From positions 1 through 64,000 of the forward strand of contig NZ_JABSNO010000015.1 in the NCBI RefSeq assembly GCF_013294015.1: 64,000 nt of DNA. Direction: 5' to 3'. Below the pieces are notes generated by a model. It was not told the DNA's origin. It did not search any database and saw nothing but the letters and a program-made list of their open reading frames with translations. Both the position numbers and the translations under genes were made by a program. The stretch is from Frigoriflavimonas asaccharolytica (GTDB lineage Bacteria > Bacteroidota > Bacteroidia > Flavobacteriales > Weeksellaceae). This document shows, one piece after another, positions 1 through 64,000 of the stretch; the stretch's first letter is position 1, and each line of letters starts with the position of its first letter.

Positions 1-72
1 CTCGCTATTTTCGGCAATAAAGGACCGCCAGAAAGATACCTTGGCGTATTTTCTACAATGTCTGCAAAATAA
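1..72 (+). CDS. C-terminal end of an unidentified protein (partial)
   Basis: The first 72 bases read without interruption on the plus strand in frame 1 and end in TAA at 70-72, giving a 23-residue tail that includes PPERYLGVF. This is probably the end of a gene whose body lies before the window. It is too short to assign to a family. The stop is followed by AT-rich sequence, as expected for a gene end, but a chance open stretch of this length is also possible. Confidence 0.4.
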   Translation, partial: LAIFGNKGPPERYLGVFSTMSAK

Positions 73-148
73 TTTTGTGGGTAAGGGATTTTATGATTAA
101 AAAATAAGAAAAAGCTTGTGATAGCTTCAAAAAATCTCACGTCAGAAC

Positions 149-180
149 CAAAAAAAAGCAGTTCTTCTAAAAAACTGCTT
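149..180 (-). terminator. Rho-independent terminator, minus strand
   Basis: A perfect 8-bp stem (AAGCAGTT at 156-163, AACTGCTT at 173-180) has a run of A on its left, which becomes a U tract after the stem on the minus-strand transcript. It lies about 140 bases after the stop of the lipoprotein gene at 323-775 and probably ends that transcript. Confidence 0.6.
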
Positions 181-250
181 CGTATATCTAAATTCTAAAA
201 ACGATAACTCCATAAGGTTACCAAGTGGGGAGCAAAAGCTACCGAAGGTT

Positions 251-296
251 CCGTTCAACGGGCTTTCATTTCTTGTCTTTCAGACAAAACGAAAGC
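251..296. repeat. Two adjacent hairpins in the 73-322 intergenic region
   Basis: CCGTTCAACGG (251-261) is a palindrome around one base. It is followed directly by a longer imperfect hairpin from GCTTTC (262-267) to GAAAGC (291-296), with inner arms TTGTCT and AGACAA. Neither has a U tract, so they do not look like ordinary terminators. Function unknown. The rest of 73-322 apart from the terminator shows no gene. Confidence 0.45.
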
Positions 297-322
297 TTAG
301 TTATTATCTACAGAAATTTTTA

Positions 323-775
323 TTATTTTTGATAGTAATCTATATAGATGTCAGGTGTTCCATCACCGTTATCGTCATAATGATAATCTGCGGTCAACTC
401 TAAAGTAGAATTTGTTAGTTTAGTTATGTCGCCTTCCAATTTATTATTGACTGTCAGTTTTTTTGTTGTAGAATCAAAAGTATAGTTTTTAATAACTATT
501 GGACGAGCTACACAAACATTACTTGAATTTGTGTAAAATTCGCTAATTATTAATTTTCCATCACTTTTAAATTCTGATGTTGCATTTTTTTCACATGGAT
601 CATCATTTGGATAAGTACCAAGAACAGAATTATCTTTTCCGCTATAGATAACACTTTTAGTTTGCTGCCAAACGCCAATTAGGTTTTCGCTTTTTGTTAA
701 GTTTTCATTATCATTTGCGTTTCGACAAGAAGATATTAATAATAGTAAAGAGCAAATGATTAAAGTTTTTTTCAT
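323..775 (-). CDS. Small lipoprotein, lipocalin-like beta-rich domain
   Basis: A protein of about 150 residues. The start at 775 is chosen because MKKTLIICSLLLLISSC is a classic lipoprotein signal with the lipobox Cys near residue 17; the open frame extends upstream to 853, but that stretch is not signal-like and runs through a palindromic control region. After the Cys comes a short Asn-rich linker, then a domain beginning LIGVWQQTKSV with alternating beta-strand patterns, which resembles the lipocalin-like lipoproteins common in Bacteroidota. Near the C-terminus DDNGDGTPDIYID looks like a calcium-binding Asp-rich loop. Likely anchored in the outer or inner membrane facing the periplasm. No ligand can be inferred. 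It is a single gene with its own promoter, operator-like sites and terminator. Confidence 0.75.
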   Translation of the reverse strand: MKKTLIICSLLLLISSCRNANDNENLTKSENLIGVWQQTKSVIYSGKDNSVLGTYPNDDPCEKNATSEFKSDGKLIISEFYTNSSNVCVARPIVIKNYTFDSTTKKLTVNNKLEGDITKLTNSTLELTADYHYDDNGDGTPDIYIDYYQK

Positions 776-828
776 AGTTTCTAATTTATAAATAATTTTA
801 GTGATTTTTGTAGATAACTTGTATATAT

Positions 829-889
829 GTATCATAAAATGATACATATCCACTCAAATTTGTAGAGATATGTATCATAGAAGTGATAC
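829..889 (-). promoter_or_regulatory. Two tandem GTATCA/TGATAC palindromes (candidate operators)
   Basis: Site 1: GTATCA at 829-834 and TGATAC at 840-845, extended to perfect 11-bp arms (825-835 and 839-849) around a 3-base spacer. Site 2: GTATCA at 872-877 and TGATAC at 884-889. The centres are about 43 bp apart, near four helical turns. Both lie between the predicted promoter (902-935) and the start of the lipoprotein gene at 775. This is the layout of a repressor operator pair, or of hairpins in the 5' untranslated RNA. The binding protein is unknown. Confidence 0.55.
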
Positions 890-901
890 TTTATTTAATA
901 T

Positions 902-935
902 CAAATATAGTAATAATATCTTATAAATCATCAAA
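902..935 (-). promoter_or_regulatory. Predicted Bacteroidota-type promoter for the lipoprotein gene
   Basis: Read on the minus strand, TATATTTG (902-909) matches the -7 consensus TAnnTTTG, and TTTG (932-935) matches the -33 element with a 22-base spacer. Transcription would start near 897, giving a leader of about 120 bases that contains both GTATCA palindromes. Confidence 0.4.
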
Positions 936-1000
936 AGGGCTTTTTATTTGTTGCAAACTTTTTCAAATTTAAAAACCCTAAAACCAAAGCGAAAACCTGC

Positions 1001-1068
1001 GTGAGGTAGTAGGTGGAACTCTTTTTCTGAAACAAAGTGGAAGAAAAAAGTGGGAACCGGATACCGAC
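1001..1068. repeat. Diverged copy of a dispersed intergenic element
   Basis: The order of parts matches the element at 4888-4976: a GGTGGAACTC flank, a T-rich arm and A-rich arm forming a core inverted repeat (CTTTTTCT against AGAAAAAAG), then GTGGGAACCGGA. Similarity is partial, so membership of the family is an inference. To its right, 1068-1118 holds another inverted repeat (CTTTTC plus T-run against A-run plus GAAAAG). The rest of the 776-1161 region has no gene that I can support. Confidence 0.4.
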
Positions 1069-1122
1069 TTTTCTTTTTTTTTACAACCGCACAATTGTTT
1101 AAAAAAAAGAAAAGGCACGCCC

Positions 1123-1154
1123 AAAAAAAAAACCACTCTCTTTCGAAAGTGGTT
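1123..1154 (-). terminator. Rho-independent terminator of the efflux operon
   Basis: Stem AACCACT (1131-1137) with AGTGGTT (1148-1154). On the minus strand the stem is followed by a run of eight or more T (1123-1130). It lies 8 bases after the stop of the RND permease gene and ends the tetR-tolC-MFP-RND transcript. Confidence 0.85.
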
Positions 1155-1161
1155 TCATTAT

Positions 1162-4100
1162 TTATAGCTCGTTTCCGGTTTCTAGATTTTCAAACTCATC
1201 TGGATAGAGTTCTTTCATTCTTTGCAATTGTGCTGCGCTATCTTCTGCATCGTGAGAATGCTTTGCTAGATATTTTGTGCGACGGGCAATTTTTCTTTTA
1301 GATATCATGTAGAACATGACTGGAACTATTATTAAAGTAAGGAATGTGGCGAAACTTAATCCGAAGATAATCGTCCAAGCTAATGGTCCCCAAAATGCTA
1401 CATTGTCGCCTCCTAAAGAGAAATGTGGATTTAAGGTGGTGAGGAAAGACGCGATATCAAAATTTAAGCCTATTGCTAATGGTATTAATCCTAAAATAGC
1501 GGTGGTTGCCGTTAATAATACCGGACGCAAACGTTCTTTTCCAGATTCTATGATGATTTCTTTTACTTCTTCCAAGGTCAAATCGTCGTGTGTTTCTACA
1601 CCTTCTTCGATTATTTTTTCATCTAATTTGAGCACGAAGAAATCCATCAATACGATTCCGTTTTTTACTACAACTCCGGCGAGGGAAATAATTCCCATCA
1701 TCGTCATCAAGATTACAAAATCCATCCCGAAGATTGCCAAACCAAGGAAAACACCTGCAAAACTTAATAATATGGTAACCATTATTATCAATGTTTTGGA
1801 TATGGAATTAAACTGATACACGATGATTGCCGTTACTGCTGAAAGTGCTAGAAACAAAGCGAACAGTAGGAAATTTAAATTTTTTCCTTGCTCTTCTTGC
1901 TCTCCACCGAAAGTATAAGAAATTCCTTCTGGTGTTTTATAATTTGCGAGTGAAGTTTTAATTTTTGCTACTACTTCATTAGAATTGGCATCTCCGGTGA
2001 TTCCAGAATATACCATGATGGTTCTTGTATTATTTTTACGTTTAATTTTATTAAAGGTATTTTCGTCTTTTATGGTTGTAAATGTGGACATTGGAACTTG
2101 CACTGGGCCATCTTTTCCTTGCAAAGTAATTGGCTGATTGAAGAGCAAACTTCTATTTTGGCGTTGATCTTCTTTTAATCTGATAGCGATATCATAATCA
2201 TCATTCACATCTTTGAAGGTAGAAATTTCTTGTCCGAAAAGTGCACGTCTTAAAGTAATTCCTGTGTAGGCCGTAGAAACACCTAGATTTCCGGCGGTTT
2301 CTCGGTTGATATCCATGATTAATTCTGGACTTTCTTTATTGATGTCTGCTTGTAATTTCTCGATTCCAGAAATTCCTTGCCCATTGATAAATTTGATCAT
2401 TTTGCCAGATTCTGCGAGCAAAGCATCATAATCATCTCCTTTCAACTCGATAGAAACAGGGTAACCAACTGGTGGTCCGTTTGCATCTTTTTCTACAGTA
2501 TACGTCAAACCTGGAACATCTGGAACTGCCTTGCGGATTTCTTCCATCACGTCTGAAGTATTTACGCCACGTCTTTTTGCAAATTCTACATAAGTAACTG
2601 TAATTTTTGATTTAAAAGGCGTTTCTGCTTGCGAACCAGCATCTACTTGCGGATTGATAGCACCTTTTCCTACTTGCGTAACGAAGGATTCTACCAACCA
2701 GTTTTTACCTTTTTCGTCATATTTTTTTAAGGCATTAATGACTTTTTGTTCCACAATTTTAGTTCCCTCATTGGTTTTAGAAATATCTGTTCCTTGTGGA
2801 TATTCCATATAAATGAAGGTTTGTTTTGGCATATTTTCTGGGAAAAAGAGCACTTTTGAACGTCCGATTCCCATCATTGCGCCATACAAAACGAAGGAAA
2901 ATACCAAGACTCCAAAAACACCTAGAAACCAATAGCGAGGTTTTTTGCCCACCAAAAGATTACGCAAAAATTTCTGATATTTCTTTGCTAAATTTGGGAA
3001 AAAAGTATGCTGAAAATGTTCAATTTTATCGTGCATCCATAGTTTGTATAGCCAAATTGCACCAATTGCGATTACAGAAAAAGTGGTGATTCCTAAAAAG
3101 AATGGAACTCCAAAAACAATTCTCAATATTCCAAAAACTACAGCCAAAGCTCCAAAAATAATGGTGTACTTCTGCGCTCCGCTTTTAGACAAATTTTTAT
3201 TTTCCAAAGACATAGAGCTGCTCGTCATTGCGGCATTGATAACCAATGCGACAAAAAGTGAAGCCAATAAGGTAACCGAAATCGTGATCGGGAAATATTT
3301 CATGAATTCTCCCATTATTCCGGGCCATAATAGCATTGGTAAAAATGCGAAAACGGTGGTTAAAGTAGAAGAAATTACGGGAACGGCAATTTCTCCAATT
3401 CCATATTTTGAGGCTAATAATCTCGGTAAACCTTTTTCCATATTGGCGTACACGTTGTCTACCACCACAATACCATCATCTACCAACATCCCGAGTCCCA
3501 TTACCATTGCAAAAAGTACCATCGTATTCAAAGTAACGCCGGCATTTTGCAAAACTGCAAAGGCAATCATCATGGATAATGGAATTGCTGTACCTACAAA
3601 CAAGGCGTTTTTTAAGCCCATTGAAAAGGATAATACAAACATTACCAATAAAATACCAATCAAAATATGATTTGCCAATTCGTTTACTTGGTGCGTCACA
3701 TCATCAGATTGATCTGAAGTAAGACTTACATTTAAATCTTGTGGAAGATAGGTTTTCTGTGCATTTTCGATTTTAATTTTCGCTTGGTCTATGGCTTCAA
3801 TCATGTTTGTACCAGAGCGTTTTTTCAAATCAATCATTACTACATCAGTCCCAAATTCCCTTGCAAAAGTGGTTTTTTCTTTTTCTTTAAATTCTACCGT
3901 TGCAATATTTTGAAGTTTCACGCCAGGTTTTACGATAAAATTATTTAAATCTGTTGGCGAAGTGATCTGACCTTTTATTCTTACATTGGTCCTGTTTCCA
4001 TCGGTTACTAAATTACCACCAGAAATGGTTATATTTTCATTTTTGATGGCGTTTATTACTTGATCAAAACTAACACCGGCAGCATTCATTTTGAATAAAT

Positions 4101-4710
4101 CTAGGGCAACTTCTACTTCATTATCGTCTGCACCAACGATGGTTGCTTCTTTTATTTGTGGAATATCTTCTAAATCGTCTTTCAAATCTTCGGCAAATTG
4201 CTTCATGGTGAAAGATTGATAATTTCCTTTCAAATTGATATTTAGAATAGGAACTTCTTCGGAAATATTTAAATCAAAAACGCTAGGATCTACCTTTGAT
4301 CCGGAATCTGTAGTGGGCCAATCTTGGTCTCCTTTTGCTTCGTCTACTTTATCTTTGATTCGGACTTTGGATTCTTCTACCGTTAAATTTGCATCAAACT
4401 CTACAATAATTAAAGAATAATCTTGAAAAGTATTGGATGTAACCTTTTGAACTCCAGAAACATTTTTAAATTTTGTTTCTAGCTCTTTGGTGATTAATTT
4501 TTCTATGTCTTCTGCCGAGTTTCCTGGGAAAACTGAAGAGATATAAATATTATTTTGCACAACCTCTGGGAAACTTTCTCTTGGCATTGCATTGTAAGAA
4601 AATGCACCTAAAAGTAGGATGATTGCAGTAAGAAAGAAAACTGTAGTTCTGTTTTCTGCTGCCCAACTGGAAAGCCAAAATTCTTTTTGATGGTGTTTAT
4701 TTTCGCTCAT
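1162..4710 (-). CDS. RND-family efflux permease (AcrB/MexB-like), inner membrane
   Basis: A 1182-residue proton-driven inner-membrane pump of the HAE/AcrB type that moves drugs or other amphiphiles out through a tripartite channel. TM1 is near residues 22-40, followed by a periplasmic porter region. The motif GLGMLVDDGIVVVDN (about 405-419) carries the paired Asp of the proton relay in TM4, and GVVVKNGIVLMDF in the C-terminal half carries the matching Lys. The protein is longer than typical AcrB (about 1050) because an extra hydrophobic stretch (about 515-557) precedes TM7. The C-terminal tail is charged. It is the last gene of the operon, after the adaptor gene, but separated from it by 329 bases with repeat elements. 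The substrate cannot be predicted; the lack of a CusA-type metal pathway makes drug export more likely than metal export. Confidence 0.93.
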   Translation of the reverse strand: MSENKHHQKEFWLSSWAAENRTTVFFLTAIILLLGAFSYNAMPRESFPEVVQNNIYISSVFPGNSAEDIEKLITKELETKFKNVSGVQKVTSNTFQDYSLIIVEFDANLTVEESKVRIKDKVDEAKGDQDWPTTDSGSKVDPSVFDLNISEEVPILNINLKGNYQSFTMKQFAEDLKDDLEDIPQIKEATIVGADDNEVEVALDLFKMNAAGVSFDQVINAIKNENITISGGNLVTDGNRTNVRIKGQITSPTDLNNFIVKPGVKLQNIATVEFKEKEKTTFAREFGTDVVMIDLKKRSGTNMIEAIDQAKIKIENAQKTYLPQDLNVSLTSDQSDDVTHQVNELANHILIGILLVMFVLSFSMGLKNALFVGTAIPLSMMIAFAVLQNAGVTLNTMVLFAMVMGLGMLVDDGIVVVDNVYANMEKGLPRLLASKYGIGEIAVPVISSTLTTVFAFLPMLLWPGIMGEFMKYFPITISVTLLASLFVALVINAAMTSSSMSLENKNLSKSGAQKYTIIFGALAVVFGILRIVFGVPFFLGITTFSVIAIGAIWLYKLWMHDKIEHFQHTFFPNLAKKYQKFLRNLLVGKKPRYWFLGVFGVLVFSFVLYGAMMGIGRSKVLFFPENMPKQTFIYMEYPQGTDISKTNEGTKIVEQKVINALKKYDEKGKNWLVESFVTQVGKGAINPQVDAGSQAETPFKSKITVTYVEFAKRRGVNTSDVMEEIRKAVPDVPGLTYTVEKDANGPPVGYPVSIELKGDDYDALLAESGKMIKFINGQGISGIEKLQADINKESPELIMDINRETAGNLGVSTAYTGITLRRALFGQEISTFKDVNDDYDIAIRLKEDQRQNRSLLFNQPITLQGKDGPVQVPMSTFTTIKDENTFNKIKRKNNTRTIMVYSGITGDANSNEVVAKIKTSLANYKTPEGISYTFGGEQEEQGKNLNFLLFALFLALSAVTAIIVYQFNSISKTLIIMVTILLSFAGVFLGLAIFGMDFVILMTMMGIISLAGVVVKNGIVLMDFFVLKLDEKIIEEGVETHDDLTLEEVKEIIIESGKERLRPVLLTATTAILGLIPLAIGLNFDIASFLTTLNPHFSLGGDNVAFWGPLAWTIIFGLSFATFLTLIIVPVMFYMISKRKIARRTKYLAKHSHDAEDSAAQLQRMKELYPDEFENLETGNEL

Positions 4711-5039
4711 AATTCTTTTATATTTATGAATTTCTAAGGTTTTTGAACGCGAAGTTCACAGAGATTTTTTTACCGATCTCTTATTAATAATTTCGCTGCT
4801 GCATTTGACTTCGTCTAATCTTCGATTTCATCTTGCAAAGTGCGTTTTTATCTTGAAAAATGCGACACTTTTTATATCTTGTAAAATTTGCAGCCCGACT
4901 TGAGTGAAGCTCTTTTTATATTTTTTGAATAAAAAAATATAAAAAAGCGGGAACGGAAGGCGGAAATGTCTGCCCAAAAAATTTCAAGATTGACATTCGA
5001 CAAGGTCAAAATGCTGCCCAAAAACTTAGTTTTTCTATC
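4711..5039. other. 329-base gap inside the efflux operon
   Basis: No gene seen. From left to right it holds two small hairpins (TGAAC 4744-4748 with GTTCA 4754-4758; AGAGAT 4760-4765 with ATCTCT 4776-4781), a 28-base stretch at 4804-4831 that recurs with three changes at 47006-47033, and a copy of the dispersed palindromic element (4888-4976). I see no clear promoter for the downstream RND gene. Confidence 0.6.
4888..4976. repeat. Dispersed element with variable palindromic core, copy 1
   Basis: It starts GCAGCCCGACTTGAGTG and ends GGGAACGGAAGGCGG then CTGCCCA. The reverse complement matches copies at 30388-30475 and 55632-55707. The core here is an AT-only inverted repeat (CTTTTTATATTTTTT against AAAAAAATATAAAAAAG), different from the cores of the other copies. 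It lies between the MFP and RND genes. Confidence 0.7.
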
Positions 5040-6290
5040 TTAATTAGAAATTTTTACTTTCTGTCCGTCTGTTAAATTTTTACTTCCATCTGTAATCACC
5101 ATGTCACCGGTTTTCAGGCCTGTGGTAATTTCTACGGCGTTTTGAGATTGCTCTCCCAATTGCACATACACTCTTTTTGCAATGCCATCTTCGCCATTGA
5201 TATTGTTTGCAATAACCACGTAGGATTTTTTCTCACCATCTTCGTACACATATTGTGCGGGAACTTGCAAAGAATTTGGGTTGATGTAATCTTGAATCTG
5301 AACTTGCGCCAATAGATTTGGTTTCACGCCAGTTTGACCAGAAACGGGAATTTCTATTTTGAATGTTCGGTTGTCTGGATTGATGAAATTACCCACCAAT
5401 TTGATGCTGGAAGAGATGGTTTTGTTTAAAGTTGGGATAAAAACCTTCACTGGTGTACCAACTTTCACTTTTGCTAAATAATTTTCTGGCACATCTGCTT
5501 GTATTTTCATTTGTCCGAGAGAGATTAATTTTACGATATTGGTTCCCGGCGAAACTACTTGTCCGTTTTGAGTAACAACTTGATCTACTACTCCACTGAA
5601 CGGTGCGGTAATGGCTGTTCTAGCTAAACTTGTTTTTACTGCATCTGCGGCTTTTTGAGTTGCAGAAACTTGACTTTGTGCAGCTGCAACTTGCTTTTGT
5701 GCAGATTCGTAGTTTGTTTTTGCTTGCAAATATTGAAATTCTGATCCTATTTTTTGTTTCCAAAGAGCAGATTGCTTTTCAAAAGTGATTTTTGCCAAAT
5801 TTGCAGAAGATTTTACTTGTTGCAATTGCGCTTGTACGGTGGTTACTTGTATTTTTGCCTGTTGATATTGATCATTTAAACCGCCATCTGAAACGCGACC
5901 AATTACTTGTCCACGGCTAACATTTTGACCTTCTTTTACGAATAATGTGAGCATACCAGAAAATTGGGGTTGCACCATTACATCTTGATCTGTAGTCACA
6001 TTCCCTTGAATATCTACGGAATGTACAAAATTGGAAGATTCCATTTTCACGACAGAAACTACACCACTTGCTAATGGGGAAACTCCAAGAGCTTTCAAAT
6101 TTTTGTCGATTTGCGCCATCACATTATTGATGGAATCCATCTTAAATTTCTGGCGTTCTTTGTAAGCTTGAATTCCTTTTATATCTTTTGCAGCAATTAG
6201 ATCTGCTAATTTTTGATCTACTTTATCGCCATCTTTTTTGCAAGAAGCAAGCGTGACTAGAAGTAATAAGGGTAATATAATTTTTTTCAT
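5040..6290 (-). CDS. RND efflux periplasmic adaptor (membrane fusion protein), lipoprotein
   Basis: A 416-residue HlyD/AcrA-type adaptor that links the RND pump to the TolC-like channel. MKKIILPLLLLVTLASC is a lipoprotein signal with the acylated Cys at residue 17. Then follow a helical stretch, a lipoyl-like half with VQPQFSGMLTLFVKEGQNV, a long Gln/Ala-rich coiled-coil hairpin (about 135-215), the second lipoyl half with TAITAPFSGVVDQVV, a beta-barrel domain and the membrane-proximal domain near the C-terminus (VITDGSKNLTDGQKVKI). This order is standard for the family. Its start is 20 bases after the tolC stop, so the two are co-transcribed. Confidence 0.93.
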   Translation of the reverse strand: MKKIILPLLLLVTLASCKKDGDKVDQKLADLIAAKDIKGIQAYKERQKFKMDSINNVMAQIDKNLKALGVSPLASGVVSVVKMESSNFVHSVDIQGNVTTDQDVMVQPQFSGMLTLFVKEGQNVSRGQVIGRVSDGGLNDQYQQAKIQVTTVQAQLQQVKSSANLAKITFEKQSALWKQKIGSEFQYLQAKTNYESAQKQVAAAQSQVSATQKAADAVKTSLARTAITAPFSGVVDQVVTQNGQVVSPGTNIVKLISLGQMKIQADVPENYLAKVKVGTPVKVFIPTLNKTISSSIKLVGNFINPDNRTFKIEIPVSGQTGVKPNLLAQVQIQDYINPNSLQVPAQYVYEDGEKKSYVVIANNINGEDGIAKRVYVQLGEQSQNAVEITTGLKTGDMVITDGSKNLTDGQKVKISN

Positions 6291-6310
6291 AATGAAATTT
6301 TCTATGGTTA

Positions 6311-7642
6311 CTAAAGTGTTCCGAGTGCTTTATCTAGTTTAGTTTTGGATTGAATTAAATTTAAAGCAGCTTCGTAATATTGATTTTGAGATTGATACAA
6401 TTGCGTTTCTGCTTGTTGCAATTCTAAACTTGTACCCAAACCTTCTTGAAATTTGATTTGTTGTTTTTTGAAAATGCTTGAAGATAATGCTACTAATTCT
6501 TGCGCATTTTTGTAAGAAGTGTAAGCATTTTCATAATCTACAGAAGCGGAAAAGGCAGTATTTTTAATTTCTCTTTCTTTTTCAGAAACATCTATTTCTG
6601 CTTTTTTTACATCTAATTTCGCTTGCTCTGTTTGCCATTTTCTTTGAAATCCGCTGAATATTGGAACGTCTAATTGTACTGCAACCACAGAGGTATTGAA
6701 GTATTGTTGTGCACTATTCAAAAAATTGAATTTATCTCCGTATCCATTGTATGTGGAAGAAACTGCTGCTCCTAATGTTGGTAAAAATTTAGAACGTTGT
6801 AACTTTAGTTGTAGTTCTTTAATTTTAAGAGAATTTTGACTTAATTTTACGTCTATATGATTAGAAACATCTGGATTTTCATTTAGCGAAACCAACGTTT
6901 CATTTTTTGTGATGATATCTTGCAAATCTGAAGTCAAAACTAAATTTTGCTCTAGGGGAAAACCTAAGAGATATTTTAAAGTCATGATCAATTTTTCTCG
7001 TGTTCTAAGGAAATTTTGCTGATTGGTGATGATGCTTTTATAACTAAATTGCTGTTGTTCTACATTTTGCAATTCTATTAAACCTACTTTATACGTTTGC
7101 TCTGTTTCATAAAGAGATTTTGCGGCTACCTTTCTATTTTCTTCTAATGTTTTTAGATTTTCATCAGTAACCAAAACACCTGTGTAAGCCAAAAGGATTG
7201 CTTCTTTTATAGTAATCTCTGTTTTTTCTTCTGCTAATTGTGCTGTTTCCTTAAAGGCTTTTGCAGATTGCAACCCAACTAAATAGGAACCATTAAAAAG
7301 AAGTTGCTGCAAAGTAACTCCGCCAGAAAGCGATTGCTTTTGCCCAAATTGAACAGGTGTGAAAGTACCAGCTTCGCCACCTGTAAATTCTGCAGGGAGT
7401 AATTGTACTGGAATATTCAAGAAATAATTGTATTGTCCTTGCGCAGAAATCTGCGGAAGACCAATACCGATAGTTTCTTTCACTTTTTGATCTGCAATTG
7501 TTCTATCAATTCTAGCCTTCTTCACATTTGCATTGTTATCAAAAGCGTATTGCCACGCCTCATCTATAGAAAGAGCTTGCTGTGCATTTGTGTGAGCAAA
7601 AAACGCGAGTGCAGCTAAACTAAAAATCCACTTCTTTATCAT
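6311..7642 (-). CDS. TolC-family outer-membrane efflux channel
   Basis: A 443-residue outer-membrane factor. The signal peptide ends around AFFAHTNAQ. The mature part shows two homologous halves, each with long heptad-patterned helices of the periplasmic tunnel (for example KTLEENRKVAAKSLYETEQT, and near the C-terminus FQEGLGTSLELQQAETQLYQ, the usual family signature) and short beta-strand regions for the barrel. It forms the exit duct for the RND pump encoded downstream. It begins one base after the tetR stop, indicating a tightly coupled operon. Confidence 0.93.
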   Translation of the reverse strand: MIKKWIFSLAALAFFAHTNAQQALSIDEAWQYAFDNNANVKKARIDRTIADQKVKETIGIGLPQISAQGQYNYFLNIPVQLLPAEFTGGEAGTFTPVQFGQKQSLSGGVTLQQLLFNGSYLVGLQSAKAFKETAQLAEEKTEITIKEAILLAYTGVLVTDENLKTLEENRKVAAKSLYETEQTYKVGLIELQNVEQQQFSYKSIITNQQNFLRTREKLIMTLKYLLGFPLEQNLVLTSDLQDIITKNETLVSLNENPDVSNHIDVKLSQNSLKIKELQLKLQRSKFLPTLGAAVSSTYNGYGDKFNFLNSAQQYFNTSVVAVQLDVPIFSGFQRKWQTEQAKLDVKKAEIDVSEKEREIKNTAFSASVDYENAYTSYKNAQELVALSSSIFKKQQIKFQEGLGTSLELQQAETQLYQSQNQYYEAALNLIQSKTKLDKALGTL

Positions 7643-7643
7643 A

Positions 7644-8246
7644 TTAATTATAGTTTTTTAAAATTTCTGTCCCTTTTTCTGTTGCAATACTATTTAAAAA
7701 GAATTTCATAATTTCATTTTTTTCTTCTTCTCTTTGTTTGTCTGAATTTTCTCCTTCAAACAATATCGAACTTTCTACAGAAATAAATAAATGCAACAAT
7801 AATTTGCTGTAAAAAGCGGCATCAAAATCTTTTCTATATAAATTCAATTTTCTTCCTTTTTCAATATTTCCAACAATGATGGTTGAAATTTTTTTATCCA
7901 TTTCTACCAAATGATTTTCAAATAAATTTGGGTAATATTTCTGCAATTGACGGATAAAAAGAGTTCTATTACTTTTGGAAAACTCTTGCATATTTTGTTC
8001 TCTACAAAACATATTTGCAATGGGATTCACATCTTCAATTTGATCTATTTGCAGATTTTTAACCATCTCATCTAGTATAAATTGCAGCACTTCTGCGATC
8101 AATTCTTCTTTTTTGGTATATTGCTGATAGAGCGTTTTCTTGGACATAGAAAATTCTTTGGCAATATCATCCATCGTCAAAGATTTTGCACCTTGCTCGT
8201 AGAATAGTTCTGAAACTTTCTGTAAAAATTGGTTTTTATCGGTCAT
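7644..8246 (-). CDS. TetR-family transcriptional regulator of the efflux operon
   Basis: A 200-residue protein with an N-terminal TetR helix-turn-helix (about 8-50, LFYEQGAKSLTMDDIAKEF then SMSKKTLYQQYTKKEELI) and a helical ligand-binding and dimerisation domain of no detectable specificity. It is the first gene of a four-gene efflux operon, the usual place for a drug-responsive autorepressor. A 23-bp operator-like palindrome overlaps its predicted promoter just upstream. The ATG at 8246 is preceded by a -7 box only 8 bases away, so the 5' leader is very short. The inducer is unknown. Confidence 0.9.
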   Translation of the reverse strand: MTDKNQFLQKVSELFYEQGAKSLTMDDIAKEFSMSKKTLYQQYTKKEELIAEVLQFILDEMVKNLQIDQIEDVNPIANMFCREQNMQEFSKSNRTLFIRQLQKYYPNLFENHLVEMDKKISTIIVGNIEKGRKLNLYRKDFDAAFYSKLLLHLFISVESSILFEGENSDKQREEEKNEIMKFFLNSIATEKGTEILKNYN

Positions 8247-8254
8247 TGGTTTTG

Positions 8255-8292
8255 CAAAGATAAAAAAGAAAACTTAAAAACAAAATAAGTTT
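8255..8292 (-). promoter_or_regulatory. Promoter and TetR-operator candidate for the efflux operon
   Basis: On the minus strand TATCTTTG (8255-8262) is a good -7 box and TTTG (8281-8284) a -33 box with an 18-base spacer. The inverted repeat AAACTTA (8270-8276) and TAAGTTT (8286-8292) has a 9-base spacer centred on the -33 element, so a bound TetR dimer would block the promoter. Both elements are read directly; the regulatory role is inferred. Confidence 0.6.
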
Positions 8293-8319
8293 CCTGGTTT
8301 CCAATATGATATTTTGCAT

Positions 8320-8347
8320 AAAAAAAAGAGCGACATTTCTGTCGCTC
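8320..8347 (-). terminator. Terminator of the first T9SS adhesin gene
   Basis: Perfect stem GAGCGACA (8328-8335) with TGTCGCTC (8340-8347) and loop TTTC. An A run on the left becomes a U tract on the minus strand. Near-identical hairpins follow the two other adhesin genes (11236-11262 and 15802-15827). Confidence 0.9.
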
Positions 8348-8379
8348 TCATTATATAAAAGATATTTTACTTAAAAAGT

Positions 8380-11088
8380 TTACTTTTTGATTGCTTTCAC
8401 TGTTTTCACAGATCCGTCTTTCATTTTAAGGTTTATTAAATAAATACCTGAATTCAAAGATGAAAGATTGATTTCAGAAGCTGGTTTCACAGTTTTCACC
8501 ATTCTACCTGCCATATCTACAATTGATATAGAAACGACATCTTTCACGTCAGATATTCTTACAAAATCTTTGAAAGGGTTTGGTGAAATCGTCAAATTTG
8601 AAGCAGATGCTAAGGTTTCGCTAGTAGCTAAAACATTTGTTATTTGAAAGTCATCAACATAAAATTCAAAATCTTCTGCATCGTCTACAGTTCCATCTGT
8701 TCCCAAGAAAGCAAATTTTACTTGATTGGATGTAGAAGTAATTGGATATGTGAATAAATTAGAGGTATTACTTACATTATCTGCTGCAGTATATTTTTTA
8801 ATACTTGCCCATGTAGTACCACCATCTGTGGACATCAATACATCTATAGCATCATCACTACCCATTGCAGAAGCAGTACTTCCATTATATTCGGTTACGC
8901 CGTATTTAAAAGACATTGTGAAACCACCACCTGCTAAATTGAATGTAGGAGAGATCAACCATCCTATTCTACCAGTCGTGTACAAATTAATAGCTGCAGA
9001 TCCACTTCCGGTTCCTTGTAAAAACCCTAAGGCTCTCCACAATGTACCAGTAGAGGTTGGTCCTGTTGCAATAGTTCCATCACCAGCTCTTTCCCAGCAA
9101 GTACCTGGAATTGTAGCAAAATCATTGGTGTATGTGGTAGGTGTAATAGGAGCACAAGCTGTAGTGAAATTTCTTTCTGTACAGTTTAATGAAGTAGTAA
9201 TTGTCGGAGAGTACGCGTTTATTCTGTAAAAATATTGGGTACTGTTAGATAATACTGTTGCTAATGTATACGTAGTTACATTTCCTAAATCTACATTGTT
9301 CAAAATATTTGTTCCGTTTGCTGTAGTACCCATGGTAATTCTGTATCCAGTTGCGCCAGATACGGCCGTCCATGTGATAGTAGGTGTAGTAGAAACTGAA
9401 GCTGCATTGTTTGCAGGTACCGTTATTACTGGACAAAATGTAGCTGTAGTGAAATTACCTCCACTTGCCCAATCACTATTGGTGGAAGCATCACATTTTG
9501 CTCTTACCCACACAAAATATTGTGTACTTGGCGTAAGGTTGGACACTGCAACCGTAGTTGCGGTTACTCCTGCATTTGTAGGAACAGTAGCTGCTGTAGG
9601 AGCAGTACTTACAGTACTGTAATAAACATCATATCCAGAAGCAGGTGCAGGTGTAGGTGCAGTCCACATTAAATTTGCCGATGTAGGTGTGATACTAGAT
9701 GCAGCTATTGCAGACGGTTGAATGCAAGATGGTGCATTGATAACCTTTACTTCATCTAAAAGTAAATCATCGTAGAAATAAGGATTAGTACCGGTATTCT
9801 TATTAACTGTAAATCTTACTTGTATTGTTTTATTCACATAACTACCAGCCAACGCAATACCTTCTGTTCTCCATGATGTAGCATTACTCATACTCGTAAA
9901 AATATCTACCCAACCAGTGCCATCATTTACGGCAACTGTCAAGCTATTATTATCATACGTAGAAGGAGTTGTTCCTGCATTATCGGTTGCATTAACTTTA
10001 AACCAATCAAACTGTACGAAAGGTGCTGTAAGACCTGTAAGATCGATTGAAGGTGTAGTTAATTCTACTGATTTTTCATTAGCATAAGGTGAACTAGCAT
10101 CTACCCAAGCATAAGTTCCTGCGGTTCTACCATTACCTGCAGCTCCATAATCTACGCCAGTTCCGAATTTCCAAAATACATTCAGTGATGTTGAAGTTGT
10201 TGTTGGATTTAAGTTAGTCCAACAATTCGGTAATGCTCCAGACGAGAAAGATTCTGAAAAAGGAGCAGAAAAAATAGTACATGGTGTTACAAAAACATTT
10301 GTAGCAATCCAATTACTTTGATCTGCTGCAGAACACCTGCTTCTTACAAATCCATAGTAGGTGGTTGCAGGCATTAATCCTGAAACAGTAGTAGAATTAC
10401 CTGTTGGAACGTTTAAATTTGGTATAGTTGTAGAAATAGGCGCTACGTTAGTAGTATTGTAATATACATCATATCCTAAAGCCGGTACAGTTGCAGGTGC
10501 TACCCAATTTACCGCCGCACTTGTAATTGTAACAGCAGATGCACTTGCAGACAATGGCGCTGAACAAGACACTACTTGTTGCAATTTCAGATCATCTACA
10601 TTAAAGTAAAAATCTCCCGATGTGTGATTTCCTGTAATTCTAAATTTAAAGTTTGCATTTAAAGGTACTGCTCCAGTAGGAATAGTTTCCAAAAATTGTG
10701 TACAAGGTTTATTTCCTGTTAACACAATATCTGAACCTAACTGCGTATAGGAAGTTCCTCCATTTACAGAGTATTCCACTTTGGCTAATAAACCTACACC
10801 ATCACCTGAAAAATATTCTTGCGTGCTGTAATTAAATGATACAGTTACAGCTGTTGCATTGGATGCAGTAGAAGAGTAAACCAAGTTTGCCGTAGTTGTA
10901 AGACTCCACAAGTTAACGCCTACTGCTGCTGTACCAGTGCAAACTCTTGTTGCTGTTGTAGTTCTAGAGATAGAACTATACACAAAACCCGTTGGGGTTA
11001 CCGTATTTTCGAAGCCTTCGTTGACTACGATTTGTGCAGATGCGCCTATTCCGAGAATAAGCATACACAATAGTAAAAGTTTTTTCAT
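8380..11088 (-). CDS. T9SS-exported modular adhesin with fibronectin type III domains (902 aa)
   Basis: The signal peptide MKKLLLLCMLILGIGASAQ is followed by alternating beta-sandwich modules (choice-of-anchor / cleaved-adhesin type, seen as SFDxxxxPxCW and FYxDDLxLDxV patterns) and fibronectin type III domains (VNWVAPATVPALGYDVYYNT, LMWTAPTPAPASGYDVYYST). Another jelly-roll-like module lies near 640-800 (DFATIPGTCWERAGDG). The last about 75 residues form a type A T9SS sorting domain (ISPNPFKDFVRISDVKD, ending KTVKAIKK). Export across the outer membrane and surface attachment or release are expected. It shares modules and the C-terminal domain with the two neighbouring genes, so the three are tandem paralogues. 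The substrate or ligand is not evident. Confidence 0.9.
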   Translation of the reverse strand: MKKLLLLCMLILGIGASAQIVVNEGFENTVTPTGFVYSSISRTTTATRVCTGTAAVGVNLWSLTTTANLVYSSTASNATAVTVSFNYSTQEYFSGDGVGLLAKVEYSVNGGTSYTQLGSDIVLTGNKPCTQFLETIPTGAVPLNANFKFRITGNHTSGDFYFNVDDLKLQQVVSCSAPLSASASAVTITSAAVNWVAPATVPALGYDVYYNTTNVAPISTTIPNLNVPTGNSTTVSGLMPATTYYGFVRSRCSAADQSNWIATNVFVTPCTIFSAPFSESFSSGALPNCWTNLNPTTTSTSLNVFWKFGTGVDYGAAGNGRTAGTYAWVDASSPYANEKSVELTTPSIDLTGLTAPFVQFDWFKVNATDNAGTTPSTYDNNSLTVAVNDGTGWVDIFTSMSNATSWRTEGIALAGSYVNKTIQVRFTVNKNTGTNPYFYDDLLLDEVKVINAPSCIQPSAIAASSITPTSANLMWTAPTPAPASGYDVYYSTVSTAPTAATVPTNAGVTATTVAVSNLTPSTQYFVWVRAKCDASTNSDWASGGNFTTATFCPVITVPANNAASVSTTPTITWTAVSGATGYRITMGTTANGTNILNNVDLGNVTTYTLATVLSNSTQYFYRINAYSPTITTSLNCTERNFTTACAPITPTTYTNDFATIPGTCWERAGDGTIATGPTSTGTLWRALGFLQGTGSGSAAINLYTTGRIGWLISPTFNLAGGGFTMSFKYGVTEYNGSTASAMGSDDAIDVLMSTDGGTTWASIKKYTAADNVSNTSNLFTYPITSTSNQVKFAFLGTDGTVDDAEDFEFYVDDFQITNVLATSETLASASNLTISPNPFKDFVRISDVKDVVSISIVDMAGRMVKTVKPASEINLSSLNSGIYLINLKMKDGSVKTVKAIKK

Positions 11089-11235
11089 AATATAAATATT
11101 TATTTTACCGCAATTTAATAAAATTATATGTTTTTAACAAATTATGAGGTATGAATTATAGTAAATAATACGTCTTATTTAATAAAATATTGAAATTACA
11201 ATGGATTTAAAAATTTGAAAAATAAATCGCCGAAT

Positions 11236-11262
11236 AAAAAAAGAGCGACATTTCTGCCGCTC
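11236..11262 (-). terminator. Terminator of the second T9SS adhesin gene
   Basis: Stem GAGCGACA (11243-11250) with TGCCGCTC (11255-11262) and A run to the left. The one departure from the sister hairpins gives a G-U pair in the minus-strand RNA, so the fold is preserved. Confidence 0.85.
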
Positions 11263-11290
11263 TCATTAATAAGAATTTAATTTATTACAA

Positions 11291-14200
11291 TTACTTTTTG
11301 ATTGTTTTCACTGTTTGCACAGATCCATCTTTCATTTTCAAATTAATTAAATACATCCCTGCTTTCAAAGATGATAAGTTAATTTCATTTGTTGGTTTCA
11401 TAGTTTTAATTAATCTTCCAGACAAATCTATGATAGAAATAGTTTCTACATTTTTCACATCTGATATTCTGATAAAATCTGTGAAAGGGTTTGGGTAAAT
11501 TTGGAGCAGATCATCTTTTGCAATTTCAACAGTTGCAAGTTGAGATTCTACCATAAAATTATCTACATAGAAGTTATAATTTTCAATATCATCTACAGCT
11601 CCATCTGTACCATAGAAAGCAAATTTAACTTGGTTAGAATTTGTATTAATTGGCATATTAAAACTATTCAAAGTTGCTCCAGGTCCTGTGTTTGCATCCC
11701 AAGTTTGCATTGCAGTCCAAGTTGCGCCTCCATTTACAGACATCAATATTTGAACAACATCATCTGATCCCATAGAGGATTTTGCAGTTCCTGTAGTTTC
11801 CGTTACACCATAATCAAATTTTAGTCTATAAGTACCAGAACTTAAATCAAAGGTTGGGGAAAATAACCATCCAGTTCTAACATTTGAAAATAATTGGATT
11901 TTTGCTGATCCGCTTGTTCCATTATTTAAAAACCCATCTGCTAACCAATAGTTTGTTGTTCCATTTGGACCAGTAGCTGGTGTTCCTCCCGATGCTCTTT
12001 CCCAACAAGTTCCTGGGAACGTTGCAAAATCATTAACATAAGTAGGTACAATTGTAGCACATCCAGTTGTAAATAAAGTACCGCCCACCCAAACACTTTG
12101 GTCTGCTGCAGAACAGTTTGATCTTACCCAAACGTAATAATCTGTAAGCGCAGTCAATCCTGAAATTGGTGTATTCAAAGCCATCACACCAGATAAATTT
12201 GGCGTTGTAGAAGCTGTTGGTGGCACATTTACGGTACTGTAATAAACATCATAACCAGAAGCTGGTGCTGGTGTGGGTGCTATCCAATTAATAGTTGCAG
12301 AATTTCCTGTAATTCCTGAGGTAGAAACTCCACCTGGTTGTATACATGTAGGAGTATCAATAATTCTTACCTCATCTACAAGTAAATCATCATAAAAGTT
12401 TCCAGCTCCTGCAAAATCTTTGTTTACATTAAATTTTAATTGCACAGTAGCGCCGATGTAAGAAGCTGCTAAAGGTATTCCAACTGTTCTCCAGCTAGGA
12501 TCATTTGTTGTACTCGTAAAAATATCTACCCAACCAGTTCCATCATTTATAGCTACCTTCAATTCATTATCAGAGCCAGCATTTTCATTGTTTTTAAACC
12601 AATCAAACTGTACATACGGTGTCGTAAGTGGTGTAAGATTAATCATTGGTGTAATCATCTGCACTGTATTTTCGCCTGTATTTGGCGTACTTGCATCTAC
12701 CCATGCATAAGATCCAGTAGGTCTTCCGTTACTTGTAGAACCATAACCTGGTGAACCTATAAATTTCCAAAGTACATTTGCACTTGTAGATGTTGTAGTA
12801 GGATTAACATTTGTCCAACAGTTTGGTATAGTTCCATTACTAAAACCTTCATAAAATGGTGCTGTGAATACACTACATTGAGTTGTAAATGTTTCAGCAT
12901 CTGTCCAGAAACTCAAATCTGATGTACTACAAGCAGAGCGAACCCAGAAAAAATAATCTGTAGCAGCAGATAAGCCAGAAATAGTAGCTGAAGTTCCAGT
13001 AATATTAGTTATTTGTGGAATACTACCTGCTGTTGGTTGCGTATTGGTTGTAGAATAATATATTTGATAACCATTTGCTGGTGCAGAAGCGGAAGCAGTC
13101 CAACTTACATCTGCTGAAGTTGCCGTTGTAGAAGCAACTACAAGTACAGTCGGTCTTACACAAGATGGGATAGCTTCTACATTGATGTCGTCTAAATAAA
13201 CTGCGTCGTAAGTAGAATTCATTCCATGTCTAAATGCAAGATTAACATTTGTTCCAACTGGTATATCAACTGTATATTCCGTTTGTGTAGTCGTAAGAAT
13301 TATCGGTGATCCTATAATTGTAAAAGTTGAAGGATCAAGCGAATTAGATAGCGTACCGATTTCTAACGGGTAACCGGCAACAGAACCTTTAGCAAAAAAC
13401 CTCACACGATTTAATCCAGAAGATAAATTTGTAGTTACTGGTGAAACCAACATCATATCCCCTGTCACATCTGTACTATTGTACATATAAAAACTATTAG
13501 GAGCTGAATTGTTATTCGATGTGCTAACGTAAGCGTACGCAGCTGAATTAGGTGTTTCTAAATAACTCCAGCATTGTGGTGTATTATTATTAGTAGTAGT
13601 TCCTGTAGAAGTAGTATCAAAATTTTCTGAGTAAGGTATCGTAAAAGCCACGCAATTCGTAGTTGCTGATACATCAGTTGTCCAAATACTTGATTCAGAA
13701 GGACCACAAACTGATCTCACCCAAAAATAGTAAGTTGTAGCAGCAGTAAGTCCAGTAATAGTTGCAGAAGTACTGTTAATATTAGATACTTGAGCAACAC
13801 TTGCAGCAGTAGGTGCTGTATTAGTTGTTGAATAATAAACCTCGTATCCATTTGCGGGCGCAACAGCGGGAGCTATCCAACTTAAATCCGCTGAAGTTGC
13901 TGTAACACTCGCAACTATGACATCTGTAGGTCTTACACACGATGGAATTGCTTCTACGTTTATATCATCTATGTAAATTGCGTCATAAGTAGTAGCCATA
14001 CCATGTCTAAATGCAAGAAATTTATTTGTTCCAGCTGGTAAATCTACTGTATACTCTGTATGAACATTTGTAAGAATTATTGGAGATCCAATCATCGTGA
14101 AACTAGTCGGATCAGTAGGATTCGATAGCGTTCCTACTTGAATAGGAAAACCATCGGAAGCACCTCTAGCAAAAAATCTCACCCTATTATTTCCAGAAGC

Positions 14201-15346
14201 TAAATTATTTGTTTCTGGTGAAACCAACAGCATGTGTCCTGCTATGTCGCTACTATTATACATGTAAAAATTATTAGGCGCAGAATTGCTATTTGATGAG
14301 GAAACATATCCATAACCAGTAGAACCTGCTGACTCTAAGTAACTCCAGCATTGCGGTGCATTGTTATTTGATGACGTTCCAGTGGCTGTTGTATCAAAAT
14401 TTTCTGAATAAGGAACATTGAAGGCAACACAATTTGTACTGAAAGATGTACCAGAAACCCAATCACTACTATCACTTGAAGAGCAATTAGATCTTACCCA
14501 AATGAAATACGTTGTAGATGGTACCAAACCACCAACTGTAGCTGATGCTGTATTTATACCCGTAACAGAAGGTGTGGTCGTAGAAATCGGAGCAACATTA
14601 GTAGTATTATAATATATTTCATATCCCAAAGCAGGAACTACACTTGGTGCAATCCATGTCAAATCTACAGTCGTAGTTGATGGATTACTACTTACAACTG
14701 TTGAAGGAATGAAGCAGGTAGGCGCTTGTCGTACTTGTACGTTATCTAAAAGTAGATCATCATAGAAATAACCGTTACCAGCTACATCTTTATCAACTGT
14801 AAATTTAACTGTAATAGTTCTGTTAATGTATGATGCTGCTAGAGCGACACCTTCCGTTCTCCACTCTGAAGAATTTGTTGTACCAGTAAAAATAGTAACA
14901 TAACCTCCTCCATCATCAACTGCGACTATTATTTTGTTGTCATCATAAGTAGAGCCTCCAGTTCCGGCAGTACTATTAGAATGATTTTTAAACCAATCAA
15001 ACTGTATGTAAGGATTTGTAAGTCCTGCAAGATTTATTTGTGGAGTAATTAGTTCTACCGTATGTTCACCTGTGTATGGCGAACTTGCATCTACCCAAGC
15101 GAAAGTTCCATAAGGTCTTCCATTAAGTGCTGTAACAGTACCATAACCAGTGGTACCCGTAAATTTCCAGTTCAGATTAGAATTCGTGGTTGCGTTGGTT
15201 GGATTTTGACTAACCCAACATGCCGGTAACGCGCCATTGTCAAAAGTTTCAGTAAATGGCACAGGGACAGGAGTTGTACATTGTGAGTGTAAAACTCCAA
15301 TAAATGATGTGACCATAAACATCATAAATAGATATAATTTTTTCAT
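11291..15346 (-). CDS. T9SS-exported modular adhesin (1351 aa)
   Basis: Signal peptide of about 21 residues (ending VLHSQ), then a chain of modules: an anchor-J type beta-sandwich (PFTETFDNGALPACW), fnIII, a second sandwich type (PYSENFDTTATGTSS) with fnIII, a close duplicate of that pair (PYSENFDTTSTGTTT), another anchor-J module (PFYEGFSNGTIPNCW), fnIII, and a third sandwich type (NDFATFPGTCWERASG). The C-terminal type A sorting domain has YPNPFTDFIRISDVK and ends VKTIKK. The duplicated pair is about 265 residues long and very similar over its length, so it reflects a recent internal duplication. The low-charge, Thr/Ser/Asn-rich sequence is typical of cell-surface proteins. No catalytic motif seen. 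Confidence 0.9.
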   Translation of the reverse strand: MKKLYLFMMFMVTSFIGVLHSQCTTPVPVPFTETFDNGALPACWVSQNPTNATTNSNLNWKFTGTTGYGTVTALNGRPYGTFAWVDASSPYTGEHTVELITPQINLAGLTNPYIQFDWFKNHSNSTAGTGGSTYDDNKIIVAVDDGGGYVTIFTGTTNSSEWRTEGVALAASYINRTITVKFTVDKDVAGNGYFYDDLLLDNVQVRQAPTCFIPSTVVSSNPSTTTVDLTWIAPSVVPALGYEIYYNTTNVAPISTTTPSVTGINTASATVGGLVPSTTYFIWVRSNCSSSDSSDWVSGTSFSTNCVAFNVPYSENFDTTATGTSSNNNAPQCWSYLESAGSTGYGYVSSSNSNSAPNNFYMYNSSDIAGHMLLVSPETNNLASGNNRVRFFARGASDGFPIQVGTLSNPTDPTSFTMIGSPIILTNVHTEYTVDLPAGTNKFLAFRHGMATTYDAIYIDDINVEAIPSCVRPTDVIVASVTATSADLSWIAPAVAPANGYEVYYSTTNTAPTAASVAQVSNINSTSATITGLTAATTYYFWVRSVCGPSESSIWTTDVSATTNCVAFTIPYSENFDTTSTGTTTNNNTPQCWSYLETPNSAAYAYVSTSNNNSAPNSFYMYNSTDVTGDMMLVSPVTTNLSSGLNRVRFFAKGSVAGYPLEIGTLSNSLDPSTFTIIGSPIILTTTQTEYTVDIPVGTNVNLAFRHGMNSTYDAVYLDDINVEAIPSCVRPTVLVVASTTATSADVSWTASASAPANGYQIYYSTTNTQPTAGSIPQITNITGTSATISGLSAATDYFFWVRSACSTSDLSFWTDAETFTTQCSVFTAPFYEGFSNGTIPNCWTNVNPTTTSTSANVLWKFIGSPGYGSTSNGRPTGSYAWVDASTPNTGENTVQMITPMINLTPLTTPYVQFDWFKNNENAGSDNELKVAINDGTGWVDIFTSTTNDPSWRTVGIPLAASYIGATVQLKFNVNKDFAGAGNFYDDLLVDEVRIIDTPTCIQPGGVSTSGITGNSATINWIAPTPAPASGYDVYYSTVNVPPTASTTPNLSGVMALNTPISGLTALTDYYVWVRSNCSAADQSVWVGGTLFTTGCATIVPTYVNDFATFPGTCWERASGGTPATGPNGTTNYWLADGFLNNGTSGSAKIQLFSNVRTGWLFSPTFDLSSGTYRLKFDYGVTETTGTAKSSMGSDDVVQILMSVNGGATWTAMQTWDANTGPGATLNSFNMPINTNSNQVKFAFYGTDGAVDDIENYNFYVDNFMVESQLATVEIAKDDLLQIYPNPFTDFIRISDVKNVETISIIDLSGRLIKTMKPTNEINLSSLKAGMYLINLKMKDGSVQTVKTIKK

Positions 15347-15855
15347 AAATAAATTTTTATTATTCGAAATTTACAAAAATTTAATTAATTATCAAAATTT
15401 CGGGTAAAAACAATTAATAATGAATTTTTATTTAATATTTTATATCTATAATGCAAAATTAATTGATTCAATTATTATGCATAACATATTAATAGACTTA
15501 TTTATTTTTGTTTTACAGTAAACTGGCGGAAATTTTATCCAATGAAATGCATATCCTTTTAGTAGAATATATTTAAAATACTGGAGATTACTCATTCTTC
15601 TAAAATGCATTATCTATCTGACAACTAAATAGATATGTCACTTCGTATAATTTTGAGCAAAAAGCGTTACTTTGGACAAAACCCACATAAATTTTAATGA
15701 TTTTACTTATTAAAATAATATCTCTTCCATCTCTATTTAGATAGAGATTTAAATAAAATTTGTTTTAAAGTTTAATCTGTATGCAATAGATTTTGTAAAA
15801 CAAAAAAGAGCGACATTTCTGTCGCTCTTATTATAAAGATAATTTATTTAAAAAA
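15347..15855. other. 509-base intergenic region between two adhesin genes
   Basis: Very AT-rich and without a supported gene. The right end holds the terminator at 15802-15827. A possible minus-strand -7 box (TAATTTTG, 15454-15461) lies about 110 bases before the start of the 1351-aa gene, but no -33 partner is seen. ACAGAATCTAT-like short repeats are not convincing. Confidence 0.5.
15802..15827 (-). terminator. Terminator of the third T9SS adhesin gene
   Basis: Perfect stem GAGCGACA (15808-15815) with TGTCGCTC (15820-15827), loop TTTC, and A run on the left that becomes the U tract on the minus strand. It lies about 28 bases past the stop codon. Confidence 0.9.
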
Positions 15856-18800
15856 TTACTTTTTGATAGACTTCACTGTTTTCACAGAACCATCTTTCAT
15901 AGTAAGGTTAATTAAATACATACCTGATTTCAAAGATGAAAGGTTAATTTCGTTAGCTGGTTTCACAGTTTTCACTATTCTACCTGCCATATCAACAATT
16001 GATACAGAAACAACATCTTTCACATCAGAGATTCTAATGAAATCTGAGAAAGGATTTGGGTAAATATTTACTCCGTTTTCTTTCACAAAAGATTCTCCAG
16101 TTGCTAATGAACCGTCATAAGCTGAAATTCTGAATGCACCATCACCCGTTGAGTAAGCCCAAACACTAGCTAAAATTGTACTTCCAGGAGCTTGGTTTGT
16201 AAGCACTACTTTAGAAAAATTATTTGATCCAGCAGAAATATCATCATTACAACCTATAGATGTTAAAGCGCCACAAATTCCTGTATATACATTTAAAATT
16301 GTATCTGTTAAAGTAGATCCAGTGGCAGAAGTAGTTTCAATTGTTACATTTCCGCTTGCTGGTACTACTATACTAAACCATACATTTCTATTTGCACTAA
16401 ATCCACATGTTGGTGCAGAATCTGTTGTTGCATTAACAGTTGAGCTAGTTACAGGATTTTGCGATACAATTGCACCTGGCGTTACCGCAATTGCTCCAGC
16501 ACAATTATCATTAATAGGAGCAGGTGTAACCGTAGTAAATGACGGCATACCTGTCCAAGTACTTTGATCTGCGCTACTACAACTAGATCTTACCCAAACA
16601 TAATAAACAGTTGATTGCGTTAAGCCCGATAAATTTACAGTTGTTGCTGCTGCTGTTGTCGTAGGTGTAGTAGAAGCCATAGGAGCAGTATTTGTTGTAC
16701 TGTAATATACATCATAACCAATACCAGGAGCTGTAGCAGGAGCTGTCCAAGAAACTGTTGCAGTTGTTGTAGTTATAGCTGATGCTACAACTGCACTTGG
16801 TGCAGTACAAGTTGGTGGAGTTACAACTTCAAAAATAGCATCTAAATATTCGCCATTTGTAATTGCCGCACATGGATCCACAACCGTTGAGCTATTATAA
16901 TTAGCTGCAACTCTCATTCTATAATTTCCTAATGCTTGTGCAGCAGGTACAGTTATAGTTGCTCCAGAAGTTGAGTTGATATAACTTGTTGTACCATACA
17001 CTTTTTCGCTAGCTTCGAAAGATAAGTTATTATTCCAATCAATCCACACTGCAAATCCAGCAGTAGGAGTTGTTCCTGAACCAAGAGATATATTTATTGG
17101 AGTTACACTACCTGCAAAATTTGCTATTTTAGAAGTAGCAGTTAAATTTTTATATCCACCAGCTCCTGTAGCAGTACCAGTATGTGCGATGTTTGTAGCA
17201 GCACTAGTAGAAGAAAAATTACTAATCCAATAAGTTGTTCCAGATGCACTTGGTAGACAATATCCTGTGTTAGCACTTCCTGCACTTACCCAAGCACTTT
17301 GATCACCTGTAGTACAATTGGATCTTACCCAAACATATTGTACAACATCAGCAGGCAATCCAGAGATTGTTGCAGTAGTTGTTGCAGAAGATACTGAATT
17401 AGATGCAGTTAATACAGTTGCACCAGTTGGAGCAGCATTTGTTGTGCTGTAATACACTTGGTATCCTAATGCTGGTGCGGGAGAAGCCGCAGTCCAAGCC
17501 ACACTCAAAGAACTTGCTGTAGCTCCTGTAATAGAAGCTGCAGTTGGAGCAATACAAGAAGGAATTGCTTCAACAGTAATATCATCTAAGTATATACCTC
17601 TATAAGTTCCACCCAAACCATGTCTAAAAGCTAGATTATTAGAACCACCTGCAGGAATATTTACAATATACTGTGCATAAGCAGCTGTAAGAGTAATTGT
17701 AGCTCCAGATGAAAGTGCTGTATAAGATGCAGGATCTGCAACATTAGAAACAGTTCCAATTTCTAATATGTATCCAGCAGTTGCTCTTGCACTAAATTTT
17801 ACTCTTTTCGTACCATCAGATAAATTGGTTGTTTGTGGTGAAACCAACATTACATTACCTGCATTGTCACTAGAATTATACAAATAATAACTATTAGGAG
17901 CAGATTGATTATTCGAAGTACTTACATAACCATAAGCCGCACTACCTGCAGTTTCCAGATAAGTCCAACAGGTTGGAGCATTATTTACAGTGGACGTTCC
18001 AGTCGCCGTTGTGTCAAAATTTTGGGAATATGGTGTTGCAAATGCAGTACAAAGCGTTGTAAAATTATTAAATGAACTCCAAATACTACTATCAGAAGAA
18101 CTACAAACAGCTCTTCCCCAAACAAAATAATTAGTAGCTGTGTTTAAACCTGTTATTGAAACCATATTGGTTGCAGATGAAACAGAATTTGTAGAGTTTA
18201 AAACAGTTGCTGAAGTAGGAGCTACATTTGTTGTGCTATAGTACAATTGGTATCCATTTGCAGGAGCAGAACTTGAAGCATTCCAACTTATGTTTGTGCT
18301 CGATGAAGTAGTTCCACTATATACTGATGTACTAGGAGGTAAGCAAGTAGGTGGTGACCACGTAAAAGTTAAACCAGCAGCAGGAAAATTTGTATTATCT
18401 CTAGAAACAGAAGAACTATTAGAAGTTCCAGCAGCTGTTGCAGTCCAAGGATTTGCAACTGCTCCTAATCTATTATTATAATCTGCATTTGTAGCACCTC
18501 TTAATCCAATTTGGTTTGTTTTAGAGCCAGTACTATTATTAAATTGCGAACCATATACAATATTTACTTTATTGGTTGTCTCCTCTAGTCTCAATTGAAA
18601 ATTAAGAAAAGACTGTGCAGTAGTAGATGAAGAGTAATCATTATACCCGATCCATTCTACAACAAAAACTCTATTTGGAGCAGTACCTTCTACAGAGGTT
18701 AAAATTTTCCCAGTACCATATCTAATTGCAGCTGTTGCAGAACTAGATGTAGCATTTGCTGACATTGTAATAGTACCTGCACCAGCATCAAAAGCTGTAA

Positions 18801-19320
18801 CTGTAGCACCTGTAGGTATTCCATTTGCACTATTTAAAAATTTGCCTACTTCCATCCCAAGAAAGGATGTTACACCTGTGATAACGTTGGATCCAGAAGT
18901 AGTAACACCTGAAGAATAAAATACACCCCATAAATCTCTATCCATTACAGATATTGAACCACTGTAAGCAGTCGAAGTTGAAATTAGTGAGCTGCTGGAA
19001 TACGTTGTAGCTCCAAAAGTTACACCTCCATTTGAATTTGCATACAAAGATGTATAATTTGTATTATTAAAATTGTACGTAAATGGTATTGCAATCGTCC
19101 AACCAGCAGTATCATTAGTGTTTGTAGTAGTAGCATCACTTCCTGTAACTAAAGTACCAGTAGACGCAATACTATTAAAACTACCTGAACTTTGCGAAAA
19201 GGTATATAAGTTTACTTGTGCATTAAAAGTTTGAGCCGCCCCAAACAGAACAAGCGCAGATATTCCCGCCTTCTTAAAACCGCGGCACCAATGCCACGTT
19301 TTTGTGTAAAGTTTTTTCAT
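15856..19320 (-). CDS. T9SS-exported modular adhesin with GEVED and PPC-like domains (1154 aa)
   Basis: It has an extended N-terminus (about 35 residues: charged, with a Trp/Arg stretch, then ISALVLFGAAQTFNAQ), typical of long Flavobacteriia signals. After a beta-rich domain of about 290 residues come fnIII domains, a sandwich module shared with the neighbouring gene (PYSQNFDTTATGTST), a GEVED domain (VWIDWNNNLSFEASEKVYG and NYRMRVAAN), another fnIII and a PPC-like domain (NDNCAGAIAVTPG, IGCNDDIS). It ends in the same type A sorting domain as its paralogues (YPNPFSDFIRISDVKD to VKSIKK). Surface adhesion or scaffold role inferred; no enzyme domain found. Confidence 0.9.
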   Translation of the reverse strand: MKKLYTKTWHWCRGFKKAGISALVLFGAAQTFNAQVNLYTFSQSSGSFNSIASTGTLVTGSDATTTNTNDTAGWTIAIPFTYNFNNTNYTSLYANSNGGVTFGATTYSSSSLISTSTAYSGSISVMDRDLWGVFYSSGVTTSGSNVITGVTSFLGMEVGKFLNSANGIPTGATVTAFDAGAGTITMSANATSSSATAAIRYGTGKILTSVEGTAPNRVFVVEWIGYNDYSSSTTAQSFLNFQLRLEETTNKVNIVYGSQFNNSTGSKTNQIGLRGATNADYNNRLGAVANPWTATAAGTSNSSSVSRDNTNFPAAGLTFTWSPPTCLPPSTSVYSGTTSSSTNISWNASSSAPANGYQLYYSTTNVAPTSATVLNSTNSVSSATNMVSITGLNTATNYFVWGRAVCSSSDSSIWSSFNNFTTLCTAFATPYSQNFDTTATGTSTVNNAPTCWTYLETAGSAAYGYVSTSNNQSAPNSYYLYNSSDNAGNVMLVSPQTTNLSDGTKRVKFSARATAGYILEIGTVSNVADPASYTALSSGATITLTAAYAQYIVNIPAGGSNNLAFRHGLGGTYRGIYLDDITVEAIPSCIAPTAASITGATASSLSVAWTAASPAPALGYQVYYSTTNAAPTGATVLTASNSVSSATTTATISGLPADVVQYVWVRSNCTTGDQSAWVSAGSANTGYCLPSASGTTYWISNFSSTSAATNIAHTGTATGAGGYKNLTATSKIANFAGSVTPINISLGSGTTPTAGFAVWIDWNNNLSFEASEKVYGTTSYINSTSGATITVPAAQALGNYRMRVAANYNSSTVVDPCAAITNGEYLDAIFEVVTPPTCTAPSAVVASAITTTTATVSWTAPATAPGIGYDVYYSTTNTAPMASTTPTTTAAATTVNLSGLTQSTVYYVWVRSSCSSADQSTWTGMPSFTTVTPAPINDNCAGAIAVTPGAIVSQNPVTSSTVNATTDSAPTCGFSANRNVWFSIVVPASGNVTIETTSATGSTLTDTILNVYTGICGALTSIGCNDDISAGSNNFSKVVLTNQAPGSTILASVWAYSTGDGAFRISAYDGSLATGESFVKENGVNIYPNPFSDFIRISDVKDVVSVSIVDMAGRIVKTVKPANEINLSSLKSGMYLINLTMKDGSVKTVKSIKK

Positions 19321-19352
19321 AAAAATTATTTAGTTAATATATTTATTATAAG

Positions 19353-19381
19353 CAAATGTATAAATTATTATATAATTACAA
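19353..19381 (-). promoter_or_regulatory. Predicted promoter of the 1154-aa adhesin gene
   Basis: On the minus strand TACATTTG (19353-19360) matches the -7 box and TTG (19379-19381) the -33 box with an 18-base spacer. The expected leader is about 30 bases. The remaining bases of 19321-19614 show no gene. Confidence 0.4.
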
Positions 19382-19614
19382 TTAATTTTTACAAATTTTA
19401 AATGAAAAATCTCAGGAAATTAAAATACTCTTAAATATAATTAACCCTATATAAATATTTCATAAAAACAAAGGTTAGATATGCATAGTAAATTATAACA
19501 AATAAATAATTATAAGCTTATATTTTATCTATATCGAAAAAAAAATAGCAAATTCTATTCGTAATGAAAGTTTAAGGTTGTATTTACTCAAATTCAATAA
19601 ATTAGAAAATATTG

Positions 19615-22600
19615 TCAATTCAAGAAAAATTTGAAGTTTTGTTGATTATTCAATATTTGAAGTAGATTTTGGTCTATGGAAAGGGTTTTAGTAGATGTTT
19701 CTAAATCCATAAAAGAATTATTATCTTCATTTTTCATGTAGAATTTTAATTTTCCTTCTCCATTTTTGCCCATCAGATTCTTTTTTAAAAACAAGGCATC
19801 ATCTGTATGAAAATGTTGAACATCCAAAACCACAGATATGCTTTTTGCAAATTTTTCCAATGCTTCTTTTAATTCTATTACATCCGTTACATTCAAATAT
19901 ATTCTGTGATCTTTAGATATGCTAAATTTTACTTTCAAAATCACAAATCTCTGTACATCCAGCTGATCTTTCAACCTCATATAATCCCGATCTCCCAAAC
20001 GAAAACTATAGCTTCCAGAATAATCTTCCAAGGTCATGAAGGCTACTTTTTCGCCACTATTATTCCCATCTCGCACCGTAAATTCTGTTATTAATCCGGC
20101 AACCATATATTCTTTGCTGCCATCATTGTGTGCTCTTTTCGCTTTGTAATCTTTCTCTTCAAACAATCTCAATTGTTCTGGATTATAGGTTGCATCGCGG
20201 AAGGCATCCAATTCATCTAATTGCAAAAAGCCAAATTGACCTCGTGGTTCTACATTTTTTATTTCTTGCTCTAGTATTTCATCCGCTTCTGCTCCATCCA
20301 AATCTACAACCTCATCTACAATTTCTGTTTCTGTAGATTCTTCATCAATTTCTTCAACAAGAATAATTTCCTTAAATTCTGTTTCTTTGTCTGTATTATC
20401 ATCCAAAACCACTTTCTTAGAATACGTTCCTTTTATAAAATCATATTGAAAATTAAATTCATCTAGCGGATGCGCAGAAAGATAAAAACCGATCACTTCT
20501 CGTTCTTTATTTAATTTATGCATATTTTGCCATTCTGGACCATCGGGAATTTCTGGCGTTTTAATAGATAGTTCTTCGGCGAAATCTGCAAATAAAGAAT
20601 TTTCTATCTGGTTTTTACTCTCTTGAAAGCTTTGCCCGTATTTCATCAATTTTTCGAGGGTATTTCTGCCGCTCAAATCATTTTCAAAATATTGTGCACG
20701 GTTATATTCTTCAACCTCATCAAAAGCGCCCGCATAAACAAGACTTTCCGCTACCCTTTTATTCATTTGATTTGCGGGTATTCTTTCAAAAAATTCATAG
20801 ATGGTATTAAATCTTTGTCCTTTTCTGGCTTCCACAATCGCTTCACTCGGTCCTTCGCCAATTCCTTTTATCGCTCCCAAACCGAAGCGAATTTGGTGTT
20901 TATCATTTACTGTAAATTTATAAGCACTTTCATTAATGTCTGGACCCAAAACATCTATACCAACATTTTTACAATCTTCCATAAAAAGGGTAATTTGCTT
21001 GGTATTATTTAGATTGTGCGTCAAAACACTACTCATATATTCTGCAGGATAGTTCGCTTTCAAATAGGCAGTTTGATATGCTATAAATGCATAGCATGTG
21101 GAGTGAGATTTATTAAAAGCATATTCTGCAAAGGCTTCCCAATCTTTCCAAATTTTGTTTAGTTTTTCTTCATTAAGATTATTCGCTTGTCCACCTTCAA
21201 GAAATTTGGGATACATTTTGTCCAATGTTGGACGGTCTTTTTTACCCATCGCTTTCCGCAAAGTATCTGCTTCACCTTTTGTAAAATTGGCTAATTTTTG
21301 AGATAGAAGCATTACTTGCTCTTGGTAAACGGTAATTCCGTAGGTTTCGGATAGAAATTCTTCACATTCTGGCAAATCGTATTGCATTTCTTCCGAGCCA
21401 TTTTTTCTATTGATGAAATTTGGAATGTATTTTATTGGTCCTGGTCTATACAAAGCATTCATGGCAATTAAATCCTCGAAAACTGTGGGTTTCAATTCCC
21501 GCATATATTTTTGCATTCCTGGACTTTCATATTGAAAAATACCAACCGTTTTTCCTTCTTGGAAGAGCTGATAGGTTTTTTCATCATCCAACGGAATCGC
21601 ATCTGGATCTATATCTATCCCGTGTTTTTCTTTAATTATTTTTATTGCATCTTTTATGATGGTTAAGGTTCGCAATCCCAAGAAATCCATTTTTAATAAT
21701 CCCGCATTTTCTGCTACAGAATTATCAAATTGAGAAACGATAATGTTCGCGTCTTTATTCGCAATCGTAATCGGGATTAGATTAGAAATATCTTCTGGCG
21801 TAATGATGACTGCACAAGCATGAATTCCGGTATTTCTAATGCAACCTTCCAATTTATAGGCACTATTCAATACAGCGAATCGCTCATCACTTGGATTGTT
21901 CAAAATCGCTTGCATTTCTTTCGCCAAAATTTGATCTTCTGGACGAAGTTTATCAATTTTCGCCAATGCTTTTTTAATATTCATTCCTGGAACAGAAGGA
22001 ATCAATTTAGATATGGCATTTGTGTCTGCAATAGATAAATCTAAAACTCTACCTGCATCTTTGATGGCAGATTTTCCGCCCAAAACAGAATAGGTAATAA
22101 TTTGCGCTACATTTTCTTTTCCATATTTTTCTATCACCCATTTTATTATCCTTTCTCGCCCTTCATCGTCAAAATCTATATCAATATCGGGCATAGAAAC
22201 CCTTTCAGGATTTAAGAAACGCTCAAAAAGCAGATCATATTTAATAGGATCAATATTCGTGATTCCCGTGCAATATGCAACCACAGATCCTGCAGCAGAT
22301 CCTCTTCCCGGACCAACCCAAACTCCCATTTTTCTTGCTTCGTTGCAAAAATCTTGAACAATTAAAAAATAACCAGGATATCCGGTATTACCAATTACTT
22401 CTAGTTCAAAATCTAATCTTTCTATTAATTCTGGAGAAATTTCGCCATATCTTTTCTTTGCACCTTCGTAAGTTAGAAATCTTAAATAGGCATTTTCTCC
22501 GCGTTTTCCGCCGTCAGTTTCATCTTCTACATTCAAAAATTCTTCAGGAATATTAAATTTTGGTAGCAAAACATCGTGTTTTAAACTGTATGGTTTAAAT

Positions 22601-24222
22601 TTTTCTAAAAATTCTGCGTAAGCTTCAAACGCATTTGGAAAATTTTGAAAAGTTTTTTTTAAATTTTCTGTATCCTTTATATAGTATTCAGATGTGGTAA
22701 GTCCGCTTCTTTTATTAAATCCTCTTCCAATGGGCGTAGAAAGTTTTTCACCTTCTTTTATACAAACCAAAATATCTTGAATGGGTGCATCTTCTTTTTC
22801 GGAATAATAGGTTTCATTTTGCGCAAGAATTTTCACTTCATGTTGCTCGGCCAAACCTGTCAAGACTTCATTAATGTACACTTCTTCTTCTACATTGTGA
22901 TTTTGAATTTGAACGTAAAAATCTTCTCCAAATGTTTTTTTCCACCATAGGAAAACCTCCTCACCTTTTTGCTCACCAAATTCTAAAATCGTACTTGGTA
23001 TATCTCCAGTAATACCAGAGGAAACGGCAATTAAATTTTCTTTGTACTGCTCTATTTGTTTTTTAGAAATTCTAGGAACTCCAAAATAAAATCCATCTAC
23101 AAAACCAACACTAGATAGTTTTGCTAAATTTTTATACCCTTCAAAATTTTTGGCAAGCAATACCATATTTGTTCGTCTATCGCGATCGTCTTTGGTAAAT
23201 TGTTTTTGCTCCGGACGATCAGAAACATAAAATTCACAGCCTAAAATTGGAATTAAAGGTTTTTTTATTTCATTTTCATTCGTAATAGTTGCATTGGCGG
23301 TTTCTAAATTTTTATTATATTTTTCTACTTCGGTGATGAATTTAAATGCTCCCATCAAATTTCCCATATCTACCAAACCAACGGCAGGAAAATTATTGTC
23401 TTCAGCTTTTTTTATCAATTGAGCAATGCTAGAAGTAGATTGTAAGGAAGAAAAAATACTATGATTATGAAAATTGAAATATTTTCCGATGTCCAAATCA
23501 TCAGTATTTCCCGAAGATTTTACTGTTTTTTTTCCTTTACTATTACCAACTTGCGCTCTAATTTTTATATCAAAAGCTTTGGTAATTTGCGGATGGGAAG
23601 TAATATAAAGTTGAAGTTTCTCTTCTGTTATTTTTAAATTTTCTGTAGGTATTAAATTCAACCTCATCAATTCAAAAAAGATTTGCGCAGTAGCATTTAC
23701 GTCTGCTGCAGCATTGTGCGCTTCATCAAACTTTGTACTGAAAAGTTTTTCGTAAAGTTCGGTAAGTTTCGGAGATTTAAATTTTCCATATCTACCACCA
23801 GGAAGCTCGCAATAATTTGTACCTAAATGCATTGTATCTGCATTGGGCACATTTTGCAAAGGATTTTCTAAACCGGAGCGCAAAAATTCTGCACCTACGA
23901 TATTATAATCAAACTCAATATTATGTCCGACACCCACTTTCGTTCTTGCCAAAACATCTGCAAATTCTATTAGTACATCTACTAAATTTCTCCCTTCACT
24001 TTGCGCTTTTTTGGTAGAAATTCCGTGTATTTTGTATGCATTAAAGGGTATATCATAACCATCTGGCTGGATGATGTAATCTTCGTTTTCTAAAAGTGTA
24101 CCATCATCATCATGCAATTGCCAAGCAATCTGTACCATTCTAGGCCAATTGTTTGAATCTGTGAGCGGAGCGTTGAAGTTCTTTGGTAATCCGGTAGTTT
24201 CGGTATCGAAAATTAAGTACAT
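19615..24222 (-). CDS. dnaE: DNA polymerase III alpha subunit with fused N-terminal exonuclease
   Basis: The 1535-residue replicative polymerase. Residues 1-195 form a DEDDh 3'-5' exonuclease (FDTETTGLP at the start, GVGHNIEFDYNIV, and HNAAADVNATAQIF). A linker leads to the PHP domain (about 245 on). The polymerase core carries MPDIDIDFDDEGRERI (about 675-690, catalytic Asp), and KSHSTCYAFIAYQTAYLKA near 1040. An acidic insert lies near 1260-1310, then an OB-fold (about 1370-1460). The proofreading exonuclease is thus on the same chain as the polymerase rather than on a separate epsilon subunit. In the PHP motif the usual HLHVHSDYS reads NFHNHSIFS, so at least one metal ligand is lost. It runs divergently from the E1 gene. 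Confidence 0.95.
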   Translation of the reverse strand: MYLIFDTETTGLPKNFNAPLTDSNNWPRMVQIAWQLHDDDGTLLENEDYIIQPDGYDIPFNAYKIHGISTKKAQSEGRNLVDVLIEFADVLARTKVGVGHNIEFDYNIVGAEFLRSGLENPLQNVPNADTMHLGTNYCELPGGRYGKFKSPKLTELYEKLFSTKFDEAHNAAADVNATAQIFFELMRLNLIPTENLKITEEKLQLYITSHPQITKAFDIKIRAQVGNSKGKKTVKSSGNTDDLDIGKYFNFHNHSIFSSLQSTSSIAQLIKKAEDNNFPAVGLVDMGNLMGAFKFITEVEKYNKNLETANATITNENEIKKPLIPILGCEFYVSDRPEQKQFTKDDRDRRTNMVLLAKNFEGYKNLAKLSSVGFVDGFYFGVPRISKKQIEQYKENLIAVSSGITGDIPSTILEFGEQKGEEVFLWWKKTFGEDFYVQIQNHNVEEEVYINEVLTGLAEQHEVKILAQNETYYSEKEDAPIQDILVCIKEGEKLSTPIGRGFNKRSGLTTSEYYIKDTENLKKTFQNFPNAFEAYAEFLEKFKPYSLKHDVLLPKFNIPEEFLNVEDETDGGKRGENAYLRFLTYEGAKKRYGEISPELIERLDFELEVIGNTGYPGYFLIVQDFCNEARKMGVWVGPGRGSAAGSVVAYCTGITNIDPIKYDLLFERFLNPERVSMPDIDIDFDDEGRERIIKWVIEKYGKENVAQIITYSVLGGKSAIKDAGRVLDLSIADTNAISKLIPSVPGMNIKKALAKIDKLRPEDQILAKEMQAILNNPSDERFAVLNSAYKLEGCIRNTGIHACAVIITPEDISNLIPITIANKDANIIVSQFDNSVAENAGLLKMDFLGLRTLTIIKDAIKIIKEKHGIDIDPDAIPLDDEKTYQLFQEGKTVGIFQYESPGMQKYMRELKPTVFEDLIAMNALYRPGPIKYIPNFINRKNGSEEMQYDLPECEEFLSETYGITVYQEQVMLLSQKLANFTKGEADTLRKAMGKKDRPTLDKMYPKFLEGGQANNLNEEKLNKIWKDWEAFAEYAFNKSHSTCYAFIAYQTAYLKANYPAEYMSSVLTHNLNNTKQITLFMEDCKNVGIDVLGPDINESAYKFTVNDKHQIRFGLGAIKGIGEGPSEAIVEARKGQRFNTIYEFFERIPANQMNKRVAESLVYAGAFDEVEEYNRAQYFENDLSGRNTLEKLMKYGQSFQESKNQIENSLFADFAEELSIKTPEIPDGPEWQNMHKLNKEREVIGFYLSAHPLDEFNFQYDFIKGTYSKKVVLDDNTDKETEFKEIILVEEIDEESTETEIVDEVVDLDGAEADEILEQEIKNVEPRGQFGFLQLDELDAFRDATYNPEQLRLFEEKDYKAKRAHNDGSKEYMVAGLITEFTVRDGNNSGEKVAFMTLEDYSGSYSFRLGDRDYMRLKDQLDVQRFVILKVKFSISKDHRIYLNVTDVIELKEALEKFAKSISVVLDVQHFHTDDALFLKKNLMGKNGEGKLKFYMKNEDNNSFMDLETSTKTLSIDQNLLQILNNQQNFKFFLN

Positions 24223-24374
24223 TTATTAATAAATTTTTGTAAAAATAGTACAAATAAAATCTAAAAAAAATACATTTTGAATGAAATTTTGCTGCAATTC
24301 AAATTTAAAAAAGCTCAGAAAGCAATTTCTAGAAAAATAATTTTTAATGAAAAATGTATTCAATTTTACATTTT

Positions 24375-24406
24375 TTTGTACAAAGATTTAATATTTGTTA
24401 TCTTTG
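24375..24406 (+). promoter_or_regulatory. Promoter of the E1 dehydrogenase gene
   Basis: TTTG (24375-24378), a 20-base spacer, then TATCTTTG (24399-24406), an exact match to the Bacteroidota -33/-7 consensus. The ATG follows 5 bases later (24412), so transcription would start at or next to the start codon, suggesting a leaderless mRNA. Confidence 0.65.
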
Positions 24407-24411
24407 AATTT

Positions 24412-26481
24412 ATGGAAAGTACGAAAGAAAAAATTGCACAAGAAGTTTTGTTAAAAGCCTACAACCACATGATGCTGGCAAAAGCAATGGCAGATATTTA
24501 TGAGGAAAATAGAGCGATTACAAAGTATGTGCATAGTACTTCTCGCGGGCACGAAGCCATACAATTGGCAACTGCTTATCAATTATTAAATGAAGATTGG
24601 GTTTCTCCATATTACCGAGATGAAAGCATTTTGCTTGGAATCGGATTTCAGCCTTATGAATTGATGTTGCAACTTCTTGCAAAAGCGGAAGATCCTTTTT
24701 CTGGCGGAAGATCGTATTACTCTCATCCTTCTTATATTGGAGATGATAAACCAAACATCATCCACCAAAGTTCTGCAACGGGAATGCAAGCAATACCAAC
24801 CACTGGTGTTGCGCAAGGCATTAAATATATTGAAGAATTTAAATTAAGAGAATTTAAAAATAATCCTGTTACAGTTTGTAGTTTTGGAGATAATTCTATA
24901 ACAGAAGGCGAAGTAAGTGAGGCTTTTCAGTTTGCTGCACTGCATCAATTACCGATTATATTTTTAGTACAAGATAATGAATGGGGAATTTCTGTAACCA
25001 AAGAAGAAGCCAGAACATCGGATGCTTACGATTTTGCTGCAGGTTTTGTTGGTCTTAATAGAGTTCGTGTAGATGGTACCAATTTCGTAGAAAGTTACGA
25101 ATGCATGAAAGATGCTTTTGATTTTGTGAGAACAGAGAGAAAACCGATTTTAGTTTGCGCAAGTACCGTTTTGATAGGACATCACACTTCTGGTGTTCGT
25201 AGAGAATTTTACCGAGACGAAGAAGATTTAGAAAAACACAGAGCACAAGATCCAGGCATAATTTTGAAAAATTATTTGCTTTCAGAAAACTTTAATGAAA
25301 ATGACCTCAACCAAATAGAAAAAAATTGCAGAAAAGAAGCGGAAGAAGCTTTTGGTAGAGCAATAGAAGCTGAAGATCCAACACCAGATTCTGTTAGCAA
25401 TCACGTTTTTGCACCTACTCCAATTACGGAAGAAAAAGGAATTAGAAAACCAGAAGGCGGCGAAAAGATTGTAATGGTAGATGCTTCTATCCATGCTATT
25501 CAAGAATTGATGTGGAAACATCCTGAAGCTTTGCTCTACGGACAAGATGTGGGAGAAAGAATTGGTGGTGTTTTTCGCGAAGCTGTAACTTTGGGTGCGA
25601 AATTTGGGAACAAAAGGGTTTTCAATACCGCCATCCAAGAAGCATACATCATTGGTTCTACAATTGGAATGAGTGCTGTTGGATTGAAACCTATCGTAGA
25701 AGTTCAATTTTCAGATTATATTTATCCTGCTATAAACCAATTAATTACAGAAATTTCTAAATCTTGCTATTTAAGTCAAGGTAAGTTTCCTGTGAGCAAT
25801 ATCATTCGCGTTCCTACAGGAGCATACGGAGGAGGCGGACCATATCATAGTGGAAGTGTAGAAAGTATTTTGTGCAATATAAAAGGTATCAAAATCGCAT
25901 ATCCAAGTAATGCTGCAGATTTTAAAGGTTTATTAAAAGCAGCTTACTATGATCCAAATCCCGTGGTAATGCTAGAACACAAAGGTTTATACTGGAGCAA
26001 AGTACCAGGAACGGATGATGCAAAAACGGTAGAACCCGATGAAGATTATATTTTGCCTTTCGGGAAAGCAAATTTAGTACTAGAAGCTGATGAAAATGAA
26101 ATAAAAAATGGCAGAACACTGGTAATTATAACCTATGGAATGGGAGTTTTTTGGGCAAAAGAAGCTGCGAAAAATTTCTCAGGAAGAATTGAAGTTATAG
26201 ACTTAAGAACATTAATCCCTTTGGACGAAGAATTAATATTTGAAAGGGTGAAATTGCACAGTAAATGCATTGTTTTGACGGAAGAGCAAATACAAAATTC
26301 TTTTGCAGAGGCAGTTGCACATCGCATTACCAAAGCATGTTTTAAATATTTGGATGCACCTGTAGAAACCATCGGTTCGCTAAATTTGCCTGCAGTACCT
26401 ATCAATTTAATTTTAGAAAAAGAAATGCTTCCAAATGCAGAAAAAGTTGCTGCTAAAATTGAGGAATTGTTTGCATTTTAA
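24412..26481 (+). CDS. Fused alpha/beta E1 component of a 2-oxoacid dehydrogenase
   Basis: About 689 residues. The ATG at 24412 is preferred over the upstream one (24277), because the extra 45 residues do not resemble the family and would lie across the promoter. The N-terminal half is the E1 alpha fold with the thiamine-diphosphate motif (CSFGDNSITEGEVSEAF to FLVQDNEWGIS). The C-terminal half, from KIVMVDASIHAIQELM, is E1 beta, with YGQDVGERIGGVF and VPTGAYGGGGPYHSGS. It decarboxylates a 2-oxoacid and passes the acyl group to an E2 lipoyl protein encoded elsewhere. The closest family is branched-chain 2-oxoacid dehydrogenase, which would supply branched-chain acyl-CoA primers for iso fatty acids typical of this group; substrate choice is inferred. 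Confidence 0.9.
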   Translation: MESTKEKIAQEVLLKAYNHMMLAKAMADIYEENRAITKYVHSTSRGHEAIQLATAYQLLNEDWVSPYYRDESILLGIGFQPYELMLQLLAKAEDPFSGGRSYYSHPSYIGDDKPNIIHQSSATGMQAIPTTGVAQGIKYIEEFKLREFKNNPVTVCSFGDNSITEGEVSEAFQFAALHQLPIIFLVQDNEWGISVTKEEARTSDAYDFAAGFVGLNRVRVDGTNFVESYECMKDAFDFVRTERKPILVCASTVLIGHHTSGVRREFYRDEEDLEKHRAQDPGIILKNYLLSENFNENDLNQIEKNCRKEAEEAFGRAIEAEDPTPDSVSNHVFAPTPITEEKGIRKPEGGEKIVMVDASIHAIQELMWKHPEALLYGQDVGERIGGVFREAVTLGAKFGNKRVFNTAIQEAYIIGSTIGMSAVGLKPIVEVQFSDYIYPAINQLITEISKSCYLSQGKFPVSNIIRVPTGAYGGGGPYHSGSVESILCNIKGIKIAYPSNAADFKGLLKAAYYDPNPVVMLEHKGLYWSKVPGTDDAKTVEPDEDYILPFGKANLVLEADENEIKNGRTLVIITYGMGVFWAKEAAKNFSGRIEVIDLRTLIPLDEELIFERVKLHSKCIVLTEEQIQNSFAEAVAHRITKACFKYLDAPVETIGSLNLPAVPINLILEKEMLPNAEKVAAKIEELFAF

Positions 26482-26618
26482 ACACAAATAGTTACGCAAA
26501 GAATAATCTTATTATTACAGTTTATAAGTTGTTTGGTAAATAGCAATCAACTTAAATTCTTTATAAAATATTGTAATTATAGTCTTAAATATTCAAACAT
26601 ATAAGAGGATAATAAACC

Positions 26619-26626
26619 TATCTTTG
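26619..26626 (+). promoter_or_regulatory. -7 promoter box upstream of the TPR lipoprotein gene
   Basis: TATCTTTG (26619-26626) lies 17 bases before the ATG at 26644. I find no good TTG at -33, so the assignment rests on the -7 box alone. Confidence 0.4.
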
Positions 26627-26643
26627 AGAAAATTTATATAAAT

Positions 26644-27939
26644 ATGCGCTCTCTACAAATCTTTCTTTTATCCATCTGCACTTCATTTTTAGTACAATGC
26701 AACAAATTTGGAGATCCATTGGTTTCAGAATCTTATGCAGATAGTTTGATAGCCAATTACAGCACCTCAAAAGCTGCAAAATTTAATAATGATGAACTAA
26801 ATTTCTGGCAAAGCAGAATTAAAAATAACAAAAATTTCGATCATGTAAGCACTCAAAAATATGCTTCACAATTGGTTACTCGTTTTGGTTTTACTGGTGA
26901 TATTCAAGATTTGAAAGATGCAGATAGCATTGTGCTAAATGTTGAAAAAGAATTGAATAATAAAGAAGCTTACGCCTTTTTGACCTTGGTACATTATTCC
27001 ATTTTGCAGCACAGGTTTTTGAAAGCTAAAGAATATTTAGAGAAAGCAAAAGCTTTGGGAATTAAAGATTTAGAAAATTACGCCAATACTTTTGATGTAG
27101 AATTTGAACTGGGAAATATAAAAGCTGCCAAAGAAAATTTGGAAAAGATGAAGGATGACAAAAGCTACGCTTATCAATTTCGGAAATCAAAAATGGCGCA
27201 TTATGAAGGAGATTTAGATGCTTCTACCAGCAGAATGGAAGAAGCCGCACATCTTGCAGGAGATAATGCCGTTTTACAATCCATCGCTTTATCAAATGTT
27301 GGCGATCTTTACAACCATGCCGGAAAATTGGACGAAGCTTTTAAAAGCTACAAAAAATCTTTAAAAGCAAACAGCGCTGATCTTCACAGCATGATGGGAA
27401 TCGGCATGATTGCAATGATGAAAGATAATAATGAAGCTTTGGCAGAGAAAATATTTAAGTTTGTACAGTCTAAATCCAAATCTCCAGACGCTTTGTATAA
27501 AATGATTTTGCTGGCTCAACATAAGCAAGACAAAAATTTAGAATTAAAATATGCGACGGAATTTGAGACAATAGCAAGCAATGCTATTTATGAAAATATG
27601 TACCATAAATATTTAATTCAAATCTACACAGAAAGCCTAAAAAATCCTGCAAAAGCAGAAATGCTCGCAAAAAAAGAATTGGAAACAAGAGCAACACCGC
27701 AAACTTACAGTTGGTATGCCTTTGCATTGATGGAAAATAATAAACTAGCAGAAGCAAACGAAATTTACAATAAACACATTAAAGGTCAACCTTTGGAAGC
27801 TTTAGAATTATATTACATGGGAAGATTGATGGAGGCAAGCAAAAAAGGATACAATGCAAAAGAATATTACAAAGCTGCGGATGAAAACAAGTATGATCTA
27901 AGCCCTGCTCTTATGAGAGATTTGGAAGATAGATTGTAG
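26644..27939 (+). CDS. TPR-repeat lipoprotein
   Basis: A 431-residue protein with lipoprotein signal MRSLQIFLLSICTSFLVQC, Cys near residue 19. The rest is almost all alpha-helical, with several tetratricopeptide-like repeats (for example ALSNVGDLYNHAGKLDEAFK followed by SYKKSLKANSADLH, and AEANEIYNKHIKGQPLEALE). TPR lipoproteins act as periplasmic scaffolds for protein partners; the partner is not identifiable. It is a single gene with its own promoter-like box upstream and a strong terminator after the stop. No nearby gene points to a pathway. Confidence 0.8.
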   Translation: MRSLQIFLLSICTSFLVQCNKFGDPLVSESYADSLIANYSTSKAAKFNNDELNFWQSRIKNNKNFDHVSTQKYASQLVTRFGFTGDIQDLKDADSIVLNVEKELNNKEAYAFLTLVHYSILQHRFLKAKEYLEKAKALGIKDLENYANTFDVEFELGNIKAAKENLEKMKDDKSYAYQFRKSKMAHYEGDLDASTSRMEEAAHLAGDNAVLQSIALSNVGDLYNHAGKLDEAFKSYKKSLKANSADLHSMMGIGMIAMMKDNNEALAEKIFKFVQSKSKSPDALYKMILLAQHKQDKNLELKYATEFETIASNAIYENMYHKYLIQIYTESLKNPAKAEMLAKKELETRATPQTYSWYAFALMENNKLAEANEIYNKHIKGQPLEALELYYMGRLMEASKKGYNAKEYYKAADENKYDLSPALMRDLEDRL

Positions 27940-27960
27940 AAAATAATTCTTTAGAAAGCA

Positions 27961-28000
27961 AAAAAAAAGTTTACTATTAGTATTTAGTAAACTTTTTTTT
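27961..28000. terminator. Bidirectional terminator between convergent genes
   Basis: A perfect 11-bp stem AAAGTTTACTA (27966-27976) with TAGTAAACTTT (27985-27995), a run of A on the left and T on the right. It works for the plus-strand TPR gene and the minus-strand HupE gene. Confidence 0.92.
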
Positions 28001-28009
28001 GTGGAAAAT

Positions 28010-28693
28010 TTAGGTAAAAAATATCCGTTCAACTGTCCAGAATGTTGCAATTAAAAAAATAATTGCAGAAATAGGGATTACAATATACTTTCTGTAATAA
28101 GGTTTGTCTCCAAAAAATTTACCCAATATAAAATACGCCAAAACTATCACAGAGATTTGACCAAGCTCCACACCAACATTAAACATTAATAGTGAAGTAA
28201 GGAAAGACTTCTCTGGCAAACCCAAACCATTCAAAACACTTGCGAAACCCATTCCGTGTATCAATCCGAATAGAAAAACAACACCAATTCTAGATGGTTT
28301 CAATTTTTTAGATAAAATATTTTCCATCGCTACATACATGATGGAAATCGCAATCACAGGTTCTACTATCTCGCTCGGCGGATCGATCACTTGATACATG
28401 GATAAACCTAAAGTAATGGTGTGAGCTACTGTAAAAGCAGATGCTTGCCACAGTACAGATTTCAATTTTGGATTTAAAAGAAATAGACAAAGCACAAACA
28501 AAATATGATCTATACCCAATGGAATAATGTGCTCAAATCCCAATTTTATATAGAGTAAAACTGAATCTGTGGTAGACATATCTTCTAAATCTACAATAGC
28601 GACATGAGCAGAAAAAAATTGCAACCCAAAAAATAGAAAGAAAAAGCTAGAAAAAATTTTGAAAAATGGAGAGTTTACTTTTGGGTTGATCAT
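28010..28693 (-). CDS. HupE/UreJ-family membrane protein
   Basis: A 227-residue protein with an N-terminal hydrophobic signal or membrane segment, then about six membrane helices. Family motifs: GFEHIIPLGIDHILFVLCLF, SAFTVAHTITLGLS, LFGLIHGMGFASVL, LLMFNVGVELGQ, with conserved His and Asp in the first and His in the second and third. Members of HupE/UreJ are linked to nickel or cobalt uptake in some bacteria; in Bacteroidota they occur as stand-alone genes of unknown substrate. No urease or hydrogenase genes lie nearby, so a metal role here is only a family-level inference. Confidence 0.8.
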   Translation of the reverse strand: MINPKVNSPFFKIFSSFFFLFFGLQFFSAHVAIVDLEDMSTTDSVLLYIKLGFEHIIPLGIDHILFVLCLFLLNPKLKSVLWQASAFTVAHTITLGLSMYQVIDPPSEIVEPVIAISIMYVAMENILSKKLKPSRIGVVFLFGLIHGMGFASVLNGLGLPEKSFLTSLLMFNVGVELGQISVIVLAYFILGKFFGDKPYYRKYIVIPISAIIFLIATFWTVERIFFT

Positions 28694-28756
28694 AAATAGT
28701 GTTGCTAAAATAGTTTTGAATATTTACGAAAATTAAGAAGTATTGGTTTATAAAAT

Positions 28757-30286
28757 CTAGCTCACCAAAATATCACCAGTCATAATTTCCGGAATTTCAA
28801 TTCCCATCACTTTCAAAATTGAAGGAGCAATATCACCTAATTTTCCAGGTTTTAAAGTCCAGCTTTTATCTTTATCCATCACAATTAGCGGAACTAAATT
28901 CGTAGAGTGCTGCGTATTTGGGCTTCCATCTGGGTTGATCATCACATCAGAATTTCCGTGGTCTGCCAAAATAAACACAGCATAATCATGTTCATAAGCC
29001 ATGGTTGCAACTTTTTGAATGCACGCATCTACAGCTTCTGCAGCTTTTATACCCGCCGCAAAAACACCAGTATGACCAACCATATCTGTATTTGCGAAAT
29101 TTAAACAAATAAAATCTGCCGTCTCATTTTCAATTTCTGGTAAAATCTTTTCAACAATATCGTAAGCAGACATTTCTGGCTTGAAATCGTATGTGGGAAC
29201 ATCTTTCGGACTTGGGCAAAGCAATCTTCTCTCTCCCACAAACAACTCTTCCCTTCCACCAGAAAAGAAAAAACTAACGTGAGGATATTTCTCTGTTTCA
29301 GCGATGCGGATCTGTGTTTTTCCGTTTCTTTCCAAAATCTCGCCCATTGTTTCTTCCAGCACTTTTTCATCATAAACTACGTGCACGTTTTTGTATTCTT
29401 TATCGTAGTTTGTCATCGTTACGTAATACAAATGCATCGGCTTCATTCCAAATTCTTCATTTTCTGTCTGAGAAAGTACTTCCGTTATTTCCCTTCCACG
29501 ATCTGTGCGAAAATTAAAACAAAACACCACATCATCTGGCGAAATTACAGCAATAGGTAAATGATTTTGACCTTGGCAAATCAATGGTTTCAAAAATTCA
29601 TCCGTAATATTTTCATCATAAGAGTTTTGTATGCTCGCAAGAATATCGTATGTTTCCGTTCCAATTCCTTTCACCATTGCATCGTAGGCCAATTTTATGC
29701 GCTCCCAACGTTTGTCTCTATCCATCGCGAAATATCTTCCTGTTACAGAAGCCAATTTCCCTGTAGAAATTTTCATATGATCCAATAATTCTTGCACAAA
29801 ACCTCTTCCAGAATGCGGATCGCAATCTCTTCCATCTGTAAAAGCGTGTACAAAAACGTTTTCATGCAGACCAAATTCCGCTGCAGCCGTCAATAATCCT
29901 TTTAAATGGTTGATGTGAGAATGCACTCCTCCATCTGAAAGCAACCCGATAAAATGGATTTTTTTTGCATGATCTTTCGCGTATTGAAAGGCATCTGTAA
30001 TCACATTTTCCTTACCTAAAGTTGCATTTTCCACCGCCATATTTAGTTTTACCAAATTTTGATAAACCACTCTTCCTGCGCCCAAATTCATGTGCCCAAC
30101 TTCAGAATTTCCCATTTGTCCAAATGGCAAGCCAACCGCAATTCCACTCGCTTCCAAAGTTGTATTGGGAAAATTTTCTAAACAAGAATCTATAAATGGT
30201 GTATTTGCCTGTGCTATGGCAGAAACTGCTGGATTTTCTCCAATTCCCCAACCATCTAGTATGGCTAATATTGCTTTTTTTGACAT
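28757..30286 (-). CDS. gpmI: 2,3-bisphosphoglycerate-independent phosphoglycerate mutase
   Basis: A 509-residue glycolytic enzyme that interconverts 3- and 2-phosphoglycerate using two Mn ions and a phosphoserine intermediate. It is an alkaline-phosphatase superfamily member: AILDGWGIGENP at the N-terminus (metal Asp), GQMGNSEVGHMNLGAGR with the catalytic Ser at residue 61, HAFTDGRDCDPHSG in the substrate domain, and FANTDMVGHTG and LADHGNSDVM with metal-binding Asp/His near the C-terminus. Length is normal for the family. It is a single gene; the 301 bases upstream contain repeats, not a clear promoter. Confidence 0.96.
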   Translation of the reverse strand: MSKKAILAILDGWGIGENPAVSAIAQANTPFIDSCLENFPNTTLEASGIAVGLPFGQMGNSEVGHMNLGAGRVVYQNLVKLNMAVENATLGKENVITDAFQYAKDHAKKIHFIGLLSDGGVHSHINHLKGLLTAAAEFGLHENVFVHAFTDGRDCDPHSGRGFVQELLDHMKISTGKLASVTGRYFAMDRDKRWERIKLAYDAMVKGIGTETYDILASIQNSYDENITDEFLKPLICQGQNHLPIAVISPDDVVFCFNFRTDRGREITEVLSQTENEEFGMKPMHLYYVTMTNYDKEYKNVHVVYDEKVLEETMGEILERNGKTQIRIAETEKYPHVSFFFSGGREELFVGERRLLCPSPKDVPTYDFKPEMSAYDIVEKILPEIENETADFICLNFANTDMVGHTGVFAAGIKAAEAVDACIQKVATMAYEHDYAVFILADHGNSDVMINPDGSPNTQHSTNLVPLIVMDKDKSWTLKPGKLGDIAPSILKVMGIEIPEIMTGDILVS

Positions 30287-30349
30287 GATTTTTATTTTAA
30301 TGATTGTAAATTTACGAAAATTGCTCTGAATATGATAATTTCAATTCTG

Positions 30350-30566
30350 TCATTGCGAGGAATTAAGCAATCTCGTAAGCAAATTATTTGGGCGCCTTTT
30401 TCCGCCTTCCGTTCCCAATCTTTTCTATCCGCCGAGGCGGATAAAAAAGGATTTCCACTCAAGTCGGGGCGCAAAGTTTCGCAATGATTTCAAATTTTTT
30501 AAGTACAAAAAAGATTCTGTCATTGCGGATATTTCTTCTCCCGATTGCTATCGGGATCGCAATGAC
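30350..30566. repeat. Composite intergenic repeat block
   Basis: Three nested or adjacent structures fill 30287-30587. TCATTGCGA (30350-30358) pairs with TCGCAATGA (30479-30487) around copy 2 of the dispersed element (30388-30475). Then GTCATTGCG (30519-30527) pairs with CGCAATGAC (30558-30566) around an inner hairpin CCCGAT (30540-30545) with ATCGGG (30550-30555). No gene seen. The TCATTGCG arms resemble the widespread GTCATTGCGAGG intergenic repeats of bacteria. Confidence 0.65.
30388..30475. repeat. Dispersed element with variable palindromic core, copy 2
   Basis: Flanks are TTGGGCGCC, CCGCCTTCCGTTCCC on the left and TTTCCACTCAAGTCGGGG on the right, shared with copies 1 and 3. The core is TCTATCCGCC then GGCGGATAAAAAAGG, a GC-rich palindrome unlike the AT-only cores of the other copies. 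It lies between gpmI and the FetB-like gene. Confidence 0.75.
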
Positions 30567-30587
30567 TGCAAATATGCAGTAGAAAAA

Positions 30588-31379
30588 CTATTTCCCTGAG
30601 TATAAATTCTTCAAAGGCATTTCCATCTTATCAAAAATAAATCTGTTGGAAATTAAAATTGACAAAATAACCGTCATCATAGAAGTTACAAGAATTGTAA
30701 TCATGATCATAATCTGGTATTTTATCGCAACCGCCGGACTTTGTCCACCCAGAATTTGCCCCGTCATCATTCCCGGAAGAGAAATTAAACCAACCACAGA
30801 AGTTGTGGCTATTGTTGGGCTCAAAGATTTTACCAAAGCCTCTTTTATAAAACTCTTCAAAGCTTCTAGTTTTGTTGCACCATTCGCCAATGCGAATTTA
30901 TATTGCGTCTGGTTTTTGTCTAAGCTATCAAAATAAGTATTGAAAGCCACAATATTATTAGACATAGAATTCCCAATCAACATTCCTGTAATTGGGATGA
31001 AATATTTGGCATCAAACAAAAAATCTAATTTAACCACAACTCCTAGAAAATAAAAATCTACCGCAAAAATTACGATTAACATGGATAAAAAAATTGGAAA
31101 GAGGAAAATTTTTCTATTCAGATAACTCCGTTTTATGGCAGTGAAAGATGCAATTAAAACCATCAAAATCACCCAACCGATATTGATCCAAATATTATTT
31201 AAAGTAAAAATATATTCTAAATACAAACCAATTAAATACAATTGCACCGTCATTCTCGCAGTTGCAATTAATGTTGGTTTCACCAATCCCGTTTTGAAGT
31301 AACTGAAAACAATGATGGGAATTAGAACCAAAATATAGCCTAAACTTAAATCCCACCAAGAAATATCTTGCGCTCCCAT
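30588..31379 (-). CDS. ABC transporter permease, FetB-like (UPF0014 family)
   Basis: A 263-residue integral membrane protein with about seven hydrophobic helices. Family features include the region LVKPTLIATARMTVQLYLIG, FIPITGMLIGNSMSNNIVAF and VGLISLPGMMTGQILGGQSP, typical of the FetB/YbbM permeases that export iron with an ATPase partner and help resist oxidative stress in Escherichia coli. The ATPase gene lies 2 bases away, upstream in the same transcript. Iron as the substrate is inferred from the family only. Confidence 0.85.
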   Translation of the reverse strand: MGAQDISWWDLSLGYILVLIPIIVFSYFKTGLVKPTLIATARMTVQLYLIGLYLEYIFTLNNIWINIGWVILMVLIASFTAIKRSYLNRKIFLFPIFLSMLIVIFAVDFYFLGVVVKLDFLFDAKYFIPITGMLIGNSMSNNIVAFNTYFDSLDKNQTQYKFALANGATKLEALKSFIKEALVKSLSPTIATTSVVGLISLPGMMTGQILGGQSPAVAIKYQIMIMITILVTSMMTVILSILISNRFIFDKMEMPLKNLYSGK

Positions 31380-31381
31380 TT

Positions 31382-32005
31382 TTAAATTGTAATTATCTTG
31401 TCCATATTATCATTCCACACAGAATCGTGAGAAGCACTGATCAAAGTTTTCCCTTGTTTTTTTATGATTTTTAAAACACTTTCTGTGGATATTTCGTCCA
31501 GAGCAGAAGTTGGTTCGTCTAGAATTAAAATTGGTTTTGGCATCAATAATAAAGATGCAAGAAGCAATCTTTGTTTTTGCCCACCAGAAATTTCAGAAAG
31601 TTTTTTTTCTAAAATATGATCTGGTAAAAGCAAATCTGCAAGCATTTTCTGAAGATCTTTTTCTGAAGCTTGGTATTTTTTATTGACTTCAAATTGAAAT
31701 GGCAATTGCACCAAATCTCTGCAATTTTTTATATCGAAAAATAATTCTTGCGGAAGCCAAGCAATTTCTTTGCGAATTTCGTGGATGTTTTCTGAATTTA
31801 CTTTCTTATTTAAAATAATAATTTCGCCTGCAGAAATTGGCACAAAACCAAGACAAGCATTTAATAAAGAAGATTTTCCCGACCCAGAAACACCAGAAAA
31901 AACAGTGCTTTCTCCTTTGTAAATTTCAGCGGAAAAATTACTTACAATTTCTACATCTCCATATTTTACAGAAACTTCATCAAATTGAATAATTGAATTC
32001 ATCAT
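31382..32005 (-). CDS. ABC transporter ATP-binding protein, FetA-like
   Basis: A 207-residue nucleotide-binding domain with Walker A SGVSGSGKSSLLN, Q-loop WLPQELFF, signature ISGGQKQRLLLASLLL, Walker B ILILDEPTSALDE and a switch His in ISASHDSVW. Short, single-domain, soluble. It is encoded immediately before the FetB-like permease and the two form an exporter, most likely for iron or another metal. A minus-strand -7 like box (TAATTTTG, 32013-32020) lies 8 bases before the start, without a clear -33. Confidence 0.9.
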   Translation of the reverse strand: MMNSIIQFDEVSVKYGDVEIVSNFSAEIYKGESTVFSGVSGSGKSSLLNACLGFVPISAGEIIILNKKVNSENIHEIRKEIAWLPQELFFDIKNCRDLVQLPFQFEVNKKYQASEKDLQKMLADLLLPDHILEKKLSEISGGQKQRLLLASLLLMPKPILILDEPTSALDEISTESVLKIIKKQGKTLISASHDSVWNDNMDKIITI

Positions 32006-32085
32006 TAGAAATCAAAATTACGATTTGTCTTTAGTCTTTGAAAATTTATCTGAATAAATTTATTTAAAAATTCTTTCTACAATTT

Positions 32086-32985
32086 TTAAAAATAAATAGT
32101 ACAATTGGGTAAGATTGTTCTAAGATATTCTAATTCTTTCGTTTCCAAAGGATTACCTGTAAGGATGAGCGTTTTTAAATTTTTTAAATATCTAAAATCT
32201 TTGGGAAGCTTTTTCAATTGGTTATTGGCTAAATTAATGCTTACCAAATTTTTCAAACCGATAATTTTTGGCGAAATTTCTTTAATAATATTATTGCTAA
32301 CATTCAAAAATTCCAAATTTTGTAATTTGTACATCTGATTTGGAAGCTGAGAGATTGTATTTTGTTGCAATTCCAAATATTTTAATTGTAAGGGAAATTT
32401 AACATTAAGAATATCATTAATTTGATTGCTAGAGATATTTAAAAATTTCAAATTTGTAATATTTTCAAGATCTTCTGATATGAAACTGATTTGATTTCCT
32501 TGTAAATTAATTTCTTCTAGAGCTGGTATCTTTAATAAAGCTTCGGGAAAAATATTTAAATTGTTTGCCTCAAAATGAACAACTTTCAAATTTTGAAGTT
32601 TGGCAAGATTGGGATTGATATTGGTGAGACTATTGATATTAATTGAAAATGTACTTAATTTTTGCAAGTTTCCAATCTCATCTGGAATATATTTGATGTT
32701 GTTTTCATTTAAATTTAAAGTTTCTAATTGCTTCAAGAGGAATATTTCAGAATCCATTTTTTCAAAATGATTGCCCATCGCATTTAGGAAAAATAGAGAA
32801 TCTAGTTTTACAATATTTTGTGGTAGATTGTAAAAACTTTTATTTCTAAAACTTAAACTATACACTGGATTTTCACTTTTCAAGGCGGCCTCCATATTTG
32901 TGAAAGTTGGGAATTTCACAGGATCGATTTGCGCATTTATTTGAACGCAAAAAATTACCACTAATGCGAATATTATTTTTTTCAT
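32086..32985 (-). CDS. Secreted leucine-rich repeat protein
   Basis: A 299-residue protein with signal peptide MKKIIFALVVIFCVQINAQ. The rest has about nine leucine-rich repeats with the consensus LxxLxxLxLxxNxIxxIPxx, for example LETLNLNENNIKYIPDEIG and LEFLNVSNNIIKEISPKI. LRR proteins bind other proteins; the partner is unknown. There is no lipobox and no T9SS sorting domain, so it is most likely periplasmic. It lies downstream of the PhoX-like gene but is separated from it by a terminator. Confidence 0.85.
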   Translation of the reverse strand: MKKIIFALVVIFCVQINAQIDPVKFPTFTNMEAALKSENPVYSLSFRNKSFYNLPQNIVKLDSLFFLNAMGNHFEKMDSEIFLLKQLETLNLNENNIKYIPDEIGNLQKLSTFSININSLTNINPNLAKLQNLKVVHFEANNLNIFPEALLKIPALEEINLQGNQISFISEDLENITNLKFLNISSNQINDILNVKFPLQLKYLELQQNTISQLPNQMYKLQNLEFLNVSNNIIKEISPKIIGLKNLVSINLANNQLKKLPKDFRYLKNLKTLILTGNPLETKELEYLRTILPNCTIYF

Positions 32986-32995
32986 AATAATAAAA

Positions 32996-33020
32996 CTACC
33001 GACAGAAGATCTGCCGGTAG
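32996..33020 (-). terminator. Hairpin terminator after the PhoX-like gene
   Basis: CTACCGACAG (32996-33005) faces CTGCCGGTAG (33011-33020), a 10-bp stem with one G-U pair in the minus-strand RNA, followed by GTTTTATT. The U tract is weak. It separates the PhoX-like gene from the LRR gene. Confidence 0.7.
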
Positions 33021-33040
33021 TAGAAATTAAAATTAGAGAA

Positions 33041-35191
33041 TTATTTTTTTAATATTTTTACAGTTTTTTGAAATCCTTCTGCTTCTATATTTAAAATAAG
33101 CATTCTAGAGGACTGAAGTTGTTTCGTGAAATCTAGCTCCAAAGCGGAATTGCTGCCATTAAATCTTTTTTGATAGACGATTTTACCATCCAATGTATAT
33201 GCGGTAATTTCAATATTTTTTAAAGATTTTGTTGCATTCAATTGCACGATTCCAGATGTTGGATTTGGTGTAACGGTTACAGAATTTACTGCGATGTTTT
33301 CTGCGGTTCCTAATACAGCATTTGTTCCTAAGAATTGCTGAAGAGCAACCACCATAGTTGCAGATTTTCCTTTATAATCAATTGTATTTCCAGTAGCATC
33401 TATATCGGTTGCAATAGTAGAATTTGGATGTTGAACTGAAAAGAAACCAAATTTATGATCTGGTGTAAAAGTAAGACCAGTTGGCTCTGAACCTGCAGGC
33501 ATAGAAGCGAAAAGTCTCACTTGTGGATTGGCTTGAGTATGGTTTGGCGCTATAACCCAGATATAATTTTTTCCGCCATCTTGAAGAACCCACAGATTTC
33601 CCAGTTCGTCAAAAGTAAGATTATCATTACCAGATCCCCAAGTTTCAGATTTTACACCTTCTGCTGTGTTGAAAGAATATTGAGTTGCAGAACCTCCTAC
33701 AAAAACTTCTACTTGGGAAGCAGTAGTTCCATCATCCTGCATTCTGTAAACTTTACTTAAACCTTTTGCCGTAAAATAAATTTTACCATCTAAAGGACTG
33801 ATGTCTACATCTTCAATGCCATTAAACGATGTGCCACCAAGAGATTGCGCTATTGTTCTGGTATTATTTTGATCTGCTTGTAATTTATTTGGAACTTGAA
33901 TCCATGTTGCAGTAGTTCCAACAGGATCTCCCGCAGTAATGCCTTGATCTAATTTTAAAACAAATAAATTTCCAGAAGAAAGGTTATTTGGCGTATCCAT
34001 CACATATTTATATACCATATTTGTTCCGCCATCTTCTCCATAATAAGCTACAGTTCCTGCATTATTAATCACTACATTTTCATGATTCATAATTCCCATC
34101 TGCCAAAGTTTACCTTTAGATCCATCTGTATTTTGAGAAATAACCTGCGCTGTGACAGGATCTATTTCTACAAACCATCCATAATCTTTGTAACCGTCTG
34201 CATTGGTATCGTTTGAAGTTACAGATTCTTCTGCGGTTATGATGGTTCCCCATGGTGTAATTCCACCAGAACAATTTCTAATTGTTTGTACAAGACTTGG
34301 CGCAGAAAAATCTACAGCTCTAGATTTTGTAAGCTCCCAAAGTTTGGTGGTAGCATTGTAATTAACCTCTGCCATCGTAACACCTCCCGGATTGGTTTCA
34401 TGATTTACAGAAAGATATCCATCTGTACTGCTTGCATTCTTTGCAACATAAGCTGTGAAATCATTTTGTCCACCTACTAAACCTCCACCATCTGTATAAT
34501 TATCCCCTTCTTTCAAAATCATCTGAAACTTATGTTCAGCAGGAATAATTAATTTTGAAGTTTGGGAAGTAGGAATAATGGATGTAAAACAGCTGATGTG
34601 AGTTCCTGTACAGGTTGTAGAAACTGGTGGCGTGATAACTACTGTATTTTTTAGATAAGCATCTATCGATAAATCTGAACTACCTGCACTTCTATTGTGC
34701 AATTCTACAGAAATTCTATTCACTCCTTGTACAAATTTACTTTTTGGAATAGAAAAAATATTAAATGTAGTTTCATCTGATCCGTCTATAGTTGTATTAG
34801 AGAAAGTGCCGTGTGTTACAGTTCCTGTTGGCATATTATCTCTTACTATTTCTTCACCGTTTAGATAAACAATAATACCATCATCTCTTCTTATCCCCAA
34901 ATCCATTGTGGTGGTAAGATCTGCAAGATTTACAGTGAAATCTTTTGCAAAATAAGCTGTAAGCAAACCACTATTTATAGTAGTTGTTACAGGATCTCCA
35001 TATCCTAATGGCCCGTTTCCTACAGACCAAGTAGAAACATCAAAGTTAGAGCTTTTCCAAGTGCTAACAGGTGCTACATTGCTGTCTTCATAGCTCCAAG
35101 AAGAACCTTGATCAAAAATTGTGGTTTGTGCATTGAAAAATGAATTAATCATTAATCCTAAAGCCGCGATTGTAAGTAATTGTTTTTTCAT
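33041..35191 (-). CDS. PhoX-like (DUF839) protein with N-terminal beta-sandwich and T9SS sorting domain
   Basis: A 716-residue exported protein. The signal peptide ends NSFFNAQ. Residues about 20-190 form a jelly-roll sandwich (TMDLGIRRDDGIIVYLNG, RISVELHNRSAGSSDLSID), like those attached to secreted phosphatases. The central part has PhoX-family motifs: YLSVNHETNPGG, NCSGGITPWGTIITAEES, GIMNHENVVI, YYGEDGGTNMVYKYV and FTAKGLSKVYRMQ. The last about 75 residues are a type A T9SS domain (VTPNPTSGIVQLNATKSL to TVKILKK). PhoX enzymes are Ca/Fe phosphatases; phosphatase activity is inferred from the family. It is encoded next to a di-haem peroxidase gene. Confidence 0.85.
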   Translation of the reverse strand: MKKQLLTIAALGLMINSFFNAQTTIFDQGSSWSYEDSNVAPVSTWKSSNFDVSTWSVGNGPLGYGDPVTTTINSGLLTAYFAKDFTVNLADLTTTMDLGIRRDDGIIVYLNGEEIVRDNMPTGTVTHGTFSNTTIDGSDETTFNIFSIPKSKFVQGVNRISVELHNRSAGSSDLSIDAYLKNTVVITPPVSTTCTGTHISCFTSIIPTSQTSKLIIPAEHKFQMILKEGDNYTDGGGLVGGQNDFTAYVAKNASSTDGYLSVNHETNPGGVTMAEVNYNATTKLWELTKSRAVDFSAPSLVQTIRNCSGGITPWGTIITAEESVTSNDTNADGYKDYGWFVEIDPVTAQVISQNTDGSKGKLWQMGIMNHENVVINNAGTVAYYGEDGGTNMVYKYVMDTPNNLSSGNLFVLKLDQGITAGDPVGTTATWIQVPNKLQADQNNTRTIAQSLGGTSFNGIEDVDISPLDGKIYFTAKGLSKVYRMQDDGTTASQVEVFVGGSATQYSFNTAEGVKSETWGSGNDNLTFDELGNLWVLQDGGKNYIWVIAPNHTQANPQVRLFASMPAGSEPTGLTFTPDHKFGFFSVQHPNSTIATDIDATGNTIDYKGKSATMVVALQQFLGTNAVLGTAENIAVNSVTVTPNPTSGIVQLNATKSLKNIEITAYTLDGKIVYQKRFNGSNSALELDFTKQLQSSRMLILNIEAEGFQKTVKILKK

Positions 35192-35310
35192 TTTATTGTT
35201 TTAAATCAACACTGCAAAACTATTTTTTTAAAAAAGCAATTCTATTAAGCGAGTATTAATAATACTTTGCGCACTATTAACAAATTTTTAACTCAACGTT
35301 AAGCTATGAA

Positions 35311-37149
35311 CTATTTGTTAATTTTCACTTTACTTATATCTGTTAACGTGTTCAAAAAAGCAATCAGCTGTTTTATTTCAACTGGTGTTAAGTTCAATTT
35401 ATCTGCGGGTAGCGTTTGGTTTTTAATATTCAATCCTAGACCTTCCGCTCCTCCTTCATTATAAAATTCCAAAACTTCTTCCAAAGAATTAAAAGCCCCA
35501 TTATGAAAGTAAGGTTTCGTTAATGCAATATTTCTGACGGTCATTGTTTTAAACGAATTTTCATAAATCCAGGATTTTTCTTTTGTTACATTGCTGTTAA
35601 TTCTTCCTTTATCGGCATCAATTTCTAATGGCAAAATTTGGATAGGATTTTTCGTTACACCCAAAACTTCAGATTCATTTTCATTAAAAAAAGGAGGAAC
35701 CAAACCAGAAAAAAGCGGCGCAAAATGGCAAGTCGCACAATTTGCTTTTCCCATGAATAGATTATATCCACTTTTAGCTTCGGCAGAAATATCTTTTTCA
35801 TTTCTCATAAATTGGTCAAAATCGCTGTTAAAAGAATACAAAGAAGCTACATAAGAACTTAACGCCTTCGAGAAATTTTGCTTAGAAATTTTGCCATCTT
35901 TAAATGCATTTTTAAAACCAATTCTATATTCCGGCTTTGTTTCTAGTTTTTTGATGATTCTTTCATAGCTCGTATTAAATTCTTGCTCGTTGTAGATTAC
36001 GTGTTCGGCTTGCTGTTCTAGATAAAATGCTCTCATATCGTAGAAAAATCTCTTTGCAAAAACAGCATTATATAAAGAAGGAGAATTTCTTAAAACATTT
36101 TTACCTTCCACATTGCTCAAAGATTTTTGTTTATGATCTGTAAAAGCATTTTCTGGCAAATGGCATGTTGCGCAACTCATTTTTCCGTTATCGCTCACAT
36201 TTTGATCATAAAATAGGTCTTCACCCAATTTTTGCAAGAGTTTACTATCTTCTTCAGCTTTTAAAATGGTGTAGAAATAAGGGTTAAAAAAATCGCTATC
36301 GAAAAGATTTTTACTATCCACATTCCACCCAGAAAAATTTTTAAGATCATCTGAACTATTGTCCCAATTTCCAAACTCTTCATATAAAGGTTGAATGTAA
36401 TTTTTGTAAAACTCTATGCGATCAAATGTATTGAAATCCTTATTTTTTGAAAGATAAACGATACCATTATCTAAAATTTCATTAGATTTCTGCAGATTGA
36501 AATTTTTGAAGAAAGCGTCATCATTTACATATTTTTTCATCCCTAGAAAAGCGTGGCTCGCTTCTTCAGAAACATTTAATGAACCAGGAGTATCAAAACC
36601 CGTTACACCAAGCGTATACATCCTTATCAATTCTATTCGTAATGGTAGCGTTTTATTCTTGCCATCACTTATTCCGTTTTGCAAAGTGCTAAGAAAAAAA
36701 TTGTTGTAACTATTAAAAAGAAAATCTGTGATTTCTATGATTTTATCTTTTTCATTTGCTGCATCTTCCGAAAAAATCAATTCATCCAAAACCTGCAAAC
36801 CTTCTGGTGGAAGTGTATAAGCAGAAGTTCCCGCAGCTTCTATATGGAATAATGGCGCTGCATTTAGATTGGTTTTTGCAAATTCTGGATAATGATATGC
36901 GATGTAAAACTCAATTTCTTTGTAAGAATTTCTAGTTGTTTTTAATGTATTTTGTAATGTTGAGATAGAGATTTTATCTTCTGAAAAAAGATAGGCATCA
37001 ATTTTTAAATTTTCAACCTCTTTTTTAAAGTGAAGCAAACCTTGGCTTAATACAGTACTTTTTGCTTTAAAACCTTTATCCACAGATTGAAAAGACATCG
37101 CAACCAATGCAAATACGATGAGAAGAATAAAAATATTTTTGAAGGTCAT
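35311..37149 (-). CDS. Di-haem cytochrome c peroxidase / MauG-family protein
   Basis: A 612-residue protein with an N-terminal membrane or signal segment (FILLIVFALVAMSFQS). The first about 290 residues are helical and not assigned. The C-terminal half has two covalent haem sites, MSCATCHLPENAFTD (about 325-330) and ANCATCHFAPLFSG (about 470), and the family motifs SPSLYNAVFAKRFFYDMRA and MTVRNIALTKPYFHNGA. It would act in the periplasm with c-type cytochromes, reducing peroxide or oxidising a protein. The long N-terminal extension is seen in Bacteroidota members. The gene lies 120 bases before the PhoX-like gene on the same strand. Confidence 0.85.
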   Translation of the reverse strand: MTFKNIFILLIVFALVAMSFQSVDKGFKAKSTVLSQGLLHFKKEVENLKIDAYLFSEDKISISTLQNTLKTTRNSYKEIEFYIAYHYPEFAKTNLNAAPLFHIEAAGTSAYTLPPEGLQVLDELIFSEDAANEKDKIIEITDFLFNSYNNFFLSTLQNGISDGKNKTLPLRIELIRMYTLGVTGFDTPGSLNVSEEASHAFLGMKKYVNDDAFFKNFNLQKSNEILDNGIVYLSKNKDFNTFDRIEFYKNYIQPLYEEFGNWDNSSDDLKNFSGWNVDSKNLFDSDFFNPYFYTILKAEEDSKLLQKLGEDLFYDQNVSDNGKMSCATCHLPENAFTDHKQKSLSNVEGKNVLRNSPSLYNAVFAKRFFYDMRAFYLEQQAEHVIYNEQEFNTSYERIIKKLETKPEYRIGFKNAFKDGKISKQNFSKALSSYVASLYSFNSDFDQFMRNEKDISAEAKSGYNLFMGKANCATCHFAPLFSGLVPPFFNENESEVLGVTKNPIQILPLEIDADKGRINSNVTKEKSWIYENSFKTMTVRNIALTKPYFHNGAFNSLEEVLEFYNEGGAEGLGLNIKNQTLPADKLNLTPVEIKQLIAFLNTLTDISKVKINK

Positions 37150-37304
37150 TTTTTTTCTACGAAAGTATAGATTAGATATTACGAGAGTTTGAACAATGGA
37201 TTAATTAATTTTTACATTTCATTAGCGATGTTTTATAAAAAAAATCTGCTGATTCCATTATCATAAGCAGTTTTAATTTTTAAAAAGCGCTTAAGTTTTA
37301 AATT

Positions 37305-37338
37305 TTTGATTGTATTTAATATAAAAGTATTATTTTTG
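37305..37338 (+). promoter_or_regulatory. Promoter of the SUI1/YciH gene
   Basis: TTTG (37305-37308), a 22-base spacer and TATTTTTG (37331-37338). The ATG at 37343 is only 4 bases from the -7 box, which again predicts a leaderless or near-leaderless transcript. Confidence 0.45.
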
Positions 37339-37342
37339 AGAT

Positions 37343-37678
37343 ATGGATATCAGAGATCAACTTCAAAATTTATTTCCAACACACGAAGAGCAAGATTTTG
37401 AATTGCCTTCAGAATTTGGGGAAGAGAAATTTGAGCAAATAGAACCGCTCGTTTGCAAATTTGAAAAAAAAGGCAGAAACGGAAAACCTGTAACGATAAT
37501 AGAAGGTTTTGAGGGGAATGCGGAAGAACTAAAATCGATCTCGAAAAAAATTAAAATAAAATTAGGAATTGGTGGCTCAGAGAAAGATGGAATCATCATT
37601 ATACAAGGCGATAATCGCGATAAAATAATGCTGATTTTGAAAGAAATGGGCTATAAAACAAAACGAGTTGGTGGTTGA
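37343..37678 (+). CDS. Translation initiation factor SUI1/eIF1-family protein (YciH-like)
   Basis: A 111-residue protein. The C-terminal about 75 residues are the SUI1 fold: FEKKGRNGKPVTIIEGFEG, then IKIKLGIGGSEKDGIIIIQG and IMLILKEMGYKTKRVGG. The KxRxGKxVT and GxGGxxKDGxIxxQGD patterns are family signatures. Bacterial YciH proteins act at start-codon selection or in stress responses; the exact role in this group is unknown. It stands alone with its own promoter. Ends in double glycine, a normal family ending. Confidence 0.92.
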   Translation: MDIRDQLQNLFPTHEEQDFELPSEFGEEKFEQIEPLVCKFEKKGRNGKPVTIIEGFEGNAEELKSISKKIKIKLGIGGSEKDGIIIIQGDNRDKIMLILKEMGYKTKRVGG

Positions 37679-37684
37679 AAAGTA

Positions 37685-37792
37685 ATTGATAGACGATCAT
37701 TGATGATTGATATAAAAACTTCTTCAATTATTGATCTACAAAAAATCTATGCGCCATTCAACTCAATCAATTATCATTCATCAATAATCAAT
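37685..37792. repeat. Imperfect inverted repeat rich in ATTGAT/ATCAAT
   Basis: Left arm 37685-37711 (ATTGAT...TGATGATTGAT) and right arm 37765-37792 (ATCAAT...CATCAATAATCAAT) are approximately reverse complements, each about 27 bases, with about 53 bases between. It lies between the SUI1 and nucleoside phosphorylase genes. A similar but shorter ATCAATTATCAATCC stretch precedes the gene at 42758. Function unknown. Confidence 0.5.
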
Positions 37793-37803
37793 AACATTTA
37801 ACT

Positions 37804-38658
37804 ATGATCAATAAATTAGCAGCATCAGAATTGGTGCTAAATCCAGACGGAAGTGTATATCACCTCAATCTTTTGCCAGAAGAATTGGCGCACAAAATAA
37901 TGTTGGTAGGAGATCCAGATCGCGTTCCAAAAGTTTCTAAATATTTTGATAAGATTGAAGTAAAGAAAAATAAAAGAGAATTTTATACGCATACAGGGAT
38001 TTTACGTGGAGAGAGAATCACGGTAATGTCCACCGGAATTGGTACAGAAAACATCGATATTGTGATGAACGAAATTGATGCTTTGGTAAACATAGATTTA
38101 AAAAATAAAGAATTTAAAGATGAAAAAACGTCTTTAGAACTTTTCCGAATGGGAACTTGCGGCAGCGTGAATCCAGATATAGAAGTAGATCAGATGTTGG
38201 TAACACAAAATGTGGTTGGTTTAGATGGCTTGTTGCATTTCTATTCAGACTATGAATTTGAAAATGAATTTTCTAGAAATTTCTTGGCAAAATTCCCTTA
38301 CGAAAAAGTAAAACCTATGCTCTATTTCTCAGATTGGGCAGAAGAAATTTCGGATTATTATAAAGACGCAAAATATTTTGGAAACACCGCAACTTTCCCT
38401 GGTTTCTACGCGCCACAAGGAAGACAATTGCGTTTGAAAGCCATCGACGAAAAATTTCTAGAAACCTTAAATGATTTAGGAGTTTCTAATTTTGAAATGG
38501 AAACATCTGCAATATATGCACTTTCTAAATTATTGGGACACAAACCATTGACAGTAAATTGCGTAATCGCCAACAGAAGACGTGGGGAATTTTCTGCAGA
38601 CCATCACACATCCGAAAAAATGATGATTGAATGGGTTTTAGATAGAATCATAAAATAA
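37804..38658 (+). CDS. Nucleoside phosphorylase (uridine/purine phosphorylase superfamily)
   Basis: A 284-residue enzyme that splits nucleosides with phosphate. Family motifs: MLVGDPDRVPKVS (phosphate site), VMSTGIGTENIDIVMNE, FRMGTCGSVNPDIEVDQM and NFEMETSAIYALSKLLGH (ribose-binding Glu-Met-Glu). Length and motifs are closest to the uridine phosphorylase-like branch found in Bacteroidota; the base specificity is not decided by the sequence. The MscS-like gene begins 2 bases after its stop, suggesting co-transcription. Confidence 0.88.
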   Translation: MINKLAASELVLNPDGSVYHLNLLPEELAHKIMLVGDPDRVPKVSKYFDKIEVKKNKREFYTHTGILRGERITVMSTGIGTENIDIVMNEIDALVNIDLKNKEFKDEKTSLELFRMGTCGSVNPDIEVDQMLVTQNVVGLDGLLHFYSDYEFENEFSRNFLAKFPYEKVKPMLYFSDWAEEISDYYKDAKYFGNTATFPGFYAPQGRQLRLKAIDEKFLETLNDLGVSNFEMETSAIYALSKLLGHKPLTVNCVIANRRRGEFSADHHTSEKMMIEWVLDRIIK

Positions 38659-38660
38659 AA

Positions 38661-39515
38661 ATGGAAACAGAGGTAAAAGATATCGGACAAATTTTGACGG
38701 ATTCTTGGGCAAATTTTTTAGAAAGTTTGCCCTCTATCCTTTTAGCGATGATGATAGGAATTGTTGGAATTATTGTCATCAGATTCATCAGCAAAAATGC
38801 ATACAAAATAATAGATTCCAAATCTAAAGATCCTTTGGTAAGCAGTTTTTTGGTAAATATGCTTTCCATCATTTTAAGTATTTTTCTTATGGTGCTTTGC
38901 TTAAGTGTGATTGGTTGGGGAAGTTTGACCAATAAAATACTTGCTGGAGCAGGTTTGGGAACTTTCGTGATTGGTTTTGCCTTAAAAGATATCGGCGAAA
39001 ATTTTCTTGCAGGAATTTTAATGGCATTTAGCAGACCATTTCGCACCGGTGATTTGATAGAAATAGAAGGTTTGCGCGGTCGTGTAATCAAAATGTCTTT
39101 GCGAGAAACTACGATAAAATCTTTAGACGGACGAGATATTTACATTCCAAATGGTTTAATTCTAAAAAATCCGCTGCAAAATTTCACCATTGATAATTAT
39201 ATTCGTCAAGAATTTTTGATCGGTTTGGATTATAACGACGATGTAGACAATATTATTGTATTAATTGAAAACACCATCAAACAATTTGAGCAGGTAGAAA
39301 AACATCCAGAACCTTTGGTTTTTATTGAAGAATTGGCAACTAGCACCGTAAATGTGAAAGCTCAATATTGGATAATGACCACCGATGTACGAGCACCAGG
39401 ATTAAAATTGCGCAGCAACATTATGTTTAAAGTTTATAAAACAATTTTAGACAAAGGCTACAGATTGCCTTCTGATATTGTGGAAGTTGCTTTAACAAAT
39501 GTTGACAAGGGATAA
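38661..39515 (+). CDS. Small-conductance mechanosensitive channel, MscS family
   Basis: A 284-residue channel that releases solutes on osmotic downshock. Two N-terminal membrane helices (about 24-45 and 63-88) precede the pore helix TM3 (about 92-122, glycine/alanine-rich: LAGAGLGTFVIGFALKDIGE). The beta domain follows: FRTGDLIEIEGLRGRV, TTIKSLDGRDIYIPNGL and KNPLQNFT are signature motifs. The C-terminal alpha/beta domain completes a standard short MscS. The gene follows the nucleoside phosphorylase gene by 2 bases. Confidence 0.92.
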   Translation: METEVKDIGQILTDSWANFLESLPSILLAMMIGIVGIIVIRFISKNAYKIIDSKSKDPLVSSFLVNMLSIILSIFLMVLCLSVIGWGSLTNKILAGAGLGTFVIGFALKDIGENFLAGILMAFSRPFRTGDLIEIEGLRGRVIKMSLRETTIKSLDGRDIYIPNGLILKNPLQNFTIDNYIRQEFLIGLDYNDDVDNIIVLIENTIKQFEQVEKHPEPLVFIEELATSTVNVKAQYWIMTTDVRAPGLKLRSNIMFKVYKTILDKGYRLPSDIVEVALTNVDKG

Positions 39516-39528
39516 TAAATTTTATTTC

Positions 39529-40350
39529 TTACTTACAGTTTTTTTCATACTCCATTACTATTCCTTTGTAGAAGTCCAAGTAATATTCTAGCATATAATC
39601 TCCAAAAAGTTGTTGTGATTCTCCGAAACTTTTTCCAGATTTTTTTGCTTCTTCATTTGCTTTATTGTAAAGATTTTTATAATCCTCTTTCATTTTTTTT
39701 TGATAAGATTTTTCTACCACTTTCCCTTCAAAAACTTTTAAATACTGTTGAAATTCTGGACAATCTTTACCAACATACTTAAATGCTTCTACCATTTTTT
39801 CTGGAATAGATCCCAGATTGAATAAGTTTATTCGATCAAAATCTACTGGCATAATACCATATTGCTCTTTGCTATTTTTAATGTAAAAAACAGAATATGC
39901 ATACCTACAAAGGGATTTTCCATTACCTTCGCAAGCAAAAATGTTAGAACCATAAATCTGTAATTTCCCATCATACAAAATTGGCTGAAATGAATCTCGA
40001 GATTTATCTACCAATTCTCCCTTTGTGTTGATTGCTTTCAAATCTAATTTATATATTTTCGAAGTTACATCGCCAGAATCATCAAATATAGTTAATGATT
40101 GTACGTCTTTTGCATCTACCTTTTCAATTTTAGAATCTTCAGTAAGCTTATATTCAAATTTGTATACGTTTGATGTGGCAAAATTGCTTAAAAAATTTCC
40201 ATTCGGATAAGTGTAACCTACAAAAAGGATATTTAATTTGGTACCATCATTCATAAATATTTCCGCTTTTCTGTATTCATCTTTTTTTTGAGCGAAAACA
40301 CTACTAAAAGTTACAAACATTAGTAATAAAGAAAATAAACTTGTTCTCAT
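39529..40350 (-). CDS. Exported protein of unknown function
   Basis: A 273-residue protein. The signal peptide is MRTSLFSLLLMFVTFSSVFAQ. The mature N-terminal half is beta-rich (AEIFMNDGTKLNILFVGYTY, KVDAKDVQSLTIFDD), the C-terminal half is helical and Lys/Glu-rich (KSYQKKMKEDYKNLYNKANE). Two pairs of Cys (CEGNGKSLC; C at about 190 and the Cys before the final Lys) could make disulfides. I do not recognise the family. It is convergent with the MscS gene, 13 bases apart. Confidence 0.75.
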   Translation of the reverse strand: MRTSLFSLLLMFVTFSSVFAQKKDEYRKAEIFMNDGTKLNILFVGYTYPNGNFLSNFATSNVYKFEYKLTEDSKIEKVDAKDVQSLTIFDDSGDVTSKIYKLDLKAINTKGELVDKSRDSFQPILYDGKLQIYGSNIFACEGNGKSLCRYAYSVFYIKNSKEQYGIMPVDFDRINLFNLGSIPEKMVEAFKYVGKDCPEFQQYLKVFEGKVVEKSYQKKMKEDYKNLYNKANEEAKKSGKSFGESQQLFGDYMLEYYLDFYKGIVMEYEKNCK

Positions 40351-40388
40351 TTTAATATATTAAATTTCATCAAAAATAGTTTTTAAAA

Positions 40389-40946
40389 CTAATATTTACA
40401 AAAGCAATCATGCACATGATCATTTACCATTCCTATTGCTTGCAAGAAAGCATAAACAGTAGTAGAACCCAAAAATTTGAAACCTCTCTTCTTTAAATCT
40501 TTTGATATTAAATCTGATAATTCTGTAGTTGCAGGAACATCTTTCATTGTTTTCGGCTGGTTTACAATTGGTTTTACATCTACGAAATTCCACAAATATT
40601 TAGAAAAACTGCCAAACTCTTTTTGAACTTTTAAAAATTGTTTCGCGTTGTTGATGCTTGCTAGAATTTTTAATTGATGCCTAATAATTCCAGAATTTTG
40701 CATTAATGATTCCACTTTGGCAAAATTATAATCTGCAATTTTCTCATAATTAAATTGATCAAAAGCTTTCCGAAAATTTTCTCTTTTTACCAAAATAGTA
40801 TACCAAGAAAGTCCCGCTTGAAAACTTTCTAAAACTAAAAATTCAAACAAGGTTTCATCATCAAAAACCGGTTTCCCCCATTCCTCATCATGATATTTTC
40901 TGTAGAGATCATCTTTTTCGCACCAAGAACAGCGTTTTACATCCAT
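40389..40946 (-). CDS. tag: DNA-3-methyladenine glycosylase I
   Basis: A 185-residue base-excision repair enzyme that removes 3-methyladenine from alkylated DNA. It has the family zinc site: CSWC near the N-terminus, the HDEEWGKPVFDD motif, and HVHDCFCKY at the C-terminus. SFQAGLSWYTILVKRENFRK is the substrate-pocket signature with the conserved Glu/Trp/Tyr residues. Length is normal for Tag. The start at 40946 fits the conserved MxxKRCxWC beginning. Confidence 0.95.
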   Translation of the reverse strand: MDVKRCSWCEKDDLYRKYHDEEWGKPVFDDETLFEFLVLESFQAGLSWYTILVKRENFRKAFDQFNYEKIADYNFAKVESLMQNSGIIRHQLKILASINNAKQFLKVQKEFGSFSKYLWNFVDVKPIVNQPKTMKDVPATTELSDLISKDLKKRGFKFLGSTTVYAFLQAIGMVNDHVHDCFCKY

Positions 40947-41028
40947 ATTTTTTTTACAAGAGATTTAATATTAAAATTACAATATAATATCGTAAATTTA
41001 TTTTTTAATAATTTAAAAATACAAAATT

Positions 41029-41370
41029 ATGAGCACAAGTGAAGAATCAAAATCATTTTTTGAGAAACTGAAAGACAAAGCGGAAGAAACCTTTGATAAA
41101 GCTAAAGTAGTTGCCGAAGAATTGAAAGACAAAGCAGAAATTTTCGCAGACGATGCCATGGAAAAATCTGGCGAAGTATGGGAAAAAACCAAAGTTGTGG
41201 CAAAAGATGCTGCACATATAGCAGAAAATCTTGCAGACGAAACTAAAGAACAATCGCAGGAAATATGGGGAAAAACCAAAGTTGCAGCAAGTGAAGTTGC
41301 AGAAAAAGCAAAAAATGCAGCGGAAGACGTGAAAAAATCTTGGGACGAGAAAAACATTACCAAAGATTAA
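41029..41370 (+). CDS. LEA-like amphipathic helical protein
   Basis: A 113-residue protein with no signal peptide or hydrophobic segment. It is almost wholly Lys/Glu/Ala/Asp, built of repeats about 11 residues long (KLKDKAEETFDKAKVVAEEL, then KDKAEIFADDAMEKSGEVWE, and TKVAASEVAEKAKNAAED). The period fits an amphipathic alpha helix, as in late-embryogenesis-abundant group 3 or apolipoprotein-like proteins, which bind membranes or protect proteins in desiccation. A paralogue of the same kind follows 105 bases downstream. No enzyme domain. Function inferred only from composition. Confidence 0.75.
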   Translation: MSTSEESKSFFEKLKDKAEETFDKAKVVAEELKDKAEIFADDAMEKSGEVWEKTKVVAKDAAHIAENLADETKEQSQEIWGKTKVAASEVAEKAKNAAEDVKKSWDEKNITKD

Positions 41371-41475
41371 TGATTATCAGAATAAAAAAATATTAAATTT
41401 TACAAAAATGCTGTAAACTATTTTGTGTAAAGTAAAGTAATTTTACAATAGTTTAATAACATAAATATTTACAAG

Positions 41476-41742
41476 ATGGACAATCAAGATTACAACAAAG
41501 CAGAAAACGCAGTAGACAAAGTAAAATGGAAAGCTGAAGATTTAGCAGATAGAGCAAAAGCTTACATTAACGAAAAAAGAGATAACGACGAAGAAGCAAC
41601 CCACGAAGGTTGGCTAGAACGTGCAAAAGACAATGTAGCAGATGCTTGGGAAGATACGAAAGATGCAGTTTCCAACGCGTGGGAAGGAACAAAAGATGCA
41701 GCTGTAGATGCAGAAGCAGAAGTAAAAAAAGCCACAAATTAA
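41476..41742 (+). CDS. LEA-like amphipathic helical protein, paralogue
   Basis: An 88-residue soluble protein with the same style of repeats (KAENAVDKVKWKAEDLADRA, and WEDTKDAVSNAWEGTKDAAV) and high Ala/Asp/Lys content. AWEDTKDAVSNAWEGTKDAA shows a clear near-repeat of about 11 residues. It follows the first LEA-like gene in the same orientation and probably has a similar role in membrane or protein protection under stress. It is similar to, but shorter than, the preceding paralogue. A terminator follows at 41764. Confidence 0.75.
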   Translation: MDNQDYNKAENAVDKVKWKAEDLADRAKAYINEKRDNDEEATHEGWLERAKDNVADAWEDTKDAVSNAWEGTKDAAVDAEAEVKKATN

Positions 41743-41763
41743 TAGTTGTACTTTTAAAATTTA

Positions 41764-41793
41764 GGGAATTGATAAATCAGTTCCCTTTTTTTT
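41764..41793 (+). terminator. Terminator after the LEA-like gene pair
   Basis: GGGAATTGAT (41764-41773) pairs with ATCAGTTCCC (41776-41785, one G-U pair), followed by eight T (41786-41793). It ends transcription before the fabI promoter region. Confidence 0.85.
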
Positions 41794-41815
41794 ATGCCTA
41801 AAACAAGATTTTGCT

Positions 41816-41823
41816 TATATTTG
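41816..41823 (+). promoter_or_regulatory. -7 promoter box of fabI
   Basis: TATATTTG (41816-41823) lies 19 bases before the ATG at 41843. No convincing TTG is seen at the expected -33 distance. Confidence 0.4.
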
Positions 41824-41842
41824 TTTTTAAATAACAAATACT

Positions 41843-42646
41843 ATGTCTTACGGTTTACTCAAAGGTAAAAAAGGAATAATTTTCGGTGCATTAAACAACC
41901 AATCCATCGCTTGGAAAGTGGCGGAAAGATGCCATGAAGAAGGTGCAGAATTTATTTTATCCAACGCTCCAATCGCGATGAGAATGGGAGAATTAGATGA
42001 TTTGGCTGCACAAACAGGATCAGAAATAATTCCTGCAGATGCTTCATCTATGGAAGATTTGGAAAAACTATTTGCTCGTGCAGAAGAAAAATTTGGTAAA
42101 CTAGATTTTATTCTACATTCTATTGGAATGTCTGTGAATATTAGAAAAGGAAAAGCATATACAGATCTTAATTACGATTTTCTAGAAAAAGGTTGGGATG
42201 TTTCTGCTGTTTCTTTCCATAAAGTGATGAAAACTGCTTGGGACAAAAATATTATGAATGAATGGGGTTCTATTTTAGCGCTTACCTACATTGCTGCACA
42301 AAGAACATTCCCAAATTATAGCGATATGGCAGATAATAAATCTTATCTAGAAAGTATTGCAAGAAGTTTCGGCTATTTCTGGGGTGAAAGGAAAGTTCGT
42401 GTAAATACTATTTCTCAATCTCCAGTGATGACAAAAGCTGGTGCAGGTGTGAAAGGCATCGAAGGATTTTTCAATTTTGCAGACGATATGTCTCCCTTAG
42501 GAAATGCAGATGCTGTAGATTGCGCAAACTATTGTGTAAGTATGTTTTCAGATCTTACCAGAAAGGTGACCATGCAAAATCTTTTCCACGATGGTGGATT
42601 TAGTAATACAGGTGTTTCTAATAAAATTATAGAAAAATTCGAATAA
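41843..42646 (+). CDS. fabI: Enoyl-ACP reductase FabI
   Basis: A 267-residue NADH-dependent enzyme of the last step of fatty-acid chain elongation. It starts LLKGKKGIIFGALNNQSIAW, the FabI nucleotide-binding loop (GxxxxxSIA). The catalytic pair Tyr-x6-Lys is present as NYSDMADNK, slightly unlike the E. coli sequence but with the right spacing. LDFILHSIGMSV and VRVNTISQSPVMTKAG are family signatures. Length and start are normal. It belongs to the short-chain dehydrogenase superfamily; motif order excludes FabK and FabV. Confidence 0.95.
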   Translation: MSYGLLKGKKGIIFGALNNQSIAWKVAERCHEEGAEFILSNAPIAMRMGELDDLAAQTGSEIIPADASSMEDLEKLFARAEEKFGKLDFILHSIGMSVNIRKGKAYTDLNYDFLEKGWDVSAVSFHKVMKTAWDKNIMNEWGSILALTYIAAQRTFPNYSDMADNKSYLESIARSFGYFWGERKVRVNTISQSPVMTKAGAGVKGIEGFFNFADDMSPLGNADAVDCANYCVSMFSDLTRKVTMQNLFHDGGFSNTGVSNKIIEKFE

Positions 42647-42757
42647 AAATCAAGCGTTCAAAGTTGGAAATCTTTAATTTAATTTTTTGAAATTTAATTT
42701 TAATATTTTTCTAGCATTCAAAATCAATTATCAATCCTTATTTATCAATAATTATAT

Positions 42758-43939
42758 ATGTCCTACTATCCACTTACCACAATACCAGATTATTACAATA
42801 TGGATGCGCTTCTCTCTGAGGAGCATTTATTAATACGAGCATCTGTAAGATCTTGGGTAGAAAGTTTTGTAATGCCTGTAATTGATGAGCACGCACAAAA
42901 CCATACAGATATTCCAAACTTGATGCAAGAATTGGGAAATATTGGAGCTTTAGGACCTTATATTCCAGAAGAATATGGAGGTGCAGGTTTGGATCAAATT
43001 TCCTACGGAATCATCATGCAAGAATTAGAACGTGGAGATTCCGCAGTTCGTTCTGCAGCTTCTGTACAAAGTTCTTTGGTAATGTTTCCTATTTTCGAAT
43101 ACGGTTCTGAAGAGCAAAAAAAGAAATTTTTACCACAATTAGCTGCTGGAACAATGATAGGTTCATTCGGATTGACGGAACCAAATCATGGATCAGACCC
43201 GAGTTCTATGGAAACTTATTTTGTAGATAAAGGCGATCATTATTTATTGAATGGAGCAAAAATGTGGATCACCAATTCCCCAGTTTGCGATATTGCCGTT
43301 ATTTGGGCAAAAGATGAAGAAGGAAAAGTACGTGGATTAATTGTAGAACGTGGAATGGAAGGATTTACCACGCCAACTACCAACAACAAATGGAGTTTAA
43401 GAGCTTCCAAAACTGGAGAACTCGTTTTCTCTGATGTGAAAGTACCAAAAGAAAACCTTCTACCAAATATTTCTGGATTAAAAGGACCGCTTTCTTGCTT
43501 AAATTCTGCACGTTACGGAATTTCTTGGGGCGTAATTGGTGCAGCCATAGATTGCTATTGTACTGCTTTACAATACGGAAAAGAAAGAAAACAATTTGGA
43601 AGACCGATCGCAGGATTTCAATTGCAGCAAAAGAAATTGGCAGAATTTCTTACTGAAATCACAAAAGCACAATTGCTTTGTCTTCAATTAGGAAATTTGA
43701 AAAATGCTCACAAAGCTACGCCAGCACAAATTTCTATGGCAAAAAGAAACAACGTGAAAATGGCGATCGACATTGCCCGCGAAAGCCGACAAATACTTGG
43801 TGGAATGGGAATAATGGGCGAATTTCCAATGATGCGCCACGCTGCAAACCTAGAGTCTGTAATTACGTATGAAGGAACACATGATGTACATTTGCTGATA
43901 ACCGGTATGGATATTACTGGGATTAATGCTTTTAATTAA
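42758..43939 (+). CDS. Acyl-CoA dehydrogenase, glutaryl-CoA dehydrogenase-like
   Basis: A 393-residue FAD enzyme. The signature VQSSLVMFPIFEYGSEEQKK, GSFGLTEPNHGSDPSSMET (flavin and substrate loop), and the catalytic Glu in VITYEGTHDVHLLITG near the C-terminus match glutaryl-CoA dehydrogenase more than straight-chain acyl-CoA dehydrogenases. That enzyme oxidises and decarboxylates glutaryl-CoA to crotonyl-CoA in lysine and tryptophan breakdown. There are no neighbouring lysine-degradation genes, so the pathway is not confirmed by context. Confidence 0.9.
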   Translation: MSYYPLTTIPDYYNMDALLSEEHLLIRASVRSWVESFVMPVIDEHAQNHTDIPNLMQELGNIGALGPYIPEEYGGAGLDQISYGIIMQELERGDSAVRSAASVQSSLVMFPIFEYGSEEQKKKFLPQLAAGTMIGSFGLTEPNHGSDPSSMETYFVDKGDHYLLNGAKMWITNSPVCDIAVIWAKDEEGKVRGLIVERGMEGFTTPTTNNKWSLRASKTGELVFSDVKVPKENLLPNISGLKGPLSCLNSARYGISWGVIGAAIDCYCTALQYGKERKQFGRPIAGFQLQQKKLAEFLTEITKAQLLCLQLGNLKNAHKATPAQISMAKRNNVKMAIDIARESRQILGGMGIMGEFPMMRHAANLESVITYEGTHDVHLLITGMDITGINAFN

Positions 43940-43940
43940 A

Positions 43941-44150
43941 ATGAATTTTCTATCAAAAAATAAAAATGCACTATTTATAGGTTTATTATCTGGAACATTG
44001 TTCGCTGGTCTTTCCTTATTTTACGATTTTGTTATTGATGATTCTTTGCAAAGACCTATTCTATACTATATCGTATTTTTTGTAATTTATTTTTTAATGG
44101 GTTACGGAACTGCGATTGCTACTTTTAGAAATAAGAATTTAAATAAGTAA
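43941..44150 (+). CDS. Small membrane protein of unknown function
   Basis: About 69 residues. The ATG at 43941, one base after the preceding stop codon, is preferred over the overlapping one at 43926. Two membrane helices (about 15-33 and 43-60, separated by FVIDDSLQRP) and a positive C-terminal tail. It is probably translated with the acyl-CoA dehydrogenase gene. I do not recognise a family. Confidence 0.65.
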   Translation: MNFLSKNKNALFIGLLSGTLFAGLSLFYDFVIDDSLQRPILYYIVFFVIYFLMGYGTAIATFRNKNLNK

Positions 44151-44162
44151 TTTTTACACATC

Positions 44163-44217
44163 ATTTTGTCATTCCGCAGGAATCTAGCAGTGTGAGATTC
44201 CTGCGGAATGACAAAAT
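44163..44217. repeat. Long TGTCATTCC hairpin, copy 1 (bidirectional terminator-like)
   Basis: A perfect 23-bp stem: ATTTTGTCATTCCGCAGG continuing to 44185, pairing with 44195-44217, and a 9-base loop. It lies between two convergent genes, where a bidirectional terminator is expected. Close relatives are at 47100-47164 and 57413-57480. Confidence 0.85.
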
Positions 44218-44257
44218 TATGTGAAAAATTTGTGCAACAATTTAGAAATAATATTTA

Positions 44258-46963
44258 CTACACATCCACTTTAAAAACCACTTTCTCAGAAAATTCCAAC
44301 TCCGGATTCAGCATTTCCAAAATCAAATTTTTAATGGAAACCATAGCATCGTCCAAGCTTCCTGTGGTAATTTCCAAAGGCACTACTCCATTTTTTGCAC
44401 CAGCGAAACTCCAAATTCCGGTTTCTATCTTTTTATTTTTATATTCCGGCGAATTTTCTAAAGCATATTGATAAATGCACAATTGCATCGGCATGATATT
44501 AGAAACATTACAAAAATAACTTTCAATGTTTTTTTCCGTAATATTTATTTTTAAATTATCAACTTTTTTGGTCTTAAAATCAATGATTCTTGTTACGCCA
44601 TTCAATTCATCTACTCTATCGATGTAGCCGAAAAACTGAACTTTATTCGTCTTTTCTTCATCCAAATAGAAAGGAATTTTTTCAAAATTAGATTCTACGG
44701 AAATTAACTTTAAAGAGTTTCCATCTGCAACTAATTGCAAGTCAAAAGTCAAAATATCTTCTATCACCTTTTTTGCAATCGCTTTGTGGATGTAGTTCAT
44801 GCTTTTGTCGTAATATTCAGATTGATGTTTTAATTTTTCAATAGCATGCGCAATTGCTTCGTCTACTTTTAATAAAGCTGATTTTAAATTACTTGCAGTT
44901 AAAATTTCTCCGCAAAACGGTTTATATAGAAATTCTAAAGAATAATGCACCAAATTTCCATAATTTCGGGAAGATAGTTCTTCCTCCACTTCCGCTCCTT
45001 CCCTAGTTCCCAATATTTTTTGAAGATAAAACTGAATCGGATCGTATAAATAAGACGTTAAATGTGAAGGCGAAACTCTGCCTTTCCATTCTTCCAATTT
45101 CTGCAAAACTTCTGGCGATTTTTCTATCGTAATTAAATTTTCCAATATTGGATCCGAGGTATTTTCAATAATCGTATGTTCCAAATTGTGCGGACTTTCT
45201 ATTTCTAATTGTGTGATGAATCTGCTCTTTTCGCCAGTATTTGCGCCAGAGCTCAAAGCATTAAACATCATCGAAATATTTTCAGAATCTTGCAGCAATC
45301 TGTAGAAATGATAGGCATAAATACTATCATTATCTAGAAAAGTTGGGATATCATGATAATTTCTTACATCAAAAGGAAGAAAAGTGTTCTGCGAATTTCC
45401 GAGTGGCAATTTTCCTTCGTTCACAGAAAGCATGATTACATTTTTAAAATTCAATAATCTAGTTTCCAAAAGTCCCATTACTTGCAAACCTTGCAATGGT
45501 TCTCCTTGAAAATCAATTGTTTCTGAACCAATTGACTGACTCAACAATACTTCCAAAATTTCGATTGAAACATTAACCGTATAAAGTGAGATTTGGTTTT
45601 TTATGACGCGAAAAGCATTTTCAAAATGAGAGATATTTTCGTACAAAATATCATCTAACTCTCTGAATTTTAATTGGTAACAGAAATTTTGTAAATCATT
45701 TAAAAATGAAAGTACGTTTTCTGGTTTTAGTAATAAATAATAATAAGAAAGCGATGAAAGTTGCTCCTTCAAATATTTATTGCTGATGTAAACAATGTTG
45801 TACTCTTCCAAATAGGCCTTGAAATTGGAAACTATTTCTGCATCGGCTTCATCATTTGGCAATTCTTCCAAAACTGCAAGCACATCTTTGTAATAATAAG
45901 AAGACGAACTTTTTTCCAACTGTTTTTGAAGTCTAAATAAATGCTTTATCGCATTGCTAAAACCTAAATTTCCCAAAGGAAATCCCATCGTAATGTTGAT
46001 ATTTTCTACTAAATTCAAAGCATCCAAACTTGCTGGCAAAAGATTTTCATCTAGCAAAACAACTACCGTATCAGATAAATCTTGCTCAGAATCGTTGGTT
46101 TTAAGAATTTCTGGTAAAATTTTTGTCTGCGAAATATTGCCCGCCACTTCATACAATTGAATATTTTTCGGCTTCACAAAATCATTTTCTATCCAGTGGA
46201 AATTTCTATATTCGTTGAATTCTTTCCATAAAATGGTTTCTCTTAAAAACTCTCCCGCTTTCTGCCTTTTATCATTGATGTAGTACTCATCTGCTTGAAA
46301 AAAACATTGCGCTTTATCAACTTGCAACAAGCTTCTCATCAATTTTTTTTCAACTAAAGTTAGCGCGTTGAAGCCGCAAAAAACATAATTTCCGTAAGTA
46401 TTTTCTACAAATTTTTCTAAATTTTTTCGCGCAGTTTGGTGAATCATTCCTGCAGTTGCCCAATTTTTTTCTTGCAATTTTTGTTTCAAAATGGGCAAAA
46501 ATTCGCTCATATTTCTCCAAAAATTGAGGTATTTTTTCCGAGGTGTATCTTCTTCATCTCCCAAATCTTGCGCCCAATCTTTGATGCGCTCCTCTTTGAA
46601 CATGTACTCCAAAACTTCCTGATCATCATTGGCAAACTTCATCATATCGTCCCAATCTTTCAATAATGTGGGAAACCATTTTAAAAAACTAGCAAAATCG
46701 TCTTTTGGTATTAAAGGAAGCGGTTCGTAGATAGAATAGGCAAATAACCACAATGAAATTCCCTGCAGTTGTTGCTTTTCCGCAATTTGCTGTATCAATT
46801 CTTCAATGGTGAAAAAATTTGGCAAAAAACCAGAATAATTTTCTTGTTCCAAAATTCTTTTAATAAAAACAACTGGTCTTTTTCCGGGCAGAATAATGTT
46901 GAACGCAGAAAGATCTTCGTTTTGAGAAAGTAATTCGGTGATTATTTTATTGAGGAATTTCAT
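44258..46963 (-). CDS. AddB-like / PD-(D/E)XK nuclease protein
   Basis: A 901-residue protein related to AddB-type recombination-nuclease subunits. The N-terminal part has degenerate helicase-like features (no intact Walker A; FNIILPGKRPVVFIKRIL at the start). The C-terminus has a complete RecB-family nuclease: HYSLEFLYKPF, then YIDRVDELNGVTRIIDFKTKK with the catalytic Asp and Lys near 790, then QLCIYQYAL (Gln-x3-Tyr) near 825. It would process DNA ends in double-strand break repair with an AddA-like partner encoded elsewhere. The ATG at 46963 fits the family. Confidence 0.85.
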   Translation of the reverse strand: MKFLNKIITELLSQNEDLSAFNIILPGKRPVVFIKRILEQENYSGFLPNFFTIEELIQQIAEKQQLQGISLWLFAYSIYEPLPLIPKDDFASFLKWFPTLLKDWDDMMKFANDDQEVLEYMFKEERIKDWAQDLGDEEDTPRKKYLNFWRNMSEFLPILKQKLQEKNWATAGMIHQTARKNLEKFVENTYGNYVFCGFNALTLVEKKLMRSLLQVDKAQCFFQADEYYINDKRQKAGEFLRETILWKEFNEYRNFHWIENDFVKPKNIQLYEVAGNISQTKILPEILKTNDSEQDLSDTVVVLLDENLLPASLDALNLVENINITMGFPLGNLGFSNAIKHLFRLQKQLEKSSSSYYYKDVLAVLEELPNDEADAEIVSNFKAYLEEYNIVYISNKYLKEQLSSLSYYYLLLKPENVLSFLNDLQNFCYQLKFRELDDILYENISHFENAFRVIKNQISLYTVNVSIEILEVLLSQSIGSETIDFQGEPLQGLQVMGLLETRLLNFKNVIMLSVNEGKLPLGNSQNTFLPFDVRNYHDIPTFLDNDSIYAYHFYRLLQDSENISMMFNALSSGANTGEKSRFITQLEIESPHNLEHTIIENTSDPILENLITIEKSPEVLQKLEEWKGRVSPSHLTSYLYDPIQFYLQKILGTREGAEVEEELSSRNYGNLVHYSLEFLYKPFCGEILTASNLKSALLKVDEAIAHAIEKLKHQSEYYDKSMNYIHKAIAKKVIEDILTFDLQLVADGNSLKLISVESNFEKIPFYLDEEKTNKVQFFGYIDRVDELNGVTRIIDFKTKKVDNLKINITEKNIESYFCNVSNIMPMQLCIYQYALENSPEYKNKKIETGIWSFAGAKNGVVPLEITTGSLDDAMVSIKNLILEMLNPELEFSEKVVFKVDV

Positions 46964-46980
46964 CTTATTGTGTTTTTAAA

Positions 46981-47033
46981 TCTCGTCTTTTGGACGAGAG
47001 AAATTTTTGATTTCGTCGAATCTTCGATTTGAT
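46981..47033. repeat. Small hairpin and short dispersed repeat upstream of the AddB-like gene
   Basis: TCTCGTC (46981-46987) pairs with GACGAGA (46993-46999). Directly after it, a 28-base stretch (47006-47033) matches 25 of 28 positions at 4804-4831 in front of the RND gene, and contains the palindrome TCGAATCTTCGA. Function unknown; both copies lie upstream of a long minus-strand gene. Confidence 0.5.
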
Positions 47034-47099
47034 TTATTGAAGAATAATGTTTAAGTTTATTTAAAAATTTTTTATATTCGAAGTAAAAAAAACACCCAC

Positions 47100-47164
47100 T
47101 TTGTCATTCCGTAGGAATCTCAACATAAGGAAATTCTGGCGTGAGATTCCTACGGAATGACAAA
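47100..47164. repeat. Long TGTCATTCC hairpin, copy 2 (terminator of rsmG)
   Basis: A perfect 23-bp stem between 47100-47122 and 47142-47164, 19-base loop. The arms contain TTTGTCATTCCGTAGGAATC and its complement. It follows the rsmG stop (47181) by 16 bases on the minus strand. Confidence 0.85.
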
Positions 47165-47180
47165 ACTATGTTACATAAAA

Positions 47181-47816
47181 TTAAGAATTAAAATTCCCTT
47201 TGGATAAATATACCACCTTTTTGGTTTCAAAAAATTCTTCTTCAAAATTATCTTTTAAATTAAAAATTTCGCATTTCAATCCTGCTAATTCATCTCCTAA
47301 ATCTCCGCCTTTTAAGTATAGAACTCCGTTATGTTTTGTATTAATTTGTTGCTTTTCAAACTTTCCTCGCAACCAAAATAGAAATTCTGGCATTCTGGTT
47401 ACAGCTCTACTTACCACAAAATGAAATTTGTCTTTCACTTTTTCTGCTCTTCCGTGAATTGCTTTGACGTTTTTTAAACCTATTTCTTCTGCAACTGCTT
47501 CTACAACAGTTATTTTTTTTCCGATAGAATCTATCAAGGTAAAATGTGCCTCTGGAAATATTATTGCCAAAGGAATTCCCGGAAAACCACCACCTGTTCC
47601 TACATCCAAAATTTTTGTACCTGGAGCAAATTCCATAATTTTTGCAATTCCTAGCGAATGCAGAATGTGCTTTTCGTATAAAAAATCCATGTCTTTTCTA
47701 GAAATTACGTTTATTTTTTCGTTCCATTCTGTATAAACGGCTTCTAATTTTTCGAATTGAGATTTTTGAAATTCAGTTATTTCTGGGAAATATTTTAAAA
47801 TGAGTTCGGTTTTCAT
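47181..47816 (-). CDS. rsmG: 16S rRNA (guanine-527-N7) methyltransferase
   Basis: A 211-residue SAM-dependent methyltransferase (GidB). The SAM-binding motif is GTKILDVGTGGGFPGIPLAI, and VVSRAVTRMPEFL is the family motif near the active site. It methylates G527 in 16S rRNA; loss confers low-level streptomycin resistance in other bacteria. Length is typical. The start at 47816 gives MKTELILKYFPEIT, similar to other RsmG starts. It stands alone here, not beside mnmG. Confidence 0.93.
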   Translation of the reverse strand: MKTELILKYFPEITEFQKSQFEKLEAVYTEWNEKINVISRKDMDFLYEKHILHSLGIAKIMEFAPGTKILDVGTGGGFPGIPLAIIFPEAHFTLIDSIGKKITVVEAVAEEIGLKNVKAIHGRAEKVKDKFHFVVSRAVTRMPEFLFWLRGKFEKQQINTKHNGVLYLKGGDLGDELAGLKCEIFNLKDNFEEEFFETKKVVYLSKGNFNS

Positions 47817-48058
47817 AGATGGATTGTATTTTACAAAAATACTTTTCTTTAGAGTGATTTCAAAATTGAATTACTAAAATTCAAATTGACAATGAAGATT
47901 TGAAAGATGATAAAAAAAAATACAGTAAAATATGCAATTGCAGTAAAATTTAAAATTTAGTCACCAAACATTAATAGATTTTATTTCCTAAAAGTAAACG
48001 AAATGGAAAAAAAATTTTATTATTTACTTATAATATGAACAGAATGTTAATAAAATTT

Positions 48059-48066
48059 TATCTTTG
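48059..48066 (+). promoter_or_regulatory. -7 promoter box of the aminotransferase gene
   Basis: TATCTTTG (48059-48066), 17 bases before the ATG at 48084. No good TTG at -33 is found. The rest of 47817-48083 is AT-rich with no gene seen. Confidence 0.45.
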
Positions 48067-48083
48067 TTTTTAAACATATTTTC

Positions 48084-49277
48084 ATGGAAAGATTATCAAA
48101 CACAGTTAAAAATTTAGGATTTTCACAAACTTTTGTAATGTCAAACAAAGTTAGAGAAATGAAAGCCAACGGAATAGACGTTATAAGTCTCACTTTGGGC
48201 GAACCAGATTTTGATGTACCAGATAATATAAAAGCAGCTGCTAAAACTGCTATCGACCAAAACTTTAGCCATTACTCGCCAGTTCCGGGATTTTTGGAGT
48301 TGAGAAAAGCAATTGCTAGTAAATTAAAACGCGATAACGATTTAGATTTCGCACCTACCCAAATTTGCGTTTCTAATGGTGCAAAACAAGCGATCAGCAA
48401 TATTTTGTATTCAATTTTGAATGCCGGCGATCAAGTAATTTTGCCCGTTCCATTTTGGGTAAGCTACGAAGAAATGGTGAAAATGGCAGGCGGAAAATCT
48501 GTTTTAATACCGACTACTATAGAAAGCGAGTTCAAAATGACGGCTGCACAATTAGAAGCTGCAATTACTCCTAATACAAAAGCATTGCTTTTTAGTTCGC
48601 CTTGCAATCCATCCGGAAGTTATTATACTCTAGAAGAATTGCGAGAAATTGCAAATATTATTGTTAAATATCCTAAAATCACGGTGATTTCAGATGAGAT
48701 TTATGAATATATCAATTACGAATCAAAACATGCTTCGATAGCAATATTTCCAGAAATTAAAGATCAGGTAGCGGTTATAAATGGAATGAGCAAAGGATTT
48801 GCAATGACTGGTTGGAGAATTGGATATTCTGCTTGTCCAGAATGGTTGGCAAAAGCCTGCGAAAAGATACAAGGACAAACTACAAGCGGTGCCAATACCA
48901 TTGCTCAACAAGCATCAATAACTGCATTGCAGGAAGATCAATCTCATTACGAATACATGACTAATGAATTTAAAAAAAGAAGAGATCTTACTTTTAAATT
49001 AATGCAAGAAATCTCTGGATTTAAAATCACTTTACCAAAATCTGCGTTCTACCTATTTCCAGATATTTCTCATTACATTGGCAAAACATTAGATGGCACC
49101 TTTATAAAAGATGGAGACGATTTTTCTATGTTTATTCTAGAGAAAGCACACGTTGGTAGTGTTGGTGGAACCTCTTTTGGCAGTCCAGAATGCATTCGGT
49201 TTTCTTACGCAGCTTCTCAAAAAGATTTAGTAGAAGCAATGCGCAGAATTAAAGAATTAATGGATAAGTTTGTATAA
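48084..49277 (+). CDS. Class I/II pyridoxal-phosphate aminotransferase (aspartate aminotransferase type)
   Basis: A 397-residue PLP enzyme. The catalytic Lys is in NGMSKGFAMTGWRIGYSACP (about residue 237). VLSFSSPCNPSGSYYTLEEL and ISDEIYEYINYE (PLP-binding Asp/Tyr) are family signatures, and VRFSYA near the C-terminus binds the substrate carboxylate. It closely fits the bacterial aspartate aminotransferase 1-alpha/gamma group, which makes aspartate from oxaloacetate and glutamate. Substrate assigned from the family. Single gene with its own promoter box. Confidence 0.9.
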   Translation: MERLSNTVKNLGFSQTFVMSNKVREMKANGIDVISLTLGEPDFDVPDNIKAAAKTAIDQNFSHYSPVPGFLELRKAIASKLKRDNDLDFAPTQICVSNGAKQAISNILYSILNAGDQVILPVPFWVSYEEMVKMAGGKSVLIPTTIESEFKMTAAQLEAAITPNTKALLFSSPCNPSGSYYTLEELREIANIIVKYPKITVISDEIYEYINYESKHASIAIFPEIKDQVAVINGMSKGFAMTGWRIGYSACPEWLAKACEKIQGQTTSGANTIAQQASITALQEDQSHYEYMTNEFKKRRDLTFKLMQEISGFKITLPKSAFYLFPDISHYIGKTLDGTFIKDGDDFSMFILEKAHVGSVGGTSFGSPECIRFSYAASQKDLVEAMRRIKELMDKFV

Positions 49278-49429
49278 AATTAAATTTTTCTAAGGTATTA
49301 TTTCTAAGATAATAACGAAAAACAATTTTTAGTAGTTATTTAATGATTGAACAATTGATCAATAGAAACTAAGTAGAAGTTTAATAGATTTTATAAATCA
49401 TGAATTTTTTTTTGATAGATGAAATATTG

Positions 49430-49437
49430 TATCTTTG
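49430..49437 (+). promoter_or_regulatory. -7 promoter box of the peroxiredoxin operon
   Basis: TATCTTTG (49430-49437), 32 bases before the ATG at 49470. A TTTG lies at 49411-49414, which leaves a 15-base spacer, shorter than usual, so the -33 is uncertain. Confidence 0.5.
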
Positions 49438-49469
49438 CACTATAAATATTCAAAAAAAAATAAAACATT

Positions 49470-50114
49470 ATGTCATTAGTAGGAAAAAAATTCCCAAGCA
49501 TCGCAGTAGATGCAATCTCTGAAATGGGAGACAATTTAAAAATTAACATTTTCGAAGAAGCGAAAAACAATCAACAAAAAGTATTATTATTCTGGTATCC
49601 AAAGGATTTCACTTTTGTTTGTCCAACAGAATTACACGCTTTTCAAGAAGCTCAAGCAGAATTTAAAAAGAGAAACACCATCGTAATCGGAGCTTCTTGT
49701 GATACCAATGAAGTACACTTTGCATGGTTGAACACGCCGAAAGACAATGGTGGAATTGAAGGTGTTACCTATCCAATTTTAGCAGACACGCATAGACAAT
49801 TATCCAACATATTAGGAATTTTAGATCAAGATTTCGATTACGATGATGAAGGCAACGAAATTTATACTGGATCTAACGTATCTTACAGAGCAACATATTT
49901 AATAGATGAAGATGGAAAAATATTCCACGAATCTGTGAATGACATGCCTCTTGGTAGAAATGTACAAGAATTCATGAGACTGATCGATGCTTACACCCAC
50001 GTTCAAAAAAATGGAGAAGTTTGTCCAGCTAACTGGGAAGAAGGAAAAACTGCCATGAATGCAGATAGAAAAGGTGTTGCAGAATATTTACAATCCACCG
50101 CAGCAAAAAATTAA
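49470..50114 (+). CDS. Typical 2-Cys peroxiredoxin (AhpC/Prx type)
   Basis: A 214-residue peroxide scavenger. The peroxidatic Cys is residue 51 in DFTFVCPTELHAF, and the resolving Cys lies near the C-terminus in NGEVCPANWEEGKTAMNA. WYPKDFTF and RATYLIDEDGKIFH are conserved structural motifs. It reduces hydrogen peroxide and organic peroxides; the electrons would come from the thioredoxin-like protein encoded 4 bases downstream. Confidence 0.93.
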   Translation: MSLVGKKFPSIAVDAISEMGDNLKINIFEEAKNNQQKVLLFWYPKDFTFVCPTELHAFQEAQAEFKKRNTIVIGASCDTNEVHFAWLNTPKDNGGIEGVTYPILADTHRQLSNILGILDQDFDYDDEGNEIYTGSNVSYRATYLIDEDGKIFHESVNDMPLGRNVQEFMRLIDAYTHVQKNGEVCPANWEEGKTAMNADRKGVAEYLQSTAAKN

Positions 50115-50118
50115 TAGT

Positions 50119-50427
50119 ATGTACCAAGAATTAGCAGAAGATACTTTGCAAAATATTGTGGCAGAAAATAATCAGGTCATTGTTCAATACGGGGCAACTT
50201 GGTGTGGAAACTGCAGAATAATGAAGCCAAAATTTAAAAAATTGGCTGCAGAACACGAAAGCATTCCTTTCTATTATGTAGATGCCGAAAAATTACCAGA
50301 AAGTAGAAAATTAGCAAAAGTGGATAATTTACCAACCTTTGCAGTATTCAAAAATGGAGTTTTGGTAGAGCAAGCACAAACCAATCAGGCGGAAGTTTTG
50401 AACAACTTGTTCAATAATGCACAATAA
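50119..50427 (+). CDS. Thioredoxin-family protein (WCGNC active site)
   Basis: A 102-residue thioredoxin fold. The start at 50119 (4 bases after the peroxiredoxin stop) is preferred to an upstream ATG at 50059, because the first 20 residues of the longer form overlap the previous gene and do not fit the family. The active site is ATWCGNCRIMKPKFKKL (Cys 29 and 32). The middle pair is Gly-Asn rather than the Gly-Pro of standard thioredoxin, which usually shifts the redox potential. Probably the reducing partner of the adjacent peroxiredoxin. Confidence 0.88.
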   Translation: MYQELAEDTLQNIVAENNQVIVQYGATWCGNCRIMKPKFKKLAAEHESIPFYYVDAEKLPESRKLAKVDNLPTFAVFKNGVLVEQAQTNQAEVLNNLFNNAQ

Positions 50428-50446
50428 ATAAATTAAATTATTGAAA

Positions 50447-50478
50447 ACCTTCCAGAAAAAACTGGAAGGTTTTTTTTT
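50447..50478 (+). terminator. Terminator between thioredoxin-like and small DUF gene
   Basis: ACCTTCCAG (50447-50455) pairs with CTGGAAGGT (50462-50470), followed by a run of eight T. The next gene begins 20 bases further. It would end most transcripts after the thioredoxin gene, with read-through to the third gene. Confidence 0.9.
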
Positions 50479-50490
50479 AAAATAAATATA

Positions 50491-50739
50491 ATGAAAATAC
50501 CTATTATTAGACAGTTTGTGAGAGAACAATCTGTAGAAAATTTAGAAAAAGCAGTAGAAGTTTTGGAGAGCTTTTCAGAGTTTAGAGGAACGTCGGAAGA
50601 AGATTTAAATGTAGCTGGAGAATTGATTACAAATATGCTGGGAGCAATGGAAGTTCATGCAAGTATTGCCAATGGAATGGCAGAGAAAGATGCTTTGAAT
50701 GGTTTTGCACAGAAAGTTTTGGGATCTATAGATAAATAA
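50491..50739 (+). CDS. Small helical protein, DUF6952-like
   Basis: An 82-residue protein, mostly alpha-helical, without signal or membrane segments. MKIPIIRQFVREQSVENLEK and ESFSEFRGTSEEDLNVAGEL, ending LNGFAQKVLGSIDK. I recall this type in Bacteroidota downstream of peroxiredoxin and thioredoxin genes, but the exact family name is from memory. Role unknown; the neighbourhood suggests oxidative-stress linked expression. Confidence 0.7.
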   Translation: MKIPIIRQFVREQSVENLEKAVEVLESFSEFRGTSEEDLNVAGELITNMLGAMEVHASIANGMAEKDALNGFAQKVLGSIDK

Positions 50740-50762
50740 TTATCACTCAGAAATACAAAAGA

Positions 50763-50790
50763 AAAAGCAGAATCGTGAGGTACTGCTTTT
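50763..50790. terminator. Hairpin terminator between convergent genes
   Basis: AAAAGCAG (50763-50770) with CTGCTTTT (50783-50790), an 8-bp stem with AT ends. It lies between the small plus-strand gene and the minus-strand acyl-CoA reductase gene and could act in both directions. Confidence 0.65.
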
Positions 50791-50803
50791 CTATTATATT
50801 ATT

Positions 50804-51838
50804 TTAAATAACTTCCAGAAACTTCATCGTATCTACATTATCTGCATAATCGTCTAATTTTGGATATTGTGCTTCACCGAAATTAATAGAATCTAAGTTT
50901 AATTCTGGTTGCGCGACAATGCATTGAATTTGATCCTTATTCTCAGCAATAAATTTTTCAACTTCTGAAATATTTTTATATCTGGTAAAATGAATTATGG
51001 AAAGCGCACTAAAAAGCGAAGTTTCCTCTTTCAGCATTACAAAATTATTATCCCAAAAAACATCTTGATTCAATAATAAAATTGCTTTGTGATAATCGTA
51101 ATTATTGGCATAACTATTATGATTAATAATTTCGCTGTACTCGAAAAAATTTTCAAACAACCTATCGAGTTTAAAATCTTCTGGAATAAATAATTTAGTT
51201 ACATTTCTGCATCCCAAACCAAAATACTTAAATATATCTTTTGCTAAAAGCTGCAAATCTTCATTGGTTTCATCGCCTTTCAAGACAGAGATCGAAGTTC
51301 TGTTTTTACGGATAATGCTCAATTTATCTTTAAAATAGTATTCTAAATACCTCGCTGTATTATTACTGCCGGTTGCAATTACAGCGTCATTCTCTATCAA
51401 TCTTTCAACATATTCTATTTGCAATTTTTCTGCAGAGAAAGCCTCCCATTTTTCTAATAAAAAAGGCAGAAGCACTTTATCTTTTGAAGATAATTTGATG
51501 AGCGCTATATGGTTACTAAATACAACAGAAAGCACATCATGCAAACCCACTAAAGGAATATTCCCAGCCAAAATCAACCCAACTTTTTTAGGATTTTTAG
51601 ATATTTCATAGGTAGAAATCCAATTTTCTAAATTTTCTTGGGTGAAAAGATCTGCCCAATTTTTCAAACAAAATCTTAAATTCTCTTGAGAAAACCATCT
51701 ATTTTCTACTTCAGCACGGTTTAATTTTGATTGAAATTCTTCTTCATCTTTTGTGAAATTTTCATTTTTTCCATTTAAAAATAAATTGATGTAGTTTCCT
51801 AGTTTTACCAAGCCAGAAATTTGATTTTTAGTGCTCAT
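50804..51838 (-). CDS. LuxC-like acyl-CoA reductase
   Basis: A 344-residue enzyme of the LuxC/acyl-CoA reductase family, which belongs to the aldehyde dehydrogenase superfamily and reduces acyl-CoA to aldehyde. The cofactor-binding part includes VGLILAGNIPLVGLHDVLSV and TGSNNTARYLEYYFKDKLS. The catalytic Cys is in LGCRNVTKLFIPEDF near residue 211. It is shorter than LuxC proper. There are no LuxD, LuxE or luciferase genes here. It is divergent from the ferredoxin gene (60 bases between starts), and both sit beside serC and serA. Role in this setting unknown. Confidence 0.85.
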   Translation of the reverse strand: MSTKNQISGLVKLGNYINLFLNGKNENFTKDEEEFQSKLNRAEVENRWFSQENLRFCLKNWADLFTQENLENWISTYEISKNPKKVGLILAGNIPLVGLHDVLSVVFSNHIALIKLSSKDKVLLPFLLEKWEAFSAEKLQIEYVERLIENDAVIATGSNNTARYLEYYFKDKLSIIRKNRTSISVLKGDETNEDLQLLAKDIFKYFGLGCRNVTKLFIPEDFKLDRLFENFFEYSEIINHNSYANNYDYHKAILLLNQDVFWDNNFVMLKEETSLFSALSIIHFTRYKNISEVEKFIAENKDQIQCIVAQPELNLDSINFGEAQYPKLDDYADNVDTMKFLEVI

Positions 51839-51865
51839 TATGGTCAGAATTTGCTTTAATTTTTG

Positions 51866-51873
51866 TAATTTTG
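51866..51873 (+). promoter_or_regulatory. -7 promoter box of the ferredoxin gene
   Basis: TAATTTTG (51866-51873), 25 bases before the ATG at 51899, in the 60-base gap shared with the divergent acyl-CoA reductase gene. No TTG at -33 with a good spacer. Confidence 0.4.
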
Positions 51874-51898
51874 TGTAAATTTAAAACAATAATTAGCA

Positions 51899-52249
51899 AT
51901 GGCTATTATAATAACAGACGAATGTATTAATTGTGGTGCATGTGAACCAGAATGTCCGAACAACGCCATCTATGAAGGTGCAGTAGATTGGAAGGCTTCC
52001 GAAGGTACCGCATTGAAGGGAATGGTAACTTTGAAATCTGGCTTAACAACCGATGCAGATACTCCACAAGAACCCGTGAGTGACGATGTTTACTTCATTG
52101 TTGCAGATAAATGTACCGAATGCATGGGCTTTCATGAAGAACCACAATGTGCGGCAGTTTGCCCAGTAGATTGCTGTATTCCTGATGAAGATCATGTAGA
52201 AACCGAAGAAAGCTTGCTAGCAAAAAAACAATTTTTGCATCAAGAATAA
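51899..52249 (+). CDS. 2[4Fe-4S] ferredoxin
   Basis: A 116-residue electron carrier. The first cluster motif is CINCGACEPECP (Cys 9, 12, 15, 19). The second is CTECMGFHEEPQCAAVCPVD with the longer 8-residue gap between second and third Cys, as in Allochromatium-type ferredoxins. An insertion of about 40 residues lies between clusters. The partner redox enzyme is unknown; the divergent acyl-CoA reductase and downstream serine genes are the closest candidates by position. Confidence 0.93.
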   Translation: MAIIITDECINCGACEPECPNNAIYEGAVDWKASEGTALKGMVTLKSGLTTDADTPQEPVSDDVYFIVADKCTECMGFHEEPQCAAVCPVDCCIPDEDHVETEESLLAKKQFLHQE

Positions 52250-52328
52250 ATTTTTTTACAAATTTGACTATTCTTTTAAAAATCAATCAAAAATTTTTCA
52301 ATTTTAATTCATATAATAAAAACTAAAC

Positions 52329-53384
52329 ATGAAAAAGCATAATTTTAGTGCAGGTCCGTGTATTTTGCCACAAGAAGTTTTCCAAAAATCTGCAGATGCA
52401 ATTTTAGAATTCAACGGAAGTGGGCTATCTCTTTTGGAAATGTCTCACAGAAGCAAAGATTTTGTAGCCGTTATGGATGAAGCCAGAGCAATCGTAAAAA
52501 GATTGATGAACCTAAATGACGATTATGAAGTACTATATTTAGGTGGTGGTGCAAGCATGCAATTTTTGATGGTTGCCTACAATTTGCTTTCTACAAACGG
52601 AAAAGCAGCTTATACAAATACAGGAACTTGGGCAGCAAATGCTATAAAAGAAGCCAAAAGATTTGGAAATGTAGATGTAGTAGGTAGTTCTAAAGAAGAA
52701 AATTACTCTTTCATCCCGAAAGATTATTCTGTAGGTTCGGAATATGATTATTTCCATTGTACATCCAACAATACAATATATGGAACGCAAATGAAAGATT
52801 TTCCAGAAGTGGATACTTTGATGGTTTGCGATATGAGCTCAGATATTTTTTCTCGCCAGTTAGATTTCTCAAAATTTGATCTTATTTATGCTGGTGCACA
52901 AAAAAATATGGGACCTGCAGGTGTAACTGTAGTCGTTGTGAAGAAAGAAATTCTAGGTAAGTCTGGTAGAGATATACCATCCATATTGGATTATGAGGTT
53001 CACATCAAAAAAGAATCAATGTTCAATACGCCACCAGTTTTTCCAGTATATGCTACGCTACTAACGTTGCAGCATCTAGAAAATAATGGTGGGATTGCAG
53101 CAGCAGAAATTAAAAATAATGCAAAAGCTAAATTAATCTATGATGAAATAGATAGAAACCCGTTGTTTGAAGGTTTCTGCGCAAAAGAAGATCGATCTAC
53201 AATGAATGCTGGTTTCAAATTAATAGATGAATCTAAAAAAGAAACTTTTGATGCAGCTTGGAAAGAAGCAGGCATCAATGGATTAAACGGACATAGAAGT
53301 TTGGGCGGTTACAGAGCAAGTATGTATAATGCATTGCCAATTGAAAGTGTAGAAGTTTTGGTAAATGTGATGAAATCTCTTTAA
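52329..53384 (+). CDS. serC: Phosphoserine aminotransferase
   Basis: A 351-residue PLP enzyme that makes 3-phosphoserine from 3-phosphohydroxypyruvate and glutamate; it also serves in pyridoxal phosphate synthesis in some bacteria. Motifs: KKHNFSAGPCILPQEVF at the N-terminus, GGGASMQFLMVAYNL, YAGAQKNMGPAGVTVVVVKK with the PLP Lys, and HRSLGGYRASMYNALP near the C-terminus (phosphate binding). Length is normal for SerC. serA follows after 33 bases, so the two are in one operon. Confidence 0.96.
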   Translation: MKKHNFSAGPCILPQEVFQKSADAILEFNGSGLSLLEMSHRSKDFVAVMDEARAIVKRLMNLNDDYEVLYLGGGASMQFLMVAYNLLSTNGKAAYTNTGTWAANAIKEAKRFGNVDVVGSSKEENYSFIPKDYSVGSEYDYFHCTSNNTIYGTQMKDFPEVDTLMVCDMSSDIFSRQLDFSKFDLIYAGAQKNMGPAGVTVVVVKKEILGKSGRDIPSILDYEVHIKKESMFNTPPVFPVYATLLTLQHLENNGGIAAAEIKNNAKAKLIYDEIDRNPLFEGFCAKEDRSTMNAGFKLIDESKKETFDAAWKEAGINGLNGHRSLGGYRASMYNALPIESVEVLVNVMKSL

Positions 53385-53417
53385 TAAAAATTGAAGATTA
53401 ATTCTTAAAATAATTAA

Positions 53418-54383
53418 ATGAAAATTTTAGCAAACGATGGAATCTCTAAAGCTGGTGAAAATGCATTGAAAGATGCAGGTTTTGAATTTCTAGATAATAC
53501 AGTAGCTCAAGAGCAATTAGCAAATTTTATCAACGAAAATCAGGTAGATGTTCTTCTAGTAAGAAGCGCAACTACTGTAAGAGAAGATTTGATCAACGCT
53601 TGCCCTACTTTGAAGGTTGTTGGACGTGGTGGTGTTGGTATGGATAATATAGATGTAGAATATGCCAGAAACAAAGGTCTTCATGTAATAAATACACCTT
53701 TAGCTTCTAGCAGATCTGTAGCAGAAATGGTATTTGCGCACTTCTTTACACTTGCAAGAAATTTGCACGAGTGCAACAGATTGATGCCATTAGAAGGAGA
53801 TACAGACTTTAAAAAGTTAAAAAAAGCATTCAGCAATGCTGTAGAATTAGAAGGTAAAACTTTAGGAGTTATTGGTTTTGGCCCAATTGGTCAAGAAGTG
53901 ATGAAAATCGGTATATCATTAGGAATGAAGGTTAAAGTATTAACAAGAAACCCTAAAACTGAAACTTTAACGTTGAACTTTTTTGACGGACAAAAGGTAA
54001 ATTTCGAGATAACTTCTACCAATAATTGGGATGAATTTTTGAAAGATACCCAATTCATTACCTTAAACACACCAAAAACGAACGAGTATATTCTGGATAC
54101 ACCACAATTTGAAAAAATGATGGATGGTGTTTTCATCGTTAATACCGCAAGAGGTGGCGTTATCAATGAAGTTTCTATGGTAGATTTTATATCTAATGGG
54201 AAAATTGCAGGTGCTGCTCTAGATGTTTTTGAAAGCGAACCGAAACCAGAATTAGCATTATTAATGAATCCTTCCCTTTCGCTTTCCCCACATTTGGGCG
54301 GTAATACATTGGATGCTCAAGAAAAAATTGGACTAGAACTCGCTGAACAAATCATTGCAATAAATAAGAAATTACAGAATTAA
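53418..54383 (+). CDS. serA: D-3-phosphoglycerate dehydrogenase
   Basis: A 321-residue NAD-dependent enzyme that begins serine synthesis. The Rossmann motif is LGVIGFGPIGQEVMKIG, and VVGRGGVGMDNIDVEYARN, NTARGGVINEVS and SLSPHLGGNTLDAQEKIG (catalytic His) are family signatures. It is short because it lacks the C-terminal ACT domain, so serine feedback through that domain is not expected. The DUF1015 gene begins at the base after the stop. Confidence 0.93.
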   Translation: MKILANDGISKAGENALKDAGFEFLDNTVAQEQLANFINENQVDVLLVRSATTVREDLINACPTLKVVGRGGVGMDNIDVEYARNKGLHVINTPLASSRSVAEMVFAHFFTLARNLHECNRLMPLEGDTDFKKLKKAFSNAVELEGKTLGVIGFGPIGQEVMKIGISLGMKVKVLTRNPKTETLTLNFFDGQKVNFEITSTNNWDEFLKDTQFITLNTPKTNEYILDTPQFEKMMDGVFIVNTARGGVINEVSMVDFISNGKIAGAALDVFESEPKPELALLMNPSLSLSPHLGGNTLDAQEKIGLELAEQIIAINKKLQN

Positions 54384-55625
54384 ATGCCTATTTTCAAGCC
54401 ATTTCGTGGAGTTAGACCGCAGGAAAATTATATAGATATTTTTCCTACACATCCGCTGGATAATTATTCCCAATTAGAAATCAACAAAAAAGCACAACAA
54501 GATTCTTCTTATGTGCAGATGATAAAACCTTATGTGGTAAGTAAATCTAAAGATGTAGATAGAAATTTGCGCAAAATCAGAACTAATTATGAAGAATTGG
54601 TAGCTGATAAAAAATTGATGCAAGACAATTCTTCCTATTATCTCTATGAACAAATTTATCCCAACAAAACGGTTTTTCGCGGTTTACTTGGATTGACGAG
54701 TGTTGAAGAATTTATCGACGGAAAAATAAAAAAACACGAAAGCACTATTAAGAAAAAGAAAGCGAAACTAGCGCACTATTTAGAGAAGGTCAACCTTCAA
54801 GCGGAGCCAGTTTTACTCACTTATCAATCTAATTCTCGGGTAGAATTATTGATGAATCATGAAGAAAAAAATCTTCCATTATTTAGTTATGAAGATAGTA
54901 AAAACATTAAGCACAAACTTTGGAAAATAGATAATCGACTGAAAATGCAACAGTTGAAAGAAGCAATAGCAGATATTGATGCTTTTTATATTGCAGACGG
55001 ACACCACAGAATTGGCTCTACTGCACTCAACGCAAAATTTCAAAAAGAGAAAAATAAAAAACATACAGGGCAAGAACATTACAATTTTGTCTATAGTTTT
55101 ATCGTTTCCAATCAATCTATTAAAATAAACGATTTCAATAGAATTGCAAAAAATTTACACGGTCTCACTGCCGCAGAATTTTTGAAAAAGCTTGAAACAT
55201 CATTCAATATTTACGACAAAGGCGAAACTCCTTATTTCCCGTCTAAAAAGTTTCACATTTCTATGTACTTAGAAGGCAAATTCTACTCTTTGCACGTAAA
55301 ACACGAGTTGAGATCAGAAGAAATAGACATCAATCATTTAGATCATCATTTATTAGATACGCTAATTTTTAAAAATATCTACGGTATAGAAAACACAGAT
55401 GCAAGCGAAGATATTACCTATCTAAAAGGAAATTCTACCGTAGATGGGATCGTAAAATTAAAAGAATTTGTAGACGAAAACGATTTTGCAGCAGGTTTTG
55501 GAGTATATCCCGTGAGTTTTAAGGAAATTCTACAAATATCTGATAATAAAATTACGATGCCACCAAAGTGCACCTATATAGAACCAAAACTGATTACGGC
55601 ATTGCTAATGTATGATATGAAATAG
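54384..55625 (+). CDS. DUF1015-family protein
   Basis: A 413-residue cytoplasmic protein. It begins MPIFKPFRGVRPQENYIDI, typical of DUF1015, and carries the signature YIADGHHRIGSTAL near residue 200. The family has no established biochemical role. In Bacteroidota it lies with serA and serC, as here (start at the base after the serA stop), which links it to serine or 3-phosphoglycerate metabolism by context only. It has no obvious phosphatase motif. Confidence 0.9.
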   Translation: MPIFKPFRGVRPQENYIDIFPTHPLDNYSQLEINKKAQQDSSYVQMIKPYVVSKSKDVDRNLRKIRTNYEELVADKKLMQDNSSYYLYEQIYPNKTVFRGLLGLTSVEEFIDGKIKKHESTIKKKKAKLAHYLEKVNLQAEPVLLTYQSNSRVELLMNHEEKNLPLFSYEDSKNIKHKLWKIDNRLKMQQLKEAIADIDAFYIADGHHRIGSTALNAKFQKEKNKKHTGQEHYNFVYSFIVSNQSIKINDFNRIAKNLHGLTAAEFLKKLETSFNIYDKGETPYFPSKKFHISMYLEGKFYSLHVKHELRSEEIDINHLDHHLLDTLIFKNIYGIENTDASEDITYLKGNSTVDGIVKLKEFVDENDFAAGFGVYPVSFKEILQISDNKITMPPKCTYIEPKLITALLMYDMK

Positions 55626-55631
55626 ATTTAT

Positions 55632-55707
55632 TTGGGCAGCAAAATCCGCCTTCCGTTCCCATTCTTTTTTTGCAAAAAAAGGAATTCCACTCAAGTCGGG
55701 CTGCAAA
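55632..55707. repeat. Dispersed element with variable palindromic core, copy 3
   Basis: TTGGGCAGC, then CCGCCTTCCGTTCCC, a core CTTTTTTTGCAAAAAAAGG palindrome, then CCACTCAAGTCGGGCTGC. The flanks match copies 1 and 2; the core is the simplest of the three. It lies between the DUF1015 and M28 peptidase genes. Confidence 0.75.
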
Positions 55708-55783
55708 TTATCGCATTTTCAAAAGATATATTCAATATTAAAATTAACTTTTATTGATGATCATTTTATCAAAATTTAAATAA

Positions 55784-57148
55784 ATGACAAAACTCTTTAC
55801 CATCATTCCGCTCTTTTTGGGTGGAATTTTATTTTCACAAAAGACCATCAGCGATGCAGATATGTTCAAAACTATTTCCACAGAAATACTACTGAATAGC
55901 AAAGTGTACGAAGATTTGCGAGAATTGACCAAAGATGTTGGCCCACGTTTTAGCGCAACACCAGGTTATGCAAAAGCAACGGATTGGGCAGAAAAAAAAA
56001 TGAAACAATACGGAGCTCAAAATATCTACAAACAAGAAGTTGTAGTTCCCGTTTGGAAAAGAGGAAGAGAATCTCTGCAAATAAAAACCGAAAAAGGAAA
56101 TTATAAAAACATAAGAATGCTTGCTTTAGGTGGTTCCGAAGGTACAAATGGCAAAGATTTAACGGGAGAAATCCTCTTTGTGAAAGACCTAACGGAGTTC
56201 AACAAACTATTTTCCAATGATGTAAAAGATAAAATCGTTTTTTTCAATTTCGCGTTTGATCAATCTATCGTAAATCCAGCAGATGCTTATAATATCGCAG
56301 GAAAATACCGATGGACTACACCATCTTTGGTAAGCAGAAAAGGCGCAAAAGCAGTAATCACAAGATCAGCAACTTCCGCTTTTGACGATGTACCGCACAC
56401 GGGAAGTATGTATTATGATAAAGATGAACTAAACAAGGTTCCTGCAATTACCATCGGAGCAAAAAGTGCAGACGAACTAGAACAACTCTTAAAAACACAG
56501 AAGGTTTTTGCGAAAATAAACACAACTTCTGGCACAAAAGGAACAGCCATCAACCATAATGTAATTGGAGAAATCCCTGGAACTTTAGATAAAAGCGTTA
56601 TTTTAATAGGTGCACATTTAGATTCTTGGGATATTTCTGAAGGAGCGCATGACAATGGAGCTGGCGTTGTGCATTGTCTAGAAGTTTTGCGCGCCTTCAA
56701 AGCGATGGGCTATAAAAATAAACATACCATAAGAGTTGTACTTTTTGCCAATGAAGAAAATGGAGTTCATGGTGGCGAAAAATATGCCGAAGAAGTAAAA
56801 AAGAAAGGCGAAAAACATTTATTCGCGATAGAAAGTGATGCAGGAGGATTTGCACCTCGTGGTATTTCTTTGGATATGGTAGCACAAAGGCGAAGATTGA
56901 TTTTTGCTTTCAAAGATTTATTTTTACCGTATGGCGTGTATAATTTTGATGAAGAATATGCCGGACAAGACATTGTTCCTCTCAAAAAGCTTGGCGTTCC
57001 GCTAGCAGAGTTGGTACCGGATATGCAAAGATATTTTGACATTCACCATACTTCAGAAGATACTTTTGATAAAGTAAACCGACGAGAATTAATGTTGGGT
57101 GCAGTTTCTATTGCGCAGATTGTTTACATGATTGATCAAAGGTGGTAG
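55784..57148 (+). CDS. M28-family metallopeptidase, secreted
   Basis: A 454-residue peptidase of the carboxypeptidase Q / aminopeptidase type. The signal peptide ends GGILFSQ. Zinc ligands in family order: ILIGAHLDSWD (His, near 277), GAHDNGAGVVHCLE (Asp), FANEENGVHGGEK (catalytic and metal Glu), AIESDAGGFAPRG (Asp) and FDIHHTSEDTFDKV (His). A protease-associated-like stretch lies between about 90 and 200. It would cleave peptides in the periplasm. No T9SS tail. The tandem 21-bp array begins 12 bases after its stop codon. Confidence 0.93.
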   Translation: MTKLFTIIPLFLGGILFSQKTISDADMFKTISTEILLNSKVYEDLRELTKDVGPRFSATPGYAKATDWAEKKMKQYGAQNIYKQEVVVPVWKRGRESLQIKTEKGNYKNIRMLALGGSEGTNGKDLTGEILFVKDLTEFNKLFSNDVKDKIVFFNFAFDQSIVNPADAYNIAGKYRWTTPSLVSRKGAKAVITRSATSAFDDVPHTGSMYYDKDELNKVPAITIGAKSADELEQLLKTQKVFAKINTTSGTKGTAINHNVIGEIPGTLDKSVILIGAHLDSWDISEGAHDNGAGVVHCLEVLRAFKAMGYKNKHTIRVVLFANEENGVHGGEKYAEEVKKKGEKHLFAIESDAGGFAPRGISLDMVAQRRRLIFAFKDLFLPYGVYNFDEEYAGQDIVPLKKLGVPLAELVPDMQRYFDIHHTSEDTFDKVNRRELMLGAVSIAQIVYMIDQRW

Positions 57149-57159
57149 ATTTTTAAATT

Positions 57160-57358
57160 AGGATCGCCTACCAAATGTTTAGGCGAGCCTACCAAAAGTT
57201 AAGGTGAGCCTACCAAATAGTAAGGTCGACCTACCAAATGTTAAGGTGAGCCTACCAAATATTAAGGCGTACCTACCAAATGATTAGGTGAGCCTATGAA
57301 ATGTTTAGGCGCACCTATCAAATATTTAGGTGAGCTTATGAAATATTAAGGTTAGCCT
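57160..57358. repeat. Tandem array of ten 21-bp units with palindromic AGG-N4-CCT cores
   Basis: Cores start at 57160, 57181, 57202, 57223, 57244, 57265, 57286, 57307, 57328 and 57349, exactly 21 bp apart. Consensus core AGGTGAGCCT (variants AGGTCGACCT, AGGCGAGCCT, AGGCGCACCT; unit 9 ends CTT), followed by ACCAAATRTTW. Cores 2 and 4 are true palindromes (arms AGGC/GCCT and AGGT/ACCT). Stops interrupt the plus-strand frame that could give heptads such as KVSLPN, so it is not a coding repeat as it stands. The last units are more diverged. Confidence 0.9.
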
Positions 57359-57412
57359 TTAAAATTTTCATGTATGCCCGTTTTTAGCAATAACATTACT
57401 AAATCAACACAA

Positions 57413-57480
57413 TTTTGTCATTCCGTAGGAATCTCAACGCATTGTCAAACAGAACGCTAGATTCCTATGGAATGACAAAA
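57413..57480. repeat. Long TGTCATTCC hairpin, copy 3
   Basis: A 22-bp stem between 57413-57434 (TTTTGTCATTCCGTAGG onward) and 57459-57480, with a single G-U pair and a 24-base loop. It lies after the tandem array and before the SanA-like gene on the plus strand. The same family as 44163-44217 and 47100-47164. The rest of 57149-57542 is AT-rich with no gene. Confidence 0.8.
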
Positions 57481-57542
57481 AACTGTATAAATAGCTTCAG
57501 ATGATAAATTACGGATAGACATAAAATTTTAAAAAATATCAA

Positions 57543-58109
57543 TTGAAAGCCTTTATAAAAATACTAAAAACATTATTATTATTTCTGCTCCTCTGGTTCA
57601 GTCTGCACTCTATCTACATAATCTGCGACGGTTTGCACGATAAAAATACAAAAGCGGATGTTGCGATTGTTTTAGGAAATAAAGTAAACGAAGACGGAAC
57701 GCTCTCTAAAAGATTAGAAGAAAGATTAAACCAAAGCATTAAATTATTTGAAACTAAACGCGTTCAAAAAATAATTGTAAGTGGTGGTTTGGGGAAAGAA
57801 GGCTTTTGGGAAGGTACCGAAATGCAGAAATATTTAATAGAAAATAATATTCCCACAGACAGAATAATCGTGGATAATAAAGGAATTGATACAGAGGCAA
57901 CAGTCCGCAATTCTATCGAAATAATGGATAGTTTACAATACAAATCCGCAATTTCTGTATCGCAATATTTTCATCAAACCAGAACGAAAGGTTTATTCGT
58001 GAAAAATGGTTTCCAAAATATAGAAAGTTCCAGCCCAAATTATTTTGAATGGCGAGATTTTTACGCAATTTTTCGGGAGTTTTTTGCTTTTTATAGTCAG
58101 GTTTTCTAA
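57543..58109 (+). CDS. SanA/YdcF-like (DUF218) membrane-anchored protein
   Basis: A 188-residue protein starting with TTG at 57543, as no ATG precedes the membrane helix. One N-terminal helix (LLLFLLLWFSLHSIYIICDG), then a DUF218 domain: ADVAIVLGNKVNEDGTLSKR, KIIVSGGLGKEGFWEGTEM, NNIPTDRIIVDNKGIDTEAT and SVSQYFHQTRTKGLFVKNGF. DUF218 proteins (SanA, YdcF) act on cell-envelope integrity or bind SAM in other bacteria; the reaction is unresolved. Stand-alone gene. Confidence 0.85.
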   Translation: MKAFIKILKTLLLFLLLWFSLHSIYIICDGLHDKNTKADVAIVLGNKVNEDGTLSKRLEERLNQSIKLFETKRVQKIIVSGGLGKEGFWEGTEMQKYLIENNIPTDRIIVDNKGIDTEATVRNSIEIMDSLQYKSAISVSQYFHQTRTKGLFVKNGFQNIESSSPNYFEWRDFYAIFREFFAFYSQVF

Positions 58110-58136
58110 ATTACTATTTAAATTTATTATCTTAAT

Positions 58137-58559
58137 ATGTGCGATTTTACACAAGGTTTTATTTTATCTAAATCTACTCAACAACTGAAAATAATTCATA
58201 ATAAGAAGTCAAGGAAAATTAAGAAGGAAAATAAAAAAAATGATTTCATTGTATTTCAATGTTATTTATATGAATATTTAGGCTTAAAAATTAAACATGA
58301 AACTGGTAGATTTGGGCGTCCTTCTTAGGATCTTGGTTTTGGATTAAATTCACAATCTGTTCTTAAACAATTAAATAGTAAACAATGTTTTGATTTTGAT
58401 TATCAACCTAAAGAAGGAGATAATTTAATAATCATGATTAATACGGGACTTAACAAAATAGAATTTATTTTTAAAAATAGTATTTGGATTGAGGATTATT
58501 ACGATCCTTTCTTGCATGTATATTTACAAACTGAAGAAGGTATAGTTTTAGAAAATTAG
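58137..58559 (+). pseudogene. Unidentified protein gene interrupted by one in-frame TAG
   Basis: Reading from the ATG at 58137 gives 63 codons, then TAG at 58326-58328, then 76 more sense codons in the same frame to a TAG at 58557-58559, with no frame shift. The first part contains KNDFIVFQCYLYEYLGLKIK and ends TGRFGRPS; the second starts DLGFGLNSQSVLKQL and contains DNLIIMINTGLNKIEFIFKN. Both halves look like ordinary protein, so the simplest reading is a 140-codon gene broken by a nonsense mutation. Alternatives: sequencing error, read-through, or two short genes (the second has an ATG at 58435). The family is not recognised. Confidence 0.75.
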
Positions 58560-58564
58560 AATAA

Positions 58565-58594
58565 AAAAGGCTTCCAATATATTGAAAGCCTTTT
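58565..58594 (+). terminator. Hairpin terminator after the interrupted gene
   Basis: AAAAGGCTT (58565-58573) pairs with AAGCCTTTT (58586-58594), with inner CAAT and ATTG. The arm ends in T and A runs, so it can stop transcription from both the plus gene and the convergent immunophilin gene. Confidence 0.75.
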
Positions 58595-58660
58595 GTAAAT
58601 TTTAAAGAAAAACAGATTTAAAATCTATCTTCTTACGTCTATTTTCTATTATCTTAAAGA

Positions 58661-59764
58661 TTAGCTTTTCACCAATTCTACATCAAATACCAACCAAGCG
58701 TTTCCTGGGATTACTCCTCCTGCTCCATTTGCACCATATCCTAATGCTGGTGGAATCAATAATGTTGCAGTTTCACCTTCTTTCAAAAGCATGATACCTT
58801 CGTCCCAACCTTTTATTACTCTTCCCATTCCTACAGGAAATTCAATAGGCTCTCCTCTTTTGAAGGAATTATCGAATTCAGTTCCGTCTATCAATTTTCC
58901 AGCGTAGTGTACAGCAACATTATTTCCTGCAACTGGTGCTTTTCCGTCTGTGGTTTTTGTTATTTTATAATATAATCCAGATTCTGTTGCTGTCATTCCA
59001 GCTTTCATTTCGTCTACCATCTTAATTTGATTATTTTTAAAATCTTCTTCTTTTTTCTTTTTTGCAGCTTCTAATTCGGCAGCAATTTTTTTGTTATTTT
59101 CTTCTATTTTGCCTTTACCATCATTAAAAATTTTAGCAGCATCATATTTTTTGTATTCATCTCCTTTAGAGAAAATACTTACTTTTTCTAAAACAATGTC
59201 CGTTTTTGGCTTATCCTGAGCACCTCTTGGTTCTGCAACAATGGCATCTATTACGTTCAAACCTTCTACTACTTTCCCGAAAATAGTATGTCTACCATTT
59301 AAATGCGGAGTTGGAACTTGCGTGATGAAAAACTGAGAACCATTGGTATTTGGTCCAGAATTCGCCATAGAAAGAACCCCTTTTTCTGAATGAGTAAGGT
59401 CGTTTTTCTCGTCAGCAAATTTGTATCCAGGATCTCCCATTCCTGTTCCTTTTGGATCTCCACCTTGGATCATAAAGTTTTCTATCACACGGTGAAAAAT
59501 AGTGCCATCATAAAAAGGAACTCCTTTCGCTTTTGCTTTGTTTTCTATTTTTCCCTCAGCCAAACCTGCAAAATTTGCCACGGTAACTGGAGCTTTTTTG
59601 TCTTCCAGCTTTACGATCATGTTTCCTTTTGTAGTTTGCAGATTGGCATACAATCCGTCTTGTAATCCTTCGTAAGTTTGTTTTTCTACGTTCATTTTTT
59701 TGTAAATTGGTGTGCAACTCATCAAAGATAGAGCTGCGAATATTAATATAATTTTATTTTTCAT
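58661..59764 (-). CDS. Dual-family immunophilin: cyclophilin fused to FKBP, lipoprotein
   Basis: A 367-residue peptidyl-prolyl isomerase with lipoprotein signal (IFAALSLMSC). Residues about 40-200 are a cyclophilin domain (IFHRVIENFMIQGGDPKGTG, NGSQFFITQVPTPHLNGRHT). A charged coiled-coil linker (about 215-250) leads to an FKBP domain (about 265-367: VAVHYAGKLIDGTEFDNSFK, ALGYGANGAGGVIPGNAWL). Fusions of the two immunophilin families are rare and were described in Flavobacterium and spirochaetes. It acts on secreted proteins in the periplasm. It overlaps the GldI-like gene by 11 bases, so the two are co-translated. Confidence 0.9.
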   Translation of the reverse strand: MKNKIILIFAALSLMSCTPIYKKMNVEKQTYEGLQDGLYANLQTTKGNMIVKLEDKKAPVTVANFAGLAEGKIENKAKAKGVPFYDGTIFHRVIENFMIQGGDPKGTGMGDPGYKFADEKNDLTHSEKGVLSMANSGPNTNGSQFFITQVPTPHLNGRHTIFGKVVEGLNVIDAIVAEPRGAQDKPKTDIVLEKVSIFSKGDEYKKYDAAKIFNDGKGKIEENNKKIAAELEAAKKKKEEDFKNNQIKMVDEMKAGMTATESGLYYKITKTTDGKAPVAGNNVAVHYAGKLIDGTEFDNSFKRGEPIEFPVGMGRVIKGWDEGIMLLKEGETATLLIPPALGYGANGAGGVIPGNAWLVFDVELVKS

Positions 59765-60278
59765 TTTTTTCCAAAATTTTTAAATTGATGATTAAAGGAA
59801 TATCTGCTTCTATTTGTTGCCCGTCTCCAGAGGTTCCAAATGCTAATGCAGATGGCACCAAAAGTTTTATTTCTTCACCAATTTTCATTTTCATCAAAGC
59901 GTTTTCTACAGCTTTTATATCATTTAATTTTCCTAATGGAATATCTCGGAAACCTCTTGGTTGCTTATAGACTTTTGTTCCTTCAAAATCCTCTATCAAA
60001 TAACTGTAAGAGATTATTTGATCTTCTGGATTATCTACTCTTTTATCAAAACCTTCCACATTTACCCAATAATTAAGAGGCATGGTGTAGAATTTTTCTT
60101 TTTGATTTTTCATCCATTCTTCCATCAAACGTCTTTCTACTTCATTGATGTTTTTTGCGCGATCTCTAGATTCTTGCATTTCACTTTTTTCTTTCGAACT
60201 CCCAACTGGAGCATAGATTTCTTGCTCTTTTGTACAGCTTAAAATTAAAAATAAAAAAAGTAAATATTTTGCGTGCAT
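59754..60278 (-). CDS. gldI: GldI-like FKBP-type peptidyl-prolyl isomerase lipoprotein
   Basis: A 174-residue lipoprotein (LLFLFLILSC), then a helical N-terminal part (RRLMEEWMKNQKEKFYTMPL) and an FKBP-like domain (YSYLIEDFEGTKVYKQPRGF, KIGEEIKLLVPSALAFGTSG). Length, arrangement and motifs match GldI of Bacteroidota, a gliding-motility lipoprotein linked to T9SS function. This assignment is from the family pattern. It is encoded just before the fused immunophilin, whose start overlaps its end. Confidence 0.8.
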   Translation of the reverse strand: MHAKYLLFLFLILSCTKEQEIYAPVGSSKEKSEMQESRDRAKNINEVERRLMEEWMKNQKEKFYTMPLNYWVNVEGFDKRVDNPEDQIISYSYLIEDFEGTKVYKQPRGFRDIPLGKLNDIKAVENALMKMKIGEEIKLLVPSALAFGTSGDGQQIEADIPLIINLKILEKNEK

Positions 60279-60380
60279 AATCTTCTGCGAAAATAAGAAT
60301 TTACGATCAAATACAAAAAAATAAAGCCAGAAACAAATCCGACTTTATAATAATTTATGATATTTTCTTAAAATTAAATT

Positions 60381-61442
60381 TTAATTATTCTTCTCAACTT
60401 TTAATCTCCATCCAAAAGGATCTTCACATAAGTTGGATTGTATGGATGTTAATTTATTTTTAATCGTCAATGCATAGCTATCTTCATCAGACAATTCTGG
60501 CAAATCATATTTTTCATTTTGGAAACCGAAAGATTTAAAAACAGTTGTTACCACAGCTGTTCCAACTCCCCACATTTCTCTTAATGTTCCATTTTTCTGA
60601 GCTTCCATCACTACATCTACAGATATTGGCTCCACTTGTACATTCATCTGTAGACTTTGCGCCAATTGTATGAAGCTATCTCTGGTTACACCATCCAATA
60701 TTTTTTCAGAAATTGGTGGAGTATAAATAGTATCATTAATTCTCACAAAAACGTTCATTGTTCCGCTTTCTTCAAGATATTGGTGCGTAGAATCGTCTGT
60801 CCAAACTATTTGGTCATATCCTTCTTCCATTGCCAATCTTGTTGGGTGAAAAGCTGCAGCATAGTTTCCTGCCGCTTTCGCGAATCCTACTCCACCGTTT
60901 GCAGATCTAGAATAGTATTCTGCAATTTTCACAGAAACTGGTTCTGTATAGTACGATTTTGCAGGTGTAGCTACAACAGCAAACATATATTTCTCTGAGA
61001 TTCTAGCTTTCAAAATTTCTTCTGTAGCAAAAATAAGCGGGCGAATGTATAAAGACAAGCCTTCTCCATGAGGAATCCACGCTCTTTCCATATCTACTAA
61101 TGTTTTGATGCCATCCATGAACATTTCCTCTGTTACTTCTGGCATTGCCAATCTGCTTGCAGATTTATTTATCCTTGCAAAATTTTTCTCTGGTCTAAAT
61201 AAAAATACGTCGCCGTCTTTATCTTTGTAGGCTTTCATACCTTCAAAACAGGCTTGTCCGTAGTTGATTCCCATCATTGCCGGCGAAAAACCAAGTGGAC
61301 CATAAGGAACTATTTTTGGTTCGCCCCATTTTCCATTTTCAAATTCACAAATCACCATGTGATCTACAAAAGTATTTCCAAAAGAAAAATTTTCTGGATC
61401 AAATGTTGAAATTCGAAGATTGTCAGATTTTTGAATGATCAT
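60381..61442 (-). CDS. ilvE: Branched-chain amino-acid aminotransferase
   Basis: A 353-residue PLP fold-type IV enzyme that transfers amino groups between leucine, isoleucine, valine and their 2-oxoacids. Motifs: YGPLGFSPAMMGINYGQACF, EGMKAYKDKDGDVFLFRPEK, VGFAKAAGNYAAAFHPTRLA (PLP Lys near 185), and QYLEESGTMNVFVR. The family is BCAT-type, not D-amino-acid transaminase. It fits with the fused E1 gene upstream in the same window, since both act on branched-chain 2-oxoacids, though the genes are far apart. Stand-alone gene. Confidence 0.95.
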   Translation of the reverse strand: MIIQKSDNLRISTFDPENFSFGNTFVDHMVICEFENGKWGEPKIVPYGPLGFSPAMMGINYGQACFEGMKAYKDKDGDVFLFRPEKNFARINKSASRLAMPEVTEEMFMDGIKTLVDMERAWIPHGEGLSLYIRPLIFATEEILKARISEKYMFAVVATPAKSYYTEPVSVKIAEYYSRSANGGVGFAKAAGNYAAAFHPTRLAMEEGYDQIVWTDDSTHQYLEESGTMNVFVRINDTIYTPPISEKILDGVTRDSFIQLAQSLQMNVQVEPISVDVVMEAQKNGTLREMWGVGTAVVTTVFKSFGFQNEKYDLPELSDEDSYALTIKNKLTSIQSNLCEDPFGWRLKVEKNN

Positions 61443-61523
61443 TTCTTAAAATATTGAGGTTAATTTTTGCTTATAAATAATTCACTAATATAATAAATTT
61501 AGTTTAAATTTGAAAAAAAACCT

Positions 61524-62204
61524 TTGAATAGAATTATAAAAGATACCAAAGACGGAAGCAAAACACTATACGTCAATGCTTTAGATGAAACTTACCACTC
61601 CCATCATGGTGCATTGCAGGAGGCGGAACATGTTTTTATTAAAAATGGATTGAAAAAGATAAATCTTAATCAGATTAACATTTTGGAAATGGGATTCGGT
61701 ACAGGTCTGAATGCTTTAGTTACAATTGATGAGTTTTTGAAAAATGAATCTATCAATAAAATTAACTATTATACCTTAGAAAAATATCCCGTAAATTGGA
61801 GTGAAATAGCAGAATTGAACTATTCTCAACATTTTTCTTCAGAAAATATGATTATTTTTAATCAGAAGATTCATGAAGCAGAGTGGGAAAAACCTGTAGA
61901 AATACTCCCAAATTTTAACTTAATAAAAATAAATCAAGATTTTTTTAATCTGGATAAAATTGATTTGCCACCTATTGATGTTATTTATTATGATTGCTTT
62001 GGAGCGAGAGTACAGCCAGATTTGTGGGAAGAAAATTTAATAAAAATGACCACAGACAAAATGGCAAAGAATGCCTTGTTCACTACTTATTCGTCTAAAG
62101 GAAGTGTGCGTAGAATTTTGCAAAGTTTGAATTTGAATGTAGAAAAACTAGCCGGACCTCCCGGAAAAAGAGAAATGATGAATGCTTGGAAAAATGAATT
62201 ATAA
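61524..62204 (+). CDS. MnmD-like tRNA (5-methylaminomethyl-2-thiouridine-34) methyltransferase
   Basis: A 226-residue SAM-dependent methyltransferase, start TTG at 61524. Motifs: ILEMGFGTGLNALVTIDEFL (SAM binding), IDVIYYDCFGARVQPDLWEE (catalytic Asp region) and TYSSKGSVRRILQSLNLNVE followed by KLAGPPGKREMMNA. This is the methyltransferase domain of MnmC without the oxidase domain; the stand-alone form is called MnmD in some bacteria. It modifies wobble uridine of tRNAs. The Nudix gene starts 4 bases after the stop. Confidence 0.85.
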   Translation: MNRIIKDTKDGSKTLYVNALDETYHSHHGALQEAEHVFIKNGLKKINLNQINILEMGFGTGLNALVTIDEFLKNESINKINYYTLEKYPVNWSEIAELNYSQHFSSENMIIFNQKIHEAEWEKPVEILPNFNLIKINQDFFNLDKIDLPPIDVIYYDCFGARVQPDLWEENLIKMTTDKMAKNALFTTYSSKGSVRRILQSLNLNVEKLAGPPGKREMMNAWKNEL

Positions 62205-62208
62205 TAAT

Positions 62209-62631
62209 ATGATAGACAAAATAAACGTTAGAATATACGCCGCTGCAATAAATAACGGAAAAGTACTTGCCCTTTTTGAAGAATATGCTGGCGAAAAATT
62301 GATAAAACTTCCTGGTGGTGGTTTAGAATTTGGCGAGGGAATTTTAGATTGTCTACATCGCGAATTTGCGGAAGAATTAAATGTAAAAATTAAAATCAAA
62401 GAGCATTTATACACCCAAGAAAATTTTCAAGTTTCTAAATTTAGACCAAACGAGCAACTTTTGACAGTTTATTATATTGTAGAGATTATAAATATGGAAG
62501 ATTTTTTAATAATGGATTCTTGTATAGAAAAGGTAGAATGGTATCCAATTGATGCTAAGATCAACCCCTTCAAACTACCAATTGATATCATCGCTTTCGA
62601 AAAATTACAAGAAAAATTTTTAAGAAAATAA
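62209..62631 (+). CDS. Nudix hydrolase
   Basis: A 140-residue protein (the start at 62209, after the preceding stop, is preferred over overlapping ATGs at 62182 and 62194). The Nudix box is GGLEFGEGILDCLHREFAEE then LNV; it follows the GX5EX7REUXEEXGU pattern except that the last Gly is Asn. It hydrolyses a nucleoside diphosphate linked to another moiety; the substrate is unknown. Probably co-transcribed with the methyltransferase gene. Confidence 0.85.
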   Translation: MIDKINVRIYAAAINNGKVLALFEEYAGEKLIKLPGGGLEFGEGILDCLHREFAEELNVKIKIKEHLYTQENFQVSKFRPNEQLLTVYYIVEIINMEDFLIMDSCIEKVEWYPIDAKINPFKLPIDIIAFEKLQEKFLRK

Positions 62632-62632
62632 A

Positions 62633-63334
62633 TTATTTCTTCATTTTGTAATTTTCATAGCCATCATAAGGTTGCAGATAACCAGCATTCCAATTACTTT
62701 GCAAAAGAGATTCTAAAAATAAATCTGTCCTATTATTATAAGGATCATAGGGTTCTTTGATGCTTACGTCTGCTATATTTCCCTTCACATTCCACCAAAA
62801 TGCACTCCAGTTCCCACGCAATTCTTTAATGATCTCAAACACTGTTTTTCCGGTTGCTCTGTGCAATAATTTCGTAAAAACTTTGCCTTCCGTTGTTGTT
62901 AAATTCATTATTTGGGATTGATATTCATCTGCGAGAGCACTTTGTTTTTGACGAATTAATTTTCTTTGATCTTCGCGCGGAAGCGCTGCAACTTCTTCCT
63001 GTATGTCTCTATATTGCTCCAAAGCTTTTAAAAATAAGGGATACACTCGGTACAATTTTTTATTCAAAAAATAATAATAATTGCGATCTAGCTGGTTGTT
63101 AAATTTTGGTTTGTTGGCGATGATCAATTCATCCATTACCACCACAGTTTCCCCATTTATATCGTAAATTTTCGCTTTTTGCTTAGCATCATAATAATAT
63201 TTATTACCAAATTCGTCCGTTTTCAGATCGCTAGATTCGTAGGAACTTAATGGTTGTGCGATTATTGGATCCTGTGAAAAAGCAAAAACTCCCAAAAACA
63301 TCAATAAAACTAGATAAAACTTATTAAAATTCAT
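62633..63334 (-). CDS. DUF4294-family exported protein
   Basis: A 233-residue protein with signal peptide MNFNKFYLVLLMFLGVFAFSQ. The mature protein begins with a short beta region (FGNKYYYDAKQKAKIYDI), then conserved helical sequence (YYYFLNKKLYRVYPLFLKAL, TEGKVFTKLLHRATGKTVFE, then LRGNWSAFWWNVKGNIADVS), which resembles DUF4294, a Bacteroidota family of unknown role. The C-terminus has a Tyr/Asp-rich stretch. It is convergent with the Nudix gene, 1 base apart. Confidence 0.78.
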   Translation of the reverse strand: MNFNKFYLVLLMFLGVFAFSQDPIIAQPLSSYESSDLKTDEFGNKYYYDAKQKAKIYDINGETVVVMDELIIANKPKFNNQLDRNYYYFLNKKLYRVYPLFLKALEQYRDIQEEVAALPREDQRKLIRQKQSALADEYQSQIMNLTTTEGKVFTKLLHRATGKTVFEIIKELRGNWSAFWWNVKGNIADVSIKEPYDPYNNRTDLFLESLLQSNWNAGYLQPYDGYENYKMKK

Positions 63335-63386
63335 TATTTTTACTCATTCAAATTAAAAAAAATACTCACAAAAATCATTCCCTTTT

Positions 63387-64000
63387 ATGAAGTTTCCAAA
63401 AAAATCGCTCACGTTTCTAGAACAATACTTAAATACATCTTCACCAACTGGTTTTGAAAGAGAAGGTCAGAAAGTTTGGATGGATTATTTAACGCCTTAT
63501 GTAGACAAGATAGAAGTAGACCATTATGGTACATGCTATGGAATCATCAATCCAGAGGCAGAATTTAAAGTAGTGATAGAAGCACATGCAGACGAGATTT
63601 CTTGGTATGTGAATTATATTACAGATGATGGAATGATTTACGTTATCCGAAATGGTGGATCCGATCAGATGATTGCACCATCAAAAATAGTAAGCATCCA
63701 TGGCGAAAAAGGCATCGTGAAAGGTGTTTTTGGCTGGCCAGCAATCCACACAAGAATGGGTGCAGAAAAAGAAACCACGCCAAAATTAGAAAACATCTTT
63801 ATAGATTGTGGCGCAATTACGAAGCAAGAAGTAGAAGATTTAGGAATTTATGTTGGTTGCATGATCACTTATCCCGACGAATTTTTTGAGATGAACGACA
63901 GATATTTCGTTTGTAGAGCTTTAGACAATAGAATTGGTGGATTTATGATTGCCGAAGTGGCGAGACTTTTAAAAGAAAACAAAAAAACACTTCCTTTCGG
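63387..64000 (+). CDS. M42-family metallopeptidase (partial, runs off the window)
   Basis: At least 204 residues, start ATG at 63387, cut off at the end of the window. N-terminal LEQYLNTSSPTGFEREGQKV, VVIEAHADEISWYVNYI (first metal ligand His), VKGVFGWPAIHTRMGAEKE and CRALDNRIGGFMIAEV (bridging Asp) match the M42 glutamyl/general aminopeptidase family, which trims peptides in the cytosol as a large shell. The catalytic Glu pair lies past the window. Confidence 0.9.
   Translation, partial: MKFPKKSLTFLEQYLNTSSPTGFEREGQKVWMDYLTPYVDKIEVDHYGTCYGIINPEAEFKVVIEAHADEISWYVNYITDDGMIYVIRNGGSDQMIAPSKIVSIHGEKGIVKGVFGWPAIHTRMGAEKETTPKLENIFIDCGAITKQEVEDLGIYVGCMITYPDEFFEMNDRYFVCRALDNRIGGFMIAEVARLLKENKKTLPF

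Follow-up and report, generated by a model that had tools for sequence, protein, structure and literature searches.

A phased 21-bp repeat array of Frigoriflavimonas asaccharolytica and a small-protein gene linked to arrays of the same kind

We describe a gene, found mainly in Flavobacteriales, that encodes a protein of about 160 amino acids and lies directly upstream of an array of short palindromic units spaced at 21 bp. At all 13 gene-linked loci, which comprise intact or frameshifted copies of the gene, the array is situated 23-272 bp past the stop codon. An array of this type occupies positions 57160-57358 of the window, by which we mean the whole analysed stretch of 64,000 nucleotides (Frigoriflavimonas asaccharolytica, contig NZ_JABSNO010000015.1, positions 1 to 64,000). 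The genome of the window carries the gene together with its cis array on another contig (C4), and in our judgement the chances are evenly balanced that the window array belongs to this gene-array system as an 'orphan'.

The sequence-only reading of the window had stated that no element of this kind was described. This did not hold, as bacterial tandem repeats with a constant size of 20-21 nt form a described class, the function of which is called enigmatic (Subirana and Messeguer, 2021, PMC8161180). According to the available text of three papers (PMC8161180, PMC6749651, PMC8625621) such repeats are mostly non-coding, occur as several arrays per genome and have a short motif that is common within a species. 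The available text of PMC8161180 suggests that a protein polymerises along the DNA and depends on the constant spacing; the text names neither a candidate protein nor a partner gene. Within the largely open-access literature we recognised no report of a gene linked to constant-size 20-21-nt repeats. The arrays described here resemble that class in unit size, in being non-coding and in occurring several times in one genome (three in that of the window) with a common motif. They differ in that the motif crosses genera, that some arrays occupy orthologous sites and that a protein gene is linked to them. As to species-specificity of the sequence, genome dialects are present, yet the AGG-N4-CCT core is common to several genera. 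The constant-size repeat array itself is hence a described class, and new here is the gene-array link.

The window array and its repeat unit

The array sits between two co-directional genes, and the features of this region are the following.

55784..57148, + strand: M28 peptidase gene (454 aa; Pfam PF04389, E 1.9e-28), upstream, ends 11 bp before core 1
57160..57358, no strand assigned: 21-bp array of ten cores, consensus unit AGGTGAGCCTACCAAATGTTA, A-rich strand is +
57370..57379, no strand assigned: possible degenerate core 11, ATGTATGCCC, 4/6 core letters, 21-bp register kept
57417..57476, no strand assigned: imperfect inverted repeat, arms GTCATTCCGTAGGAATCT / GTCATTCCATAGGAATCT, starts 58 bp past the array
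57543..58109, + strand: DUF218-domain gene (188 aa, TTG start as listed; Pfam PF02698, E 3.8e-20), downstream

The cores start at 57160, 57181, 57202, 57223, 57244, 57265, 57286, 57307, 57328 and 57349, and all nine steps measure 21 bp, confirming the earlier claim of ten cores without a single slip. That all ten read AGG-N4-CCT applies to nine of them; the ninth (57328) is AGGTGAGCTT, i.e. AGG-N4-CTT. A two-core pattern with at most one mismatch gave 15 matches in the window, every one inside the array, and none in 100 dinucleotide-preserving shuffles. Tandem Repeats Finder reported periods of 21, 42 and 63. The 11-bp spacers resemble one another, and agreement between units is 0.97 at the six core letters versus 0.64 at the other fifteen. 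The units had been described as decaying toward the right end, and here it is mostly the spacers that change. Palindromic symmetry was seen for the outer AGG/CCT letters; the consensus of the whole unit is ordinary in this respect, since 48 of 500 column shuffles were equally good.

The inverted repeat at 57417..57476 was not judged part of the array. Arms similar to GTCATTCCGTAGGAATCT match six times in the window (at most three mismatches) against 0.02 expected, and form three inverted pairs at 44168-44212, 47103-47161 and 57417-57476. They are a dispersed hairpin-type repeat in the window.

For the anatomy of the unit we used 32 arrays, mostly from Flavobacteriales (one of them, L122, filed as Bdellovibrio). 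The set is without G008, which is near-identical to G266, and without L079 and L152, which were found later. Arrays were chained with steps of 17-25 bp allowed and non-21 steps penalised, and under this scheme spacing was 21 bp in 349 of 363 steps, 22 bp in 12 and 20 bp in 2. The chained arrays run head-to-tail with 7-27 units each. The two most distant relatives, both outside the 32, keep a looser register: L079 has steps of 21 (8), 22 (3) and 23 bp (2) with the strongest lag at 22, and L152 has steps of 21 (8) and 22 bp (2). The core is a short split palindrome of the form (T)AGGYNNRCCT(A), present about ten times per array, and is accompanied by a short A-tract about one helix turn further. 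Across 331 interior units, taken without a score filter, the letters A, G and G each reach 0.92 and the letters C, C and T reach 0.94, 0.91 and 0.95, values that are inflated because the arrays were found by AGG/CCT. In the same units A is found at position 11 in 0.86 and at positions 14-16 in 0.80, 0.93 and 0.92; these frequencies are inflated by orienting the arrays on spacer A content, although the A-tract was not a search criterion. Independent of orientation, AAA or TTT is present in 299 of the 331 spacers, compared to 195.8 expected from their letters.

The paired positions of the core bear on the question whether the arrays act as RNA, i.e. as a hairpin-string transcript that would work as an sRNA or sponge or together with the linked protein, which we regard as unlikely. 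Core position 4 usually carries C or T, and position 7 G or A, and in 303 filtered units, from which those with fewer than 4 of the 6 core letters were dropped, the two are not fully independent (C-G 133, C-A 57, T-A 49, T-G 34). This partial dependence suits an RNA stem, and so does the flank pair -1/+1, which pairs slightly above expectation (215 vs 203.1). Yet the non-pairing C-A combination at 4/7 is among those seen, with its 57 cases, and the flank pairs -2 to -5 pair at expectation only. Pair 3-8 has C/C 17 times and G/G 9 times, with zero alternative Watson-Crick pairs, and pair 2-9 shows just 2 A-T, compared to 17 G-T, which RNA tolerates as a wobble, and 17 A-C, which it does not. 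Paired positions of the core thus mostly vary on one side at a time in the filtered units, and such one-sided changes would suit DNA half-sites better than an RNA stem. Core-centre complementarity between adjacent units (2.01) also does not exceed that between non-adjacent ones (2.04). On either strand the window array folds better than its shuffled versions do (z -5.43 and -4.44), but this is expected of any palindromic repeat, and Rfam gave no match at gathering score in window positions 50000-64000. The available text of PMC8161180 proposes transcribed repeats and, with RNA-seq, supports this for 52-nt repeats of Bacillus coagulans.

The regular register and the conserved cores were also weighed against a functionless satellite, in which the arrays would originate by slippage, drift freely and lie close to a gene through hitch-hiking of a mobile cassette. 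We hold this for improbable. Super-periods of 42 or 63 bp do occur in some arrays, as slippage would have it, but drift should lose the register that nearly all steps keep, and it should diverge the units evenly, whereas the core letters of the window array agree far better than the rest. Likeness between units is 0.697 at distance 1 and 0.685 at distance 6, so that neighbours are on average no closer than distant units. The earlier description as a spreading tandem repeat is therefore not favoured, despite the super-periods.

Since 21 is a multiple of three, the period might reflect a protein repeat of seven codons, to which we assign next to no chance. At least one open frame exists in 12 of the 32 arrays, including examples from F. 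branchiophilum and L122 and a frame of 142 aa over part of the L089 array. However, all six frames are stopped in the other 20, the three arrays of the window's genome among them, and spacings of 20 and 22 bp exist. The window array has 4, 8, 7, 6, 5 and 10 stops in the six frames over 57160-57379. This bears out the earlier statement that no coding frame survives, and a coding repeat is ruled out for this array. Where an array overlaps an open frame (L089:1572-2000, L217:3755-4063, L042:3982-4245), heptapeptides such as VLVGAPM appear; they look like a by-product of a period divisible by three.

A small-protein gene upstream of related arrays

Three of the 13 gene-linked loci (L223, L224, L229) were reached by protein search and the other ten via the array pattern first; the L223 array may also be among the matches of the array pattern. 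A profile search of 23 Epilithonimonas genomes recovered the gene in G266, in G274 (Epilithonimonas mollis DSM 18016, Weeksellaceae per NCBI) and in G283 (the MAG 'uncultured Chryseobacterium S1C26695_SP210'), a frameshifted copy in G287 and a remnant of 34 aa in G284. All four non-remnant copies are followed straight by an array, and those of G274 and G287 were newly revealed in this way. The remnant in G284 has no adjoining array, and this genome carries an array elsewhere. Among 249 Flavobacterium genomes the gene is present in 2, with three copies in total, each having its own array. Gene and array are also found together at L122, at L157 (Flavobacteriaceae MAG SJ88), at L079 (Bacteroidetes MAG) and at L152 (Taibaiella soli).

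Several of these loci deserve a remark of their own. The frameshift in G287 (L224, L226) splits the partner gene, and the adjoining array has the lowest mean core score of 31 arrays (4.75/6). The contig of L122, with partner gene and array, is filed under a Bdellovibrio MAG; its genes look like Flavobacteriales by eye, and the filing is probably a binning error. On contig C4 of the window's genome a reading frame of 71 aa lies near the gene-linked array (L051:2291-3568, L003:1098-1313), as does a gene for a C-5 cytosine DNA methylase (PF00145, E 9.3e-102).

Across 320 genomes of the family a trace of the gene, remnant included, was found in 7, an array in 10 and both in 6 (Fisher p 1.0e-9, uncorrected for kinship). 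When only Epilithonimonas is considered, the association becomes weak (p 0.033, likewise uncorrected for kinship). Arrays without the gene are present in the Epilithonimonas genomes G008, G269, G275 and G282. Among 395 genomes of the phylum the gene was found solely in that of the window. The fidelity of the cores is only slightly, and not significantly, higher where an intact gene is present (Mann-Whitney p 0.08). The T-rich orientation of the array coincides with the sense of the gene at 10 of 13 loci, which is not significant (p 0.09). Among the at least 117 pattern stretches listed, of up to 8 kb each, 6 contain a member of the first protein family, 2 a member of the second one described below, and 109 contain neither.

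Between gene and array lies a terminator-like hairpin, which was detected by script at 9 of the 13 loci and by eye at the remaining four. At L051, L045 and L227 the script had fused the hairpin with unit 1, and at L049 the first two units form one; the scripted array start of these four loci takes in hairpin sequence that scores as a unit. A terminator-like hairpin ahead of the array argues against a functional transcript of the repeats. Together with the mostly one-sided changes in the core, it makes the repeat RNA that had been offered as one reading of the window array less likely than sites in DNA.

The members of the protein family have an invariant MAEGREGY motif and are acidic, with a pI of 4.6-5.6 in 12 of 12 proteins. 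An alignment-based model is all-helical with a mean pLDDT of 80.8 and a pTM of 0.52, and it was this model, rather than an earlier one with a pLDDT of 62.8, that was used in the fold searches. Pfam gave no match above the cut-off for 10 members; the best was NNH7 (E 9e-4, protein of the window's genome), and NNH7 matched below the cut-off in 5 of the 10, with E up to 1. No match was obtained with NCBIfam and PADLOC for three members or in a sequence search of the PDB. Foldseek against the PDB reached a best E of 0.58, and neither this search nor one against viral models yielded a hit at E <=0.001. The best VIA-align Z of 4.7 is within the usual range for helical models. No DNA-binding family or fold was recognised in any of the Pfam, NCBIfam, PADLOC, PDB and Foldseek searches. 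By tblastn the family had no match on 72,556 plasmids or on phages, and viral contigs held no relative. Because the protein is acidic, has no named family and gave no significant fold match, we infer that it binds the array sites from the linkage, the spacing and the symmetry, and this may be wrong. The protein may also need a partner protein.

A gene that is linked to one set of intergenic palindromes invites comparison to REP/BIME elements and their RAYT genes. In these, palindromes are scattered over intergenic sites, one set lying beside the gene and many being orphans; the present arrays are likewise dispersed and intergenic, with a gene-linked set and orphans. If the linked gene moved or copied the units in the same manner, the arrays would be mobile palindromes, which we consider very unlikely. 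Here, the units form strict head-to-tail arrays at 21 bp, neither single nor in opposed pairs, and the 10 members of the linked family that were searched matched no transposase family. Furthermore, in a flank comparison of 22 arrays the likeness within a genome extends over 20-56 bp only (G596, F. aquariorum), paralogous genes aside.

Plasmid iterons and partition sites such as the omega and ParR arrays are helically phased short repeats beside a small-protein gene, and in this they are like the arrays reported here. They differ in that the present system has several orphan arrays, that the linked protein matches neither Rep, ParB nor omega and is absent from the plasmids searched, and that the window array has M28 and DUF218 genes as neighbours. 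As regards partition of the ParABS type, the model of the protein has no significant fold match and is compatible with a partition-type protein all the same. CRISPR arrays, too, are regular repeats beside a protein gene, but the present unit is far shorter and its spacers are alike instead of unique. No Cas family was found among the two window neighbours and the linked protein.

Spread, persistence and dialects of the arrays

When the genome of the window was searched at the DNA level, two further arrays came to light, on contigs C3 and C4, with all steps at 21 bp. A four-core pattern with at most three mismatches detected arrays in 10 of 320 genomes of the family, compared to 4 of 320 for the reversed control (G250, G269, G283, G291), and in 5 of 395 genomes of the order, two of which are Flavobacterium, compared to 2 of 395 for the control (G045, G468). 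Related arrays thus occur in Epilithonimonas, Flavobacterium and their relatives, some at orthologous intergenic positions. They are neither absent from every relative nor present there as random single copies; either of these outcomes would, by the sequence-only reading, have spoken against a functional role.

Orthologous positions were identified with gene names (thiolase, MFS, thioesterase, ABC transporter) that were assigned by eye. The gap that separates a thiolase gene from an MFS gene was readable by script in 16 of the 23 Epilithonimonas genomes. Six of these have an array there, with 9-13 units; the other 10 have none, and their gap measures 96-256 bp. Such sporadic presence is what a functionless satellite would predict. 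An alignment of the six arrays has internal gaps of 21, 21, 84, 42 and 20 bp, and the array of G274 includes one step of 22 bp. The gaps are whole units, the one of 20 bp lying beside the 22-bp step. This gain or loss of whole units between orthologous arrays is likewise in keeping with a satellite. G269 and G274 have a common array between a thioesterase-like gene and a gene for 711 aa, and G274 and G284 both carry arrays upstream of a gene for an ABC-transporter-like protein of 582 aa. The pattern evidence for G269 by itself is no better than its reversed control, and the array was retained because its two neighbouring genes are the same as those of an array in G274.

Arrays within one genome have a common core 'dialect'. 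This was assessed on 31 arrays labelled by genome, L070 being excluded. With one array of F. aquariorum labelled apart, the core-centre distance within genomes is 2.44 versus 3.81 (sd 0.31), a value reached in 0 of 5000 permutations. It is 2.71 versus 3.80 (1 of 5000) when the array of the second F. aquariorum paralogue keeps its genome label, and 2.16 versus 3.22 (6 of 5000) if, in addition, strand orientation is disregarded. The dialect within a genome could also stem from common descent of its arrays. Flavobacterium aquariorum (G726; L227, L229) has two paralogous copies of the gene, and a separate 21-bp array follows each of them, one with AGGCGNGCCT-like cores and the other with AGGAGCTCCT and AGGAGGACCT cores. 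Two paralogues with two dialects offer a natural specificity-swap test. The arrays of Flavobacterium G627 are of the AGGAGCTCCT type.

An exact three-core pattern matched at least 117 named stretches, plus 13 viral contigs. Outside Flavobacteriales many of the matches fall in GC-rich DNA or are homogeneous repeats, and their spacers differ; they were treated as mostly unrelated. Several 21-bp arrays were seen in each of three MAGs: a Spirochaetaceae MAG (Pc512_bin84; L058, L067, L124, L126, L131) with one main core, AGGTATACCT, a Planctomycetaceae MAG (L088, L113) with one main core, AGGTGTACCT, and a Verrucomicrobiaceae MAG (L069, L094, L123) with AGGC-N2-GCCT variants. Both partner protein families are absent from the DNA examined of these three MAGs, and their arrays are maybe of the same class with other partners.

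A second protein family and the proposed assembly

A different protein was found beside the array of L070 (Flavobacteriaceae MAG), which lies 5' of a gene for 225 aa without a Pfam family. In 208 genomes of the phylum a protein search returned two relatives, in G887 (same class, different order) and in G1025 (different class). Just upstream of the gene in G887 are 16 units of 21 bp without an indel. Upstream of the G1025 gene Tandem Repeats Finder sees no array; the 5' flank shows 21-bp autocorrelation with a z of 7.7, compared to -1.0 for the 3' control; at four other loci examined in the same way the controls ranged from -1.4 to 1.7. A further member, L091, came from a profile built on the first two proteins. 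Its contig is filed as Prosthecobacter and has an array on the 5' side of the gene, and the spread beyond Bacteroidota is carried by this MAG contig. Hence, 21-bp periodic DNA is present on the 5' side at all four loci of the second family, with a different unit sequence at every one. L232 and L233 were reached by the protein, the other two via the array pattern first. Against 500 column shuffles, the palindromy of the core was equalled in 0 cases for L070, 0 for L091 and 13 for L233 (weak); that of L232 is no better than chance (193 of 500). Profile comparison detected no relation between the two protein families, and the second had no match on plasmids. That two families without detectable kinship both have 21-bp arrays linked to them, and that these differ in sequence, is not what one expects of a functionless satellite.

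With the chances in our estimation near an even split, the arrays would serve as phased DNA sites, probably for nucleoprotein assembly, in a system made up of a gene, its cis array and orphans. The earlier suggestion of an array for a dimeric DNA-binding protein, or of a chromosome-organising site, is still the best mechanism at hand. It is consistent with the near-constant register, the split palindrome with its A-tract and the linked protein gene, and the binding itself is inferred from these. In such an assembly the encoded protein of about 160 aa, or its partner, would recognise the cores, and each palindrome would be occupied by a dimer. Because spacing by two helix turns puts all cores on one face of the helix, bound dimers could line up and contact one another in a row, forming a phased nucleoprotein cluster. 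The A-tracts, which recur at the same two-turn interval, would tend to bend the DNA uniformly. The cis array would tie the gene to its sites, and orphan arrays would be extra docking sites, of which the window array, with the gene of its genome on another contig, might be one. The row could help to organise the chromosome, it could locally insulate transcription, or it could act selfishly in the manner of a partition system.

Slightly below an even chance, we place a broader two-part system, in which at least two families of small proteins would each be encoded beside a phased 21-bp array, with orphans of the same dialect, to build sequence-specific nucleoprotein assemblies, and in which protein and dialect would change together. 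The array would lie 3' of the gene in the first family and 5' in the second. If true, the missing protein would have been found for at least some of the tandem repeats of constant size in bacteria. The gene-array link offers candidate proteins from two families, cis as well as orphan sites provided by nature and natural losses of the gene, and it makes the purpose of constant-size repeats testable by a simple binding assay.

In 300 kb of G887 two further arrays were reported by Tandem Repeats Finder, which by eye have the core in common. The contig of the second-family arrays in this genome also carries another 21-bp array of unrelated sequence (L240:9169-9375), with about ten units and no indels.
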